From Ricordea florida (Eukaryota > Cnidaria > Anthozoa > Corallimorpharia > Ricordeidae): DNA of 64,000 nucleotides. The notes below the pieces were generated by a model. It did not search any database. It had not been told where the DNA came from and saw nothing but the letters and a program-made list of their open reading frames with translations. The stretch is taken from NCBI GenBank assembly GCA_949710005.1, contig OX453285.1, forward strand, positions 5,289,632 to 5,353,631, written 5' to 3'. Shown here in pieces: positions 1 to 64,000 of this stretch (the stretch's first letter is position 1; each line of letters starts with the position of its first letter). The position numbers and the translations under genes are program-made.

Positions 1-80
1 CTGAGCTCACTCGTTCGTTTTCTGATACTACTCAACTCGTGAATAAAATCGTACATGCGCATTTTCCATGGTGTAATTTG

Positions 81-514
81 TTTATTTTATAGATACTGAG
101 ATTTTTGAAAAGCCAAATTTTGTCAATCTTACGCGCGTGTTTAGGGAACCCATTCAACTGAAATGTAAGCGTGTAAAACTAGAATAACTAAAAGTTTCTC
201 TTTCAAAATCAAATATTTAATGAAGTAATACAAGAAATAAAACGTCAGTTTATACCTTCACAACTTTTATAAACATTTTTCAGCTGAAAAAAAAACCTGA
301 CTGAGGCTTATAGGTTCAAATTTAATCGAAATCGCGATGCGATGTTGTTCACTAGTGAGTTTTCGTCGTTCGCGTTTGTGATTGGACGAACGACGTTTTT
401 TCACTAGTGAGTTTTCATCGTTCGCGTCTCCTATTGGCTAATGCATTTTACGTATCATTTTTACGTACTCTTTTTTTCGTGAGGAAATCTCAGTATCTAT
501 GATATAAAATGAAA
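81..514. mobile_element. MITE-like element with terminal inverted repeats
   Basis: The 15-bp sequence TAGATACTGAGATTT at about 90-104 recurs in inverted orientation at 485-499, and the flanking T/A-rich bases also mirror each other. Between the arms there is a short duplicated stretch (CACTAGTGAGTTTTC at about 350 and 410) and no open frame of note. This fits a small non-autonomous DNA transposon; no family is recognised. Confidence 0.5.
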
Positions 515-639
515 TATGGAGGAGATTTCTCTATTGCGCACAGCTTGCTTGGCAGCTCTATCGCTTTTGCCAACGTGTGCAAACCTGGGCGAACATACCA
601 TCATTTCGTGTGAAAAGCGTTTCTCAAAATAACAAGGTC

Positions 640-1432
640 AAAATGTAATAAGGGTAAGTTGAAGCCACACAGCTAGCAGATGAGCTCTGGGTTCCCACAT
701 TATGAATGTCAAGATGATGAAAAATGGTAGGGTAGAACCCCCGGGGGGGGAGTACTCCCTCACAGGAGCCTAATGGGGATGCGCCGCTGGATGGGGTCGC
801 ATTTTCACAACTGCAGTGACTATAATGGGGTCGCATTTTCAATAGCGTTACTAGAATGGGGTCGCAAATTCTCGAATTTCGGGGGTAAATACACGGCACG
901 TTTGTAAATATTTACAGTTAGCAAACGTACCAGAACAGGAGCCCATGACCCGGTCCTGACCAGAATGCTTGTATAGTATGTGAAAGTAAAGTGTTCTTTA
1001 TTCACTTTAAAAAATTGTGTCAATTCATTTTTGGATGACCCGGCTTTTTAAAGGATTGACAAGGTAGATGCATAAATAGAAAGTGACTAAGTTGGGATCG
1101 AAAAAATTACCTTTTCCAAAAAGTGACTAAGATGGGGTCTATAATTGGCCACAAAATAGACTAAAATGGGGTGGGGGCTCTGAGAGGCCAGCGGCACATA
1201 CCCAGCAAACATTAACCCAAGTAACCCCCCCCCCCGGGGAAGAACCCAGAGCTCATCTGCTAGCTGTGCCATGCTGATGAGGCCTAACAAGGCCGAAACA
1301 GCTGTCCATGGCTGCTGGCTTTTGAGCTCAATTTTTTCATCTTTTTTTTGGTAGCAACAGGGTTTTATCCCTTCTACCACTGTCACCTCAGTGCGCATAT
1401 GTGTGGCTTCAACTTACCCTTATTACATTTTG
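640..1432. mobile_element. Palindromic repeat, interrupted copy (same family as 51,246-51,606)
   Basis: The ends mirror each other (ATGTAATAAGGGTAAGTTGA near 642 against TCAACTTACCCTTATTACAT near 1,412). The right part (about 1,245-1,432) closely matches the complete palindromic element at 51,246-51,606, including the shared GAGCTCATCTGCTAGCTGTG stretch. A second repeat at 738-1,239 interrupts it. Confidence 0.55.
738..1239. mobile_element. Short element with C/G-rich inverted ends, nested
   Basis: It begins with CCCCCGGGGGGGGGAGTACT and ends with a long C run followed by GGGG. Inside are several degenerate copies of a motif around AATGGGGTCGC. It splits the palindromic repeat around it, so it is the younger insertion. 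No coding capacity is seen. Confidence 0.45.
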
Positions 1433-1530
1433 ACGTTGTCATTTCAAGCCACATCCCACAACCCTACCATCTTTTATCAAAATAACAAGGTCTGCCAAAA
1501 CGCCCGATTAAGAATCTCATTATTAAATTG

Positions 1531-2007
1531 ATTTAGGCAAACCTAAAAGCGGAACTCCTCACACAGTCCCTCCAAAATGCTTGAAAACTTGTAGAAAGAA
1601 CTGAGCTTTATGCTTACGTCCCTCCAAAAACGCTTGAAAACTTGTAGGAAGAAAATTTTTCCTCCAAAACCGCTATGAATAATCCGTTTCTTCAGCAAAA
1701 CATTGTAGACTGCTGTAGACTGCTGGCTGTAGGTTGTGTAGCCGCGGCAAGCCGCGAAAAGCGCGCGAAAAACAAAGCCTCGTTTCGGTTTAAGACCTTC
1801 TAAATATCCCGGATGACTATGGCCGCCATGTTGGGGCAACACTGTCGTCGTCGTCGTCGTCGCTAGGCGCACGCGCCCGCGAGCCATGTCGCTAGCCACG
1901 ATGACCATGAAAACTCAAACGCATGGTTTTCTCAATTTCTATCCTCGCACGATAGTTATGGGGCTCCGCTCTGCGGCTCTTCGAGCCGCTGTGGAGCTCC
2001 GCTATAA
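1531..2007. repeat. Dispersed repeat, copy 1 (copy 2 at 56,811-57,279)
   Basis: About 475 bp nearly identical to 56,811-57,279 in a MED1 intron. The ends carry short inverted matches (AAGCGGAACTCC near the start; GGAGCTCCGCTATAA at the end), which suggests a MITE. This copy has a longer GTC trinucleotide run (about 1,844-1,862) than the other. A minus-strand open frame across it is shared by both copies but has no recognisable domain, so it is not called as a gene. Confidence 0.7.
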
Positions 2008-2313
2008 GTTAAAATGGTAATGGTGATGACTTCCTGTCTGCCACTATTCACCTCGATTTCAGAGAATAATCGTTAATTATCAGCTCGTTTCAGAAACCGT
2101 TTTCTCACAGAGGAGGGACCCTGGGAACAAGATTGTGTCATTCAAAATTGATGATGTAGCGTGAGAGCGCCGGAAATCTAATCAATTTACTCTCCCATCT
2201 ATTGGGTCAGCACAGACATCCCTCACATGTCATTAAGCCGTGTTGTTGACGGTTCACAATTTAACACATTCTAGGCAGAGAGAAATCCATTCGCTTCAAT
2301 CCCGCACGTAATA

Positions 2314-2374
2314 ATGAAGGACAGAGCAAGACTCCTACACGGTGCATTTTGGGTTCTGCTCGCGGCCAAATTTT
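2314..2374 (+). CDS. Candidate signal-peptide exon of the Ly6/uPAR-like gene
   Basis: An ATG at 2,314 opens a 20-codon reading frame with basic residues and then a hydrophobic core (AFWVLLAA), ending at a good donor (TTTT|GTGAGT at 2,375). It ends in phase 1. The Ly6-like exon starting at 42,553 needs exactly two bases to complete a codon, so the two join in frame and put a signal peptide just before the first LxCYxC of the three-finger domain. The intervening intron would be about 40.2 kb and would contain the whole Polinton nest. The link is inferred from phase and biology; a different first exon elsewhere is possible. Confidence 0.5.
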
Positions 2375-3024
2375 GTGAGTACAGGTTAAACTTTTTCTTT
2401 TCTTTTAATATGAAACGTGCAGTTGCATAGTAGTGCTAATTTAGAGTATGGCTGACGAAAGTTCAACATGTTCGACATAGCGTGCTCTGTCGTCCCGTCA
2501 GGCTGTCCTAAAATAGCCTTAATTGGTCTTGTTAGCTGAAAATGCTGAATAAATATTCGCACAAGAGAACAACTCGAGAAATTGATAAATGTATTAATTG
2601 TACACGCTTCCCCAGCGTAGAATACTTTACTTGCGAAACAAACACACAACGCGGTGCTGTACAAAGGAGGGAAGGGTAAAAGTAATAAATCTTCTGGTTA
2701 TAGCAAAACTCTTCTCGGGTATACGTTTTATTGTGTAACAAACTCATATCGTTCAGTTATTTGATCATTTTAAGGAATCTTAAGAGCAGAAAACAATCGT
2801 GTTATTCGAGGCTATGTTTGTACCTGTAATCTAAACAATCTATAGCCATCTGGCCTCCGCGCCTTCAAGTGTATGATTCACCAACTGCAAAGTGTTATTT
2901 TTTATTTATTTTAATTCATCTACGGTTCAAGATTACGCGACAAATTTTAACGTTTGAACTGCAGTGTGACTTGCGAAAGATGTACCGTATTTTTGGACAC
3001 GGTCGCAGGCAAACTCAGAAAAAC

Positions 3025-3125
3025 CAAATCTGGGCCGGTTCATCCAATAGGAGTCGAACCTACGACCTTCCGATTACTATTTCAGAGGCTCTACTACTGA
3101 GCAAGGCCATTAAGCTAGGTTCATG
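3025..3125 (-). repeat. tRNA-derived SINE remnant
   Basis: On the minus strand this reads as a tRNA-like head: a box A-like GCTCAGTAGTAGAGC (about 3,091-3,105) and a box B-like GGTTCGACTCC (about 3,050-3,060), spaced as in RNA polymerase III promoters. The stem pairing is too poor for a functional tRNA, so a SINE head or tRNA relic is more likely. Confidence 0.5.
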
Positions 3126-3419
3126 GGACAAACATCCTGCATACTGCAGTGAGTATTGTTAAAAGAATGATCTCGTTTTTGCCCTCGTATCTAACTCTTC
3201 GGGCTAAACTCCTGGTCCGGTGGCAAAATGGAAGGAGCAGAGGTCCAAGCGGAAACCCATTTTTTTTTCTTTTAAAAGAATCACAAAGATAGATGGGAAG
3301 TTTTGTTACTGAGCTCCCAGGATTTTCTTTGACAATAACTTTCAGTTATCTTCCAATTTATCAATTAGTTTCATGACGCACACCTAATATTACCATTACC
3401 ATTTACAGTCTCAACGTAA

Positions 3420-4090
3420 TTTCCACACTCTTAAATTCCACTTCCACGCGTCGGAAAATTATCTGAAAGTCTTAAAATGCTGTCAAAAGAACTCCATTTC
3501 CCCGAATATTTGTTCCTTCATGCCTCAATACAAGAGTTTACGAGGTTTTGAGACACAGTTGGAAAATCGAACTTAATTTTACACCCTTATTCATTTACAC
3601 TTCCAGTTGTCAGATAATTATCTGAAAATCTTAACATGTTGTCTAAAGAGTTCCATTTCCTATTTCTCTTGGGTCCCTAGCTGAAAACGAAATTTTGAAG
3701 ACATGCACAGTTGGGAAACTGATCAAATGAGTCGTTTTTACATTCTTTACTTACACTTCCACTTAAACTTGACAGAAACGTACCTGAAAATCTGTCTTAA
3801 GATCTCCATTTCCCTGAACTGAATATTTCCTCCTGCGTGCCTCAATACGAAATTTCGGGAGGCTTTGAGAGACCGTTGGAGGGAAAAGTTAAAGTTATTT
3901 TTGAACAATCAACTCCTTTTTGCGGCATTAGCTTACACTTCCACTTGTCAGAGAATTATCTGAAAATCTAAACTTGTTGCCTGTAGAATTCCACGTCCCC
4001 GATTATTTGTTCTTGCGTGCCTCAATACGAAGTTTCGCTTGGTCTGAAGACACGTTTGGAAAATCAAAGTTATTTTTGAACGATTTTAAT
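3420..4090. repeat. Four diverged tandem copies of a ~175-bp unit
   Basis: The order 'CACTTCCAC...TCAGA.AATTATCTGAAAATCT...ATTTCC...TGCCTCAATACGA' recurs four times (starts near 3,440, 3,597, 3,752 and 3,930), with substitutions and indels between copies. No open frame follows the repeat. It is an old tandem array inside the putative Ly6-like intron. Confidence 0.6.
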
Positions 4091-5528
4091 TAAAACTGTT
4101 TTGCGGATTTAATGGCTTGTCACCGTAAATTTAGCGGTAAATGACTTTGAAAGGATGATTTCAGCACCTTGTAGCGGCGACAAGACCAATTCTTCTTCAT
4201 TGCCTTCTCCAGGTCCAAATATAGAATTAATTTACACGATAATTGTTCTGGACAAAAGATTCCTAAATCGTTTTCTGTCCGACCATAAGTCACGCACAAA
4301 AAAAAACAAGTTTCCGGAGACATTATTTAAGTACAAGCCTCCTGAATCGGTTTCTTCTACATATTTTACACTGGTAACCCGGTTGACATTTTAAAAAAAA
4401 GCGTTCTTGTTTTTCAACAATTACCTCCTTTACGGATTTATTAATGGTTTGGTAAATGGCTTCGTGGAGGTTTTCATCACCTCGGGATAGAGTTTCCTTT
4501 TGGTCTAATGTGAAAATTTGCATGGACTGAATGCATGATTTTGACCGGACCAAATTGCGGTCATGCCGGATGTCAAAAGCTGTAATTTTTTAGAGACTTG
4601 CGACTCCACTAAAAACCACCTTTAATTCTTTAAGTGATATACCTCGTGTTGGGTAAATACCAACGGGCCGACGAGGCTGTGAAGCTAAACCCTAAAACAA
4701 GAGTAACAAGAGCTTTCTTGAAACTTCGACGTACGTTGATGCCCCGTTGGTCTAGCTTGTCATAAGATCGAAATCTCTCTCTTGTCCCAAACACCAAAAA
4801 CAATACTTCTTTTCAGAGATCGCGCTCGACAAAAAAAGAAAAAAAAAAAAAACTACCGATTTACACATGGCTAGTACCCTCAAATATGTGTATATGTTTT
4901 TTTTGAAACTGGACAATATTTCTGCACTCAAGTTTTCTTTCAGGTTCAAAATTCGGTTAAACCTTAAGAGCTTGTGTACCAATGTCTGTCGTATTCCATA
5001 ACCCCCACCTCATCGCCACAGCCCCACCCCGCTTCTGCCCCCCGGAAAGTGAAAACGTCCGTACCTCATTTTAAATCGGACGCAGGACAACAACACAACA
5101 AACGTACACTAGGTCTTTCATAAGTCCAGATGAGAACCCTCACTTGTATACACTTTTTTTCAATAAGTTATCTCTCGATATCCGGCAAGCTCACCCCTCG
5201 AGCAAGTCCCGGAGCAAGTATAAGAGAGCGTTATTTGATAGCCGAAACGCTCTTGTTGACATCGCTGGTGATAAGAGCGATTCAAGTGGGAATTTCCGTT
5301 GTGCAAATGGGATTTCCTTCTAACCTGACATTTGTTTCAGCTTGAAATTGTATCCGCGACCTCAGCCCACCCATGTTTTAAGACATTTCACTTCTTTTGC
5401 TCTCCCGTGACTTTGGTCTCCATCTTGAAGAGCATTATTATGATAGGTGACATTTCACACACTCGTGAAGCTTAAACATTTTTCGAGTGCTTCATTTCCG
5501 ACTTTGGCAAAGGACTCTACTGTTCGGT
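4091..5528. other. No gene seen
   Basis: Low-complexity intronic or intergenic sequence. Several short open frames on both strands lack domains, codon bias or splice context. Nothing else is supported here. Confidence 0.5.
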
Positions 5529-5724
5529 GATGGACAAAACACTGACCCCCCAATACATGGACTACCCTAATGGACTACGTACATTGTTCCAGTATAATTA
5601 TTCAAAATGGCGCGCATCGTTCCACATGGCATTCAGCCGCCATTTTGAATAACTATACTGAAACAATGAATTTAAGTAGTTCATTGGGTAGTCCATGGAC
5701 TCGGGGTCAGTGTTTTGTCCATCG
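5529..5724. mobile_element. Palindromic MITE
   Basis: The ends TGGACAAAACACTGACCCC (about 5,531) and its reverse complement (about 5,704-5,722) match, and the similarity continues inward (GGACTAC, and CATTGTT-CAGTATAATTATTCAAAATGG against its complement). The whole 195 bp could fold into one hairpin. The plus-strand open frame across it is an artefact of the palindrome. Confidence 0.75.
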
Positions 5725-6549
5725 CCCTACTTTTCTGACCACCGGTGCTATTTTAGCGTGCTTCAATTTTGGCGAACTTGTATGGGTTAAAAAAGAACGG
5801 ATTCAAAACGTTGCAATGAAATGGTGTAAAGTCTATGTCGAATACAAACCAATAAGTAATAATCCGGAAGTACTGTAAAATATTAAAATAATAATAATAA
5901 TAAAAACTGTTTCATGCTGGTTACGGCTAATAGGAGCTTGGATAGGAATAGACACATGCAAAAATTTTGGTTGAATGATTGATGTTCGCCCACCGAGTCT
6001 TCGCCAAAAGTAAGAATGCCTCCAGTGCAATAAAAGTTTAGTTACGCAAACAAGTCCCACATCTCAAGTTAGCATAACACAACCGATTTTATTCCGTCCC
6101 TCATGTAGGATAACCGCGAACCAAAGTTATTTTTCAATGCTAAATGGACATGCATCATTGATTCCGCATGCACAAACGGTCAATCAAAAATTTTTAACAA
6201 TGTTCGGTCCCAGCTCCGACAAAAGTAACTCGTCCTTCAAAAATTCCATCGCTATTTTTGTTGAAGATGCTGCAAAACAGGTTCTGACACAAAGAAGCAA
6301 AATTGCACAGGACGACATTTTCGAACGTTTAATAAAACAAAGAGTCGTAAAACTCCCAGCTGTTTTTATTTCTACAGAAAAAAATGGAAAAAAATTAATC
6401 CATTTAAGGGAACGTAAGCCATTTAACTTCACTAGTGAATTGTCTCAATCGTCCAATCACCAAAAAGAGTAATGAATTTTTATTTTTGACACCGATCGCA
6501 TGAATTTTATTCAATGTCGTTTTCAACACGCAAATATCGGTTTCTATGA

Positions 6550-6550
<1 letters not shown>
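5725..6550. other. No gene seen
   Basis: An AT-rich stretch with a short AAT microsatellite near 5,888. A 111-residue plus-strand open frame (6,137-6,472) has no recognisable domain and no splice context, so it is not called. Confidence 0.45.

Positions 6551-6590
<40 letters not shown>
6551..6590. repeat. (AAT)n microsatellite
   Basis: About 13 tandem AAT units directly abutting the left edge of the outer copy of transposon E. Confidence 0.9.
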
Positions 6591-6592
<2 letters not shown>

Positions 6593-7508
6593 CAAAGTAG
6601 GACTATGGTGAACTCGTGGATATGTTTACAAAACAGAGAAAAAAGAAATAATTTAAAAATTAATGAGGTGTTTTTTCAGAGTTGTGATTGAATGAACTTG
6701 AAGATAATTTTAATAATCTATAATCACAACATAAAAGTGACCAGGGAGCTGAGTAGCTTTTTGAAATAAACATACAGTGAGTACATGACGCCAATCATTT
6801 GACTACACTAGGCATCAGTTATAAGGCAGGTGGCAAGCATACAGTTGTTAAAAAATTTGATAACTTAACATAAGGGTACAGGATTAAATGGCACCGAAAT
6901 CAAATGTAGTTCTGGTATCCTGCTGCTCACTGTCTGTATGTTCAAAGTAACAGGGTCCTTCTGAATAAGGTCTGAATTTTGTTGCCATGACATTGTCAAT
7001 TTTATCATCATTATAGTTTTTGTTGTCTACAAGTCTATTCAATGTATGCAACAGAAATATCCACCTTGATTCTGCAGCTGATAATGAACAAAACCATGTA
7101 GGATAGCCCAGCTGATGTGATGATCTTAAAATCCTTAAGACTCTCAATCCTTTATCAAGTTGAATTAGTTTATTTACCGTACCATCTCATTTTAGGTTAT
7201 CAGTGGTATATATATTCAGGGTTGCACTTAAAAAAAATCACACTTGCCATCATTAATACAGCAATACATCTTTGTTTTTATCCTTATAACTTCTTGTTTT
7301 TACAATGTAAATATGATGAGTCACACAACAGTAAGCAAAACAGGTAAGCCTATTTTTCCAACATGTCTACTTCAACACAATCTAGTTCACTTCAAGGTAA
7401 ATTCGGAAATCAATAGACAGAAAACGTTTCATTGTAACGGCTTGTGGTGTATTGTATATAATATAACGCTTAATACATTTTCTACATGACTTACTCTTTT
7501 CGAACCCT
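6591..7508 (-). mobile_element. Transposon E, outer copy, left fragment
   Basis: This is the reverse complement of the right half of the complete E copy at 9,480-11,492 (matching about 10,530-11,492), including the end motif AACTCGTGGATA (here 6,611-6,622). It stops at ACCCT, exactly where the Polinton begins. The rest of this E copy resumes at 39,895. It lacks a ~50-bp stretch that the inner copy has near 10,910-10,955. No coding capacity is seen. Confidence 0.85.
7504..7508. repeat. Left target site duplication of the composite Polinton (ACCCT)
   Basis: ACCCT directly precedes the terminal AGTAGATG. The same five bases follow the right end (39,895-39,899). Uninterrupted E sequence at the same point in the inner copy has one ACCCT-type site (about 10,517-10,523), as expected for a duplication made on integration. 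Confidence 0.8.
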
Positions 7509-7916
7509 AGTAGATGTAAAAAGCGGATTCCAAGACAATTTTAGCTTATAAGCTAATTTGACAAAGATTTTGTCTGTGATTTCATACAATCAAGGATTTA
7601 ACAAAGTACATGTCGGATGATCGGGTGGGCGGGTGGGTACCTCTGTGAAATTGTTAAGTTTCTGATAATCAATAAAGAGTGTGGATAGGCCGCCGCCAAG
7701 CCTATGTGAAATTGACATGAAGCTGATCAAAGATTAAACAAAGTACATGTCGGATGATCGGGTGGGCGGGCGGGTACCTCTGTGAAATTGTTAAGTTTCT
7801 GATAATCAATGAATAGTGCGGATAGGCCGTCGCAAAGCCAATGTTAAGCCGATGTCAAGTCTATGTGAAGCTTATAAAATCTGATGAAGGAATCTGACTC
7901 ATTTTCATTACATAAT
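7509..7916 (+). repeat. Left terminal inverted repeat (408 bp)
   Basis: It begins AGTAGATGTAAAAAGCGG and is base-for-base the reverse complement of 39,487-39,894 by direct reading. It holds two of the three copies of a ~85-bp subrepeat (core ACATGTCGGATGATCGGGTG at about 7,610 and 7,746). The match ends at CATAAT (7,911-7,916), after which the two sides belong to different units. Confidence 0.92.
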
Positions 7917-8225
7917 CAAAGATTAAACAAAGTACATGTCGGATGATCGGGTGGGCGGGCGGGTACCTCTGTGAAATTGTTAAGTTTCTGATAATCAATG
8001 AATAGTGCGGATAGGCCGTCGCAAAGCCATCGCCAAACCGTCACAAAGTCGATGCCAAACCGTCACCAAGCCTATATGAAATTGACACGGAGTTAGCCCT
8101 AACATAGTCTATATGAAATTGATGCCGGGTTCCAAGACAATTTACGTTTAATCTAATTTTGACAAAGATTTTATAAAAAATTGAATTCTAAAACAGATTT
8201 AAAGGATTAAATTGATTTGATAAAG
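7917..8225 (+). repeat. Unit A subterminal inverted repeat, left arm
   Basis: It matches the reverse complement of about 23,889-24,160 with small indels. It includes a third copy of the ACATGTCGGATGATCGGGTG subrepeat and extends up to and beyond the start codon of the first gene: the promoter box TTTAAAGG (8,198-8,205), the leader and the first codons are shared with the unit A polymerase gene at the other end. Confidence 0.85.
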
Positions 8226-8594
8226 ATGGAACAGAAAAACGTGAAAGAATTAAAATTACTCGCCAAAGAGCGAAGGATACCTAGATATTATAGGCTGTGT
8301 AAAGAACAACTTATTGAAGCTTTAGAAAATTTTATAACTCCTCATATAAAACAAACAAAAACTAATAAGTATAAGTGTATTCACGATAAATTAAAATATT
8401 ATTGTATGTTATGTGAAGGATCACAAATATGTGAACACAAAAAACAGAAATCGCGTTGTATTGAATGTAATGGCGGCAGTATTTGTGAGCATAAACGGAG
8501 GAGGTATCAATGTAAAGAATGTAATGGGAAAGGGATATGTATTCATGGGAAACAAAGATGGTTTTGTAGAATTTGTGAAAAACAAGATGAATAA
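8226..8594 (+). CDS. Cysteine-rich zinc-binding-type repeat protein 1 (unit A)
   Basis: A 122 aa protein. The first ~35 residues resemble a SAP/Rho-N-like helix-extended-loop-helix motif (KELKLLAKERRIP..), a fold that often binds nucleic acid. The rest is a run of short repeats of the form C-x-H-x(7)-C-x2-C-x-G, probably metal-binding; similar repeats are known in large DNA viruses and algal genomes. The ATG at 8,226 is chosen because the same leader and first codons occur at the polymerase gene in the opposite repeat arm, 21 bp after the TTTAAAGG box. A conserved stem-loop follows the stop. Paralogues: 8,692-9,078 and 24,509-24,967. Function unknown; an early DNA- or RNA-binding role is an inference. 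Confidence 0.75.
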   Translation: MEQKNVKELKLLAKERRIPRYYRLCKEQLIEALENFITPHIKQTKTNKYKCIHDKLKYYCMLCEGSQICEHKKQKSRCIECNGGSICEHKRRRYQCKECNGKGICIHGKQRWFCRICEKQDE

Positions 8595-8598
8595 AAAA

Positions 8599-8631
8599 TT
8601 ATGTTATATAACCTAATAAATGGTTACATAA
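8599..8631 (+). terminator. Conserved stem-loop, copy 1
   Basis: TTATG-TTATA-TAACC, a short loop, then GGTTA-CATAA: two 5-bp stems with a bulge. The same structure occurs at 11,755-11,787 and 25,603-25,633, each time just after a plus-strand gene. A transcription-termination or RNA-processing role is inferred from position. Confidence 0.5.
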
Positions 8632-8691
8632 CAAAAATAAGGCGTGGAATAAAATTGATTTAAAGACGTTCAATATTTAACAAAAATTAAA

Positions 8692-9078
8692 ATGGAACAA
8701 TTAAGATATTTATATACTTATGAATTAAAATTAATGGCAAAAGATCTAGAAATTAAAGGAAGATCAAAAATGAGTAAAAAAGAGCTAATTGATGAAATTA
8801 AAAAATTTACAGATGTGGATATTGATAAGTTAATTGAAAAAGTTACCACAACTAGTAAAATTATTTGCGATCATGGGAAATTAAAAAAATTTTGTAATGA
8901 TTGTAATAGGTATAATTGTAAGCATAATAGATATAAATATCGCTGCAAAGAATGTGGGGGAACACAAATATGTAAACACAATAATCAAAAACAACAATGT
9001 AAAGAATGCGGCGGATCACAAATATGCGAACACGGCAAACAAAAAGCTTCTTGTAAAGAATGTAAAAATAAAAATTGA
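8692..9078 (+). CDS. Cysteine-rich zinc-binding-type repeat protein 2 (unit A)
   Basis: A 128 aa protein. A SAP-like N-terminus (about residues 5-40, with the signature IKGRSKMSKKELIDE) is followed by a linker (DKLIEKVTTT) and about four CxH/CxxC repeats ending ASCKECKNKN. It is closer to the unit B protein at 24,509-24,967, including the linker and the final repeat, than to the neighbouring 8,226-8,594 protein. TTTAAAGA lies at 8,659-8,666, 26 bp before the ATG. Probably a nucleic-acid-binding accessory protein; the exact function is unknown. Confidence 0.75.
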   Translation: MEQLRYLYTYELKLMAKDLEIKGRSKMSKKELIDEIKKFTDVDIDKLIEKVTTTSKIICDHGKLKKFCNDCNRYNCKHNRYKYRCKECGGTQICKHNNQKQQCKECGGSQICEHGKQKASCKECKNKN

Positions 9079-9111
9079 TTTAAAGAAAAAATATAAATAT
9101 AAAATAAAACA

Positions 9112-9486
9112 ATGAAAAAATTAAATCTTAAATATTTAAACAATAATAAGCTTAATATTTGCGATTTTATAGAAGAAATAAAAGAAAACTTATTAAAAAA
9201 TTTAACAAAAAATAGGGAATATATAATTTATTATAATCAAAAAATTACTTTTTATTATCCAATAAATTTTGATGTAGAATATTATAATAAAAATTATGCT
9301 TTTGAACATTATATTTATTTTGGTGAAGAAACAAATTTTGGAGTTAGTGGTATTAACACTAGTAAATTTGCGAAAAAAATTTTAAAAATAGCTAATTATG
9401 ATTTTATTGAAAATGAATATGAATATGAATATGATCCATATTATGGTATGATTATTGCAAACGGAATGGAAATTGATCATTTTTAA
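9112..9486 (+). pseudogene. 5' part of an accessory gene split by transposon E (unit A)
   Basis: This open frame encodes the N-terminal part of a protein whose intact relative is the 193 aa unit B protein at 24,998-25,579 (shared start: leucine/asparagine-rich, then a DFIE-I-K..L motif). Homologous coding ends near 9,479; the last codons and stop come from the inserted transposon E (9,480-11,492). The matching 3' part resumes at about 11,493-11,743. A TTTAAAGA box sits at 9,079-9,086. The gene is therefore broken, although a truncated product of ~124 residues could still be made. Function of the family unknown. Confidence 0.75.
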
Positions 9487-11492
9487 CTCGTGGATACGCA
9501 AAGCGTATTTGCGAGTTTTTGTGGGGACTCCGATATGCAAATTGTCACTCACTCACTCACTCACTCACTCACTCACTCACTCACTCACTCACTCACTCAC
9601 TCCAGTGTAGACACACTTCGTAATTAGTCGGATAGAACTCGGGGGCACCGATATGAAGACGACAATTGTCGTGACCGAAGTCACGGAAGTCTGTTGATGA
9701 AAGTTCACGCTGAAAGTGTATCGTACCGTTGCCAGAGTTTGTAATGATTTTGTAGCTTAAGAGGACGATTAGCGAGGCCCTGTTAGGGGGAAATTTCGAC
9801 AAGCAACATAGCCTTGAAACAACGACATAAAGGACCTGAAATGGCGACGAACGACGAGCCGCTCACGGGAAATTACGACAGCGACCTTCGACCTTCCGAA
9901 ATTGCGCCGTGAAAAGGTTTGAAACTCAGACGCGCGACATAAACAACCTCACTAACAGGGCCTCATTAGCGGTCTTACTAAAATCAAAAGGAGTTTAAAT
10001 GTTTCCAGTTAGGACAATGACCAACTTGGAGACTGAATTTCATGAGCCTTTTACTCGGCCAGGCGCTAAACGTGAACAGATGATAACTATTCGCTTTTCC
10101 GACATCGACCGCCATCGACCGCCCCCAAGATTACAAGCAGTATATGAATTTCAGTTGGCTCGAAAGTGATCTGAAGATGAGAAAATCTCTTGCTAATGTA
10201 GTAAGCTTTGGTGAGAACTCATAGAGCGAAATTAGCACTTGAATGAGAACTTATATGAGCGAAATGAGTACTCGTTATTGAACGAAACTACTATAAATTG
10301 ACGAATCCATGATGTGAAACCGAAGAACTTCTGTGGCCAACCTGGATAAGAAACATCGCATGTAGGACTTTTCTACTGATTTAAGTGTTAGTACTAACAG
10401 GAATGGAGTTGTAGAAGTATTGGGACGGCCAAGAAGTATGTCAACATTTACTTGTAAATATGGAGGCGGCTGCCGTGACGGAGAACCACGAAGGTTACAA
10501 TGTAAGAAAGTCATTAAAGGGTTCGAAAACAGTAAGTCATGTAGAAAATGTATTAAGCGTTATATTATATACAATACACCACAAGCCGTTACAATGAAAA
10601 GTTTTCTGTCTATTGATTTCCGAATTTACCTTGAAGTGAACTAGATTGTGTTGAAGTAGACATGTTGGAAAAATAGGCTTACCTGTTTTGCTTACTGTTG
10701 TGTGACTCATATTTACATTATAAAAACAAGAAGTTATAAGGATAAAAACAAATATGTATTGCTGTATTAATGATGGCAAGTGTGATTTTTTTTAAGTGCA
10801 ACGCTGAATATATATACCACTGATAACCTAAAATGAGATGGTAATGTAAATAAACTAATTCAACTTGATAAAGGATTGAGAGTCTTAAGGATTTTAAGAT
10901 CATCACTAACATACTTTGCAAAAATGCAAGAAAGACTTGTTTGGTATGATTCGTCAGCTGGGCTATCCTACATGGTTTTGTTCATTATCAGCTGCAGAAT
11001 CAAGGTGGATATTTCTGTTGAATACATTGAATAGACTTGTAGACAACAAAAACTATAATGATGATAAAATTGACAATGTCATGACAACAAAATTCAGACC
11101 TTATTCAGAAGGACCCTGTTACATGTGTTAGAAACTTTGAACTCACAGACAGTGAGCAGCAGGATACCAGAACTACATTTGGTTTCGGTGCCATTTAATC
11201 CTGTACCCTTATGTTAAGTTATCAAATTTTTTAACAACTGTATGCTTGCCACCTGCCTTATAACTGATGCCTAGTGTAGTCAAATGATTGGCGTCATGTA
11301 CTCACTGTATGTTTATTTCAAAAAGCTACTCAGCTCCCTGGTCACTTTTATGTTGTGATTATAGATTATTAAAATTATCTTCAAGTTCATTCAATCACAA
11401 CTCTGAAAAAACACCTCGGTAATTTTTAAATTATTTCTTTTTTCTCTGTTTTGTAAACATATCCACGAGTTCACCATAGTCCTACTTTGATT
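9480..11492 (+). mobile_element. Transposon E, complete inner copy
   Basis: About 2.0 kb with short inverted ends (AACTCGTGGATA at 9,485-9,496; TATCCACGAGTT at about 11,460-11,471). It inserted into the accessory gene of unit A. The left half (to about 10,500) matches the reverse complement of 39,895-40,927 and the right half that of 6,591-7,508, so this copy gives the full, uninterrupted structure of the outer copy. It contains an (ACTC)n microsatellite (about 9,545-9,602) near one end. No transposase-like frame is present, so it is non-autonomous. A clear target duplication was not found; the two flanks share TTGAT. Confidence 0.85.
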
Positions 11493-11743
11493 ATGAAAAT
11501 GATGTTTATCTTGCTTATCATGATGATGAATGTAAAATTGATGTATTTGATAAAAATTTTATAATAAAAAAATTATATGTAAGTGTTGATTTAAGTGAAT
11601 ATAAGATTGAGCATAAAGAGTTATTTTACAAACCATTACATGATGAATTAATGACAGTAGCATGGCACCCATCTAGGTATTTAGATTGGTGTATTGATTT
11701 TGAAGAGTTAAGAGATTTGAAAGAAAGATGGGGTGGAGATTAG
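11493..11743 (+). pseudogene. 3' part of the split accessory gene (unit A)
   Basis: After transposon E an open frame runs to a TAG at 11,741. It matches the C-terminal half of the unit B 193 aa protein, including the conserved AWHPxRxxDWCxD segment just before the end. It has no start codon or promoter of its own. Together with 9,112-9,479 it accounts for one ancestral gene of roughly 200 codons. Confidence 0.75.
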
Positions 11744-11754
11744 TTAAAAAATAA

Positions 11755-11787
11755 TTATGTTATATAACCCAATAAATGGTTACATAA
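11755..11787. terminator. Conserved stem-loop, copy 2
   Basis: Same structure and almost the same sequence as 8,599-8,631. It lies between the plus-strand accessory gene and the convergent minus-strand virion block, so it could serve both directions. Confidence 0.5.
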
Positions 11788-11794
11788 CAAAAAT

Positions 11795-12427
11795 TTATTT
11801 AAATCTTAAACTAAAAGTTACGGATTGCCCATTTAGATAAAACCTTTTCCAATTAGCGTCTAAAATGGTTAAATCAAAGTGATTAATCAAGTTATCGTAT
11901 TTTCTAATTGGAATAGATGGGTAATCTTTTGATGGAATGTTTGCTAGCAATTGAGATGGTTGTATTTTTGTAAGATCTCCATTTTTACCTTTATTTGTGT
12001 ATGACATTTTATTATCAACTATACTGCATAAAAGTCTCAAAGGTTCTTTTATAGTTATATCTATTTGTTGTATTTTAAATAAAATCTCCGGCACCCCCAA
12101 AGAATTTTGCAAACCCTGGGTAAATTTAATGTTAATTGTTTTATTGTTGATTATGTAAGCAAAATTATCCCCGATAATCATTGTTATATTTTTACCCTTT
12201 TCGCTGAGCTCAATTAATATTTTTATATCATTTATGGAATATGTTCCTGGATTAAATATTACTAAAGACTTATCTTGTTCATCAGTTATTTTTTCTTGAT
12301 TCCTTAAAGTTATTAGTCTTTTTTTTGTTTTAATATTACAATCCAGGAGTTGTAATTCACTAACGTGTTTAATTGGAGGATCTAAATAAACCCTAGTTTC
12401 AGAATAATACATTGTAATGCTGAACAT
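11795..12427 (-). CDS. Candidate minor capsid (penton-like) protein, unit A
   Basis: A 210 aa protein. It has a strand-rich composition with the landmarks SITMYxSETRxYLDPP (start), QLLDCNI, PGTYS-DI (about 75), EPLRLLCSIVDNK, and a final HFDLTILD...LNGQSVTFSLRF. The C-terminal 'description of a quantity plus LNG-x-x-x-TFSL' pattern is typical of virion jelly-roll proteins. Length and position (distal end of the minus-strand virion block) fit the single jelly-roll penton of Polintons. It is well conserved with unit B (25,640-26,275). It is divergently arranged with the Rpb7-like gene, 52 bp apart. The penton role is inferred; a spike or cement protein is an alternative. Confidence 0.6.
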   Translation of the reverse strand: MFSITMYYSETRVYLDPPIKHVSELQLLDCNIKTKKRLITLRNQEKITDEQDKSLVIFNPGTYSINDIKILIELSEKGKNITMIIGDNFAYIINNKTINIKFTQGLQNSLGVPEILFKIQQIDITIKEPLRLLCSIVDNKMSYTNKGKNGDLTKIQPSQLLANIPSKDYPSIPIRKYDNLINHFDLTILDANWKRFYLNGQSVTFSLRFK

Positions 12428-12479
12428 ATTTTTGATTAAATTATATTAGTTTTTAGATTATTTATTAAAAATTAAGAAA
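12428..12479. promoter_or_regulatory. Bidirectional promoter region between penton-like and Rpb7-like genes
   Basis: Fifty-two AT-only-rich bases separate two divergent start codons. They contain TTTTTAGATTA, a variant of the T(T/C)TAAAGA box found upstream of most genes of the element. Confidence 0.45.
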
Positions 12480-12941
12480 ATGGAAACTAATATACTTCAA
12501 AGGCGTATATTTCTTGAACCTAAATATTTAGATAAAAATATTATGAATCATCTTTTAAAAACACTCAATAAAGTAACGTTTGGCCAATTTGATAAAGAAT
12601 ATGGATATATTATTTCAGTAAATCGTATAATAAAAATTGTAGATAATGAAGATACTTTTTTTGTTTTAAGATTTGAAGCAAAAACATATAAACCAAAAAT
12701 TAAACAAAAAGTTGCCGGCGTAGTATGCGGGGTTTATGAAGAAGGTATTTTTATTAAAGTTTTTGAAAAAATGAAGATTTTAATTTCACAGATTTATTTG
12801 AAAGATTATAAGTTTGATGAAATTTTTAATACATATGAAAATAATAATAACAAAATTAGAATAGGAGATAAAATTAATGTTAAAATAAAAGCAGTTAAAT
12901 ATGATAAAAATGGATTTTGTTGCATTGGGGTTTTAGTTTAA
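12480..12941 (+). CDS. Rpb7-like RNA polymerase stalk subunit (unit A only)
   Basis: A 153 aa protein. The N-terminal half (about 8-75) matches the tip domain of Rpb7/RpoE: RRIFLEPKYLDKNIMNHLL, then GYIISVNRI. The C-terminal half (about 80-153) is an S1/OB-fold: VAGVVCGVYEEGIFIKV, then the IRIGDKINVKIKAVKYDKNG segment and a final IGVLV. Total length is close to cellular Rpb7 (~170 aa). Rpb7 homologues are known in poxviruses and African swine fever virus, where they belong to the viral RNA polymerase. I know of none described in a Polinton. Unit B lacks it. Base composition is as AT-rich as its neighbours, so it is an established viral gene and not a recent host capture. It might recruit or replace the host polymerase stalk at viral promoters; this is inference. 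Confidence 0.75.
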   Translation: METNILQRRIFLEPKYLDKNIMNHLLKTLNKVTFGQFDKEYGYIISVNRIIKIVDNEDTFFVLRFEAKTYKPKIKQKVAGVVCGVYEEGIFIKVFEKMKILISQIYLKDYKFDEIFNTYENNNNKIRIGDKINVKIKAVKYDKNGFCCIGVLV

Positions 12942-12985
12942 ATATTTTGTTTTGATTACATCTTTAGATTTTTATAATCAAAACA

Positions 12986-14686
12986 TTATCGAAATAAAAA
13001 CCAAGATAATAATCCTCCAGCAAGCATTAAAACAATAAGAGTATTTTGATGGAAAGATGTTTCTGTATTACTAACTTCATCTGTTTTTCCTGATTCATCA
13101 ATATTGTTTAATTTAGGTTTTATATTTTTACTCGGCCGAGCATTAGTATTTAATAAAACCTTTGATGTTCCTAAACTATGGGTTATTCCAACATTTTTTG
13201 TTTCAACATTTATTGAATTATTTATGCCAAATTTCATATCTTTTGTTGCTGTTTTCAGATTATTATTGTACCCAATAACGCTTTCTGTATTTATAATTAA
13301 ATTGCTTGGCATCAACAAAACACCAGGAGCTATAGCCAAATCAAGCCGCGTTTTTGAATCATGAAGCGTTTTTTGATATCTTTCATTTGAAGTTGCGACA
13401 TCATTTTTAATCACAGAGCTTTCAAATAAATCTATAAAATTTTGCTGGGTATTAAATGCGCTTCCCCCCTTACCAAGAATTGAACTCCTACTAATAACTT
13501 GGGCTCCCAAAACGCAATAAACAAAAGCTTCAACCGATCTATTTATTCTTCCTAATCCAGCTTTTGTTAATCCATATCCAGATTCTGCTATAAACCAAGC
13601 ATATTGAAAATCAACAAAATGATCATTTCGTAACATAGATATTAAATCACCTTTATTTTTTCTACCCCCATCATCATAAAATTTATTTGAACTGCTTGGC
13701 CAAATATTAGCTTCTGTATCATAACCTCTTTTAATTCTAACATTTTGATATCCACCGCCCGTTCCTTGCGAGTCAACGCTTCCAGGAACGCTTTTGGGGT
13801 CTACATATCCTTTTCCATAATCAAAGAATATATCCCCCACACCTTGATTTGCCCCTCCCTTAAATCTAAAATCAGCTAAAGGTTTATTCCATCCTTTATA
13901 ATCTTGATTATTGCTTAAACCAAATTCTCCACATAAACGATTATAAGCATTTTTGTTGTATGGATTATTTTTTAAAGAAAAAGTTTTTTCGTCAGGTAAT
14001 GGTACAGATAATTCATATAATATTCTTCTTATTGTAAAGTAAATGTGAAATATAAAAAAACTTCTAATAACTTTTGGATAACTAAAAATAGCACTTAAAC
14101 TTACACCACATCCAGACGTTGCGCACCAAACCGCCATGTTTAATTGCTGCGGCCATTGATTAATATTTGGTTTATTCTTCCAAGCTCTAGCTTCTTTACC
14201 GCTAGTAAATCCTACAGTTTGATTTCTAAATACATTTTTCATTGGAATGGGCGTAGTGAAATAGTCTTTTTCTGAAACATATATAATTAAATTAATTAAC
14301 ATTTTTGTTACATTAAGAGCAAATTTATTGAATTTAATACCAGGTATTGGATATGTTTCTTTTGTAGATAATAAACTTTTTGGGAAAGATCCAACTTTAG
14401 TTTTATTTTCTGGAAACGAATCAACCTTGGGTTTATTTTCTGGCCCCAAATCATGCTGTAATAATATTACCAAAATATCAGGAATATCATCAATCCATGT
14501 TTTTCCAGAAGGATCATCATGAGACATAACTGTTACTCCATTAACTTTCCATTTAATATATCCCCCATTTGAATCATTTACAAACGTAAATTTATCAAGG
14601 TTAGCTTTTGGGTATCGGGCTTTGAAATCATCTAATAAAGATATAGTGTTATTTATGTTGGTAAGACTTTTTTTTATTTTATCCAT
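12986..14686 (-). CDS. Large membrane-anchored virion-block protein (unit A, 566 aa)
   Basis: A 566 aa protein, 61% or so identical by eye over its core to the unit B 522 aa protein (26,500-28,068). Conserved blocks: RYPKA-LDKFTFVNDS-GGYIKWK near the start, WPQQLN-AVWCATSGCG (about 185-200), FHIYFTIRRILYELS-PLPDE, a GLTKAGLGR-NRS-EAFVYC-LGAQV block (about 375-405), and LDLAIAPG-L-MPSN-IINTES (about 450-470). It ends in one hydrophobic segment and a short LFR tail (tail anchor). A TCTTTAGG box is at 14,713-14,720. No enzyme motif is recognised. The conserved Cys residues in WCATSGCG could be catalytic or disulphide-bonded. Position and tail anchor suggest a virion or assembly protein. Confidence 0.65.
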   Translation of the reverse strand: MDKIKKSLTNINNTISLLDDFKARYPKANLDKFTFVNDSNGGYIKWKVNGVTVMSHDDPSGKTWIDDIPDILVILLQHDLGPENKPKVDSFPENKTKVGSFPKSLLSTKETYPIPGIKFNKFALNVTKMLINLIIYVSEKDYFTTPIPMKNVFRNQTVGFTSGKEARAWKNKPNINQWPQQLNMAVWCATSGCGVSLSAIFSYPKVIRSFFIFHIYFTIRRILYELSVPLPDEKTFSLKNNPYNKNAYNRLCGEFGLSNNQDYKGWNKPLADFRFKGGANQGVGDIFFDYGKGYVDPKSVPGSVDSQGTGGGYQNVRIKRGYDTEANIWPSSSNKFYDDGGRKNKGDLISMLRNDHFVDFQYAWFIAESGYGLTKAGLGRINRSVEAFVYCVLGAQVISRSSILGKGGSAFNTQQNFIDLFESSVIKNDVATSNERYQKTLHDSKTRLDLAIAPGVLLMPSNLIINTESVIGYNNNLKTATKDMKFGINNSINVETKNVGITHSLGTSKVLLNTNARPSKNIKPKLNNIDESGKTDEVSNTETSFHQNTLIVLMLAGGLLSWFLFR

Positions 14687-14789
14687 ATTATTGTTTTTTG
14701 CTATTATGCAAGTCTTTAGGCTGAATTAACCTCTCTTCTAATTCCCGCAAAACAATTACAACCAACATCGGTTTTCTCATATGAAATTT

Positions 14790-15386
14790 TTAATGACCTG
14801 GATTTGTTAATTCTTTTAATAGATTTTCGCGCACTTCTCTCCTTATCACAGTCATATCCAAGTTTTTTTCCGAGTCTTTTCTAAATTTTTGTCGTATTTC
14901 TTGTTTTAGTTTTTGGAACTTTTCCAATTCCGCCAAAATTATAGAAAATTCTTGATCGGATATAACATTATCTTTCAAAGCTTTTGAAACTAAATCATTA
15001 ATGGTGTTTAATTTTGATTTTGCAATTGCGGCGGTTTGTTCATGTTTACTAACTTTATGAGAAAGTTTTTTTGATGCAATTCCAAATCCAACCGATAATC
15101 CACCAAAAACCCCACCCACAACCCCCAAAGGAATCCCGACAATAGCGCCAAAACCAGTAAGAGATGTACTCAAACCACTCGCTGATAGAATAACAGAAAT
15201 AAAGCCGCCAGAAACACTAATTTTTGTGCATATGGTTCTAGCCCTATTATATTTTTTCCTTACTTCTTCGTAATGTTTAATTTCTTTCTCAAGATTTTGT
15301 AATACTTCGCTTGATTTTTGCAGTCTGAAATTAATAGGATCTGTATTATTGGGTAATACAGGGTAAATTCTATTGTATTCATCCAT
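14790..15386 (-). CDS. Coiled-coil / membrane-hairpin protein (unit A, 198 aa)
   Basis: An N-terminal coiled coil (about 22-50), a long glycine-rich hydrophobic region (about 52-105) that could form a membrane hairpin, then a second coiled coil (about 110-190). It is nearly identical in length and close in sequence to the unit B protein (28,197-28,793), with the stretch SKHEQTAAIAKSKLNTINDL fully conserved. A TCTTTAGA box is at 15,413-15,420. The layout recalls membrane-remodelling or membrane-penetration virion proteins; no specific family is assigned. Confidence 0.65.
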   Translation of the reverse strand: MDEYNRIYPVLPNNTDPINFRLQKSSEVLQNLEKEIKHYEEVRKKYNRARTICTKISVSGGFISVILSASGLSTSLTGFGAIVGIPLGVVGGVFGGLSVGFGIASKKLSHKVSKHEQTAAIAKSKLNTINDLVSKALKDNVISDQEFSIILAELEKFQKLKQEIRQKFRKDSEKNLDMTVIRREVRENLLKELTNPGH

Positions 15387-15429
15387 ATTGTATTTTACTA
15401 CTCAACATGAAATCTTTAGATTGGCTTTG

Positions 15430-16425
15430 TTACTTTCTCTTCTTTTTTATACTTTCCACAAAATATAGAACTACAGCCATTATCAAAAGCCAAGCATTCT
15501 TTCCTAAAAACCCAACAACTTCACCCGCTGTTTTGAAAAGAAAGCTAACTATTGCGCCAACCATCCCAGGCAATATTTCACCTAGTTTTTTACCTATAGT
15601 TTTCAATCCTTTTCCCAATCCCCTACCTAATGTTGATAAACCCTTTGAAAGATTAGAAACTATAACACTAATTACTAAAGCAACAGCGGCAGCAACCGCA
15701 AATGCTGTAAAACCATGCTTTTTGAATAAATCTTTCACACGTTCTCTCAAAGACATTGTTTCTTGGATTCTTTCTCTTTCGGCAACATCGTTTGCTATAT
15801 CTTCATCGTTTTCTATAACTTCTGTATTTAAATTTTCAATCTCCGCCTCTTCTTCTGCGGTTTTATTGGTTTTATTATCAAGAACTTTTTTTCTTTCAAG
15901 TCTTTCATTTTGTTTTTCTTTTTTATTCGCAATTTCTGTATCGAGTTGTTCAACTATTTCTGATCTACTTGGGCCTAAATCATCTTTTAATTTTCCAGGT
16001 CCAAGTTTTTCTTTTATTTCACCTGTTTTTTTATCATATCTTCTAAACTCATCATCACCCGTATGAACATATATTCCACCCTTTGGCCCCTCAATTGCTG
16101 GTAATTCTATTCCACCACGAATGCGTTGAAAAAATGAAACGATTTCTTTCATTTTTGCTCTTGGCCGCGCTTTTTTTATAGCTTCTTCTGCGATTTCTAA
16201 TTCCTTATTTTTATTTGCTAATAATTTGCTTTTTTCATTGAATGAATTTTCTTGCTCTTCATCTTCACCATCAAAAGTGGGATTTTGAAAAGTACTAGTA
16301 GATGTGGTCGTAATTATATTATTAGCAACTTCTTCACCATCTTCATCATCTTCATCATCTTCATCATTTTCAGCATCATCATCATTATCTTTTGATAAAT
16401 CTTCTAATGGTATATATTCCGCCAT
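15430..16425 (-). CDS. Acidic coiled-coil protein with membrane-active C-terminus (unit A, 331 aa)
   Basis: It begins MAEYIPLEDL and a long Asp/Glu run (about 12-35), then charged coiled-coil sequence (about 130-225). The C-terminal ~100 residues hold two hydrophobic stretches separated by a glycine/lysine amphipathic section (GRGLGKGLKTIGKKLGEILP) and end in a lysine cluster. Only the C-terminal domain and the acidic start are well conserved with unit B (28,832-30,076, 414 aa); the middle has diverged almost completely. A membrane-lytic or inner-membrane virion role is inferred from the amphipathic C-terminus. TCTTTAAA lies at 16,450-16,457. Confidence 0.65.
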   Translation of the reverse strand: MAEYIPLEDLSKDNDDDAENDEDDEDDEDGEEVANNIITTTSTSTFQNPTFDGEDEEQENSFNEKSKLLANKNKELEIAEEAIKKARPRAKMKEIVSFFQRIRGGIELPAIEGPKGGIYVHTGDDEFRRYDKKTGEIKEKLGPGKLKDDLGPSRSEIVEQLDTEIANKKEKQNERLERKKVLDNKTNKTAEEEAEIENLNTEVIENDEDIANDVAERERIQETMSLRERVKDLFKKHGFTAFAVAAAVALVISVIVSNLSKGLSTLGRGLGKGLKTIGKKLGEILPGMVGAIVSFLFKTAGEVVGFLGKNAWLLIMAVVLYFVESIKKKRK

Positions 16426-16461
16426 GATTTTTTACTAATCAGTAAGAAATCTTTAAACAAA

Positions 16462-16854
16462 CTATAAAAATTTACTAACTGCGTAACCTAAACCTAACAT
16501 TCCAGCTCCAACATATACCATTTCTCCTGTTTTTTGTTCATCGCTTGGTTTGTAATAATCAGAGAATTTTGGCTCATGCATTTGACTATACAATTCAAAA
16601 GCTTGGTCTGTAGCCGACATATTTTTTGATGCTTGATATTTTTCATCTTTTTTCTTATTTTCCCAATCAATCATTTTTTGTCTTTTTTCCTGATATTCTG
16701 CGTAATCTCTTTGATATTTTTCCAATGCTTTATCGTGTCGTATTTTTTCTGTATCCGCATTATGTCCTGCAAAATGTTTTGCGATAGCATTTCCACCAAC
16801 AAATGCTGTTGCATTTAATACGGCTCCAAAAACCGCCATTACTATTGATGCCAT
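16462..16854 (-). CDS. Small membrane protein (unit A, 130 aa)
   Basis: Hydrophobic segments at both ends (about 1-22 and 108-128) flank a charged helical middle with DTEKIRHDKA-EKYQRDYAEY and a conserved EPKFSDYY motif. It is the same length as the unit B copy (30,127-30,519). Its promoter box (ATTTAGAGGA, about 16,884-16,893) lies within the end of the upstream 72 aa gene in both units. Probably an integral protein of a virion membrane; function unknown. Confidence 0.65.
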   Translation of the reverse strand: MASIVMAVFGAVLNATAFVGGNAIAKHFAGHNADTEKIRHDKALEKYQRDYAEYQEKRQKMIDWENKKKDEKYQASKNMSATDQAFELYSQMHEPKFSDYYKPSDEQKTGEMVYVGAGMLGLGYAVSKFL

Positions 16855-16860
16855 ATTTAA

Positions 16861-17079
16861 TTATTTTGGTAAAATCTTTTGATCCTCTAAATATGTTTTA
16901 AGATACATACTTCCGGATAATACAGCCACCCATTTTGCATAATTTGTAATACTTGAGGATGGGTCGCTCAAAAATGATTCTTTCATTACCTTTTTAGCCA
17001 CATACCCAACTCCAGCCCCCAATCCGATAAGTGTCGCTGAATCAGTTACAGTTTTCACAAGTTTGTTTTCGGTTGACAT
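16861..17079 (-). CDS. Small two-helix membrane protein (unit A, 72 aa)
   Basis: Two hydrophobic segments (about 15-30 and 48-62), with the conserved stretch DPSSSITNYAKWVAVLSGSM. About 90% identical to the unit B copy (30,532-30,750), making it one of the best conserved genes of the pair. A CCTTTAGA box is at 17,105-17,112. Function unknown. Confidence 0.7.
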   Translation of the reverse strand: MSTENKLVKTVTDSATLIGLGAGVGYVAKKVMKESFLSDPSSSITNYAKWVAVLSGSMYLKTYLEDQKILPK

Positions 17080-17122
17080 AATTTTTTACTGTATCAGTAA
17101 GAAACCTTTAGATGACTTTAGA

Positions 17123-17548
17123 TTATTCCATTCCTAATGATTTTGGGGTTAAATGCAATGGAATTTTTGAAGGTTGGGGTATTTGCGGGACTTGTGATAA
17201 ATCAACTATCCTATTAGAATATTCAACCCTAGCTTTTTCCTTATATCTCATAAAAAGATCAAATGCTGTAAACCCCAATCCAACAACGGATAAAACAGTA
17301 GTAAAAGATAACTCTGGAAGCCATGATTTAACTTCGCGGTGATTTGATTCATCATTTTGCTCTGTAGCCCGCAGGGTCTCTTCTCGTTTCATCTCCCTAG
17401 CTAATGCTTCTTTTGCTTTTTTATTATATTCCGCTAATTTCTTTCCAGCCGCGACTTTTTTAGGATCTTTCTCCCTCTTTTTAGTATCTTTATTTTCAGG
17501 CGTGGGATCGGCCGTAATTTGCTCAACTTGTTCATTTTGTTCAGACAT
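17123..17548 (-). CDS. Lysine-rich single-pass membrane protein (unit A, 141 aa)
   Basis: A basic, charged N-terminal half (about 20-60, KK/REK-rich) is followed by LPELSFTTVLSVVGLGFTAF (a predicted membrane segment, about 80-100) and a proline-rich tail. The start at 17,548 (MSEQNEQV) is preferred over an upstream in-frame ATG at 17,599 because the CCTTTAAA box (17,571-17,578) lies between them and the unit B gene has the same arrangement. It is conserved with 30,819-31,307. Function unknown. Confidence 0.65.
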   Translation of the reverse strand: MSEQNEQVEQITADPTPENKDTKKREKDPKKVAAGKKLAEYNKKAKEALAREMKREETLRATEQNDESNHREVKSWLPELSFTTVLSVVGLGFTAFDLFMRYKEKARVEYSNRIVDLSQVPQIPQPSKIPLHLTPKSLGME

Positions 17549-17582
17549 TATTTTACATATAATTAAGAAACCTTTAAACGGG

Positions 17583-18098
17583 TTAGTGAACAGTATCATA
17601 CCCGCTATCAGCCTGCTCAGTAGTCTGTTCAGTTATAACTTGTTGATTTTTGTTGAATTTAATGTGTTTAGCTACTTGAAATAGCCCACTAGCAAGGGCG
17701 GCCAATCTCCCCGCTTTTAATGCTAAGAGCCCAACAATGTTTGTTAATTCGCGATTTACCAAATCATCATTCTTCAAATCCTTACAAAGAGATTCTATAT
17801 CATCAACCGGAACTAAATATGAAATAAGTTTGGAAACTAATTGAAGGGATGAATCTACCAATCCCCCATTAATTTTTTTACCCATTACCGCTTGATACCG
17901 GTTAAAATATTTTTCTACATCACGTCCCGATAATTTTTTTATATCACCCAAACTCATTTCAACTCCTAAATATTCCTTTGTTGTTCCGAGCGCCGCGAGA
18001 ATTGCGAGTGATTCTTGTTTTATTTCAAGTTCATCATTATCATTTACCCCGGTCTTTACTTCAGTTTTTTCTTCAATGTAATCTTCAACGTTTGTCAT
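17583..18098 (-). CDS. Conserved helical protein next to the packaging ATPase (unit A, 171 aa)
   Basis: An acidic N-terminus of variable sequence, then a strongly conserved helical core (LAILAALGTTKEYLGVEMSL, and a DVEKYFNRYQAVMGKKINGG block) and a hydrophobic GLLALKAGRLAALASG segment (about 125-145). The start codon lies just after the stop of the ATPase gene, with TTTTTAAA overlapping that stop. No family recognised. Its constant place beside the ATPase suggests a role in packaging or portal-vertex assembly (inference). Confidence 0.65.
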   Translation of the reverse strand: MTNVEDYIEEKTEVKTGVNDNDELEIKQESLAILAALGTTKEYLGVEMSLGDIKKLSGRDVEKYFNRYQAVMGKKINGGLVDSSLQLVSKLISYLVPVDDIESLCKDLKNDDLVNRELTNIVGLLALKAGRLAALASGLFQVAKHIKFNKNQQVITEQTTEQADSGYDTVH

Positions 18099-18102
18099 CT
18101 TT

Positions 18103-18729
18103 TTAAATCACTTCGGGTATCTCTAAATAGCAATTAAATGGATGGCGTAAAGATAAACATAACCTAGAATATTTTTCAGTTTTCAGGAGTTGAACAAACT
18201 TTTTACCCAATTCATAATCCAAATCACCACCATAATCTTCGAAAAACATTTTCATACCTTTCTGCGATGGATTATGAAAAGTAACAACGCAGGCTACATT
18301 TTCCCTGAATGGTTTTGCTATTGATGTTAATTGCTGGGTTAAAACCCACATTGATAATCCATGATGTCTTCCGGAGAATGCTAAATCTATAAATTTATTA
18401 GATCTTTTCTTCAAATCAGAGGATACGGCGCAATCATCTAAAATTATTAGTGTATTGAGTCCAGAAAATAAAATTTGACAATCATTTAACAATTCATTAA
18501 TCTCATCGAGATTACTTGCATCGGGTGATAATACAAAGAATCTCTTGTCCCCACGAGCAAAATTATGATATGTTTTATTTTTAGAATAAGTTGGGCAAAT
18601 TAAAACAATATATTCAAAAACTTTGCGGAAAGGGCCTCGAAGCTGTTCAATTAGGTACTTTGTTTTCCCACAATTTGTTGGTCCAGTTATAATACAATGA
18701 AATGGGATTTTATCTCGCAAATCTTCCAT
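18103..18729 (-). CDS. A32-like genome-packaging ATPase (unit A)
   Basis: A 208 aa ATPase of the FtsK/HerA-A32 type used by Polintons, adintoviruses and giant viruses to fill capsids. Walker A is GPTNCGKT (residues 16-23), Walker B LIILDD (94-99), and a sensor-like TQQ is at 131-133. Full-length for the family and ~90% identical to the unit B copy (31,959-32,585). A TTTTTAGA box is at 18,752-18,759. It lies between the capsid gene and the 171 aa gene. Probably functional. Confidence 0.88.
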   Translation of the reverse strand: MEDLRDKIPFHCIITGPTNCGKTKYLIEQLRGPFRKVFEYIVLICPTYSKNKTYHNFARGDKRFFVLSPDASNLDEINELLNDCQILFSGLNTLIILDDCAVSSDLKKRSNKFIDLAFSGRHHGLSMWVLTQQLTSIAKPFRENVACVVTFHNPSQKGMKMFFEDYGGDLDYELGKKFVQLLKTEKYSRLCLSLRHPFNCYLEIPEVI

Positions 18730-18763
18730 GATTTTTGTATCATAACATTATGTTTTTAGATTC

Positions 18764-19618
18764 TCAGTACTTAATTGATCTCAAACTTGAATTCATTATT
18801 TCCATCATTGCATCAGCAACAACAAACATATAACATGTTATAGTTCCTGATCCGCTTTGTTTCCTTTTTATTTCTATTTTTACGCCATCGTGTGTATTAT
18901 TTAGAGCTAGTCCTCCACCGTGAATACTATTATCTGGGTGAGTTCTCGTATCAACCCAAAGAGCAAACTTGTTCGTGTAAAAATCCCCTTCTTTCAATGA
19001 AATTTGTAAACCATCATCTCTATGAAAGCGTTTTTTCGCGGATTCCCAAAGATCGGGTGGAATCATTCCTCTAGAGTATATTCTATTTGGTACACCATCA
19101 ACATCAATTTCTACTGAAGATATACCTGGATTATAAAAATTTTCAGAATCCCTTGCTCCTGCAGCTTGAGGTAATAAAAACAAAAATAATACCCCAGTCA
19201 TTGATCTTCTCGGTAAATTAATATGCTGATTAATAACACCATCACCACCAATGGAAAATGTAAAAGTTTTGTGTAAGGTAATATTTTCATAAAAGAATCC
19301 TTTACCAACTTGATATGTTGATTGTGCCTCGCGGGCTAAGTATTCGCTTGAAATTGAAGAATATTCTAATTCTAAGTTTTTTATTGAATATGATGGTGTT
19401 TTAGTTGTATCGGAATAAATAAGAATATTATTAATTGGGGCGAGTGTAATCTCAAATATTAAATGATTTTCTAATGCTTTTGGATAAAAAACCCCATGAT
19501 CGTTTAATATTGGGTGGTTTATTGGTATTCTATACTTTGATCCGTGAACATTAGCGAGAATTACTTCCTTTGTTTCTTTTTGAGTTTTCTTTGCATCGCC
19601 CGCATTTGTTCTAAGTTT
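18764..19618 (-). pseudogene. Major capsid protein gene, 5'-truncated (unit A)
   Basis: The frame is open and matches unit B's capsid protein from about residue 132 to the end (landmarks NHPILNDHGVFYPKAL, INQHINLPRRSMTG, GGLALNNT, final RSIKY). The first ~131 codons, the promoter and the facing end of the integrase gene are missing. The sequence stops matching at 19,618, where a short scrambled filler begins. No ATG lies upstream; the first in-frame ATG (19,201) would give only 145 residues. A complete double jelly-roll is impossible, so unit A depends on unit B or another copy for capsid. Confidence 0.85.
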
Positions 19619-19647
19619 CTAAGATCAAGTTCTAAGTTCTAAGATCA
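19619..19647. other. Deletion junction with templated filler
   Basis: Between the broken capsid and integrase genes lie overlapping repeats of TTCTAAG and TAAGATCAAG. In unit B the same two genes are separated by a 33-bp intergenic region, and about 1.05 kb of that interval is absent here. Copying of short local sequence is a hallmark of polymerase-theta-type end joining. Confidence 0.75.
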
Positions 19648-20049
19648 AGGGTATGGGCGAAAAGATTACCAGCTATTCTAAAAACTTTGAATAATACAAA
19701 AACAAGAATAACCGGTAAAGAGCCTGATGAGGCTATAAAAATGAAAGAGGTTGATATTGAACCAAAAAATTATCAACGAGTTGTGGGGCTTGATGAGATT
19801 AGATTACCTCCTAGTGTTAAAGTTAGATATCTATTATCTCCGGGCGAACTTGAGGGTGGTGAAAAAAGTCGGGCTACAGATCCTATTTGGAGTCCCAAAG
19901 TTTATGATATTTCTAGAAGTGTGATTTCGCCTAATCAGCCGGTTTTATATTATTTAGTGAATGGACCGCGACGAGGATTTGTTCGTGAAGAATTACAGGT
20001 TATACCTTATGATACAGAACTTCCGCCAGATTCTGTTTTGAAACGATAA
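19648..20049 (+). pseudogene. Integrase gene, 5'-truncated (unit A)
   Basis: It matches unit B integrase from about residue 209 to the end. The catalytic core (all three acidic residues) is missing; only the C-terminal SH3/chromo-like DNA-binding region remains, with landmarks GFVREELQVIPYDT. An in-frame ATG at 19,687 could give a 120 aa product. Its 3' end overlaps the convergent polymerase gene by 43 bp, as in unit B. It cannot integrate DNA on its own. Confidence 0.85.
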
Positions 20050-23000
20050 TGTCCGTATGCAAAAGTATTTATTCCATCCTCACAAATTATTCTCTTATCA
20101 TCATCGGCAGATAGTGCAACTTTATTAACCGTTTCAGAATAAATATCATGTAAACGACTTCTTATTACGTTCATCTTTCTCATCTGGGGTTCTTTATTTA
20201 ATAGACATCTCTTATAATCATCAAAGTTTATGGTCTTTTTTACAACTGATGTCTTTACCCCTTTATCCTTTTTTATCTCTTCTCCTTTATCCATCCTGTA
20301 TGAGTATAGCTTTGCTCGTAGACCAACAAATTCGACTATCTGTTCGCCCCCGGCTTCATCCTTAAACATATTTATAACTTTTTTATTTATGTTGGTTTTT
20401 ATACCAGATTTATGTTTTTTAGGAAAGTTACTTGTGTCAAACTTATACTTTACATCGGGGCTTATATCTTTATAGAAATCCTCTGTTTCTATATTGTAAA
20501 CAAGACTGTCTGTGTCTGTAAACAACAATTTTGCTTTTTCTCCATATTTTGGTTTTATATAATTATAATGAAAATCGTACATTATTGTTTTACTTAAATC
20601 TAAAATACACATACCCAAATAAACGGGTTTATTGAATACTAACTTTTTTTTCTTCATATGTATGGCCACAAGATTTTCACAAAAGATAGTTCGATGTTGA
20701 TAGTTAGGTTTTGTTATTAATTTTTTTGCATCTTTTTCATTAGTAACTAATTTAATATCAACCCTATTTCTAATGTTTTCCATAGTTTTACCAAACACAG
20801 AATTATTCATTAACTTAAAGAAATCTTTCTCAAAATCGTTATTTCCTTTTACTCTGAGTTTGGTATTCAAATCAATGTATGGTTTTAACCAATCAGACTC
20901 TTCAAATGTAATTCCTCTATGAATCTTTGTTATTTTTAATCCCAAACTTTCATAAAGTTTTAGTGTTTCATAATGAGCAACATACTTTGCCCTATTGTTT
21001 AGATTTGGAATCAGTTTCTCAACATTATTAATTAAAAGTCTCTCTGGAGCAAGCGGATAATCATTATGTAAATCATGAAGATGAATTGGGTATTCTAAAT
21101 CAACCTCTAGTATGCAAGGCATATTTTTCCAGTATGTAAGTTCTTTTTCATTCATCCATCTAAAACCGTGAGTAGGTAGTGGCTTACTCATTGCTCCTCC
21201 ATATAAATTGTTTGCATCGAGATATATAATATAACTTATTATTTTGTTAATATCAAAATTTTTCATGTATTTGTTGTTTGCTTTCCCATATCTAGTAGAA
21301 ATCATAGATACGCCGCCCCGAATACCTCTCTCAATCATAAGCAGCATATCTATGTCAGTTAACAACTCTAAATTTACTTTTGTTATCTTTAATGCTGCAT
21401 CCCAAGCTAGCCCGGGTGCAGTATAATAGTGCGCAGGATCTAATCCATAGTTTTTAATACAAACATCTCTAAAATTCTCAAATGCGTCAGCTAAAAGTAA
21501 TACATCTGACATAAGATATAAGTCATGATATTCCCTCATTGTTTTAATATTAAAAGTTTTCCAAACATTTTGCGCATGTTTATAATCATTATCTGATATA
21601 TTTTCATCGTTTAGTATTGAATAAAATGCATCTTTTGGTGGAAGTTGGTTTGTACTAAGTTTATCTAATCCATCAAACCAATCATATGGAAATACGCCCT
21701 TTCTCAGCAATAACTTTAATTCTTCACCTTCATAGAAAATATTTAAGTTTCTGAAAGATTCTTTTGGTAAATTAGTTACTAATTTTTCTAAACTTGTTGA
21801 CATAAATTTAAATGAATCTATGAATCTAATATCGCGCTTAACCTCAATTTGCTTACCTTCTTTATTTGTAAATTCATCAACCACAATCTGTTTTGTGAAA
21901 GAAATATACTTTTCCTCATTATTTGGTATGCAGTTTATTTTACCTTCTGTTGCGCCGAGATTCTTGATAAAAATATGCGCATCATATCCAGATAGATTAT
22001 GAAATATTACCGGGATGAATTTTGGTATCTTATAATTTAAGTTACATTCATTATGGGCTGCTCCTCTATACTTTCCTGTAAGATGACAATGATCTAATAC
22101 CTTATCTTCTCCCAATTTTTCTTCACATATATGGCAGTGAGTAGCATTTTCATATTCTTTTTTATCCATTTCTGTCATATCCACCGCCTTCTTATGATAT
22201 TTTATCTTATTATAAATTTTCTTAATATCCTGCTCCAAATTTTCTGTAAATATCTGTGGGATATCATCATCCGGAGATTCGGCGGTAAATTGTACAAGCT
22301 CGGGCGAAAATATTTTATCATCAAAAGACTTTATGAGATAGCTGAATCCTGATGCTTTATGTTTCTGGTATTGATTAGTATAACTTTCGCTTTCATCTGG
22401 CGAACAGGTATGTATTTTCTCTGGATAACACTCAAAATCTGCATATATAACAAATGGTGCGCGCATTTTTCTATTATAATTATTAAATTTAATATACTTT
22501 GGATTGCCATCTTCATCTTTTGGCATATCAATCTTAACTTCTTTATTTGCGTCGCAGTATTCTATATGTTTTTCCAATGATTTTTCTGACTGAAATGCGT
22601 TTAAACATCTGGGACAAAAATACATCTTAGATTTGTGTTTACTAACTTTCGCGGCTAACAATCTACTCATATTCTTTATCCAACAATAATGATCATTTTC
22701 ATCTTCTGATATTAAAAGTAGGTTGATTAAATAACCTTTTTGCTTTTTACTTATTCTTAATGGGTATACATCATCATTATCATACCCATAGACATTAATC
22801 GTGTAATAGGGATTTTGCTTTTCAAACCTATCAATCTGTTTTAATGAAGTGGGGAATTCTATTCCTGACCAGTTGAAGTTCTTCGAATTTTCGACCATTT
22901 CTTTGTTTTTTCTCTCTGGGTGAATATCTTTTTTATATACAGCAGAAGTTACGGCCCACTTAAAGCACTCATGATCATTCTCATTCCTAACATTAATAAT

Positions 23001-23888
23001 CGCATTTTTTACCGCTAATTTTTGTGGTAAATTAATATATGAACTTCCAACAAAAGGTTCAAAAGGATCAATGTTGATATCAAAATATTCAACTTGATAA
23101 AATTGCCAACCAGAACCTTCATTTTGAAACTGTTCGACCTTTTCAAGTTGGCGATTTGTCATAGTATCGAATAATTCAGATAAATCGGTTGATGAAGTAA
23201 TTGTTTCTACTGTTGAATGAAAGTATCCTGAATTTTCGTCGGTTTGTTTTGTAGCAGGATTCTTTTTTATAAACTTACATGTAAATATAAATTTTATCTT
23301 TATCGGTTTCTTTTGCTTGTTAATTAAATCTATAACTTTTGGTTTGATTTTATTAATAAATGTTTTTGGGCCATACCCTTTTTGCCCATCTATCCTGTGG
23401 GTTTTTAGATATCCCCTTAATGCTCTTTGTTGTTCTTTTGGAACAAATCGATTAGCATTTTCCTTCAATTCATCTCTCACACTATCAGATATATTTACCT
23501 TTCTTTTAGATTTTTGTGGTTTATTATTAGTAATTTTTATAACATTTTTACGGATTAAATCCCTAAACTTTTTAGAAAACTCCTCTTCATCCAGCACCTT
23601 ATATGAATAATTTCCCCAATTAAAAACTTTGTTTGGTTTTAAAATTGGAACATTAATCTCAGGTATTGGCTCATCCATAATTAATCTTTGTATTTTATTA
23701 TCTAAAACCGCAGAAATTTCGGGGATTTTGCGCAACTCCTTGAGAACTACATCTTTTGGTACTTTCTTACCTTTTTCTTTCATAATTTTCTCCAACTGAT
23801 TTACTATCGATCTTTTTAAATCTTTGCCATTTTCATCAATAGCTTGTTTTAGCGTTTCTATAAAATTCAAACTGTTTTTCTGTTCCAT
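20007..23888 (-). CDS. Protein-primed family B DNA polymerase (unit A, 1,293 aa)
   Basis: Replicative polymerase of the Polinton/adenovirus type (pPolB). In order, approximate residues: C2H2-like zinc finger (YFCPRCLNAF, 423-445), exonuclease motif I YADFEC (482-487), a Cys/His cluster CHICEEKL...DHCHLTGKYRG (585-612), exonuclease II FHNLSGYDAH (629-638), exonuclease III YLMSDVLLLADAF, polymerase motif A YLDANNLYGGAM (889-900), motif B KLMNNSVFGKTMEN, motif C DTDSLVY (~1,125). All catalytic aspartates are present, so it is probably active. The N-terminal ~350 residues may include the terminal protein. The ATG at 23,888 is chosen over an upstream TTG. CCTTTAAA lies at 23,909-23,916. Unlike unit B it lacks an N-terminal SAP-like domain, the proline-rich linker and a CGKCDVCK cluster. 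Confidence 0.92.
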   Translation of the reverse strand: MEQKNSLNFIETLKQAIDENGKDLKRSIVNQLEKIMKEKGKKVPKDVVLKELRKIPEISAVLDNKIQRLIMDEPIPEINVPILKPNKVFNWGNYSYKVLDEEEFSKKFRDLIRKNVIKITNNKPQKSKRKVNISDSVRDELKENANRFVPKEQQRALRGYLKTHRIDGQKGYGPKTFINKIKPKVIDLINKQKKPIKIKFIFTCKFIKKNPATKQTDENSGYFHSTVETITSSTDLSELFDTMTNRQLEKVEQFQNEGSGWQFYQVEYFDINIDPFEPFVGSSYINLPQKLAVKNAIINVRNENDHECFKWAVTSAVYKKDIHPERKNKEMVENSKNFNWSGIEFPTSLKQIDRFEKQNPYYTINVYGYDNDDVYPLRISKKQKGYLINLLLISEDENDHYCWIKNMSRLLAAKVSKHKSKMYFCPRCLNAFQSEKSLEKHIEYCDANKEVKIDMPKDEDGNPKYIKFNNYNRKMRAPFVIYADFECYPEKIHTCSPDESESYTNQYQKHKASGFSYLIKSFDDKIFSPELVQFTAESPDDDIPQIFTENLEQDIKKIYNKIKYHKKAVDMTEMDKKEYENATHCHICEEKLGEDKVLDHCHLTGKYRGAAHNECNLNYKIPKFIPVIFHNLSGYDAHIFIKNLGATEGKINCIPNNEEKYISFTKQIVVDEFTNKEGKQIEVKRDIRFIDSFKFMSTSLEKLVTNLPKESFRNLNIFYEGEELKLLLRKGVFPYDWFDGLDKLSTNQLPPKDAFYSILNDENISDNDYKHAQNVWKTFNIKTMREYHDLYLMSDVLLLADAFENFRDVCIKNYGLDPAHYYTAPGLAWDAALKITKVNLELLTDIDMLLMIERGIRGGVSMISTRYGKANNKYMKNFDINKIISYIIYLDANNLYGGAMSKPLPTHGFRWMNEKELTYWKNMPCILEVDLEYPIHLHDLHNDYPLAPERLLINNVEKLIPNLNNRAKYVAHYETLKLYESLGLKITKIHRGITFEESDWLKPYIDLNTKLRVKGNNDFEKDFFKLMNNSVFGKTMENIRNRVDIKLVTNEKDAKKLITKPNYQHRTIFCENLVAIHMKKKKLVFNKPVYLGMCILDLSKTIMYDFHYNYIKPKYGEKAKLLFTDTDSLVYNIETEDFYKDISPDVKYKFDTSNFPKKHKSGIKTNINKKVINMFKDEAGGEQIVEFVGLRAKLYSYRMDKGEEIKKDKGVKTSVVKKTINFDDYKRCLLNKEPQMRKMNVIRSRLHDIYSETVNKVALSADDDKRIICEDGINTFAYGHYRFKTESGGSSVS

Positions 23889-24160
23889 CTTTATCAAATC
23901 AATTTAATCCTTTAAATCTGTTTTTAGAATTCAATTTTTTAAATTGTCCTGGATCCCGACAACAGATTTTATAAGGCTTCACATAGACTATGTAGGGGCC
24001 GGCTCCGTGTCAATTTCATATAGGCTTTGTGACGGTTTGGCGATGGCTTTGCGACGGCCTATCCGCACTATTCATTGATTATCAGAAACTTAACAATTTC
24101 ACAGAGGTACCCGCCCGCCCACCCGATCATCCGACATGTACTTTGTTTAATCTTTGATTA
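23889..24160 (-). repeat. Unit A subterminal inverted repeat, right arm
   Basis: It matches 7,911-8,225 in inverted orientation, including the ACATGTCGGATGATCGGGTG subrepeat (about 24,119-24,138, complement) and the polymerase leader. Compared with the left arm it has a few short deletions. The outermost 408 bp expected of a complete Polinton end are missing; unit B starts directly. Confidence 0.82.
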
Positions 24161-24167
24161 TGTGATG
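24155..24167. other. Junction between unit A and unit B
   Basis: Up to about 24,160 the sequence matches unit A's repeat; from TGATGTGTGATTATGGGG (24,161 on) it matches, inverted, the unit B right end beginning at 39,486. At the outer right end the same unit B sequence is instead followed by the 408-bp terminal repeat. The two genomes are thus fused through their subterminal repeats, with one pair of termini lost. Confidence 0.8.
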
Positions 24168-24508
24168 TGTGATTATGGGGGTGCTGGCACACTTTTTTAT
24201 TTCGATTTTATTTCGATTTTATTTCAGCTTTATTTTAATTATAATAAGGATTTTATACCAAGCCCCCACCAAGCCCTCACCAAGCCCTCACCAAGCCCTC
24301 ACCAAGCCCTCACCAAGCCCTCACCAAGCCTAACACATTTCACCAAGCCTATACCAAGACTACGCGGGTCATGGCGTAATCAAACCCTTGTCAAACCATA
24401 GCTAATATGTTACAAAATCGATGTGAATATGATACGAGGTCCTGGCACATTTAATAATTTTTTAAAATAAAAATGATTTAAAAGAAATAAAATAATAATT
24501 TAATAAAG
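24161..24508 (+). repeat. Unit B subterminal inverted repeat, left arm
   Basis: It matches the reverse complement of 39,123-39,486 throughout: GTGCTGGCACAC, duplicated TTTTATTTCGA, an 11-bp tandem array (CCAAGCCCTCA, about six units, 24,265-24,330), GACTACGCGGGTCATGGCG, and the promoter box TTTAAAAG (24,477-24,484). Both the small cysteine-rich gene and the polymerase gene of unit B start at the inner edges of this repeat. Confidence 0.88.
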
Positions 24509-24967
24509 ATGGAAAAATTAGAAACTTTGAGTAAAACAAATTTGAAAAGAATTGCGAGTTATTTAAAAATTAAAGGAAGATCAAAACTATATTTAAGAGA
24601 AGATTTTATTAATGAGTTTAAAAAATTTGAAGAAGAAAAAATTATAAATTTAATTGAAAAAGTCACCACTACTTGTCCTTATATTTGCATACATGAAAAA
24701 CATAAATATTTTTGCAAAGAATGTAGAGGATCTCAAATATGCATTCATGATAAAGTTAAATATTTTTGCAAAAGTTGTAAAGGAGCACAAATATGTATAC
24801 ATGGGAGAGTTAAGTATCGGTGTAAAGAATGTGGTGGATCACAAATATGCAAACATAATAAACAAAAACAACAATGTAAGTATTGCGGGGGTTCGCAAAT
24901 ATGTGAACACGGTAAACAAAAAGCTTCTTGTAAGGAATGTAGAATAAAATTAAAAAATGAATTATGA
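24509..24967 (+). CDS. Cysteine-rich zinc-binding-type repeat protein (unit B)
   Basis: A 152 aa protein. A SAP-like N-terminal motif (about 5-42, with LKIKGRSKLYLREDFINEF) precedes the linker LIEKVTTT and five repeats with CxH at the start and CxxC at the end (ICIHEKHKYFCKECRGSQ pattern). It corresponds to the unit A genes at 8,226 and 8,692, most closely the second. The SAP-like motif also resembles the N-terminus of the unit B polymerase, whose gene starts at the opposite repeat arm. Probably an early nucleic-acid-binding protein; unknown function. Confidence 0.75.
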   Translation: MEKLETLSKTNLKRIASYLKIKGRSKLYLREDFINEFKKFEEEKIINLIEKVTTTCPYICIHEKHKYFCKECRGSQICIHDKVKYFCKSCKGAQICIHGRVKYRCKECGGSQICKHNKQKQQCKYCGGSQICEHGKQKASCKECRIKLKNEL

Positions 24968-24997
24968 TTTAAAGATATAAAATAAAATTATTAAAAA

Positions 24998-25292
24998 ATG
25001 GATGATGAAAACGGATTTAATGAGTTTTATTATCTTAATGAAAAAAGACTAGGCGTCCATGATTTTATAGAATCAATCAAGAAAGATTTGTTTAAAATGA
25101 TCTTAAAAAATATTGGTTTTATAGAGGGAATTTCTTTTGAAATATCGTATGGCCATATGTCTCGTTTTGATTTTTATTATGATATAAAAAATTTTTTCGA
25201 GATTGAGGTGTTTAATGATAAGTTTACTAATGATATAATATATTATTTAAATGGTGAACAAGAACGATATGATTTTATGATGAAATTTCTTT

Positions 25293-25323
<31 letters not shown>

Positions 25324-25579
25324 GATAAAATATAATATTAATAATGTTATTATTGATTCATTTAAAGCTGAGATAAAAATGGATTTTGATAAGATATTTC
25401 ATAAAGAAGAATTTTACAAAGACTTACATGAGGATTTAATGAAAGAAATACATAAAAGAAAATACTACAAAGACTTACATGAGGATTTAATGGTTGTAGC
25501 ATGGCATCCAAAAAGAGTTGTGGATTGGTGTTATGATATTGAGGAGCAAGAAATTTTTAATTCTTTACCGGATGAATAA
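24998..25579 (+). CDS. Acidic accessory protein with WHPxRxxDWC motif (unit B, 193 aa)
   Basis: Intact relative of the split unit A gene (9,112-9,486 and 11,493-11,743). Features: HDFIESIKKDLFK near the start, a run of nine aspartates from a GAT microsatellite (about 99-107), a near-duplicate FYKDLHEDLM / YYKDLHEDLM pair (about 147-175), and a C-terminal AWHPKRVVDWCYDIEEQE. A TTTAAAGA box is at 24,968-24,975. WHPxR-type C-termini occur in uncharacterised proteins of large DNA viruses; the function is not known. Confidence 0.72.
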
Positions 25580-25602
25580 TCTTATATTTCTGTTACTACT
25601 AA

Positions 25603-25633
25603 TTATGTTATATAACCCAAAATGGTTACATAA
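25603..25633. terminator. Conserved stem-loop, copy 3
   Basis: TTATG-TTATA-TAACC followed by a short loop and GGTTA-CATAA, between the convergent ends of the 193 aa gene and the penton-like gene, exactly as copy 2 in unit A. Confidence 0.5.
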
Positions 25634-25639
25634 CAAAAA

Positions 25640-26275
25640 TTACCTAAATCTTAAACTAAAAGTTATGGGAGAACCCTTCAGATCAAGTTTTTTCCATTCA
25701 ACATCTAAGATGCTTAAATCAAAGTGATTTATTACACTATCATATTTTCGAACTGGAATTGTTGGATAATCCTTTGAGGGAATGTTTGCAAGTAGGTTTG
25801 ATGGTGAGAGTTTCACAAGTTCACCATATTTGGTTTTATTCATATATGAAGACTTATTATCCACTATACTACACATAAGTCTCAACGGTTCCTTAATCTG
25901 TATATTTATGGGGTATAATTTACCTGGATTTATAACTTCGGGTATACCTAAACCAACCGCTAACCCTCTCGTAAGTTTAATGTCAAAGTTCTTATTTGAA
26001 TATAGATAGTCAACAGTATCAGTCTCAATTATTGTTATCTTTGCCTTATCAGTATCATTAAGAAAGATAGACTGAATATCACGCAACGAATATGTGCCGG
26101 GTTGTATTATTATTAGAGGTTGATTCTTATCATTAAACAATATCTGTTGATCCTTGAAATTAATCAATCTTTTGGTTTTTATATTACAATCTAAGAGTTG
26201 TATCTCCCGAAGATTTTTCAGCGGGGGATCTAAATAAATCCTTGTTTCAGACTCATACATGGTAATGCTTAACAT
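25640..26275 (-). CDS. Candidate minor capsid (penton-like) protein, unit B
   Basis: A 211 aa protein, the counterpart of 11,795-12,427 with the same landmarks (SITMYESETRIYLDPP, QLLDCNIKTKR, PGTYSLRDI, the EPLRLMCSIVDNKSSYMNKT segment, HFDLSILD, final ITFSLRFR). Conservation is strongest in the second half. TCTTTAAA lies at 26,298-26,305. The assignment as single jelly-roll penton is based on size, strand-rich sequence and gene order, not on a search. Confidence 0.6.
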   Translation of the reverse strand: MLSITMYESETRIYLDPPLKNLREIQLLDCNIKTKRLINFKDQQILFNDKNQPLIIIQPGTYSLRDIQSIFLNDTDKAKITIIETDTVDYLYSNKNFDIKLTRGLAVGLGIPEVINPGKLYPINIQIKEPLRLMCSIVDNKSSYMNKTKYGELVKLSPSNLLANIPSKDYPTIPVRKYDSVINHFDLSILDVEWKKLDLKGSPITFSLRFR

Positions 26276-26499
26276 TTTTGTTTGATTACATCATATTCAT
26301 CTTTAAATTTCCATTGACGTAATCACATTCCTGAGCGACGTTAGAAACCGACCTTTTTGAAGTAAACATAAAATCTACTTTTCGATTTCAAATCCACTTT
26401 ACATTTTGCTTGTTGCTATGTCGTAAAAGTATGCAATCTATTGTTCTACACGTGAACACTAATCCAAAAACAATGATAATCACGTGAAATAGTCATGAA
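26276..26499. other. Intergenic stretch replacing the Rpb7-like gene
   Basis: At the position where unit A has its Rpb7-like gene, unit B has about 220 bp without any open frame. Its base composition is less AT-rich than its neighbours (for example CCTGAGCGACGTTAGAAACC) apart from the promoter box at its right side. Confidence 0.6.
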
Positions 26500-28068
26500 C
26501 TACCGAAATAGATACCACGCAAATACACTAGAGACAATTATAAATGCTAATATATTATCTTCATGTTGCGTAGTCACGTCCGACTTTACGCGCGGCGGGA
26601 ATGAGTCTTTGACCGACTTTTCATTTTGCGTTGGAGGGATTTTTGGTTTCGGATTTGTCTCAACTATTGAATGAGGTAACTTTAACTTTGAAGATCCCAT
26701 GTTATGGCTTATTCCAACCGGTTTTGATTCAGTGTTTAGTGAATTATTCACTCCAAATTTCATATCGCCAGTCGCTTTCATAAGTTTGTTATTATATCCA
26801 ACCACGCTTTCTGTGTTTATTATCATATTACTTGGCATCAACCACAAACCTGGAGCAATAGCTAAATCAAGCCGTAATTTCGCTTCTTGTACAGCTAATT
26901 GATATCTTTGGATAGAGCTAGAAATGTCATTCTCAATCACACTACTCTCAAATAAAGCTAAGAATTCTTGTTGTGTCTCGATTGCTCCACCACCGTTACC
27001 ATAAATTGAGTTTCTTGTGTTAACTTGTGCACCTAATATACAATAAACAAAAGCCTCAGCGGATCTATTCAATCTACCGAGTCCAGCTTTAGTGAGTCCA
27101 TGTCCACTTGTTGGAATAAACCATGCATATCTGTAATCACCAAAGACATCATTACGAATAAATGAAATTAATTTAACGTGATTATAGTCTGCGTCCTTTT
27201 TAAAAAATTTTTGTAATCCTTTAGCAACAGTTTTTTCTCTCTCAGTTAGGTCATCTGAAAATTTATTATCACCACCAGGATATTGGCTTTCTTTGGGTGA
27301 ACTTTCATCGTATTTATAAAATATATCTCCCAATCCATTGTTTGTTCCAATTTTAAACCTAAAATCTTCTGTATTACTAATCCCAAATTCTGCACACAAA
27401 CGTTGATATGCTGCTTTACTATATGGATTATTGTTTATTACAAATGGCTGCTCATCGGGTAGAGGAAGGCTTAATTCATATAATATCCGCCTTATTGTGA
27501 AATATATATGAAACTTAATGAAGCTATTCACTACTTTGGGATAATTTAGACTTTCAAAAGGACTAATCCCACAACCAGATGTTGCACACCAAACTGCAAA
27601 GTTAAGTTGTTGCGGCCAGTAATTGAAATCTTGTGAGTTCAACCATTTCTTGCTTTGTTTTCCAGATTTGAAAGTTACAATTTGATTTGTAAATATGTTT
27701 CTCATTGGAGCTGTGAATTTTTTTGTATTTGAAACATATATATCTAGTGAGGTTAGCATTTTTGTTATGTCACTTGTAAAGTCATCAAAGTTAATAGCCG
27801 GTATAGGATAACTTTGGTTAGTCATGGTTAAACTCTTTGGGAATGAACTCAGGTTATTCGATTCACTCAGTCCTAAATCTTGCCATAATAATGTTTTCAA
27901 ATTATTAGAAAGACTATCAGTCCATGTTTTTCCAGTAGGATCATCATTAGACATGACAGTCATCTCATTATATTTCCACTTAATATATCCTCCAAATGAA
28001 TCATTCACAAATGTAAATTTATCAAGACTAGCTTTTGGGTATCTATTTTTGAAATTCTCGAATAACAT
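26500..28068 (-). CDS. Large membrane-anchored virion-block protein (unit B, 522 aa)
   Basis: Counterpart of the unit A 566 aa protein, with all conserved blocks: KFTFVNDSFGGYIKWK, WPQQLNFAVWCATSGCG, FHIYFTIRRILYELSLPLPD, GLTKAGLGRLNRSAEAFVYC, LDLAIAPGLWLMPSN, and a C-terminal hydrophobic anchor ending YLFR. It starts ~20 residues later than the unit A protein; TCTTTAGA (28,097-28,104) lies 29 bp before this ATG, which supports the start. The C-terminal linker is proline/lysine-rich. Function unknown. Confidence 0.65.
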   Translation of the reverse strand: MLFENFKNRYPKASLDKFTFVNDSFGGYIKWKYNEMTVMSNDDPTGKTWTDSLSNNLKTLLWQDLGLSESNNLSSFPKSLTMTNQSYPIPAINFDDFTSDITKMLTSLDIYVSNTKKFTAPMRNIFTNQIVTFKSGKQSKKWLNSQDFNYWPQQLNFAVWCATSGCGISPFESLNYPKVVNSFIKFHIYFTIRRILYELSLPLPDEQPFVINNNPYSKAAYQRLCAEFGISNTEDFRFKIGTNNGLGDIFYKYDESSPKESQYPGGDNKFSDDLTEREKTVAKGLQKFFKKDADYNHVKLISFIRNDVFGDYRYAWFIPTSGHGLTKAGLGRLNRSAEAFVYCILGAQVNTRNSIYGNGGGAIETQQEFLALFESSVIENDISSSIQRYQLAVQEAKLRLDLAIAPGLWLMPSNMIINTESVVGYNNKLMKATGDMKFGVNNSLNTESKPVGISHNMGSSKLKLPHSIVETNPKPKIPPTQNEKSVKDSFPPRVKSDVTTQHEDNILAFIIVSSVFAWYLFR

Positions 28069-28196
28069 CTTATTCTTTGTGTTTCTGATAATCTGGTCTT
28101 TAGATTAAGAATAAGATGTAAAGTATTAATCTTCAATAGTATTTCTAATGCCTGCAAAACAATTACACCCCACATCAGTTTTTTCATATGAAATTT

Positions 28197-28793
28197 TTAA
28201 TGTGTGGGAGTGGTTAACTCTTTTAATAGCTCTGATCGAACTTCTCTTCTTATCTGTGACATGTTTAAGTTTTTTTCTGTATCTCTCCTAAATTTTTGTC
28301 TGATTTCTAGTTTTAGTTTTTGAAACTTTTCCAACTCTGCTAAAATTATAGAAAATTCTTGATCTGATATAACATTATCTTTCAATGCCTTTGAAACCAA
28401 GTCGTTAATGGTGTTTAATTTTGATTTTGCAATTGCAGCGGTTTGTTCGTGTTTACTAACTTTATTTGAAAGTCTTTTTGATGCTGCACCAAATCCAACA
28501 GATACTCCACCACAAATTCCGGCCACAACACCCAAAGGCACACCAACAACAGCGCCAAAACCAGTAAGAGAAGTTCCTAAACCGCTTGCAGATAGAATAA
28601 CTGAAAGCACCCCGCTACAAACACTGATTTTTGTAAATATTCCTCTTGCTCTATTATATTTTTTCCGTACTTCTTCGTAATGTTTAATTTCTCTCTCGAG
28701 ATTTTGTAATACTTCGCTTGATTTTTGTAGTCTGAAATTAATAGGATCTGGATTATTAGGCAAACCAGGGTAAATTCTATTGTATTCATCCAT
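28197..28793 (-). CDS. Coiled-coil / membrane-hairpin protein (unit B, 198 aa)
   Basis: Same length and layout as 14,790-15,386: coiled coil, glycine-rich hydrophobic segment (about 55-105), coiled coil. The second coiled coil is nearly unchanged, which indicates strong constraint. TCTTTAAA lies at 28,820-28,827. Confidence 0.65.
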   Translation of the reverse strand: MDEYNRIYPGLPNNPDPINFRLQKSSEVLQNLEREIKHYEEVRKKYNRARGIFTKISVCSGVLSVILSASGLGTSLTGFGAVVGVPLGVVAGICGGVSVGFGAASKRLSNKVSKHEQTAAIAKSKLNTINDLVSKALKDNVISDQEFSIILAELEKFQKLKLEIRQKFRRDTEKNLNMSQIRREVRSELLKELTTPTH

Positions 28794-28831
28794 ATTGTAT
28801 TTTACTGAACAGCATGATATCTTTAAATTTG

Positions 28832-30076
28832 TTACTTTCTCTTTTTTATACTTTCAACAAAATACAAAACCACAGCCATTATCAATAACCAAGCATTCTT
28901 ACCTAAAAATCCAATAACCTCGCCTGCTGTTTTGAATAGAAAGCTAACTATTGCGCCAACCATTCCTGGTAATATTTCCCCCAGTTTTTTACCAAGAGTT
29001 TTCAACCCATTACCAACACCTTTTCCTAAAGTAGATAGCCCTTTGGAAAGATTAGAAACTATAACTCCAATTATAAGACCAACAGCGCTAACAACAGCAA
29101 ATACTGTAAACCCATACTTTTTAAAGATGTATTTTAATCTCTCACGTAATGGTAAATTTTTTAGTATTTCTTCTTTTCGACTCTCAATATCTGATATTTG
29201 TTCTTCATTTAATATTGCATTCTTTCTAATTTGTTCTCTTAATTTATCAATCTCAGATTTTAATCGTTCTTTGCTTTGTTCTAAATTTGAAAAATTTAAT
29301 TTATCCTTCTTATATTTATCTATTTCTTCTTTGTGTAATTTTATTTCATCCAAAACTTTTTCTCTTTGTATTTTTAATTCTATATTATCTTTAACAGCTT
29401 TATCAAAAAGTCTTTTACCTTCAGAAGAGTCTCTTTCCATATTTTCTTTTTCTGCTATTTGTCTTTCAATTACTAAAGCAGACCTTCTTAATTTTTCTTC
29501 ATATTGGTTAATCTCCTCTGTACGAGTTGCTAAAAGCGATTCTATTCCTTGCACTGCATTAAGTAAATCATTATGTTGTTCATTAGCTTCATTCAATTGT
29601 GAAACGACATCATTATATTTATTCAACATGCTTTCATAATCAGCACCTAGAGCTTTTCTCATTGTTTTTGGTAAATCTTCAAGCTTAAGATTTCCATCTT
29701 TATCAACCACTGTATGCGGCGCGGCATTAGTCCTATTACTAAATCTAACGATTAAACTACCATCTTCCCCAAATGTTACATTAAATGTTACGTCATCAGG
29801 ATTGTAATTTGGAAAATAACGTTTGAGTTTTTTACCCGCTTCTTGCCTTCTATCATATTCCTCATCTCTTTCTCTAATATTTGCTGGGTTTTTCTCTTCA
29901 TCTTTTATTTCCCATTGAAGCCTTTTTCTTTCAGCCATATATTCTGAATAACCAAGATAGCCTTGATCAATAGTTGTAGATGTATTTGGACTTTGGTAAA
30001 ATGTGTTATCACCATCATCATCATTATCATCATCTTTTGGTAAATCCTCTAATGGTATATCTCCTCCTTCTGCCAT
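28832..30076 (-). CDS. Coiled-coil protein with membrane-active C-terminus (unit B, 414 aa)
   Basis: A short acidic start (MAEGGDIPLEDLPKDDDNDD) precedes a long coiled coil (about 155-310) and the same C-terminal hydrophobic/amphipathic domain as the unit A protein (GKGVGNGLKTLGKKLGEILP, then FLGKNAWLLIMAVVLYFVES). It is 83 residues longer than the unit A protein, entirely through the middle. Only the two ends are homologous by eye, so the coiled-coil rod was replaced or diverged rapidly while the membrane domain stayed fixed. TCTTTAAA lies at 30,101-30,108. Confidence 0.65.
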   Translation of the reverse strand: MAEGGDIPLEDLPKDDDNDDDGDNTFYQSPNTSTTIDQGYLGYSEYMAERKRLQWEIKDEEKNPANIRERDEEYDRRQEAGKKLKRYFPNYNPDDVTFNVTFGEDGSLIVRFSNRTNAAPHTVVDKDGNLKLEDLPKTMRKALGADYESMLNKYNDVVSQLNEANEQHNDLLNAVQGIESLLATRTEEINQYEEKLRRSALVIERQIAEKENMERDSSEGKRLFDKAVKDNIELKIQREKVLDEIKLHKEEIDKYKKDKLNFSNLEQSKERLKSEIDKLREQIRKNAILNEEQISDIESRKEEILKNLPLRERLKYIFKKYGFTVFAVVSAVGLIIGVIVSNLSKGLSTLGKGVGNGLKTLGKKLGEILPGMVGAIVSFLFKTAGEVIGFLGKNAWLLIMAVVLYFVESIKKRK

Positions 30077-30126
30077 GATTTTTTACTCAACAGTAAGAAA
30101 TCTTTAAATTGAACACAGTGAAGTAT

Positions 30127-30519
30127 CTATAAAAATTTACTAGTCATATAACCTAAAGCCAACATACCACCACCTACATATGCCATTTCACCCATCTTTT
30201 GATTGTTACTGGGCCTATAATAATCAGAGAATTTAGGTTCTTGCATTTGTTCATATAATGCAAATTGTTCATTTGTGGTTGAAATATTTTTTGATGCTTG
30301 ATATTTTTCATCTTTTTTCTTTATTTTCCAATCCATTAGTTTCTGTCTATTTTTCTGATATTCTGCATAATCTCTTTGATATTTTTCCATTGCTTTATCG
30401 TGTCTTATTTTTTCTGTATCAGTTTTATCGCCTGATAAATATTTTGCAAGATATGATCCGCCAACAAATGTTGTTGCATTCAATATAGCTCCTCCAATCA
30501 TAAATGCTATTGTTGCCAT
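30127..30519 (-). CDS. Small membrane protein (unit B, 130 aa)
   Basis: Counterpart of 16,462-16,854, with terminal hydrophobic segments and conserved DTEKIRHDKAMEKYQRDYAEY and EPKFSDYY. The promoter-like ATTTAGAGGA again lies inside the upstream gene's 3' end. Confidence 0.65.
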   Translation of the reverse strand: MATIAFMIGGAILNATTFVGGSYLAKYLSGDKTDTEKIRHDKAMEKYQRDYAEYQKNRQKLMDWKIKKKDEKYQASKNISTTNEQFALYEQMQEPKFSDYYRPSNNQKMGEMAYVGGGMLALGYMTSKFL

Positions 30520-30531
30520 TTTTTATATTCG

Positions 30532-30750
30532 TTAATTTGGAAGTATCTTTTGTTCCTCTAAATATGTTTTTAGATACATACTACCCGATAATACAGCGAC
30601 CCATTTTGCATAATTTGTAATACTTGAGGATGGGTCGTTCATAAATGATTCTTTCATCATCTTTTTAGCTACATACCCAACTCCAGCCGCTAATCCGATA
30701 AGGACTGCGGAATCAGTAACAGTTTTCACAAGTTTATTTTCGTTTGACAT
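30532..30750 (-). CDS. Small two-helix membrane protein (unit B, 72 aa)
   Basis: Counterpart of 16,861-17,079 with only a handful of substitutions. Two hydrophobic segments, conserved DPSSSITNYAKWVAVLSGSM. An ACTTTTAA box lies about 25 bp upstream of the start. Confidence 0.7.
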   Translation of the reverse strand: MSNENKLVKTVTDSAVLIGLAAGVGYVAKKMMKESFMNDPSSSITNYAKWVAVLSGSMYLKTYLEEQKILPN

Positions 30751-30818
30751 GATTTTTTACTACATCAGTAAGAAACTTTTAAATGACTTTATGTAGTAAA
30801 AAAAAAAATAATTAGTAA

Positions 30819-31307
30819 TTACATCATTCCAATTTTTGGACGATCTAGGGGTTGTGCTTGAGTATTTGTTTGCGGATTATGAACCTTTATGGGTGGGGCT
30901 TGAAAAGGTTGCGGTATTTGTGGTACTTGTGATAAATCAGGTATTCTGTTTTTATATTCAGTGTGTCCATCTCTAGCTTTTTCCTGATATCTCATAAAAA
31001 GATCAAATGCTGTAAACCCTAATCCAACAACAGATAAAACAGTAGTAAAAGATAATTCTGGTAGCCATGATTTTGATTCACTATATGTATTTTCATTTTG
31101 CTCTTCTTCCTGTTTTATTTTTTCTTTGCGTTTCATCTCCCTGGCTAATGCTTCTTTTGCTTTTTTATTATATTCGGCTAATTTCTTACCAGCTTCTACT
31201 TTTTTAGGATTTTTTTCTCGTTTTTTAGTATCTTTATTTTCTGGTTTGGGATCAGCTGTAATTTGTTCCGTTTCACCTCGATCAACTTGTTCATTTTCTT
31301 CAGACAT
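30819..31307 (-). CDS. Lysine-rich single-pass membrane protein (unit B, 162 aa)
   Basis: Counterpart of 17,123-17,548. The start at 31,307 (MSEENEQV) is preferred over an upstream in-frame ATG because the TCTTTAGA box (about 31,330-31,337) lies just upstream of it. The basic region, LPELSFTTVLSVVGLGFTAF membrane segment and proline-rich tail are conserved; the tail is about 20 residues longer here. Confidence 0.65.
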   Translation of the reverse strand: MSEENEQVDRGETEQITADPKPENKDTKKREKNPKKVEAGKKLAEYNKKAKEALAREMKRKEKIKQEEEQNENTYSESKSWLPELSFTTVLSVVGLGFTAFDLFMRYQEKARDGHTEYKNRIPDLSQVPQIPQPFQAPPIKVHNPQTNTQAQPLDRPKIGMM

Positions 31308-31341
31308 TATTTTACATATCATTAAGAAATCTTTAGACCAC

Positions 31342-31932
31342 TTAGTAGACAGTATCAGTACCGCTAGCATCTTGCTCAGTTTTGTTAGAATCATTTGTAT
31401 TAGTACTTGTAACTTGTTGTATTTTTCCTATTTTAACATGCTTAGCAACCTGAAATATACCGCTAGCAAGTGCCGCCAATCTTCCTGCTTTCAATGCTAA
31501 GAGCCCTACAATGTTTGTTAGTTCGCGATTAACCAAATCATCATTCTTCAAATCCACACAAAGAGCTTCTATATCATCAACCGGAACTAAATATGAAATA
31601 AGTTTGGAAACTAATTGAAGGGATGAATCAACCAATCCTCCGTTAATTTTTTTACCCATTACCGCTTGATATCGATTAAAATATTTTTCTACATCTTTTT
31701 CTGTTAATTTTTTTATATCGCCCAAACTCATTTCAACTCCTAAATATTCCTTTGTGGTTCCAAGAGCAGCGAGAATAGCTAGTGATTCTTGTTTAATTTC
31801 AATATCATCAGATTTTACATTGTCTTTTACCTCAGATTGTTCTTCTATATCGGCGGAGCCGGGCCCGCCTTCCAGGCGGATATAATCTTCCGGCCCTGCC
31901 GGGGAGAGCTTCGCTCGATCAACTTCTGTCAT
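31342..31932 (-). CDS. Conserved helical protein next to the packaging ATPase (unit B, 196 aa)
   Basis: Counterpart of 17,583-18,098 with a conserved core (LAILAALGTTKEYLGVEMSL onward). The N-terminal ~30 residues differ because GC-rich palindromic sequence (31,851-31,920) lies inside the coding region, in frame, adding glycine/proline-rich residues. This is the only strongly GC-rich patch in the gene. The remaining length difference is in the C-terminal tail. Confidence 0.65.
   Translation of the reverse strand: MTEVDRAKLSPAGPEDYIRLEGGPGSADIEEQSEVKDNVKSDDIEIKQESLAILAALGTTKEYLGVEMSLGDIKKLTEKDVEKYFNRYQAVMGKKINGGLVDSSLQLVSKLISYLVPVDDIEALCVDLKNDDLVNRELTNIVGLLALKAGRLAALASGIFQVAKHVKIGKIQQVTSTNTNDSNKTEQDASGTDTVY
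31851..31884. repeat. GC-rich palindromic insert 1 (inside unit B coding sequence)
   Basis: CGGCGGAGCCGGGCCCG followed by a 6-bp stem, 3-base loop hairpin (CCGCCT-TCC-AGGCGG) and ATATA. The same 17-bp head and the same hairpin geometry occur at 33,917-33,950. A further GC-rich hairpin (CCGGCCCTGCCGG) follows at about 31,890-31,902. Confidence 0.7.
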
Positions 31933-31958
31933 CTTTTATGGTGACACATAGGTTATTT

Positions 31959-32585
31959 TTAAATCACTTCAGGTATCTCCAAATAACAATTGAATGGGTA
32001 TCGCAAACTTAAACATAGCCTAGAATATTTTTCAGTTTTCAGGAGATGCATAAACTTTTTACCTAATTCGTAATCCAAATCGCCTCCATAATCTTCGAAA
32101 AACATCTTCATACCTTTTTGTGATGGGTTATGGAAAGTAACAACACAAGCTACATTTTCACGGAATGGTTTTGCTATGGATGTTAATTGCTGAGTGAGAA
32201 CCCAAACTGATAATCCATGATGTCTTCCGGAGAATGCTAAATCTATAAACTTGTTTGATCTTTTCTTCAAATCATTAGAAACGGCACAATCATCTAAAAT
32301 TATTAATGTATTTGTTCCAGAGAATAAAGTTTGACAATCATTTAACAATTCATTAATCTCATCTACATTACTTGCATCTGGTGACAATACAAAGAAACGT
32401 TTATCTCCTCGAGCAAAATTATGATATGTTTTATTCTTAGCATAGGTTGGGCATATTAAAACAATATAATCAAAAATTTTCCGGAATGGTCCTCTTAGCT
32501 GATTGATGAGATACTTTGTTTTTCCACAATTTGTTGGGCCGGTTATGATACAATGGAATGGTATTTTTTCTCGTAGTTCTTCCAT
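31959..32585 (-). CDS. A32-like genome-packaging ATPase (unit B)
   Basis: A 208 aa protein with Walker A GPTNCGKT (16-23), Walker B LIILDD (94-99) and TQQ (131-133). About 90% identical to the unit A copy, which indicates that both were kept under selection or diverged recently. Packages the linear genome into capsids in related viruses. A TTTTTAAA box lies near 32,609. Confidence 0.88.
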   Translation of the reverse strand: MEELREKIPFHCIITGPTNCGKTKYLINQLRGPFRKIFDYIVLICPTYAKNKTYHNFARGDKRFFVLSPDASNVDEINELLNDCQTLFSGTNTLIILDDCAVSNDLKKRSNKFIDLAFSGRHHGLSVWVLTQQLTSIAKPFRENVACVVTFHNPSQKGMKMFFEDYGGDLDYELGKKFMHLLKTEKYSRLCLSLRYPFNCYLEIPEVI

Positions 32586-32616
32586 GATTTTTGTATCATA
32601 ACATAAGGTTTTTAAA

Positions 32617-33855
32617 TTAGTACTTAATTGATCTCAAACCTGAATTCATTATTTCCATCATTGCGTCAGCTACAACAAACATATGGCATGTTATTATTCC
32701 AGATCCACTTTGTTTTCTTTTAATTTCTAGTTTTACACCATCTTGTGTATTGTTTAATGCAAGTCCGCCACCATGAATACCATTATCTGGGTGAGTTCTC
32801 ATATCAACCCAAAGAGCAAACTTATCAGCATAAAAATCCTTTTCCTTTACCGACTGCCTCCCTTCGGTCAGTCCAAAACGTTTCTTTACTGACTCCCACA
32901 GATCTGATGGTATCATTCCTTTAGAGTATAAACGATTTGGTACACCATCAACATCTATATTAATCGAGGTTATGCCTGGATTGTAAAAATTCTCAGAGTT
33001 GCGTGCTCCTGCTGCGAATGGTAATGTAAACAAACATAATATCCCTGTCATTGATCTTCTAGGTAAATTAATATGCTGATTGATAACACCATCACCACCT
33101 ATTGAAAAGGTAAAAGTTTTGTGTAGAGTAACATTTTCATAAAAGAATCCTTTTCCAACCTGATAAGCTGCTTGTGCCTCACGAGCCAAGTATTCGCTTG
33201 AAATGGAAGAATATTCTAACTCAAGGTTTTTGATTGAATAAGATGGAGTCTTAGTAGTGTCAGAATAAACAACAATATCATTAATTGGAGCAAGTGTAAT
33301 CTCAAATATTAGATGATGATCTAGAGCTTTTGGGTAAAAAACTCCATGATCGTTTAGAATAGGATGGTTTAGTGGTATGCGATACTTGGTGTTATGTACT
33401 GATGCAAGAGTCACTGCCTTAACATCTTGTGTTTTCTTATCACCTGCATTTGTCCTAAGCTTTCTCATGTTTTCAGAAGAAATACCTTGTTTTAATCTAT
33501 CTTCGCGTTCTTCATCTGTTAAGAATAAATCATGATATGTTTGAAATAAATCGTATCTTTGAGTATCCTGTAATGTTTCACCTCCAAAAAGAACTCTAAG
33601 TCTAGATACAAGATTACTACCTACATTATTCACGAGTGTGTTATTAGCATGCCCATCTACATCTAAATCAAATAGTAGAGATACACTTCCTGGCACAATC
33701 ACTAAATTCTCAGAAAGTTTTGGCATATTTATATATAATGTTTCTCCGGGGCTAGCAGATGATGGATTGAGAGTAATTCGATTCATTGTTGATTCTGCTT
33801 TCAAACCAAATGGCTCTCTAGGAATTCTGTTTGGATTAATTTTTTCAGACGTCAT
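32617..33855 (-). CDS. Major capsid protein (unit B, 412 aa)
   Basis: The complete capsid gene of the element. Landmarks in order: MNRITLNPSSASPGETLYIN (24-43), NNVGSNLVSRLRVLFGGETL (76-95), YDLFQTYHDLFLTDEEREDR (101-120), NHPILNDHGVFYPKALDHH (~165), INQHINLPRRSMTG (~270), GARNSENFYNPGI (~290), GGLALNNTQDGVKLEIKRK (~370) and a final GLRSIKY. Strand-rich, no membrane segments. Size and position between the ATPase and integrase fit the double jelly-roll capsid protein of Polintons, which shares the fold of adenovirus hexon. TCTTTAAA is at 33,882-33,889. Intact here; truncated in unit A. Confidence 0.8.
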   Translation of the reverse strand: MTSEKINPNRIPREPFGLKAESTMNRITLNPSSASPGETLYINMPKLSENLVIVPGSVSLLFDLDVDGHANNTLVNNVGSNLVSRLRVLFGGETLQDTQRYDLFQTYHDLFLTDEEREDRLKQGISSENMRKLRTNAGDKKTQDVKAVTLASVHNTKYRIPLNHPILNDHGVFYPKALDHHLIFEITLAPINDIVVYSDTTKTPSYSIKNLELEYSSISSEYLAREAQAAYQVGKGFFYENVTLHKTFTFSIGGDGVINQHINLPRRSMTGILCLFTLPFAAGARNSENFYNPGITSINIDVDGVPNRLYSKGMIPSDLWESVKKRFGLTEGRQSVKEKDFYADKFALWVDMRTHPDNGIHGGGLALNNTQDGVKLEIKRKQSGSGIITCHMFVVADAMMEIMNSGLRSIKY

Positions 33856-33888
33856 TGTAATTTATAAGATACTTTGGTTAATCTTTAA
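33856..33888. promoter_or_regulatory. Divergent capsid/integrase intergenic region
   Basis: Only 33 bp separate the two start codons. The TCTTTAAA box (complement TTTAAAGA) at 33,882-33,889 is positioned for the capsid gene, about 27 bp from its ATG, and overlaps the integrase start codon. This region was deleted in unit A. Confidence 0.6.
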
Positions 33889-34920
33889 ATGAGTAACGAA
33901 AAGATATCAAAAATACCGGCGGAGCCGGGCCCGACTTTAAGTCGGATATATTATTCAACTGAAGGATATTGGAAAGGATATTCTGCAATTCCTAAATTAG
34001 CTGAGAAGGCGAAAGTAAGTGAAGATGAAGCAAAACAATGGTTAGAGAAACAAGCAATATGGCAAATTTATCTTCCAGCTCCCAAGTATATACCAAGACC
34101 ACACTGGACTGTAGAAAAACCTAATCAGATTCATCAAGCAGATTTATTATTTTTACCGCATGATAGAGTTGGAAGAAAAACATTTAAATATGCATTAGTT
34201 GTGGTTGATGTGGCAAGTAGATACAAAGATGCTGAAGCATTAACCACAAAAGAAAGTCATGAGATATCCAAAGCTTTTGAAAAAATATATTCTAGAAGAT
34301 TGAAATACCCTAAAACATTAATGGTCGATCCTGGAAGAGAATTTATGGGTGAAGTTAGTAAACTCATGAATTATCATAATGCGAAAATACAGAGAAGTGA
34401 AGCAGGAAATCATAGAGCTCAAGCATTTGTTGAAAACGCAAACAGAATATTAGGAGAAAGATTATTTAGTCATCAATATGCGCAAGAAATGGTAAGTGAT
34501 GCCCGATCAAGAGTATGGGTGAAAAGATTACCAGATATTTTGAAAACTTTGAATAATACACCAACGAGAATAACCGGTAAAGAACCTGATAAGGCTATAA
34601 AACAGAAGGAGGTTGATATTGAACCTAAAAAGTATAATCGAGTTGTTGGTCTTGATGAGGTTAGATTGTCTCCTTATGTTAACGTTAGATATTTATTATT
34701 TCCCGGCGAACTTGAAGGCGGTGAAAAAAGGAGATCAACTGATCCTATTTGGAGTATTAAAGTTTATAATATTTATAAAAGTATAATTTCACATAATCAA
34801 CCGGTTTTATATTATTTGACTGATGGACCTAAGCGTGGTTTTGTCAGGGAAGAATTACAAGTTATTCCTTATGATACGCAGTTACCACCTAATTCTGTTT
34901 TAGAGGGCTCCGCCCGATAA
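33889..34920 (+). CDS. Retroviral-type (RVE) integrase (unit B, 343 aa)
   Basis: Joins the linear genome to host DNA. The DDE triad is visible: D85 (HQADLLFL), D147 (LMVDPGREF) and E182 (AFVENANRIL), with 34 residues between the last two (D,D35E spacing). The N-terminal region (YYSTEGYWKGYSAI..WLEKQAIWQIY) is typical of Polinton integrases. The C-terminal ~100 residues (KVYNIYKSIISHNQPVLYYL, GFVREELQVI) resemble an SH3/chromo-like DNA-binding domain. Codons 10-20 are encoded by a GC-rich palindromic insert, so the true start could lie slightly downstream. The 3' end overlaps the convergent polymerase gene by about 50 bp. Looks functional. Confidence 0.9.
   Translation: MSNEKISKIPAEPGPTLSRIYYSTEGYWKGYSAIPKLAEKAKVSEDEAKQWLEKQAIWQIYLPAPKYIPRPHWTVEKPNQIHQADLLFLPHDRVGRKTFKYALVVVDVASRYKDAEALTTKESHEISKAFEKIYSRRLKYPKTLMVDPGREFMGEVSKLMNYHNAKIQRSEAGNHRAQAFVENANRILGERLFSHQYAQEMVSDARSRVWVKRLPDILKTLNNTPTRITGKEPDKAIKQKEVDIEPKKYNRVVGLDEVRLSPYVNVRYLLFPGELEGGEKRRSTDPIWSIKVYNIYKSIISHNQPVLYYLTDGPKRGFVREELQVIPYDTQLPPNSVLEGSAR
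33917..33950. repeat. GC-rich palindromic insert 2 (inside integrase 5' end)
   Basis: Same head as insert 1 (CGGCGGAGCCGGGCCCG), then CCGACT-TTA-AGTCGG and ATATA. Compared with insert 1 one stem pair changed from C-G to A-T on both sides, keeping the hairpin. The reading frame passes through (residues PAEPGP...). Confidence 0.7.
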
Positions 34921-37900
34921 TGTCCATATGGAAGAGTATGTTTTCCATCTTTACAAATGATTCTCTTATCATCATCAGCAGATAGTGCAACTTTATTAAC
35001 AGTTTCAGTATAAACAAAATGCTTATAACTTCTTATTACAGGCATTTCTCTCATCTGCTTTGCTTTGCTATCCAAACATTCCTTGTAATCATCAAATCTT
35101 ATACTATTTTCTACAACTGATTTTTTCATTCCTTTATCCTTTTTTATCTCTTCACCACCATCCATCCTGAAAGCGTATAGCTTAGCTCGTAGACCAACAA
35201 ATTCGGTTATTATTCTTCCACCAGCTTCATCTTTAAACTTGCCAATTACTTTTTTGTTTACGCCTGTCTCAATGCCTGACGGATGATTTTTAGGGTAATT
35301 GCTGGTGTCAAACATTTCTCTAACATCGAGGCTTATATCCTTATAGAAATCCTCAGTTTCTATATCATATACAAGACTATCCGTATCTGTCATAAGTAAT
35401 TTAGCTTTTTCACCATATTTTGGTTTAATATAATTATAATGAAAGTCATACATCATTGCTTTACTTATATCTAAAATACACATTCCTAAGTAAATAGGTT
35501 TATTGTATTTTATATGTGTTTTATTCATATGAACCGCCATAAGATTTTCAGAAAAAATAGTACGACGATTATAGTTAGCTTTTGATATTAATTTTCTTGC
35601 TTCTTTCTCATTTGTTACTAATCTTATATCAACCCTTTTTCTAAGATTTTCCATTGTTTTACCAAATACAGAGTTGTTCATGAGTTTGAAGAAATCTTTT
35701 TCAAAGTCGTTTTTCGCTTGTGCTCTCAATTTTGTATTCAAATCTATGTAAGGTTTTAACCACGCAGACTCTTCAAATGTAATTCCTCTGTGAATCTTTG
35801 TTACTTCTAATCCTAGACTTTCATATTTTTTTAGAGTTTCATGATGTATAACATAATTTTTCTTATTGTTAAGGTTTGGTATTAATTTCTCAACCCTATT
35901 AACCTTAATTCTTTCTGGGGCAAGCGGGTAGTCACTATGTAAATCATGAAGATGTTGTGGATATTTTAAATCAACCTCTAATATACATGAAATATTTTTC
36001 CAGTTTTTTAGTTCTTTTTCACTCATCCATTTTAAATCATGAGTTGGGAGTGGTTCACTCATTGCTCCACCATATAAGTTGTTTGCATCGAGATATTCTA
36101 TATAATTTGTTTGTATGTTTGGATCATATTCTTTCATGTATGGGTTATTTGCTTTAGCATATCTGTTTGATATTTGAGCTATACCACCTCGAACTCCTTT
36201 CTCAATCATAATTAGCATATCAATATCATTTATCATCTCCAATTCAATTTTGGTTAACTTTAACATTGCATCCCAAGCCAGACCCGGTGCAGTATAATAC
36301 CAAGCAGGGTCCAAACTATAATTACTTTGGCAAACATCTCTAAAGTTTTCAAAAACATCTGCTAATAATAACACATCGGACTGGAGATATAGATTGAGGT
36401 AATCTCGCATTGTTTTCATATTAAAAGTTTCCCATACCTTTTTAGCATGTTTGTAATCATCTTCTGAAATATCTTCACCTCTAAGTTTTGAGTAAAAAGC
36501 TTCCTTTGGTGGAAGTTGGGTTTCGTTTAATTTATCAAAATCATCAAGCCAATCATATGGGAATACACCCTTTCTCAATAATAACTTTAATTCTTCGTCT
36601 ACAAAATACTTTGTAATTTCATGTAGGTTTTTATCTGTTGGATTAAGACACCTACTTCCTTTTATTACGCCTTTACAAACATCGCACTTTCCACATTTAG
36701 TAAGATTACTAGACAAACTATCAAGACTGGACGACATAAATTTTAATGAATCAATGAACCTTATATCTCTCTTAACATCTATCATCTTATCACTTTCTTT
36801 ATCTTTGTAGGTATCAACCACAATCTCTTTTGAGAAAGAAATATACTTTTCCTCATTATTTGGTATAAGTTTTATTTTACCTTCAGTTTTAGCAAGATTA
36901 TTAATAAATAGATGAGCATCATACCCCGATAAATTGTGAATTATAACTGGAAAGAATTTTGGAATCTTATAATTTAAATTGCATTCATTATGTGCCGCGC
37001 CTCTATACTTTCCTGTAAGATGACAGTGATCTATTACCTTATCTTCACCCAATTCTTTCTCACATATATGACAATGAGTTGCGTTTTCATAGTTTATTTT
37101 TTCATATTCGATCATATTCTTCTTATTAAACTTTTTGAATCTTTTTACATTATAACTAATACAATCTTTATAAATTTTCCTAAATTCTTTTTCTAGGTAT
37201 TCAACAAATTTCTGTGCCACATCATCTTCTGAAGATTTAGCCGTATATCTATAAAATTTTGATTTACATATATTTTCATTAAAACTCTTAATATAACAAC
37301 CAAATGCAACGGGTTTGTGTGTTTGATATTTATTTGTAAAACTTTTGCTTTTATCCAAGGGCTCATTATTTTTTATTTTTTCCAAAATACACTCAAAGTC
37401 TGCGTATGCTACAAAAGGTATTCTCATTTTTTTAACAAAATTTCTAAAAGAAAGAAAACATGGACTACCATCTTTATTTTTTAACATATCAATTCTTGCT
37501 TCATTGTATAAATAACAATATCCTTCATGCTTTTCTAATGAGCTTTTTAAGTGAAAATGATGCAAACAATTATCACAAAAGTACAACTTACATTTACGTT
37601 TAGTAACTTGTCTGCGTATAAGCGCACTAATATTCTTTATTAAAACAAAGTGTTTATTTGTCTCTTCATCTTTATTTATCTCTTCATCTTTATTTTCTTC
37701 TGTTAATAAAAGTAATCTAATCAATTTAAATCCGCGTTTACTACTTCTTTTTATAGGATATACTCCTATTTTCTCATCATAACCATATATAGCGATATCA
37801 TAATCATTTTGGTTTTCAAAATTAACAACATCTTGTATTGTGCTTGGGAAATTAATTCCATCCCAATTAAAATTCTTTGATTGTTCTTTCAATTCTTTAG

Positions 37901-39122
37901 TTATTCTTTGTGGATTTTTATCGGTTGGGTATACAGCTCGTGTTACACACCACTTAAAACATTCATTATCATTATAATTCTGTGAATTAATAATCGCATT
38001 CCTGTTTAACAATTCTTTGGGTAATTGAATATAAGATCCACCTAAAAGTGGAACAAAACGATCTATAAAAATGTCAAAGAATAGCACACGTTCGAATTCC
38101 CAACCAGATCCATTATTTATAAAATTTTCAAATAATACAAGTTGTTGCCCTGTTAATCTATCAAATAATTCTGATAAATCTGTTGCCTCGAGAACAATTT
38201 CTGATTTTTCAGAAGGAAAGGGTCTATCACAGTATTCAATTTCCCCAGTGTTAATATTTTTTTTCTTGAACATGCATGAAAATATAAATTTTGTCTTTAA
38301 TGAATTATGTGATTCAACTCTCTTTCTAAGTAAATCTATAACTTTTGGTTTGATTTTATGTAAGAATGTCTTTTCATCAATCTTTTCTTTTCCTTTAATC
38401 CTATAGCTTATATAATTACCATTAATGGCTGATTCATATTCCCTTGGTGTAAAATCTTCCACATTCTCGTTTCTTTTTGTTTTTGGTCTTGCACCCTCCT
38501 TCTCATAATCCCTATTATTTTTTCTTTCACCTTTCTTATTATCACTTTTAGGCGGTGGTTTTATTTCTTTGGGCTTATTTACTTTTTTATATCTTTCAAT
38601 AAATTTTTTAGCTAATTCTTCTGCTTTATTTTTTACTTTTTTAGGAATATATGGTTTAACAAAATTCCAAAACTTGTTTAATACATTTCCCATAAAAGGA
38701 GTTTGTTTTGTTTTTGTATTTTTCGGGGGTGGGCCTGGTGGAGTTCCCGGTCGACGATTAGGTGGTGGACCAGGTGGGGGGCTATCTGGATTAATTCGAT
38801 CCGGCGAACCAGGCATTGTTTGAGGAATAGTTAAAGGTGGTAAATTTGGTCGATTTGCTGGTCTTATTTGTTGTGGTTCAATTTCTGGAATTGGAAGAGG
38901 TAAATTTGGTTGATCTATTGGCCTCATTGGTGTATTACGTAGCTCATTAACAATTCCAGCAATATTAGTAATAATTTGTTGAATATTATTAATTACTTCA
39001 GGAATATTACTCAACTCTCGAACAAATTCTCTTTTATTAAAATACGATCGTCCCGGAATATTATACCATCTAGCTAAATGTTTCAGTTGCACAACATTTA
39101 ATCTTCTTAATTCTTGTTCCAT
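34869..39122 (-). CDS. Protein-primed family B DNA polymerase (unit B, 1,417 aa)
   Basis: In order: SAP-like motif (about 5-40, WYNIPGRSYFNKREFVREL), hydrophobic helices, a proline-rich linker (about 75-135), a lysine-rich basic region (about 155-220), zinc finger YFCDNCLHHF (~514-536), exonuclease I YADFEC (~573), Cys/His cluster CHICEKEL..DHCHLTGKYRG (~684-708), exonuclease II IHNLSGYDAH, an extra cysteine cluster CGKCDVCK (~810-817), exonuclease III, polymerase motif A YLDANNLYGGAM (~1,010-1,021), motif B KLMNNSVFGKTMEN and motif C DTDSLVY (~1,245). Catalytic residues are intact. The SAP-like N-terminus is absent from unit A's polymerase and resembles the small cysteine-rich proteins. A CTTTTAAA box is at 39,167-39,174. 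Confidence 0.92.
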   Translation of the reverse strand: MEQELRRLNVVQLKHLARWYNIPGRSYFNKREFVRELSNIPEVINNIQQIITNIAGIVNELRNTPMRPIDQPNLPLPIPEIEPQQIRPANRPNLPPLTIPQTMPGSPDRINPDSPPPGPPPNRRPGTPPGPPPKNTKTKQTPFMGNVLNKFWNFVKPYIPKKVKNKAEELAKKFIERYKKVNKPKEIKPPPKSDNKKGERKNNRDYEKEGARPKTKRNENVEDFTPREYESAINGNYISYRIKGKEKIDEKTFLHKIKPKVIDLLRKRVESHNSLKTKFIFSCMFKKKNINTGEIEYCDRPFPSEKSEIVLEATDLSELFDRLTGQQLVLFENFINNGSGWEFERVLFFDIFIDRFVPLLGGSYIQLPKELLNRNAIINSQNYNDNECFKWCVTRAVYPTDKNPQRITKELKEQSKNFNWDGINFPSTIQDVVNFENQNDYDIAIYGYDEKIGVYPIKRSSKRGFKLIRLLLLTEENKDEEINKDEETNKHFVLIKNISALIRRQVTKRKCKLYFCDNCLHHFHLKSSLEKHEGYCYLYNEARIDMLKNKDGSPCFLSFRNFVKKMRIPFVAYADFECILEKIKNNEPLDKSKSFTNKYQTHKPVAFGCYIKSFNENICKSKFYRYTAKSSEDDVAQKFVEYLEKEFRKIYKDCISYNVKRFKKFNKKNMIEYEKINYENATHCHICEKELGEDKVIDHCHLTGKYRGAAHNECNLNYKIPKFFPVIIHNLSGYDAHLFINNLAKTEGKIKLIPNNEEKYISFSKEIVVDTYKDKESDKMIDVKRDIRFIDSLKFMSSSLDSLSSNLTKCGKCDVCKGVIKGSRCLNPTDKNLHEITKYFVDEELKLLLRKGVFPYDWLDDFDKLNETQLPPKEAFYSKLRGEDISEDDYKHAKKVWETFNMKTMRDYLNLYLQSDVLLLADVFENFRDVCQSNYSLDPAWYYTAPGLAWDAMLKLTKIELEMINDIDMLIMIEKGVRGGIAQISNRYAKANNPYMKEYDPNIQTNYIEYLDANNLYGGAMSEPLPTHDLKWMSEKELKNWKNISCILEVDLKYPQHLHDLHSDYPLAPERIKVNRVEKLIPNLNNKKNYVIHHETLKKYESLGLEVTKIHRGITFEESAWLKPYIDLNTKLRAQAKNDFEKDFFKLMNNSVFGKTMENLRKRVDIRLVTNEKEARKLISKANYNRRTIFSENLMAVHMNKTHIKYNKPIYLGMCILDISKAMMYDFHYNYIKPKYGEKAKLLMTDTDSLVYDIETEDFYKDISLDVREMFDTSNYPKNHPSGIETGVNKKVIGKFKDEAGGRIITEFVGLRAKLYAFRMDGGEEIKKDKGMKKSVVENSIRFDDYKECLDSKAKQMREMPVIRSYKHFVYTETVNKVALSADDDKRIICKDGKHTLPYGHYRAEPSKTELGGNCVS

Positions 39123-39486
39123 TTTGTATATTAATTATTCTTCTTATTAAATTATTATTTTATTTCTTTTAAATCATTTTTATTTTAAAAAATTATTAAA
39201 TGTGCCAGGACCTCGTATCATATTCACATCGATTTTGTAACATATTAGCTATGGTTTGACAAGGGTTTGATTACGCCATGACCCGCGTAGTCTTGGTATA
39301 GGCTTGGTGAAATGTGTTAGGCTTGGTGAGGGCTTGGTGAGGGCTTGGTGAGGGCTTGGTGAGGGCTTGGTGAGGGCTTGGTGGGGGCTTGGTATAAAAT
39401 CCTTATTATAATTAAAATAAAGCTGAAATAAAATCGAAATAAAATCGAAATAAAAAAGTGTGCCAGCACCCCCATAATCACACATC
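39123..39486 (-). repeat. Unit B subterminal inverted repeat, right arm
   Basis: Reverse complement of 24,161-24,508, including the 11-bp tandem array (TGAGGGCTTGG units, about 39,322-39,390) and the CTTTTAAA box. The array length is about the same on both sides. Confidence 0.88.
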
Positions 39487-39894
39487 ATTATGTAATGAAA
39501 ATGAGTCAGATTCCTTCATCAGATTTTATAAGCTTCACATAGACTTGACATCGGCTTAACATTGGCTTTGCGACGGCCTATCCGCACTATTCATTGATTA
39601 TCAGAAACTTAACAATTTCACAGAGGTACCCGCCCGCCCACCCGATCATCCGACATGTACTTTGTTTAATCTTTGATCAGCTTCATGTCAATTTCACATA
39701 GGCTTGGCGGCGGCCTATCCACACTCTTTATTGATTATCAGAAACTTAACAATTTCACAGAGGTACCCACCCGCCCACCCGATCATCCGACATGTACTTT
39801 GTTAAATCCTTGATTGTATGAAATCACAGACAAAATCTTTGTCAAATTAGCTTATAAGCTAAAATTGTCTTGGAATCCGCTTTTTACATCTACT
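39487..39894 (-). repeat. Right terminal inverted repeat (408 bp)
   Basis: Exact reverse complement of 7,509-7,916 by direct reading, with two ACATGTCGGATGATCGGGTG subrepeats. Ends CATCTACT, followed by the ACCCT target duplication. Confidence 0.92.
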
Positions 39895-40927
39895 ACCCTG
39901 GTTCTCCGTCACGGCATGCGCCTCTATATTTAATGGTAAGCGTTGACATACTTCTTGACCGTCCCAATACTTTTCCAACTCCATTCCTGTTAGTACTAAC
40001 ACTTAAATCAGTAGAAAAGTCCTCCATGCGATGTTTCTTATCCAGGTTGGCCGCACAAGTTCTTCGGTTTCACATCATGGATTCGTCAATTTATTCTGTT
40101 TTCAGTAGTGGTTTCGTTCAATAACGAGTACTCATTTCGCTCAAATAAATTCTCATTCAAGTGCTAATTTCACTCTATGAGTTCTCATCAAAGCTTACTA
40201 TATTAGCAAGAGATTTTCTCATTTTCAGATCACTTTCGAGCCAACTGAAATTCATATACTGCTTGTAATCTTGGGGGCGGTCGATGGCGGTCGATGTCGG
40301 AAAAGCGAATAGTTATCATCTGTTCACGTTTAGCGCCTGGCCGAGTAAAAGGCTCATGAAATTCAGTCTCCAAGTTGGTCATTGTCCTAACTGGAAACAT
40401 TTAAACTCCTTTTGATTTTAGTAAGACCGCTAATGAGGCCCTGTTAGTGAGGTTGTTTATGTCGCGCGTCTGAGTTTCAAACCTTTTCACGTCGCAATTT
40501 CGGAAGGTCGAAGGTCGCTGTCGTAATTTCCCGTGAGCGGCTCGTCGTTCGTCGCCATTTCAGGTCCTTTATGTCGCCGTTTCAAGGCCACGTCGCTTGT
40601 CGAAATTTACCCCTAACAGGGCCTCGCTAATCGTCCTCTTAAGCTACAAAATCATTACAAACTCTGGCAACGGTACGATACACTTTCAGCGTGAACTTTC
40701 ATCAACAGACTTCCGTGACTTCGGTCACGACAATTGTCGTCTTCATATCGGTGCCCCCGAGTTCTATCCGACTAATTACGAAGTGTGTCTACACTGGAGT
40801 GAGTGAGTGAGTGAGTGAGTGAGTGAGCGAGTGAGTGAGTGAGTGAGTGAGTGAGTGAGTGACAATTTGCATATCGGAGTCCCCACAAAAACTCGCAAAT
40901 ACGCTTCGCGTATCCACGAGTTAAAAA
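39895..40927 (-). mobile_element. Transposon E, outer copy, right fragment
   Basis: Reverse complement of the left half of the inner E copy (9,480 to about 10,500), ending with TATCCACGAGTT. It includes a (GAGT)n microsatellite at about 40,798-40,862. The first five bases are the Polinton's target duplication. The fragment lacks ~20 bp around the integration point relative to the inner copy, so minor loss occurred there or the copies differed. Confidence 0.85.
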
Positions 40928-41499
40928 CGACATAATTTACGTAATCTTCGTCCTTTTCTCTCGCTTGTAATTTAAAGAATTCACAAAAAATTTTGATCGA
41001 TGTCAGCTCAGGCCTGCTGACGACCTCACAGAAAAGTAAAAAGGTTTGAAAAGGAGTAAAAAGGATAAGAAAAGTCGGAAAACTCTTGCTATCTTGAAAG
41101 AAAACAAAACGAAAAGAAAAGACGCGACGTGGCTCGTCATCTCTTTGCCTCTGTTATCAATCTACTGATAATGACGATAATGTTTGGAAACTATTCAGAA
41201 TCAACAACGAAGCACAAATTTCAGTGTAAGGATTTCATATATTCTTCGCCGATTTCTTGCGTATCCCTTTAAATAGAAAGGTATGTACAGTTGCCAGTGA
41301 GAAAAGCGTAAATGTATATGATTTAGTTCTTCTGAACTAGCGTAATTTTAATTTTAATGTTTGGTTAACCTCCATCGTTCTAGACTGATTAATTAGGTAA
41401 GAGGTAATCTTGTTGACACAGATATCAACTATGGCATTCTCCAAAAACCTCAAATTTTTTTCTCAGAAACAAAAACTGTTGCATTGCTAGGTGTTATCA
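40928..41499. other. No gene seen
   Basis: AT-rich sequence within the putative Ly6-like intron, right of transposon E. No repeat, RNA gene or exon could be supported. Confidence 0.45.
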
Positions 41500-42535
41500 C
41501 CCTGCATGGTTTCATGTACAATTGACGACTGTAGAGTAAAAGTAACAGTACCACAATACAGAACTGGTGAGAAGTTTTCAAGAGAATGGTTACAGTGCAT
41601 CGTTTGATCCACTAATGAAAACGTTAGAATCACACTATATAGTAAACCAAAGAATACAACAGTACCGTACTGTTGAATAGCTTTCAAAAGAATTTCTCGG
41701 AGCGCTTCGCAAGCCAAGTTGAGTAAAGATGGGCCACCGATGTTTCAGTACTGTTTCGAAATCTTGGCAGGGATCCAAACTTTGACTTTAACTTTTTCAT
41801 ATGTGGATCATACCACACAGTGTGACCATTCTTTGTAAAGCTACTGAACAGTACTGTACTGTGGTACTGTTTGTTTTACTATACAGTGTGGTTCTTACTT
41901 TTTCATCTGTGGATCAAACCATGCAGTGTGACCATTCTATGTAAAGCTACTGAACAGTACTGTACTGTGGTACTGTTTGTTTTACTATACAGTGTGGTTC
42001 TTACTTTTTCATCTGTGGATCAAACCATGCAGTGTGACCATTCTTTGTAAAGCTACTGAACAGTATTGTACTGTGGTACTGTTTGTTTTACTATACAGTG
42101 TGGTTCTAACTTTTTCATCTGTGGATCAAACCATGCAGTGTGACCATTCTTTGTAAAGCTACTGAACAGTACTGTACTGTGGTACTGTTTGTTTTACTAT
42201 ACAGTGTGGTTCTAACTTTTTCATCTGTGGATCAAACCATGCAGTGTGACCATTCTTTGTAAAGCTACTGAACAGTACTGTACTGTGGTACTGTTTGTTT
42301 TACTATACAGTGTGGTTCTAACTTTTTCATCTGTGGATCAAACCATGCAGTGTGACCATTCTTTGTAAAGCTGCTGAACAGTACTCTGCTGTGGTACTGT
42401 TTGTTTTACTATACAGTGTGGTTCTAACTTTTTCATCTGTGGATCAAACCAGCAGTGTGACCATTCTTTGTAAAGCTACTGAACAGTACTGTACTGTGGT
42501 ACTGTTTGTTTTACTATACAGTGTGGTTCTAAGGT
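41500..42535. repeat. ~106-bp minisatellite array with a degenerate inverted copy
   Basis: About seven tandem units of roughly 106 bp from 41,810 on, with the core CAGTGTGACCATTCTTTGTA...CTGAACAGTACTGTACTGTG. A more diverged inverted copy lies at about 41,500-41,700. The same family occurs as a single copy at 49,672-49,815 and, inverted, as an array in a MED1 intron (61,640-62,397). The units are partly self-complementary (CAGTACTGTACTG). Confidence 0.85.
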
Positions 42536-42552
42536 ATCATTTATTTTTGCAG

Positions 42553-42974
42553 CTCTTTCAATTGAATGCTACTCTTGCGGTTCCATTGAACAAGAGAATA
42601 TAACTTGCCAAGAAACTCTGGCGGTCACAAACTGCTCCCTTGATGAAGAGTTTGGTTACCTGTTTGACTCGTGCTTTACAATGACAGTCTTTCGCGAGAA
42701 CAGAGCAGAGAAAATCCTGGCAAATTGCAGTATGAGTTTTGGCTGCGAGGAGTTGGAACAAATACTGTGCGATTATTATGACGAGGAAGACCGCTGTTCG
42801 GTAGAATGCTGTACTGAGGACCTATGTACTAGTGACGTGGCGGCTTCGCCAGGAAATGGTGCCTCTGCGACTTATAAACTTCGTCTTCGCTCTTCAACGT
42901 TTAAGCTGTCACCATGGGGCATTGGACTCGCGATTTTTATGTGCTATTTTGTTTTTTACCACAAATGCTACTAA
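42553..42974 (+). CDS. Ly6/uPAR (three-finger) domain exon, GPI-anchor type
   Basis: The exon follows an acceptor (TTTTTGCAG, AG at 42,551-42,552). The frame opens with LSIECYSCGS and contains 12 cysteines ending in CCTEDLCTS, the signature of LU/three-finger domains (usually CCxxDxCN; here Thr replaces Asn). The C-terminus is a hydrophobic tail (WGIGLAIFMCYFVFYHKCY) after a small-residue stretch, as in GPI-anchor signals. So it is a cell-surface protein, possibly a receptor or CD59-like regulator; no orthologue is assigned. The signal peptide must come from an upstream exon; 2,314-2,374 fits in phase. The last ~8 codons and the stop lie in a palindromic element. Confidence 0.8.
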
Positions 42975-43218
42975 TCTCGCAATCTGATTGGCTGATTTGC
43001 CGTTGTCGATAAGAGTCTAGACAACGCTGCTCGCGTCAATGTGTCACGCAAAGAAATAGCCAATCAGAAACGCTGATTTTGGGGAATAAACCAATCAGAT
43101 TGCGAGAAAGTTATAGACAACGCCTGCTCTTTTTTTGTGTCACGATCTTGGTCACGCTCTGAAAAAAAAGAGAATTTTCTTTGACGCTCTTTGACGTTGC
43201 TATTGTGGTAAAAAACAA
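42945..43218. mobile_element. Palindromic MITE at the 3' end of the Ly6-like gene
   Basis: GTTTTTTACCACAA (about 42,950) pairs with TTGTGGTAAAAAAC (about 43,203), and CTCGCAATCTGATTGGCT (about 42,975) with its complement (about 43,090). It supplies the stop codon and an AATAAA (43,085-43,090) that could act as polyadenylation signal. Confidence 0.65.
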
Positions 43219-44923
43219 ATCAAATGTGGTTTAGCGTTGTCTGTACTCTTTCGATTTGTTAAGTTTCTTGTGTATGGCAGTGGATCAGACTACCGCTGCA
43301 GAAAATTTGTCTTCCATTGTTGCTCATTTATTACCAAAGATCCTGGCTCTCGTGCAAATGATTTATATACAACAATAGTATTGTCAACGTTGACAGTACT
43401 GTCCTTGAAATGGTTGCGTCACAACACGCGAAAACGCGAGTATTATCTGTGTGATGGCGGGGTACTAGAAATAAGCGTTATTGATCAAGCGTGAGGTTAA
43501 GGTGACTGCAGATTGGTAGGCTGCATAACAGGCGCTCATTTAGCCGAGCGCGAAGCGGAGACATTGAGCGCGAAACGCGACACGCAAGCGCGGAGCGCGA
43601 GACGAGGGAAAGAGAAAAATAAGGATTTATCTCGCCTCGCGCTTCGCGCGCTCGTGTACACCGCGCTGGCCCCGCTAATCCGACATATTGGCCAAGCTCT
43701 AACCTTCTGTGCCTTCTTTCAAAGCTTTCTCTCTTTTACTCCTTTGCCCAGACCCCTCATTTTTTCTCGCTTGGTCTGACGCTCGCCCCTCACCATCTGA
43801 AGGCCTGGAACATGCTAAGTTAATATGCGCTCGAAGTTGTGATAACTTGGAGAAAAAAATGGGGAGGGAGTTTATCTCGGTGTAAAAACCTGTGAAGTTT
43901 TTCTTTGTTATTTCACTATTGTTTTGTCTCAGTTGTGTTCTTTGTTCTACGCCACTCGTGAATGTAACAGATTTTTCGGCATATAATTCATGGTAGGCCA
44001 CCACATAGTCAGTTTTGAAATTAACTGTTTTTAATCGAAAATAATTTTTTAAAAAAATCGAAATGAAGTGTAAATAGGTCTTAATAGTTAGTTCTCGATG
44101 TAATAAATCATTATTGTTAAACAATAATAGTAGGAAAGACTTTTTATCCTTTTCTTTCTTTTTTTTGCTGCTTCCCTTTTAAAAGAAAAAAATTCACTTG
44201 TAGCACAGCACCACTAGTATTTTTGATATGCATTTAGGTGTTATTTTTATGTTATAAGATGACCCAATATTAATAATAATAATGTACGTATTTACATTGT
44301 GCTGACTTCATGAATAAATGATTGCCAGCGCATTAATTACAGAAAGTTTGAATAAAATAAAGCCACATAAAACTACTGTAATGGTCTAACTAATTAACAA
44401 AGAAAATAAGCTAATATTCTAAAATTGAATGAAAACTGTAAAATGAATAACCAACAATGATTAAAACAATACACTTAAGAATTATGAAAAGCCTGCTTAA
44501 ACAAATTCTTTTCAAATAAAACCTTTCAAGTCTTTAGAGTTCTACTGCTAAAAAATAGGCGTAGCTAGGATTTTTCAAAGTGGGGGGTCACGCCTAAGGT
44601 ACTAACGAACAACAACATTCTGCACATGTTCGGTCCCGCAAATGGAGGATGTAACTGCCTTGCAGTTGGAAAGATTTATTGCATGTCGATTCTTAGGATT
44701 AGCGTGTTTTTGTCACCTGAATTCTAGAGACAAAAAACAATTATCTCACAAAGGGGGGAGGGGTGTGACGGGTACCTCAGGAACCCCCCACCCCCCTACT
44801 AGCTACGACCCTAATGTTAGGAGTTAAAATGTTTGATTGGGGGAGGGGGTGGTGGAGCAGTGGCGCAAAATGCCCTGTTCACTAATGTTCTTTTGTTAGG
44901 TTCTTAAGGGTATTTTGATGGTA
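43219..44923. other. No gene seen; GC-rich patch
   Basis: 43,530-43,690 is rich in GCGCGAAGCGGAG-like short palindromes typical of repeated cnidarian sequence. The rest is AT-rich. Several short open frames have no domain or splice support. Confidence 0.4.
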
Positions 44924-45234
44924 ATTAAGGGACGGACCATTAGAAAAGTGATGGGGGGGGGGGGGATGGGGAAAAAACCAAAAAAAAAATTCATGCAAGG
45001 CAAAATGCCAAAAAGAAAATTCATGCAAAGAAGAAGGTAAAAAAAAAATCATGCAGAAGGAAGGTCCAATTGTGACTTTTTCACACGTAGTAAAAAAAAT
45101 TCGTGCAGAGAGGATCACCTGAAAAAAAAAATTTCTGCAAAAGCAGTGAGCGAAAAACAAAAATTCGTGCAAGCTGAAAATTCCCCACCCCCCCCCCCCC
45201 CCCCATCACTTTTCTAATGGTCCGTCCCTAATTA
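44924..45234. mobile_element. MITE family M1, copy 1
   Basis: Inverted ends GGACCATTAGAAAAGTGATG and complement, each followed inward by a long G or C run. The interior has repeated short units (AAAAATTCATGCA type). The near-identical second copy is at 46,318-46,606. Confidence 0.8.
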
Positions 45235-45349
45235 TTGGATGGTAATGAGTAGCGAACGTAGGAGGTAGCAAACGGAGCAAAGCTGTGTGCCACTGAACAC
45301 TATACACATAACGGTAATGGCTAAATAGAGATTTCACTCTGGGTGTAAA

Positions 45350-45660
45350 CTTACAGTGTGACTATTCGAACCAAAGACACCCAATTAAATTTTCTAGAAA
45401 TTATCCAATCATCATCGAGTATCGCTTGGACGCCATGATATCGCCTAACAGGAGCCCATTATCAGGCTCCCGCATCTAACCAATAGAATCTCTAGAAATG
45501 TTTTATATTTCGCTTAAGATGCATATGATTCGCTCTATGCCTGTACAAAACATATGAAGATTGAAAAAGAATCATCTTAGTCGGTAGAATCTCGCCACAA
45601 ATCCGTTGTTTAGCTTGAAAAACAGACATTCAAAATTTGTATGATAATTTATTTTGGTTG
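45350..45660 (+). repeat. Dispersed repeat R2, copy 1
   Basis: Shares long stretches with 52,570-52,850 in opposite orientation (GACTATTCGAACCAA, TCGCTTAAGATGCATATGAT). It contains the AGGAGCCCATTATCAGGCTC segment. No coding capacity is seen. Confidence 0.65.
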
Positions 45661-45935
45661 CATTGGTTCGAGTAATCGCACTGTAGGTGCTTTAGGTCAC
45701 TAAAATTCCTGGCTGTGCTGCATGGAATTTTGTTTGGGGAACAAAATGTGTTGGTAGTCAGACAACAGAATTCGACTTTGATTTGCTTGATTAAAATTGA
45801 AGCAGGAGCCCAGGTTGAAGGTGTTATTGATGCCTGAAACTTGCTCGAAGGATATAAGAAACGCAAGGTCGTTGTTGCTTTATCACTAGGAGTCTGTTCT
45901 TTAAACAACGTTTAAACCGAGCGGATCAATGTCAG

Positions 45936-46047
45936 TATCTGGACAACTGTGCACCTACCCCTCCCCTAAGCCAACCTTAACGCTAACATTTAACTTATTA
46001 TGACTTGTTGGGCTAGGGGAGGGGTAGGTGCAAAGTTGTCCAGATAA
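45936..46047. mobile_element. Short palindromic element
   Basis: ATCTGGACAACTGTGCACCT and CCCCTCCCC at the left mirror GGGGAGGGG and AGGTGCAAAGTTGTCCAGAT at the right, enclosing ~50 bp. Confidence 0.7.
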
Positions 46048-46317
46048 TCTCAGTGATCTGACTGAGCTTAACAAAATCGTTGCCTAATTGAATTTGAACT
46101 GCTCTAGTTTTCGTGGCTACGAGCCAGAAGGCTGGTAGCCTCCATGTATCGGGATGTTAAGTAAAAGTGAAAACGTGGCACGCGAGGGATGCTGGGATTT
46201 CAAGTTTTCGGACTATAGCTAGTTTATTACGCTCCAACCGCCAGACCCAATTACCTCAGAGACCAAATTTAAATCCTAACTACAGGTTAGAAATTGAAAA
46301 ACGCGACAAATCGTACT

Positions 46318-46606
46318 ATAAGGGCGGACCATTAGAAAAGTGATGTGGGAGGGGGGGGGGGAACAAAAAAAAATTCATGCAAGGGAAAATGCCAAGAAAA
46401 AAAATTCATGCAAAGAAGAAGGTAAATAAAAATTTCATGTAGAAGGAAGGTCCAATTGTGACTTTTTCACACGTAGTAAAAGAAATTCGTGCAGAGGGGT
46501 TCACCTGAAAAAAAAATTTCTGCACAAGCAGTGAGCGAAAGAAAAATTCGTGCAAGCTGAAAATTCCCCACCCCCCCCCATCACTTTTCTAATGGTCAGT
46601 CCCTAA
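46318..46606. mobile_element. MITE family M1, copy 2
   Basis: Same inverted ends and interior as 44,924-45,234, with shorter homopolymer runs. Confidence 0.8.
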
Positions 46607-46837
46607 AATAAAGTGCACAGCGTAAAAATTGCTAAATTGCAGTTACCACATGTAGTCGTAAACTACCTAGTTTTAAAACCATTCAATCTCGTTTAAACCC
46701 CACCAGAATATGCAGTCAATAACTGCCTACTCAAAATGAATTACGTTAATCAAATCTATCGCTAATTGGTCGGTTTCGCATGGAACCCTTGCGATTTCCC
46801 TTAAACCGCAGCTTTAGTTGGATATCGTTTAACCTTT

Positions 46838-46994
46838 TAAGAGTAAAATATATAAAGACACTATTGGGGCTTAAAGGGTTAAGGAGATAGTTTTTAACCC
46901 CTTAAGCCCCGAGGGGTCTCCCTGTTACGAGTAAAATCGTCTAGCATTAGCCAGAGTAAAATCTATAAAGACACTATTGGGCTTAAAGGGTTAA
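46838..46994. repeat. Small direct/inverted repeat cluster
   Basis: AAAGACACTATTGGGGCTTA occurs at about 46,855 and again, minus one G, near 46,967; between them TTAACCCCTTAAGCCCC is the complement of the following GGGGCTTAAAGGGTTAA. No function apparent. Confidence 0.5.
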
Positions 46995-48463
46995 CCCTTT
47001 CACTCACAAGATCCGAGTAGCAATTCTCTTGAACGAGTGCCATTCACTCCCTTATTAACTAGTTGAGAGAATTTGGTCTTTAATCAACGCATTAACCTCC
47101 GTTTGATCGCGTACCCAATTCTCACCATCCATTTTGTTGGTATTGAATTGATACTGAAATGAGATGTTGTATTTTGATCATATCTGGAGGTGAAAGGGTT
47201 AAATTAAACAAGCGGATCTAGAAGTTTCGATGAAATGCGCTCTGAACCAAACTACCAGAAACGTAATCCATGTGACGTCATTATTATTGCGTGTGGTGGA
47301 ATAGCTCACAAGTTCTTAGGCTTTATTGTTTTGCCCTCCCTGTAAAAGACAAAATCTTCCAAGCTCCCCTTTTTGGTTTCCGTTTGTGTGAAAGGAATTA
47401 AGGGAGACATCTAGTATGTTCTTTTTGTATTCAGGGCGTCAAATAGACAAAGCACATTCATAGAGAGGATTGAAATTCACTAGAACTTTCATATTGGTTA
47501 CCTGGTAAACGTGCTTTTTAAGAGAGATCCAAAAAAACGGGAAGTTGTAACTATTGCACACGTGAACTTTGTTTTAACATTTTCCAAGGAAAAAAAGCCT
47601 CGCTTTTTAGAAATGTTTGGTGTACTCAAATCTTTTCGTCCTCAAACTATAGGTAAGGTAAGTTATTGCCCCCGAAATCCGGTGACTCGAAAAGTTTCAG
47701 TTCTCTCGAGAGGTTATTATGAAAATATGAAAAATGTTTTTTTCTCAGAGGTTTTAAGTTTAAAATGCTTTTTGTTTTTTTATATACGAATCTTCGAGAA
47801 TAGGTTTTCGAGTATTAAAGATCATGATCATCGACAGAGAAAATTACCTTCGCAGGTATTGTTTTAATTCTTTGCATTGTTTTTCAGTTACGTCAAACGG
47901 ATAAACGTGAAATCATTATCACTCAGTACGTAACAAACAAATCAACGAGCAATATGGAAAAAATTGGGTGTTGATATAAATGGATTTACATGGTTCTTGA
48001 AGACTTGTTAATTTTGTCATTTGCCCACCTTTATTATCATACATATACCGGCTTACCCCGATGCGGCGTTTGAACGTGTTTTATCGTTTTTAGTACAATT
48101 TTATTCGATTTTGCATTTTTATTTAAGACTATAAGAAACTAAATTTTCCGACAAAAACACTGATTGATTTATTCGAGGCATTCAAATTCCACTGTTTGAT
48201 GAAATTGAAGTAAATATCGATCTTGTTGTAATTACGTGAATTTTGTTGTCACCAGATTCAACCTTAATTCTTCGTAGGGACAAAATCACTGACCCAGAAA
48301 AACATCCGTCACAATATTCGGCTCGAATTTAATAACAGGCATCAAAACGGAACAAACAGTGCTCACACTAGAGATCAAATAGCTGCGGATTGCAACACCG
48401 ACATTCTCTAAAGTTCAACATAGACTTATTCACAAGGTTTCGTACTTTGCAGATTAATTCGTG
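46995..48463. other. No gene supported; possible 5' region of the 279 aa gene
   Basis: An open frame at 47,511-47,867 lacks domains. A good acceptor (TTTGCAG, ending about 48,451) sits 12 bp before the ATG at 48,464, so the next gene may have an untranslated first exon here. Confidence 0.4.
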
Positions 48464-49303
48464 ATGGATGCCAAAACTGGACATCTCTCGAAAGCGAAGA
48501 GCGTTAAATCGGCTTTGTTTTCCATGAGTGTTGAAAGGGAACTTCACGCCAAGATCACAAACGCTCGCGAGCAAGTGCGATTACAAAAAGAACATCGAGA
48601 TATCGAGCTGTTCAAAAATGATGCGGCGAAGAATATGACAGCAGAGAAAAGACGCGTGAAGTCGCGAATGCAGAATTTAAGAAAAACCGTGCTTCGGACG
48701 CAGTCAGTAGACTCGGTCTCGGCAAAAAGTTTAAAAGACTTCGGGTTATGTTCGCGTCTTCCAAAACTACCTAAAGCAACCAAGAATCAGAGGTGTGATA
48801 TAAGTACCCTCGAGTTTTGCAGTTCTGTACCGGATTTGCACGCGTTGGATCGAGACAACGAGAAAAGGAGCTGCCATCTTCCAGTTATAAGGGTTAATAC
48901 TCGAAGCGGTGGAGACAAAATACCAAGAAACACAGCATTCAGGATAAATGGGAACTCGAATAGTGTCGGTCTTTATCCAAGGCCAAGGACACGATCAGAC
49001 AGCGATTTCAACAATGTTAATAGGTTGTCAATGAGGGAAGGTAATTCTTGCAGTGACCTAAGCGATACCCAAGATGAAACGTTTGATAACCGCCTCTCTT
49101 ATCACAATGAGGATTCAAATCTGCGACCGTTGGAGCTAAACCGTCTTTCTGCTAGAAGACGAAGTCTGAGCACCGGCGATATTTCCTTGGCGGAGCGAAT
49201 ACATTCTTTTCTCGAAGGTATTGAGAATCTGCATTTGGAGCAGTCAGACTTCAGTAGCTCGGAGGATGAAAGAGACATGGGATCTAGCCAGAACTTATGC
49301 TAA
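48464..49303 (+). CDS. Unknown charged, phospho-site-rich protein (279 aa)
   Basis: A single uninterrupted frame with codon use unlike the viral block (balanced GC). The start at 48,464 is the first ATG after a plausible splice acceptor. Residues about 25-75 are a highly charged helix, probably coiled coil (HAKITNAREQVRLQKEHRD). The rest is serine/arginine-rich and probably disordered, with repeated RSxSD or RRxSxS-type sites (about 180-185, 240-245) resembling basophilic kinase targets. It ends SSEDERDMGSSQNLC. AATAAA occurs about 670 bp downstream. No family recognised; could be a cytoskeletal or signalling adaptor, but that is speculation. Confidence 0.65.
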   Translation: MDAKTGHLSKAKSVKSALFSMSVERELHAKITNAREQVRLQKEHRDIELFKNDAAKNMTAEKRRVKSRMQNLRKTVLRTQSVDSVSAKSLKDFGLCSRLPKLPKATKNQRCDISTLEFCSSVPDLHALDRDNEKRSCHLPVIRVNTRSGGDKIPRNTAFRINGNSNSVGLYPRPRTRSDSDFNNVNRLSMREGNSCSDLSDTQDETFDNRLSYHNEDSNLRPLELNRLSARRRSLSTGDISLAERIHSFLEGIENLHLEQSDFSSSEDERDMGSSQNLC

Positions 49304-49671
49304 AATTGAAGACTATTTTTCTGGAAGAGGAACTGAAAACGTACAGCAAACGTTAAATTTAGTCCAAAACTGAGTTCGAAGCGTATTAAGCTCGCTTCAC
49401 TGCATGTTTTGAATACGTCTTTAATTTGTGGTAAAGTGACTGAATTATTATCAAGAAAAAAAAAACTGGGACGCTGAAATGAAGCATAAGAGCTCTGTAA
49501 CTATCGAGTTTTATATCACCTATTTTGAGTGACAACTATTTTTCACAGCTACTAATCTTAGATGTTCTTGGGTCTAGGACTTTTTACATGAATAACACTA
49601 GTGAATCCGGCAGCTTGATGTCACAGTAATTTGTTTTCTAGTCTTACTATAAAACTGGGGTTACTTTTCAT

Positions 49672-49815
49672 TTTACTATACAGTGTCAGGAGCCCATGAC
49701 ATTGTGGTTCTAACTGTTTCCGTCATCTGTGGATCAAAACATGCAGTGCGACCATTCTTTGGAAAGCTACTGAGCAATACTGTACTGTGGTACTGTTTTA
49801 TCGTGTAGTTTGATT
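49672..49815 (+). repeat. Single copy of the ~106-bp minisatellite unit
   Basis: Matches the array unit of 41,500-42,535 (GTGGTTCTAACT, TCTGTGGATCAAA, CATGCAGTG, ACTGTACTGTGGTACTGTTT) with a short insertion. It suggests the unit is itself a mobile repeat that was amplified locally. Confidence 0.7.
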
Positions 49816-50082
49816 CATGGAACTGTGCAGAAGAATTCAAAATATCCCTATAAGATATCCATGTGACAAAAACTAAGCTTTACCGTCGTGACAATTTAGA
49901 AAAAAAAACTTTATTCATTTAAAATATCTTTGTCCAGCTGTTACAATTTCGTCACTCCGTATAACTTTATGGAATAAATAAAAAATGTCGTGGAATGCTT
50001 TTATGGCTCCTTGAATTCAAAGAAATGCAAGAAAAACGGAAAGTGTTATTTGAGAGCTGTTTCAAGTGGGAAAAGTAATGAC

Positions 50083-50196
50083 CTTGGCTTTGGTTTTGTT
50101 GTGGTTTTGGTTTTGTTGTGGTTTTGGTTTTGTTGTGGTTTTGGTTTTGTTGTGGTTTTGGTTTTGTTGTGGTTTTGGTTTTGTTGTGGTTTTGAC
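50083..50196. repeat. 18-bp minisatellite (GGTTTTGGTTTTGTTGTG)n
   Basis: About six tandem units. The G-rich plus strand might form quadruplexes. Long open frames in several phases are by-products of the period divisible by three. Confidence 0.9.
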
Positions 50197-50289
50197 CTTG
50201 AGGCAGTTGCAAATCTGGGATCAAACCGGGCATGCTTTGTCAATTAAGTTATCCTCAATGACCCATAAATTTAACTTCGAGGTTTATTT

Positions 50290-50445
50290 TGGAATGATTT
50301 CCGCACAGGTCCCTACTTCATTATGCATGCTGTAGCCGTATGGTTTCGTTCTCAGGAAACAAGAAATGTTTGCACGTGCACTTCCTAAGACAAGTCAACT
50401 ACAGCATGCATAATGAAGTAGGGACCTGTGCGGAAATCATTCCTT
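50290..50445. mobile_element. Palindromic MITE
   Basis: Arms of about 45 bp are perfectly complementary (GGAATGATTTCCGCACAGGT at 50,291; ACCTGTGCGGAAATCATTCC at about 50,424), enclosing ~65 bp. Confidence 0.85.
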
Positions 50446-51245
50446 TATTTTATCTGGCGTTCCAATCGCTGAAATCGCAATAAACGAATTAACAATCTCG
50501 TTTGAGTTGACCGTGTTACGATTCACCTCACGAAAATTATATCGACCTATCACTATCATGCTGAGAATAGAATTTGTATGAAAGAGGATTTCAAAGGCTT
50601 TGACCTTCAATTATAAATATTGTAATCACTCACTTGCAAGAATTTTGCGACCTCGTGGCTATGATTTCGACGTTGCAAAAACGAAAGTTTTTGAATGACG
50701 TTTTTGTTAGCTTATGCGTCACTTTAAGATTTTTTAAAAAGTGGTCCCCACAAGAAAAGTATTTTGTCGAAATTATTTACAGATAAAGCCCTAGATTGTC
50801 TGTTTACTGAGGGATTTATTGCTTACGTATGCAACTACAGTTATTGACGCCTAATTACAATAGCTTCGCAAATTGAATGACAGTTGGAGCGAAGCTAATC
50901 GCGTAATTGAACTCTTAAGCCTCGGGTTTTTTTGCCAAACAACGGGATTAAGCACCAAAGAGTCTTTCAATTCTTTTTACCACGCCGTTCAAGTTTGGCA
51001 TCTTAGCTAAGTTATCTAATGCTGAATAATTCTCATTTTAAATCCCGTTATGTGTTGGGGATTGCTTTGCCTCTAGCTAGAACAGTTTTCAATTGGTTTT
51101 CATAGATCCAAAACCAACTACAACATATGTACACAGTCCAATGAACGATGCAATTTCCGTGCGTGGTAAACACGTGCAATTAAGTTATGGTTCGGTGATG
51201 AAAAGTGGTAGGGTTGTGGGATGTGGCTTAGAATGACAGCGTCCA
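50446..51245. other. No gene seen
   Basis: AT-rich intergenic sequence; no repeats or open frames that could be supported. Confidence 0.4.
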
Positions 51246-51606
51246 AATGTAGTAAGGGTATGTTAAAGCCACACATGCGCACTGAGGCGACAGTGGTAGA
51301 AGGGATGAGACCCTATTGCTACCAAAAAATAAATATGAAAAATTGAGGTCAAAGCCAACAGCCATGGACAGCTGTTTCGGCCTTGTTAGGCCTCATCAGC
51401 ATGGCACAGCTAGCAGATCGATGAGCTCTGGGTTCCCACATGATGAATGTCTGTTTAGGCCTAACAACGCCGAAACAGCTGTCCATGGCTGCTGGATTTT
51501 GAGCTCAATTTTTCATATTTATTTTTTTGGTAGCAATAGGGTTTTATCCCTTCTACCACTGTCGCCTCAGTGCGCATATTTGTGGCTTTTACATACCCTT
51601 ACATTA
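51246..51606. mobile_element. Palindromic repeat, complete copy
   Basis: The arms (ATGCGCACTGAGGCGACAGT near 51,274; ACTGTCGCCTCAGTGCGCAT near 51,557) are complementary over about 85 bp; the inner arms with CAGCCATGGACAGCTGTTTC are also inverted. Interrupted relative at 640-1,432. Confidence 0.8.
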
Positions 51607-52059
51607 TAAGTTATGTTTTGCTTTAGTTTTCCACTTTTCTAATTGGTTGATAAAGGTGCGTGGTTTTTTTTTTAGCCAATCACGTATCGTAGCAATGCAA
51701 ACTAAAGCAATGGCGAAATATGACTTTTGACAGTATACTGAAAAACCAAAGCTCATGTTACTTCTCAGATCTAGCCAATCAAAACAGATGCACACAATAA
51801 AACAAGCCAGAACGAACCAATCAAAACAGGTAAGTACGGTCGTCACTGACCGAGCACTTGGGAGAATTCTCGATCAGGTAAAAAACGCTCAACATTCAGT
51901 TTTGTGTGTTTTTGTGGTCTGCTCTCGAATTCTCCCAAACGTATCTCAATTTGTATACGTCTGTACAAGCACAGGTGATACGTTTTATCAACGTTACGGC
52001 AGCAAGGGAGTTCTCTTGACAGTACACAAGTGGTGTTACCATCATATTTAACAATTATT

Positions 52060-52120
52060 CGCCGAAGGCGAAGTGATTCTACCAACTGAGCTATCAACTG
52101 ACCAACTGAGCTATCAATAT
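52060..52120 (-). repeat. Possible SINE/tRNA head fragment
   Basis: ACCAACTGAGCTATCAA occurs twice in tandem; its complement contains a box A-like TAGCTCAGTTGGT. No box B is found nearby. Probably a truncated SINE. Confidence 0.35.
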
Positions 52121-52186
52121 CAATACTGTAGGAGCAATTTTATTCCTAGTGTTTATACATACCTGCAGTTAATAAAATCGAAGCAT

Positions 52187-52390
52187 AATTTTTCATGACC
52201 AACACCCCCAATGAATAATATGGTTTTTCATGACCCACCCCCAATGAATAGCATGGTTTTTCATGACCCACCCCCAATGAATTGCATGGTTTTTCATGAC
52301 CCACCCCCAATTAATAGCATGGTTTTTCTTGACCCCTTTTTACAAGTACAAAAATGATGACCCACCCCCCTCCTGTACTTTATGACCAGT
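52187..52390 (+). repeat. ~37-bp tandem repeats
   Basis: Five units around CATGACCCACCCCCAATGAA and TAGCATGGTTTTT, degenerating at the right end. Confidence 0.8.
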
Positions 52391-52569
52391 CCCTAACTCA
52401 CAACATCTGAGTGGCGATCTCTTATTCATTGTCAAGATATTTCTGATGCATTTCACCTCTTCAGAGCAAGAGCTTCCACATCTTAGCAGATGCTATGGTT
52501 GGCTTGATCCAAACTTTTAAATTCATTTGAATGTCTGTTTTTGGTCGTTTTTGACACTGAACAACAGAC

Positions 52570-52850
52570 TGGTGGCGAGTTCAGTCTCCCGACTAAGATG
52601 ATTCTTTTTCAAACTTACTATGTTTTCTAAAGTATAGAACGAATCATATGCATCTTAAGCGAAATATGAAACATTCGTAGAGATTCTATATATTAGATGC
52701 GGTACCCCATTATCAATGGGCTCTGGTTAGACGATATGATGGGATCTTGGCGATACTCCATGGTAATTGGATTGATAATTAACATGATAATTGTAGAAAA
52801 TTTATTTCAGTGGCGTTGGTTCGAGTAGTCACACTGAAAACTCATTAGCA
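52570..52850 (-). repeat. Dispersed repeat R2, copy 2
   Basis: Inverted relative of 45,350-45,660 (shared TTAAGCGAAATAT, GGTTCGAGTAGTCACACTG). More diverged in the middle. Confidence 0.65.
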
Positions 52851-52986
52851 CCTGAAAAAAAAAAATGAAACAAACAAAAACTGTGACTTACCTGTACCAT
52901 CCTCATACAACCAAATCTCTTCGCCAACATAAGTCATTTAGGTCCTTGCTCAGGTAAGACAGGTAAGTACGGCCCTTCAGTCCACG

Positions 52987-55048
52987 TTAAGGGGGGACTT
53001 AACCTAAAAAAAGGCACTTTTTTAAAACAGTTGTCACATCTATATTTTTCATAGAAACCATCTAAAACCATATATCACTGGAAAGCTAATGAGTTTTAGA
53101 TTACAAAAATTCTGATTTTTTTGAAGCAGAATCAATTTGTAACCTGATACTAGCAAAAATTGTTACCCCATACTGGGCAAGACCCACTTGAACTCAAGAA
53201 AAGAAATCTTTCCCTGGAATGCAATTAACTCTATTTTTTTTCATAACTATATAGCATATTGATAAATTGTGAGGATGAGCATAGAGCTTTCAAAAATATT
53301 AAAAACTCTGGTCCCAGCCCTCACTTAAAGTGATGCAGATTTTTTATGGCAAATTACCATCACATTTTTTTTCAAAACTTCTGCCACAGTAGAGCTACAG
53401 AAAAACCCTATGCTCATCCCAAACAACTCTTTGAGAGCAACAAATAGTGAAAATTTCAAGCCAATCGGTTAAATCCTCGGTGAGATATCTTTTCTTGAAC
53501 GTAGAAAAACTCAATTCGGAGAAAAAAGGCATCAAAGTTATGTTAATAAAAAATATATTGACTGTTCAAATTTCTATGGACAGAAAGTATCAAGAATGAT
53601 TGGAAATGTTCATTTAAGTCATCTAGAAGCCTCCTGCTTCATATGTTATGCCCTCAGCCTCCTGCAGGGCTTCTTCTCTGCGTGTTCGCAACAGCTGCAT
53701 TCCTTGGCAGCGCTTTTTTTCTTTTGTTGAGGCCTTGAGGTCTGATTTTCTTAACCGTCTTTGGTCCTTTTCAAGACTGGCCTTTCTGGTATGTGCTCCT
53801 GGTGAAACAGACAATCTCTGCATTATTCTTGCCCTACTGGCTGCTCCACTGTGGAAGTGGCAGACAGTAGAAGCAACTGAACAGCGGATGACCTTGGCAC
53901 TGTGGTGCTTATGTTTTGGACAGCATGCCCACACCATAGCTTCAAGGCAGGAGGTACACTCCAGTGAGAGATCTGCCATAAGCCCATTTCTCCCAGAACA
54001 ATTTTCCTTGACAGCTAAACAACCTAACATGTAATAAATGTGCAAACCAAGGTTAAATTAGGTATGCACTGTTTGATATTTGCATTTAAACAGACAGAAG
54101 ATAAACACAACTGACAACTGTTATTTTTTTTGTTGTGATCAATTAATAAACAAGTTATAATAATGGACAAGGAAAGACTACTCACGAAAAAAAATAATTC
54201 TAAAATTTAAAATAATAATTGAACGCCGTTAACATATGCTACGTGACACTAAATTAAAAGGAATGGGTAAAGGAAAGGTTAGCAGAAAAATATTGGCTCA
54301 CGTTTCTCTCACCTTCCTCACAAACATGTGCATTAGACAACGTGGAAGATAATTCCTTCAGGTCAACAAGTCTGTATCCCTCTCCATGTAAATTTGTTTC
54401 GCCATCAGAAACGTTCCTTGAATTATCTTCAGAGTTTTCTGGCCTCATTTTGAGTCTGGAAGCACTGATCCCTTGATCACTTTCGGCATCTTATGAAGTG
54501 TGATCAGATGAAGAACTCGATGCTGGATCGGCGACTTCTCTATCTACTTGCGGCGTTTTTTCGCTTTTTTCCCGTATCTCTGCACTCCAGAAAAAGGCCT
54601 TCCTTTTCTTTTTTTTCTATATACAGAATTCTTCTTCCCTCCAGGCATTTTAGATGAAAACTTTCCTGATGTAAACCAAAATCTCGCTCCCTCACGATAT
54701 CCAGTGTGTCAAAACACGCTTTGTTTGATCCGCGAAGGCCTCGGAGACAACTACACGTCGTGTAAGCTATCATATTGCTTCCTCGTGGTCTTGCTTCGGA
54801 AATTCTGGCAATTGGATGGACTACTGACCTTCTAATCGGCCCACAACTGAAAAATGCTACTTTGCGTTGCCATGGTAACCATGAATATTTTCTTACTAGC
54901 GTACGGAAAACGTATCTCACACGCCAAAAACGGTCAAATTGGACTTTAAAACACATGTTATCGCGTTCTTCTATGTCTAAAGCTTTAGATTTTTTGAAAA
55001 ACAAAAATTGCCTTTTGGAGTCAAAATTTAGGTTAAGTCCCCCCTTAA
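52987..55048 (-). mobile_element. Mutator-like DNA transposon, internally deleted
   Basis: Perfect 22-bp inverted ends (TTAAGGGGGGACTTAACC.. at 52,987-53,008; complement at 55,027-55,048) enclose 2.06 kb with remnants of a minus-strand transposase gene. A target duplication is not clear. The element ends 46 bp upstream of the MED1 start codon. The Mutator-like assignment rests on recognition of the N- and C-terminal protein segments, not on a search. Confidence 0.75.
53623..54648 (-). pseudogene. Transposase remnant (Mutator-like), catalytic core missing
   Basis: Reading on the minus strand: a lysine-rich N-terminus starting MPGGKKNSVY (54,648) with a stop and a frame change after ~50 codons; the segment GYRLVDLKELSSTLSNAHVC ending at a donor (exon end 54,313, GTGAGA); an acceptor at about 54,024 and the segment GCLAVKENCSGRNGLMADLS with LECTSC, a zinc-ribbon-like N-terminal domain of cnidarian Mutator-type proteins. 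This is followed directly by what looks like the family's C-terminus (GAHTRK..., ending EGITYEAGGF). The DDE/RNase H region normally between them is absent. Non-functional. Confidence 0.6.
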
Positions 55049-55094
55049 GCCACTCTATGATAGTAACATAACACATGTATACGACAAATTCAAG

Positions 55095-58000
55095 ATGGCG
55101 GCCTCAATTGAGGCAAAGACTTGCGGATCGTGTTGTGTGAAAATGGAGGAGTTACTTAATGGTTACAAACAAGAACTGGGATTGAAAGGAAACAGCTTCG
55201 ATGGAACTAGAAGTAAGCTGACTTAGAATGCAAACAATCGGGGCAGCTTTCGACTTTCATTTGTTAATCTCTGAAAGTAAACACGAAATGTGTCGCAGTA
55301 GCTTTCTTACTTCCTGAAAGAAATAGTCCGTTATTGGACTGAGAGAGAAGGTTAGTTCTTAAAAGATAGCAGATGGGTGGGGGAAGGAATGAGCGAAAGC
55401 CATGACAAGATCGGGCTGAAAACATAGAAGTCAGCTGTTTTTGCTCTTTGTATACGATACTGTAAATAAGTCAAATAAGTGAATATTGTTATTTAGTATA
55501 AATACTCAGGTGATTATACAAAACCGCGCGCTCGGATTGGTTCGCTATCTCGGGTTATCAGCCGATAATCACCTCGACCTTGATTATGTCTCAGTCAATA
55601 ATCACGCAAAAATTTGGATAATATGCAGCCATCTTGACCTCACACTTGGTCAATAATGCATACATCTTGACCTCCAATTTGGTCAGTAACGCATAAGCAT
55701 TTATAAACTGATAATATAAATTCTTCTTTTGATTGTGACGTTTTGACAGCTTACTGCTAAACTCTGAGTAAAAATGCCATGTTATTTGATTTATTTACCA
55801 TGTCGTTGAAAGATTATTAAACAACCAGTTGTCATTCTTCTGCAGCTCATGCATTTGGATCTTTGAACTTCTACTTGGAACACAGCAAATTTACTGATCT
55901 ACTGAACAGTATTCGGTCAAAATGCCAAGGCTGCACAGGTTGGCCTGACCCTGCAAAGGCAATCAGAGCTTCTTTGGTAAGGGTCAAATTTCTGATGCAC
56001 TGGTTTCAATTTTCTTGATTATAATGCAGAGTTTCATTACGTGTTTAATCTGTTTTGTAAATGAAAGGGCACAACCCTGTGCAATTCATTTTTCAAAATT
56101 TAAAAGTCATTCTTTTGGATATATTTTACTTAGGAGAGACAGCAACAAATGGAAAATCTGGCACCCATCAAGGGCTATATTTCAGAGTGCTTGGACAAAT
56201 TACAAAATGCAATGAAAGGTATGGAATATTGCGATGGAAATATTACCATAATTGTACCAAGTGGAAGTTTGATAAAAGGAGGAAGCAGACCTTTGTTTTG
56301 ACATGATAATTAGTAAAGCCAACAAACTTGTGGGTTGTTTATAAATCAAGGAAATCTATTAACTATTAAAGAAAATAAAGATGGATAAAAATTAGAAAAA
56401 AAAAACAGCCTACATCAGATATGTACAACATTTACAATAAAAACAATCAAATGTGCCGGTAATTAAAATCATTGCTTCGATACCAGACAGCTGAAGCTGA
56501 AATGACAGTGAATTTAAAGTCTCTGAAATACGTTTTTTGATGTGGTGCAGAACCTTCAACACATAGTGTTCTAAACATTTTCCTAACAGTGCTAGTCCTT
56601 TTAAACATTTTGTTCCATCTTCTAATTTTATTTTTGCTCATTTAGGTGTGTGTACTGAATTCCTTAATGCAGTTTAGTTTGTTTTGATGCTTATCTAGTT
56701 TAATTTGGTCTTTTGTGAAGACAGTTCAATTAAAGGTGTGGTGCAAAGACTTGAAGCAATTACAAGAAAAGTTGGGTAAGTGGCATTAAGGCTGCAAGTA
56801 TATTAAATAGATTTAGGCAAACCTAAAAGCGGAGCTCCTCACACAGTCCCTCCAAAAATGCTTGAAAACTTGTAGAAAGAACTCAGCTTTATGCTTATGT
56901 CCCTCCAAAAACGCTTGAAAACTTGTAGGAAGAACATTTTTCCTCCAAAACCGCTATGAATAATCCGTTTCTTCAGCAAAACATTGTAGACTGCTGTAGA
57001 CTGCTGGCTGTAGGTTGTGTAGCCGCGGCAAGCCGCGAAAAGCGCGCGAAAAACAAAGCCTCGTTTCGGTTTAAGACCTTCTAAATATCCCGGATGACTA
57101 TGGCCGCCATGTTGGGGCAACGTCGTCGTCGTCGCTAGGCGCACGCGCCCGCGAGCCATGCCGCTAGCCACGATGACCATGAAAACTCAAACGCATGGTT
57201 TTCTCAATTTCTATCCTCGCACGGTAGTTATGGGGCTCCGCTCTGCGGCTCTTCGAGCCGCTGTGGAGCTCCGCTATAATACTCAAATAAGTGGCTGTAT
57301 CTATGTATGTCGAGTATGTTGAGTGTTTCTCACATGATCCCCTGGCTTGGGAGATTGTGTGACCACTCCCTACGTTATCAACAAGAAATAAATTGATTGA
57401 CTCATTGAGTACATTATAATATCATAAGGAATGCGGCCTACGTCATGCATGCATCATACTCCAACATATGAAATGAGATCACATCGCACACAAATTTTCT
57501 TGTGCTAGGGCAATGGTAATGTTTTTATTTTTTGCCAAAACCATCCTGACAAACAACTCCCCATTTTATTGATTGACTCAAATTAATTTTAGCCAAGAAG
57601 ATGAACATTACATCTACGAGGGCTTTCATCTCTCTTATACACATTTGCTACTGCTCTGGTGAAACAAATGTTTGTTAATTGGGCATTTTATAAAAGGTAT
57701 AAAAAAAGACTTGTTTTTTTGTGTGTCACTGAGTTATATAAGCGCTTGGGAACTTTCACGAGCACTTGAGAAGTGTGAGAAGCATCCCCCTATGGCTTGG
57801 GACTTCTATCATGTTTGTGAAATCTTCTGTGTGCTTATGAGCTCAATAATGCACTTGGAGTGTTTTTCATTTCTTTGCATCATTTTGTTTTTTTCAATCA
57901 GGCTTAAATTTATTGACAATGGAACTGGACGAGATTGCTTCATCAATTCTGACATGTTTTATGTAGAGGTGGGTTTTTAAAAGGAATCTTTGCATTTTTC

Positions 58001-61000
58001 CATGAACAAAAACCATTTTTTGAATCTTAATTATACCTGTGCAGTTGACTATACTGCCCTAGTTGTTTCTTGAGATGTCCTTGCCCAGGAGTAATTTTAT
58101 TTCAACTGTTTAGGTTCAAATGGAAGCTGATGGCAAAGTTTCAGAAGTGAAGGTAGCTCATGCTGGTGACCCTGAGGTAATAATTACAGAGTATGCAAGA
58201 CAAATAACAAACAATATTACCAAAGATCTGAAAGCAAGAACATAATGCTGGTAGGAAGATTCAATGCCGTGCACTATTTTTCTTTAAGATTACAGACTAT
58301 ATTCAAAAGTTTATCTGATTATGTCAATTTTGAGTTTTATCTTGATGCAATTTTTAAAAGCTAAGGCTGATAACTCTTACCAAGTCTTTATCCCTATTTG
58401 AATAATGAATTGTTTAAACTGATAAGCCAAGGCTTAAATTAATGTAACAGATCATGAATTTCAGTTTCCAATTTCTGAGGTCACCCAATATCTAGACCTG
58501 GCCTCACTATGATGTGCAAGATTCAATGTTATTTTTGTTCCAAAATGAGGCTAGTTGGTCTAATTAACATAGTCAGACAAAAGAATAATAAACCTGCCAC
58601 CGTTTATGAAAGTGCTCTATACAGCAAGCAAAGTCTGACTAATGATATTCTAACATCTTTTTTAGCTAATTCTTTTTGATTTCACCCAATCTGTTTTCAG
58701 TCACTAAATTTTTGGTGTCCACTTTCAAGCTTAGTCAAAGGTAAAAATTTAGAATCTAGAAAATAAAGAAATAAAATAAACAGAATAAAATTGGAATAGG
58801 ATTTCTATCTCTGATGAAGGTGGACACCGAAAATTCAGTGGCTACAACAGATTGGTTACAACCAGTGAGAGACTAAAAGTATGTCCCAAACAGATCATCA
58901 AAGAGTGCATAATATATTTTAGTAAAAATCTACTTGTAGACTAATAATACAAATGTCGCAATCTGATTGGCTGAGCTACTGCAGACTATCAGCCATTAGA
59001 CAGCACTTGGTTGAAGATCATTTTCAAAATGATGACATGTGGACGCTTTTAGTGAAGTTTTGCCAGAAGATTCAGCATTTTGGTGTTTTTTTTTTTCACC
59101 GACACATGATTTGTTTATTATGATTTTTACTAAAACAATTAGATTATTCACTCTAGATTTCTATGATAGTTGATTCAGTCTTCGGTCTCATCAACTATCA
59201 CCCCATAGAAATCTCAAGCTCATTATCTAATTGTTAATTAACATCGCTTTCTTGTATTTCACTCTCAGAGTTGTCCTGAGCTTACAAGAGTACTGAGGTG
59301 AGAGGTTCCACAATTTATTTTAACAACTCAATTCCCTTAATCTCAAGTGATACAATTCAAGAAATGTTAAACTGTAACACCTTTTTCAAAAGTTTATTCA
59401 AAAGTATTTGATTGAAGTTTCATGATGATTCAAGGAGCACACTGCATAGTAGTTGTAACTTGAACCCACTTCATATTGTTCAGTAGAAAACGCAGAGCCA
59501 CATGGTACAGTAAAACAAACAGCACCTCAGACTTAAACCATAATTCAGTTAATTGCTGTTTGAAGGCAATTTTAGCATTGAAGGCAGTACTATCGACCAA
59601 GGTGAAATGAATGTGGTAATTACTAAATTATTCTAGTCTGCACCGGTTTCGCCTGTGGCATGTAAAATATAGCTGGTTATCTCAGTTTTAGCAATTTCTT
59701 GCTTGAGCTAAATTTTGTACTTAAAACTGTTGAGGCCTTAACACAGTTAGAGTTGCTTCTAAAAACGATTTAATCTTTTTTTTTTCAGGGAAGGGGATTA
59801 TGATGAGTTTCTGTGTCATTTACAAGGGCTGTGTGATTTGTACCAACTTTCTCGTGACACGTAAGTTGCATTAGCAGATCAAGTCTTTCACTTTTCTTAA
59901 GAAAAAACCTCATAGTTCTCTTTGATAAAACATATGCTGCTCCTAGAAGAATTTCACTCTTTACTGCTGCTCGGATTGTTTCTGACAGAAGAACCGAAAA
60001 ATCCTTGGACTTCAGAGAGTGGATCTTTTGATTTTGGGCTATCGTCTCAGTTGTAAGAGAACAAGACAATAAAATCACACAAAATTTTTAATATAATTGC
60101 AAAAAATGCAGAGCAGATGAAGGTGCATCACTTGTTCGAATACTTGACGAAACACGGCTTGTTTAATTTTTGCTAGTCTGATATCTAATTCTAAAGCACA
60201 TTGTTTAAGAAGCCATAATGCAAATACTAGTGTTTCGTCACTTTCGATTCTCTTGCTGATATGTAACATGTGATGAAACACTGATTCTCATGTTTGATAT
60301 CTTGCGTTATTCGCTTTACTGTACTTGTACCTCACCTCATTTCAAACACCTCGAATTTAGTCAAAAGTAGGGGCGGCGCGTCATATCTTCACCTCTCTTT
60401 TCGGTGTTTGATATGTGATGAAACAGTTTACTTCATGTGTGATATGTTAACGATCATAAGTAGTTATAAAACCAACTGCAGTGCCGATATATAATTGAGT
60501 TCATTTACTCAAATTGTCAACTTCATTCCTAACATGGGCTTGGCCGGTAGAGCATCTCAACGATAGAGTATTTGCAAGGTCACAAGTTCCCAAAGGGTGC
60601 AGAAAAGATGTCTATATGTGATAGGACTCCCTAGAGATACTGTTATTATTATTATTATTACTGTTATTATTATTATTATTATTATTACTGTTGTTATTAT
60701 TATTATTACTGTTATTATTATTATTATTATTATTATTTATTGTTGAGTCACTTGCGACTAGGCGTCAGAAATTGACGAGGAAAGAATTTAAACGTATCCT
60801 AGAATCTGAAGCGCATCCTTGCAAACGTTTTATAGACAAGGCAGTGGATCACGGCTTTAACCTAAGATCTTCAATGTAAGACGAACTCAATGTACTTCAG
60901 AATACCTGTATCACACTCTAATAGGCACAAACAATCGTTTATTCCCAGAGGTGCTAAACTTAACTCAATTTAACTATTATAACTTAATTCTTATATATAA

Positions 61001-62959
61001 CATACATTTGTAGTGGTTTTAAATCTTATTGTAATATTACCGTAATTCTTATGCCAGAGGTAATAAATATAGTTTATTATTAACTTTATTATTATTAACT
61101 TCCCACCTGTCGTTCTTCAGCCTAGACCACAATGGCTAAAATTGGGTCAATACTATGATGGTAAAATCTTTAGTTAGTTTCTAGTGTATTGTATATGTAT
61201 TTCTTTTCGTGTTTTCCAAATGTACTGTTGTTCACGTAGTATTAAAGCCCTCAAGGTAAGCTCTTGGGTTAAACAGCCATTGTGTTACATTGCAGATTTC
61301 AGAAGTCTAAAATCCTAGCAGCTTTGAAAGCAGTAGAAATCGATATCAACACTATGGCGGCGTTATTTGGGTAAGAGACAAACCTTTTCGTACGCTACAT
61401 ATTAATAGCTTCAAGGAAATTGCTTGAATAAAATGCTTACTCACGATTTGATTGAGTTCAGTGATTCACTCTTGTCTGAATTGTCTGTTTTCTTTTTTTC
61501 AGGACGGAGATAAGTTCAACTGAAGCCATTACTCGTTGTCCTGTTGGCTTTGTAACTCCCAGGCAAGGAGGTTAGGTAGTCAGAATACAATTGTCAGCGC
61601 AAATTGTTTAAACTTAAGACACCAACAATGCATAAATTGAAAGTCAGAAAACACAGCTGAGTAGCTTTCTAAAGAATGGTCACACCGCTAGATTTGTTCA
61701 CAGATGCCAAAGTTAAAACCACACTGAATAGTAAAACAAAGAGTACGACAGTACAGTACTGTTCAGTAGCTTTACAAAGAATGGTGACACTGCATGGTTT
61801 GATCCACAGATGAAAAAGTTAGCACCACACTGTATAGTAAAACAAACAGTACCACAGTAAAGCACTGTTCAGTAGCTTTACAAAGAATGGCCACACTGTA
61901 TGTCTTGATCCACAGATGAAAACGTTAGAACCACACTGTATAGTAAAACAAACAGTACAGTGCTGTTCAGTAGCTTTACAAAGAATGGTCACACTGCATG
62001 GTTTGATCCACAGATGAAAAAGTTAGAACCACACTGTATAATAAAACAAACAGTACCACAGTACAATACTGTTCAGTAGCTCTACAAAGAATGGTCACAC
62101 TGCATGGTTTGATCCACAGATGAAAACGTTAGAACCACACTGTATAGTAAAACAAACAGCACCACAGTACAGTACTGTTCAGTAGCTTTACAAAGAATGG
62201 TCACACTGCATGGTTTGATTCACAGATGAAAAAGTTAACACCACACTGTATAGTAAAACAAACAGTACCACAGTACAGTACTGTTCAGTAGCTTTACAAA
62301 GAATGGTCACACTGCATGGTTTGATTCACAGATGAAAAAGTTAACACCACACTGTATAGTAAAACAAACAGTACCACAGTACAGTACTGTTCAGTAGCTA
62401 GAATGCTAAGACTATGTTTATGTCTCAGGCCGTCTTATGCGTCTGACTTATTTTGCTTCACCGTATGAGCTGTTAGATGTGAACAGACCCGGACAAGACC
62501 GCCAGTTTAATAAAGAATGTAAGCATATGCTATTGTTTAGAAAGCAGGACTCTTTAACTGAAGTTTACCGAAGTTTTCATTTCCCAGCCGACGTCTCAAG
62601 TGTCCCTCTTTGTCCCTTGTGTTCTCTTGTGCATACACAATGAAGGTTAATGATGTTTAAAAATGTTCTTAGTCAAATATAGTCTGATGTCACTTTTTGA
62701 AAAGACTGATATTCCTAATAAACTAACTTAATCGTTGTTTCGCGGAGAAAGGCAAAAACTGGCATTTTGGTACTCGCTGTTAATATTGTTTACCGCCGTG
62801 GGAAAAGACGTGCTTTACATGGCTTGTTCTGGGGGAGGAGAGGTTTGGGCTAAATTGTTAACACAGCTTACTGTACTTGAAAGTCGTAAATGTGGTGAAT
62901 GCGGTTAGCTCAGTTGATAGAGCACTGGACTACCGTGCGGGAGGTCGCAGGTTAAAACC

Positions 62960-62992
<33 letters not shown>

Positions 62993-64000
62993 TTGAGTAG
63001 AAATTGCTGCCTTTGTAATGACATCTGCAAATGGTTAGACATTCTAGTCTTCTCGGATAAGGACGATCAACCGTAGGCCCCGTCTCACAACTTTTTATAA
63101 TTGATTCTGTGGGACGTTAAAGAACCCACACACTGTTTAAAACAAGAGTAGGGGACGTAGTTCCCTGTGTTGTGGTCTATCTCTCATTTGCTGGTTAAAT
63201 GCTCGGAGATATTAGCTGCATGAGCTACTCTAAAATCCGAGGGTAAATAAAGTAATGTGTGTATGTTTGTAGGTATGGAACAGTTCTGCGCAATCAACGA
63301 AGTGTCTCATCTATTGTCTAAAATTTACCCTTCAGCACCACCCCCTCGGGACTTTGGCTACCAGGTCTGTGTGTCGCTTGAGCAGTCCCAGAAGTCTTTG
63401 TTACCCACAATGCCTCTGATTGAAGACCCTATGAGTTATGGAATGCTGGGATGGGACCCTAGGTAAGGAACCTGGAGACGAATGGACTCTTCACAAAAGT
63501 GATAAATATTTAAATTTTCTTTAAGATGACAGTTCAAATTGAAGCAGGCAGGTTAAAAGAATGAAGGACTGGTCATAACGATAGAGAAGTTTGTCTCCAA
63601 GAATGATCAATTTCTAGTTTCTCTTTAAGATATCAGCAGAGTAAAGTAGACAGGTCATGAGAATAAAGGAGTTCGTCACCTCAAATTTCTCCTCAAGATA
63701 TCTGTACAAAGCTAAGCTGTCAGGTTGTGAGAATAAAGGGGTTGACCAACAAGAGTGATGAATGTCTTGCTTCTCTTAAACATATCAGTAAAAATTGAAG
63801 GAGGCAGGTCATGAGAATAAAGGAGTTAATCACAAAGAGTGATCAGCCTTAAAATTCTCTGTAAGTTATCACTACAAAATGAAATAGAGAAAGCATGAGA
63901 AGAAAGGGGTTGATCACTTTTTGCTCTCATTTTATTTTAAGTATTAAATACCAGGCTCTGAATGACAACAACAGCGAAGAGTTTCAAGCGTCGTTTGTTC
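55095..64000 (+). CDS. MED1: Mediator subunit 1, N-terminal part (13 exons, runs off the right edge)
   Basis: Exons: 55,095-55,212; 55,846-55,976; 56,134-56,218; 56,721-56,775; 57,902-57,968; 58,114-58,176; 59,269-59,297; 59,789-59,860; 61,296-61,370; 61,503-61,570; 62,429-62,518; 63,273-63,462; 63,942 to the edge. All junctions are GT-AG and phases agree throughout. The protein matches the conserved MED1 N-terminal domain: ISECLDKLQNAMK, VQRLEAITRKVGL, FINSDMFYVEVQM, EVKVAHAGDPESCPEL, DEFLCHLQGLCDLYQLS, CPVGFVTPRQGGRLMRLTYF, and PLIEDPMSYG. MED1 bridges nuclear receptors and other activators to RNA polymerase II through Mediator; the activator-binding C-terminus is beyond the window. A transposon lies right before the start codon; introns carry MITE, minisatellite and SINE copies. 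Confidence 0.92.
56811..57279. repeat. Dispersed repeat, copy 2 (in MED1 intron 4)
   Basis: Near-identical to 1,531-2,007 apart from a shorter GTC run and scattered substitutions. Same orientation. Confidence 0.75.
60640..60737. repeat. (ATT)n microsatellite (MED1 intron 8)
   Basis: About 30 ATT/ACT trinucleotide units with a few interruptions. Confidence 0.9.
61640..62397 (-). repeat. ~106-bp minisatellite array, inverted relative to 41,500-42,535 (MED1 intron 10)
   Basis: About seven units with the core GTTCAGTAGCTTTACAAAGA and CACACTGCATGGTTTGAT. It is the same family as in the Ly6-like intron but in opposite orientation. Confidence 0.85.
62895..63250 (+). repeat. tRNA-derived SINE (MED1 intron 11)
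   Basis: tRNA-like head with box A TAGCTCAGTTGATAGAGC (62,905-62,922) and box B GGTTAAAACCC (about 62,950-62,960), then a ~270-bp unrelated body with GGGACGTTAAAGAACCCACA, ending in TAAATAAAG and a GTGT tail. The head is too degenerate in the T-arm and acceptor stem for a real tRNA. Confidence 0.75.

Follow-up and report, generated by a model that had tools for sequence, protein, structure and literature searches.

The predicted product of the reading frame at positions 12480 to 12941 is almost certainly a member of the Rpb7 family, RNA polymerase stalk proteins, and it is encoded inside a Polinton. Within the stretch of DNA analysed here (64,000 nucleotides in total, referred to as the window), this reading frame is intact, and both of the domains proposed in the first-pass annotation are matched above their Pfam cut-offs:

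12480..12941, plus strand: gene for the Rpb7-like stalk protein, intact reading frame of 153 aa plus stop
12504..12638, plus strand: SHS2_Rpb7-N (tip) domain, PF03876, residues 9-53, E = 2.3e-6, 28.1 bits (cut-off 24.8)
12690..12911, plus strand: S1 (OB) domain, PF00575, residues 71-144, E = 1e-8, 35.9 bits (cut-off 22)

Since the profile search matched SHS2_Rpb7-N along with S1, the similarity is not limited to a generic S1 domain. It also runs nearly from end to end: in a single-sequence search of PDB chains, residues 6-152 of the 153-aa protein matched human RPB7 (E = 1e-6), so that Pol II RPB7 is covered over almost its full length, and the structural alignment of the window protein extends to residue 168 of human RPB7. 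Among PDB sequences, a profile of the six-member family described below matched Pol II RPB7 (E = 3.5e-11) and, more weakly, archaeal Rpo7 (E = 3e-5), and all of its matches below 1e-4 were subunits of the Rpb7/Rpo7 type, one of them subunit 7 of Pol V. The stalks of Pol I, Pol III, poxviruses and ASFV were absent from the 22 PDB matches of this profile up to an E-value of 10. After enlargement by 32 RPB7-type sequences, the profile also picked up the stalks of Pol III (2.9e-10) and Pol I (4.9e-4), and none of its 34 matches was a viral stalk. With both profiles, the polymerase-stalk matches at the sequence level were cellular Rpb7/Rpo7 only. AlphaFold, when given three family members alone, yielded a pLDDT of 37.8, so that the good structure model leans on the RPB7 rows of its input.

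The surrounding element bears the features of Polintons, adintoviruses and 'meldviruses', namely an integrase, an A32-type ATPase, an NCLDV-type capsid profile, inverted repeats and a length of about 15 kb. The Polinton setting proposed by the first-pass annotation is well founded, resting on an rve integrase, the A32-type ATPase, a capsid match at the cut-off and inverted repeats next to which short direct repeats are found. These features are distributed over two elements, one nested in the other:

7509..39894, no strand assigned: Polinton A, the element with the Rpb7 gene; terminal sequences AGTAGATG, ACCCT on either side
7509..8240, plus strand: terminal inverted repeat at the left end of A, aligning over 7508-8048 and 8174-8240
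9477..11492, minus strand: repeat copy inside A; A itself is apparently inserted in another copy (6590-7508 plus 39899-40927)
18103..18729, minus strand: A32-type packaging ATPase of A (Pfam Pox_A32, 3.1e-11)
18764..19201, minus strand: capsid gene remnant of A, which shares 80% identity with the B capsid protein (residues 269-412 of the latter)
19741..20049, plus strand: integrase C-terminal remnant of A, which shares 79% identity with the B integrase (residues 240-339 of the latter)
20007..23888, minus strand: gene for a 1293-aa protein (Pfam Endonuclease_7, 3.1e-5)
24164..39486, no strand assigned: Polinton B, nested, 15.3 kb, no Rpb7 gene; inverted repeats with 98.9% identity over 358 columns
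26276..26499, no strand assigned: place in B equivalent to the Rpb7 gene, 224 bp

Polinton A is interrupted by Polinton B and by the repeat copy at 9477-11492, and it measures about 15.0 kb after the removal of both. Its inverted repeats align in two stretches, of 547 columns (98.9% identity) and 68 columns (98.5% identity), and the 5-bp direct repeat ACCCT flanks it on both sides. The repeat copy at 9477-11492 contains about 28 extra bases where A would sit, so that A has a less clean target site than B. The latter is flanked on both sides by ATTATGT (7 bp), and the left repeat of A still shows this site in its unoccupied state; the norm for target-site duplications of Polintons is 6 bp. B appears to be intact and is inserted in a terminal repeat of A, the older of the two elements. 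A, by contrast, is a decayed copy, because the N-terminal parts of its capsid and integrase genes are gone, while the Rpb7 reading frame is still whole. The capsid remnant is counted from its first ATG, and by eye the homologous reading continues upstream without a start codon. Within 18764-20049, both the capsid and the integrase gene are cut at about the same intervening place, as if by a single internal deletion.

In Polinton B, the integrase matches rve (2.1e-9, 38.0 bits, cut-off 32.6) and the ATPase matches Pox_A32, as in A. The B capsid protein scores exactly at the cut-off of Capsid_N (24.0 bits, cut-off 24) and has no match among PDB sequences. The two elements share 11 gene pairs, which are 51-93% identical over their aligned parts, and no remnant of an Rpb7 gene was found in the 224 bp of B that correspond to its location. 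The 1293-aa protein of A contains motifs that, by eye, resemble PolB motifs A, B and C; for the large PolB-like genes, no PolB profile was matched in Pfam and none among PDB sequences. A recombination endonuclease VII domain is present in both of these genes (20007-23888 and 34869-39122), as seen in the 1417-aa protein of B.

The gene belongs to a family of its own. A search of 5.8 billion proteins with the window sequence retrieved two relatives, P0002 (85% identity) and P0003 (59%). When the query was an alignment that also contained a human RPB7 segment, the best 120 of 1022 matches included five relatives (P0002, 85%; P0003, 59%; P0141, 59%; P0200, 54%; P0205, 55% identity), whereas the remaining 115 matches listed were only 20-30% identical to the window protein and mostly RPB7 by name or equipped with both Rpb7 Pfam domains. 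Judged by these best 120 of 1022 matches, the family has at least six members, all of them predicted proteins of 151-153 aa, with the relatives showing 54-85% identity to the window protein. SHS2_Rpb7-N and S1 were both matched at E<=0.01 in all six; the precomputed Pfam annotation of the five relatives gives S1 only, and their tip domains are therefore the weaker matches. The relatives P0002, P0003, P0141, P0200 and P0205 lie on contigs of 16425, 13855, 11271, 10500 and 1830 bases, respectively. In a search for capsid proteins, none of the 120 matches listed (of 953) came from contigs of these sizes; as this search ties no relative's contig to a capsid gene, the Polinton setting is established for the window gene alone.

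This conservation bears on the idea that the gene is a captured passenger without any function in the element, or a pseudogene. Its absence from the nested Polinton B and the decay of A in the capsid and integrase genes would fit such a scenario, but the existence of six predicted proteins of 151-153 aa with 54-85% identity and the same shortened tip hairpin argues for long maintenance, and the mere 20-30% identity to the 115 other matches listed shows that the window protein is no recent host copy. We therefore regard an idle gene as very unlikely.

A Pfam scan for polymerase subunits covered 39 of the 44 open reading frames of the window (all except those at 19741, 27824, 28408, 29127 and 38071) and revealed no further RNA polymerase subunit, so that the stalk, as the first-pass annotation had put it, appears alone. 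A lone stalk without other polymerase parts raises the possibility that the element lends it to somebody else's RNA polymerase. Our preferred reading, which we hold tentatively and would grant somewhat less than an even chance, is that the protein acts as a lone and probably Rpb4-free stalk that docks on a polymerase core for which the element encodes no source. The tip domain would attach the protein to a core made outside the element, most likely that of host Pol II in the nucleus, where the stalk would take the place of Rpb4/7, probably without Rpb4. The S1 domain would then face the emerging RNA, and the enzyme might be loosened from Rpb4- and Spt5-linked control, to the advantage of the element's genes.

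The interfaces of yeast Rpb7 provide a framework for judging this reading. According to PMC10382679, the polymerase core is contacted by the K1-loop (residues 15-18) and the tip loop (63-67), Rpb4 by residues 2-5, by parts of A1, K2, B1 and B4 and by residues 161-171, and the KOW3 domain of Spt5 by G149 and other residues. We mapped these positions onto an alignment of the 6 family members and 22 animal-type RPB7s, in which the mean similarity over all columns is 43%. Two segments of the window protein are of particular relevance for docking:

12519..12530, plus strand: K1-loop PKYL (residues 14-17), through which Rpb7 docks on the core (interface as given in Table 1 of PMC10382679)
12603..12680, plus strand: shortened tip hairpin, residues 42-67, 25 residues

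The K1-loop is 100% similar between the two groups, ranks first of 149 four-residue windows and reads PKYL or PKFL in all six family members. Since no segment is better conserved than this core-binding loop, there is indirect support for docking on a polymerase core, but the conservation of the loop may instead reflect folding. The conserved loop also counts against the notion that the protein never docks on a polymerase and acts instead as an S1-type RNA-binding protein on viral or host mRNA (in export, decay or translation) or as a decoy that titrates the partners of Rpb7. A pure S1 protein would need neither a tip domain, which was matched at E<=0.01 in 6/6 members, nor the K1-loop, the most conserved window of the alignment, and we consider this explanation unlikely.

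The tip loop points the other way. In Rpb7, it also enters the core, and its shortening in all six proteins would speak against docking. The tip hairpin comprises 25 residues in each family member, but is 31 residues long in two Rpb7 sequences from animals and one from an archaeon and 33 in the yeast protein, and the tip loop (62-67) is only 6% similar between the family and the animal-type RPB7s. This feature weakens the claim that the protein is an ordinary Rpb7, not that it is an Rpb7 relative. In yeast, deletion of residues 63-67 leaves cells viable but sensitised (PMC10382679).

The contacts to Rpb4 give a mixed picture. Those inside the protein show similarities of 50% (K2), 48% (B1) and 30% (B4) against the mean of 43%; only B4 thus falls below average, with K2 and B1 close to it, so that the inner Rpb4 contacts are not specially eroded. 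At the N-terminus, the aromatic residues that contact Rpb4 in yeast are missing in all six proteins, and PMC10382679 reports that a quadruple mutant of yeast residues 2-5 is lethal. At the opposite end, the sequence alignment indicates that the family proteins stop at approximately the equivalent of yeast residue 164 (P0003 even earlier) and lack the counterparts of residues ~165-171. According to the same paper, a yeast deletion of 161-171 is lethal, whereas deletions of 162-171 and 167-171 are viable, so that the C-terminal loss alone says little; moreover, the structural alignment mentioned above reaches human residue 168. With the other contacts close to average, independence from Rpb4 is only suggested. 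Taken at this strength, the comparison allows the reading that the protein may function without Rpb4, as does ASFV vRPB7. The positions contacting KOW3 of Spt5 are 41% similar, and the glycine equivalent to yeast G149 is replaced by A in five family members and by Q in the sixth. Judged from the alignment, the core-docking part of the window protein thus appears to be kept, with other parts altered or lost.

Relative to Pol II RPB7, the window protein is Polinton-encoded, 20-30% identical, has a tip hairpin that falls six residues short of the one in two animal sequences, and lacks the N-terminal aromatics and the last residues. Archaeal Rpo7/RpoE' adopts the same fold, with a weaker sequence match (E = 3e-5), but, unlike the window protein, it is partnered by Rpo4, and it has a 31-residue tip hairpin in the one case measured. 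The first-pass annotation had also pointed to Rpb7 homologues of giant viruses, and the fold is indeed common to them and the window protein. Vaccinia Rpo18 and ASFV D339L (vRPB7) are virus-encoded proteins with the Rpb7 fold and have no Rpb4 partner; the ASFV stalk is described as working without Rpb4 (PMC10881513).

The immediate vicinity of the Rpb7 gene is relevant to the promoters of the element:

11795..12427, minus strand: 210-aa neighbour gene, 57% identical to its B counterpart at 25640-26275
12428..12479, no strand assigned: divergent intergenic region of the Rpb7 gene and the 210-aa gene, 52 bp
12986..14686, minus strand: 566-aa neighbour gene on the other side, facing the Rpb7 gene in convergent orientation; identity to its B counterpart 51%

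The first-pass annotation had the Rpb7 gene share a promoter with a virion gene. The divergent arrangement with a spacing of 52 bp is real; the 210-aa gene, which has no Pfam match above a cut-off, is at most a putative virion gene, and the 566-aa gene has no Pfam match either. The 210-aa gene has the sequence TCTAAAAAC at -30, and an upstream motif of the [TC][TC]TAAA[AG][AG] kind is missing from the Rpb7 gene. This motif occurs 27-37 bp before the ATG in 9/13 genes of A and 9/13 of B (18 of the 26 reading frames between 8226 and 39122), counts that are neither blind nor independent, since pattern and distance were chosen after viewing the sequences and many A and B genes are homologous. Shuffled upstream regions (n = 500; dinucleotide-preserving, with a plain shuffle as fall-back) contained it 0.3 times on average and three times at most in each element. 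The motif may represent a TATA-like element or initiator, or possibly a promoter element of the Polintons' own. In a more elaborate version of the docking model, the element would accomplish a takeover with a single subunit, replacing the Rpb4/7 of a borrowed polymerase (that of host Pol II or of a co-infecting giant virus) with its own, probably Rpb4-free Rpb7 and thereby retargeting or reprogramming the enzyme to its own genes with TTTAAAGA-type motifs, a scenario that we find rather doubtful.

Alternatively, the Polinton could be a satellite that lives at the expense of a large DNA virus or is induced by it, with the protein serving as a replacement stalk that steers the Rpb4-less viral polymerase to Polinton genes. 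This idea would be in line with the shared fold and the lack of Rpb4 in the vaccinia and ASFV stalks, with the upstream motif common to genes of both elements (9/13 each) and with a precedent, given in PMC8547959, in which mavirus-like virophages and the giant virus CroV have a promoter motif in common. It nevertheless seems quite unlikely, because the motif, a pattern chosen post hoc, may also be a TATA-like element that serves host Pol II and is absent from the Rpb7 gene itself, because no giant virus is known here and because the stalk matches by sequence are to cellular Rpb7/Rpo7, not to viral proteins.

The lone stalk also raises the question of its ancestry. A tree was calculated from the 6 family members, 22 animal-type RPB7s taken from the 115 remaining matches listed, one yeast segment and 13 archaeal Rpo7 loci, with giant-virus Rpb7 left out. 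The family members grouped together as a single clade (100/100), whose branch is about 4 changes per site long. The tree was rooted at the midpoint, its eukaryotic rows did not form one group and two Polinton rows had an odd composition. Given the midpoint root, the scattered eukaryotic rows and the very long branch, the source of the gene, be it the host, a giant virus or something older, is not readable from it. Scans of viral contigs with Rpb7, ATPase and capsid queries returned no locus.

Among the open-licence papers listed in our searches on Polintons, adintoviruses, virophages and Mavericks, we found no description of a Polinton that carries Rpb7. In their main text, four papers on such elements (PMC11071296, PMC11071308, PMC10120064, PMC12220804) do not contain the term 'Rpb', and they mention 'RNA polymerase' only in references or in connection with RNA viruses; the passage on an RNA polymerase subunit in PMC8363768 concerns a poxvirus. 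Viruses are usually sorted into those with their own RNA polymerase and those with none, and missing polymerase subunits have been used to infer nuclear replication (PMC11253617); a lone stalk subunit represents an intermediate case. It also bears on the exchange of transcription genes among Polintons, hosts and giant viruses and, if it does dock, would constitute a small natural tool for dissecting the role of Rpb4/7 on Pol II.

Several other features of the window are worth recording. Rho_N is matched above its cut-off in 8692-9078 and slightly below it in 8226-8594, and by eye SAP/Rho_N-like N-terminal domains are also seen in 24509-24967, which contains cysteine-rich repeats as well, and at the N-terminus of the product of the 34869-39122 gene. 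Finally, a 106-bp tandem repeat forms two arrays, at 41789-42532 and 61660-62399, which lie in opposite orientation.
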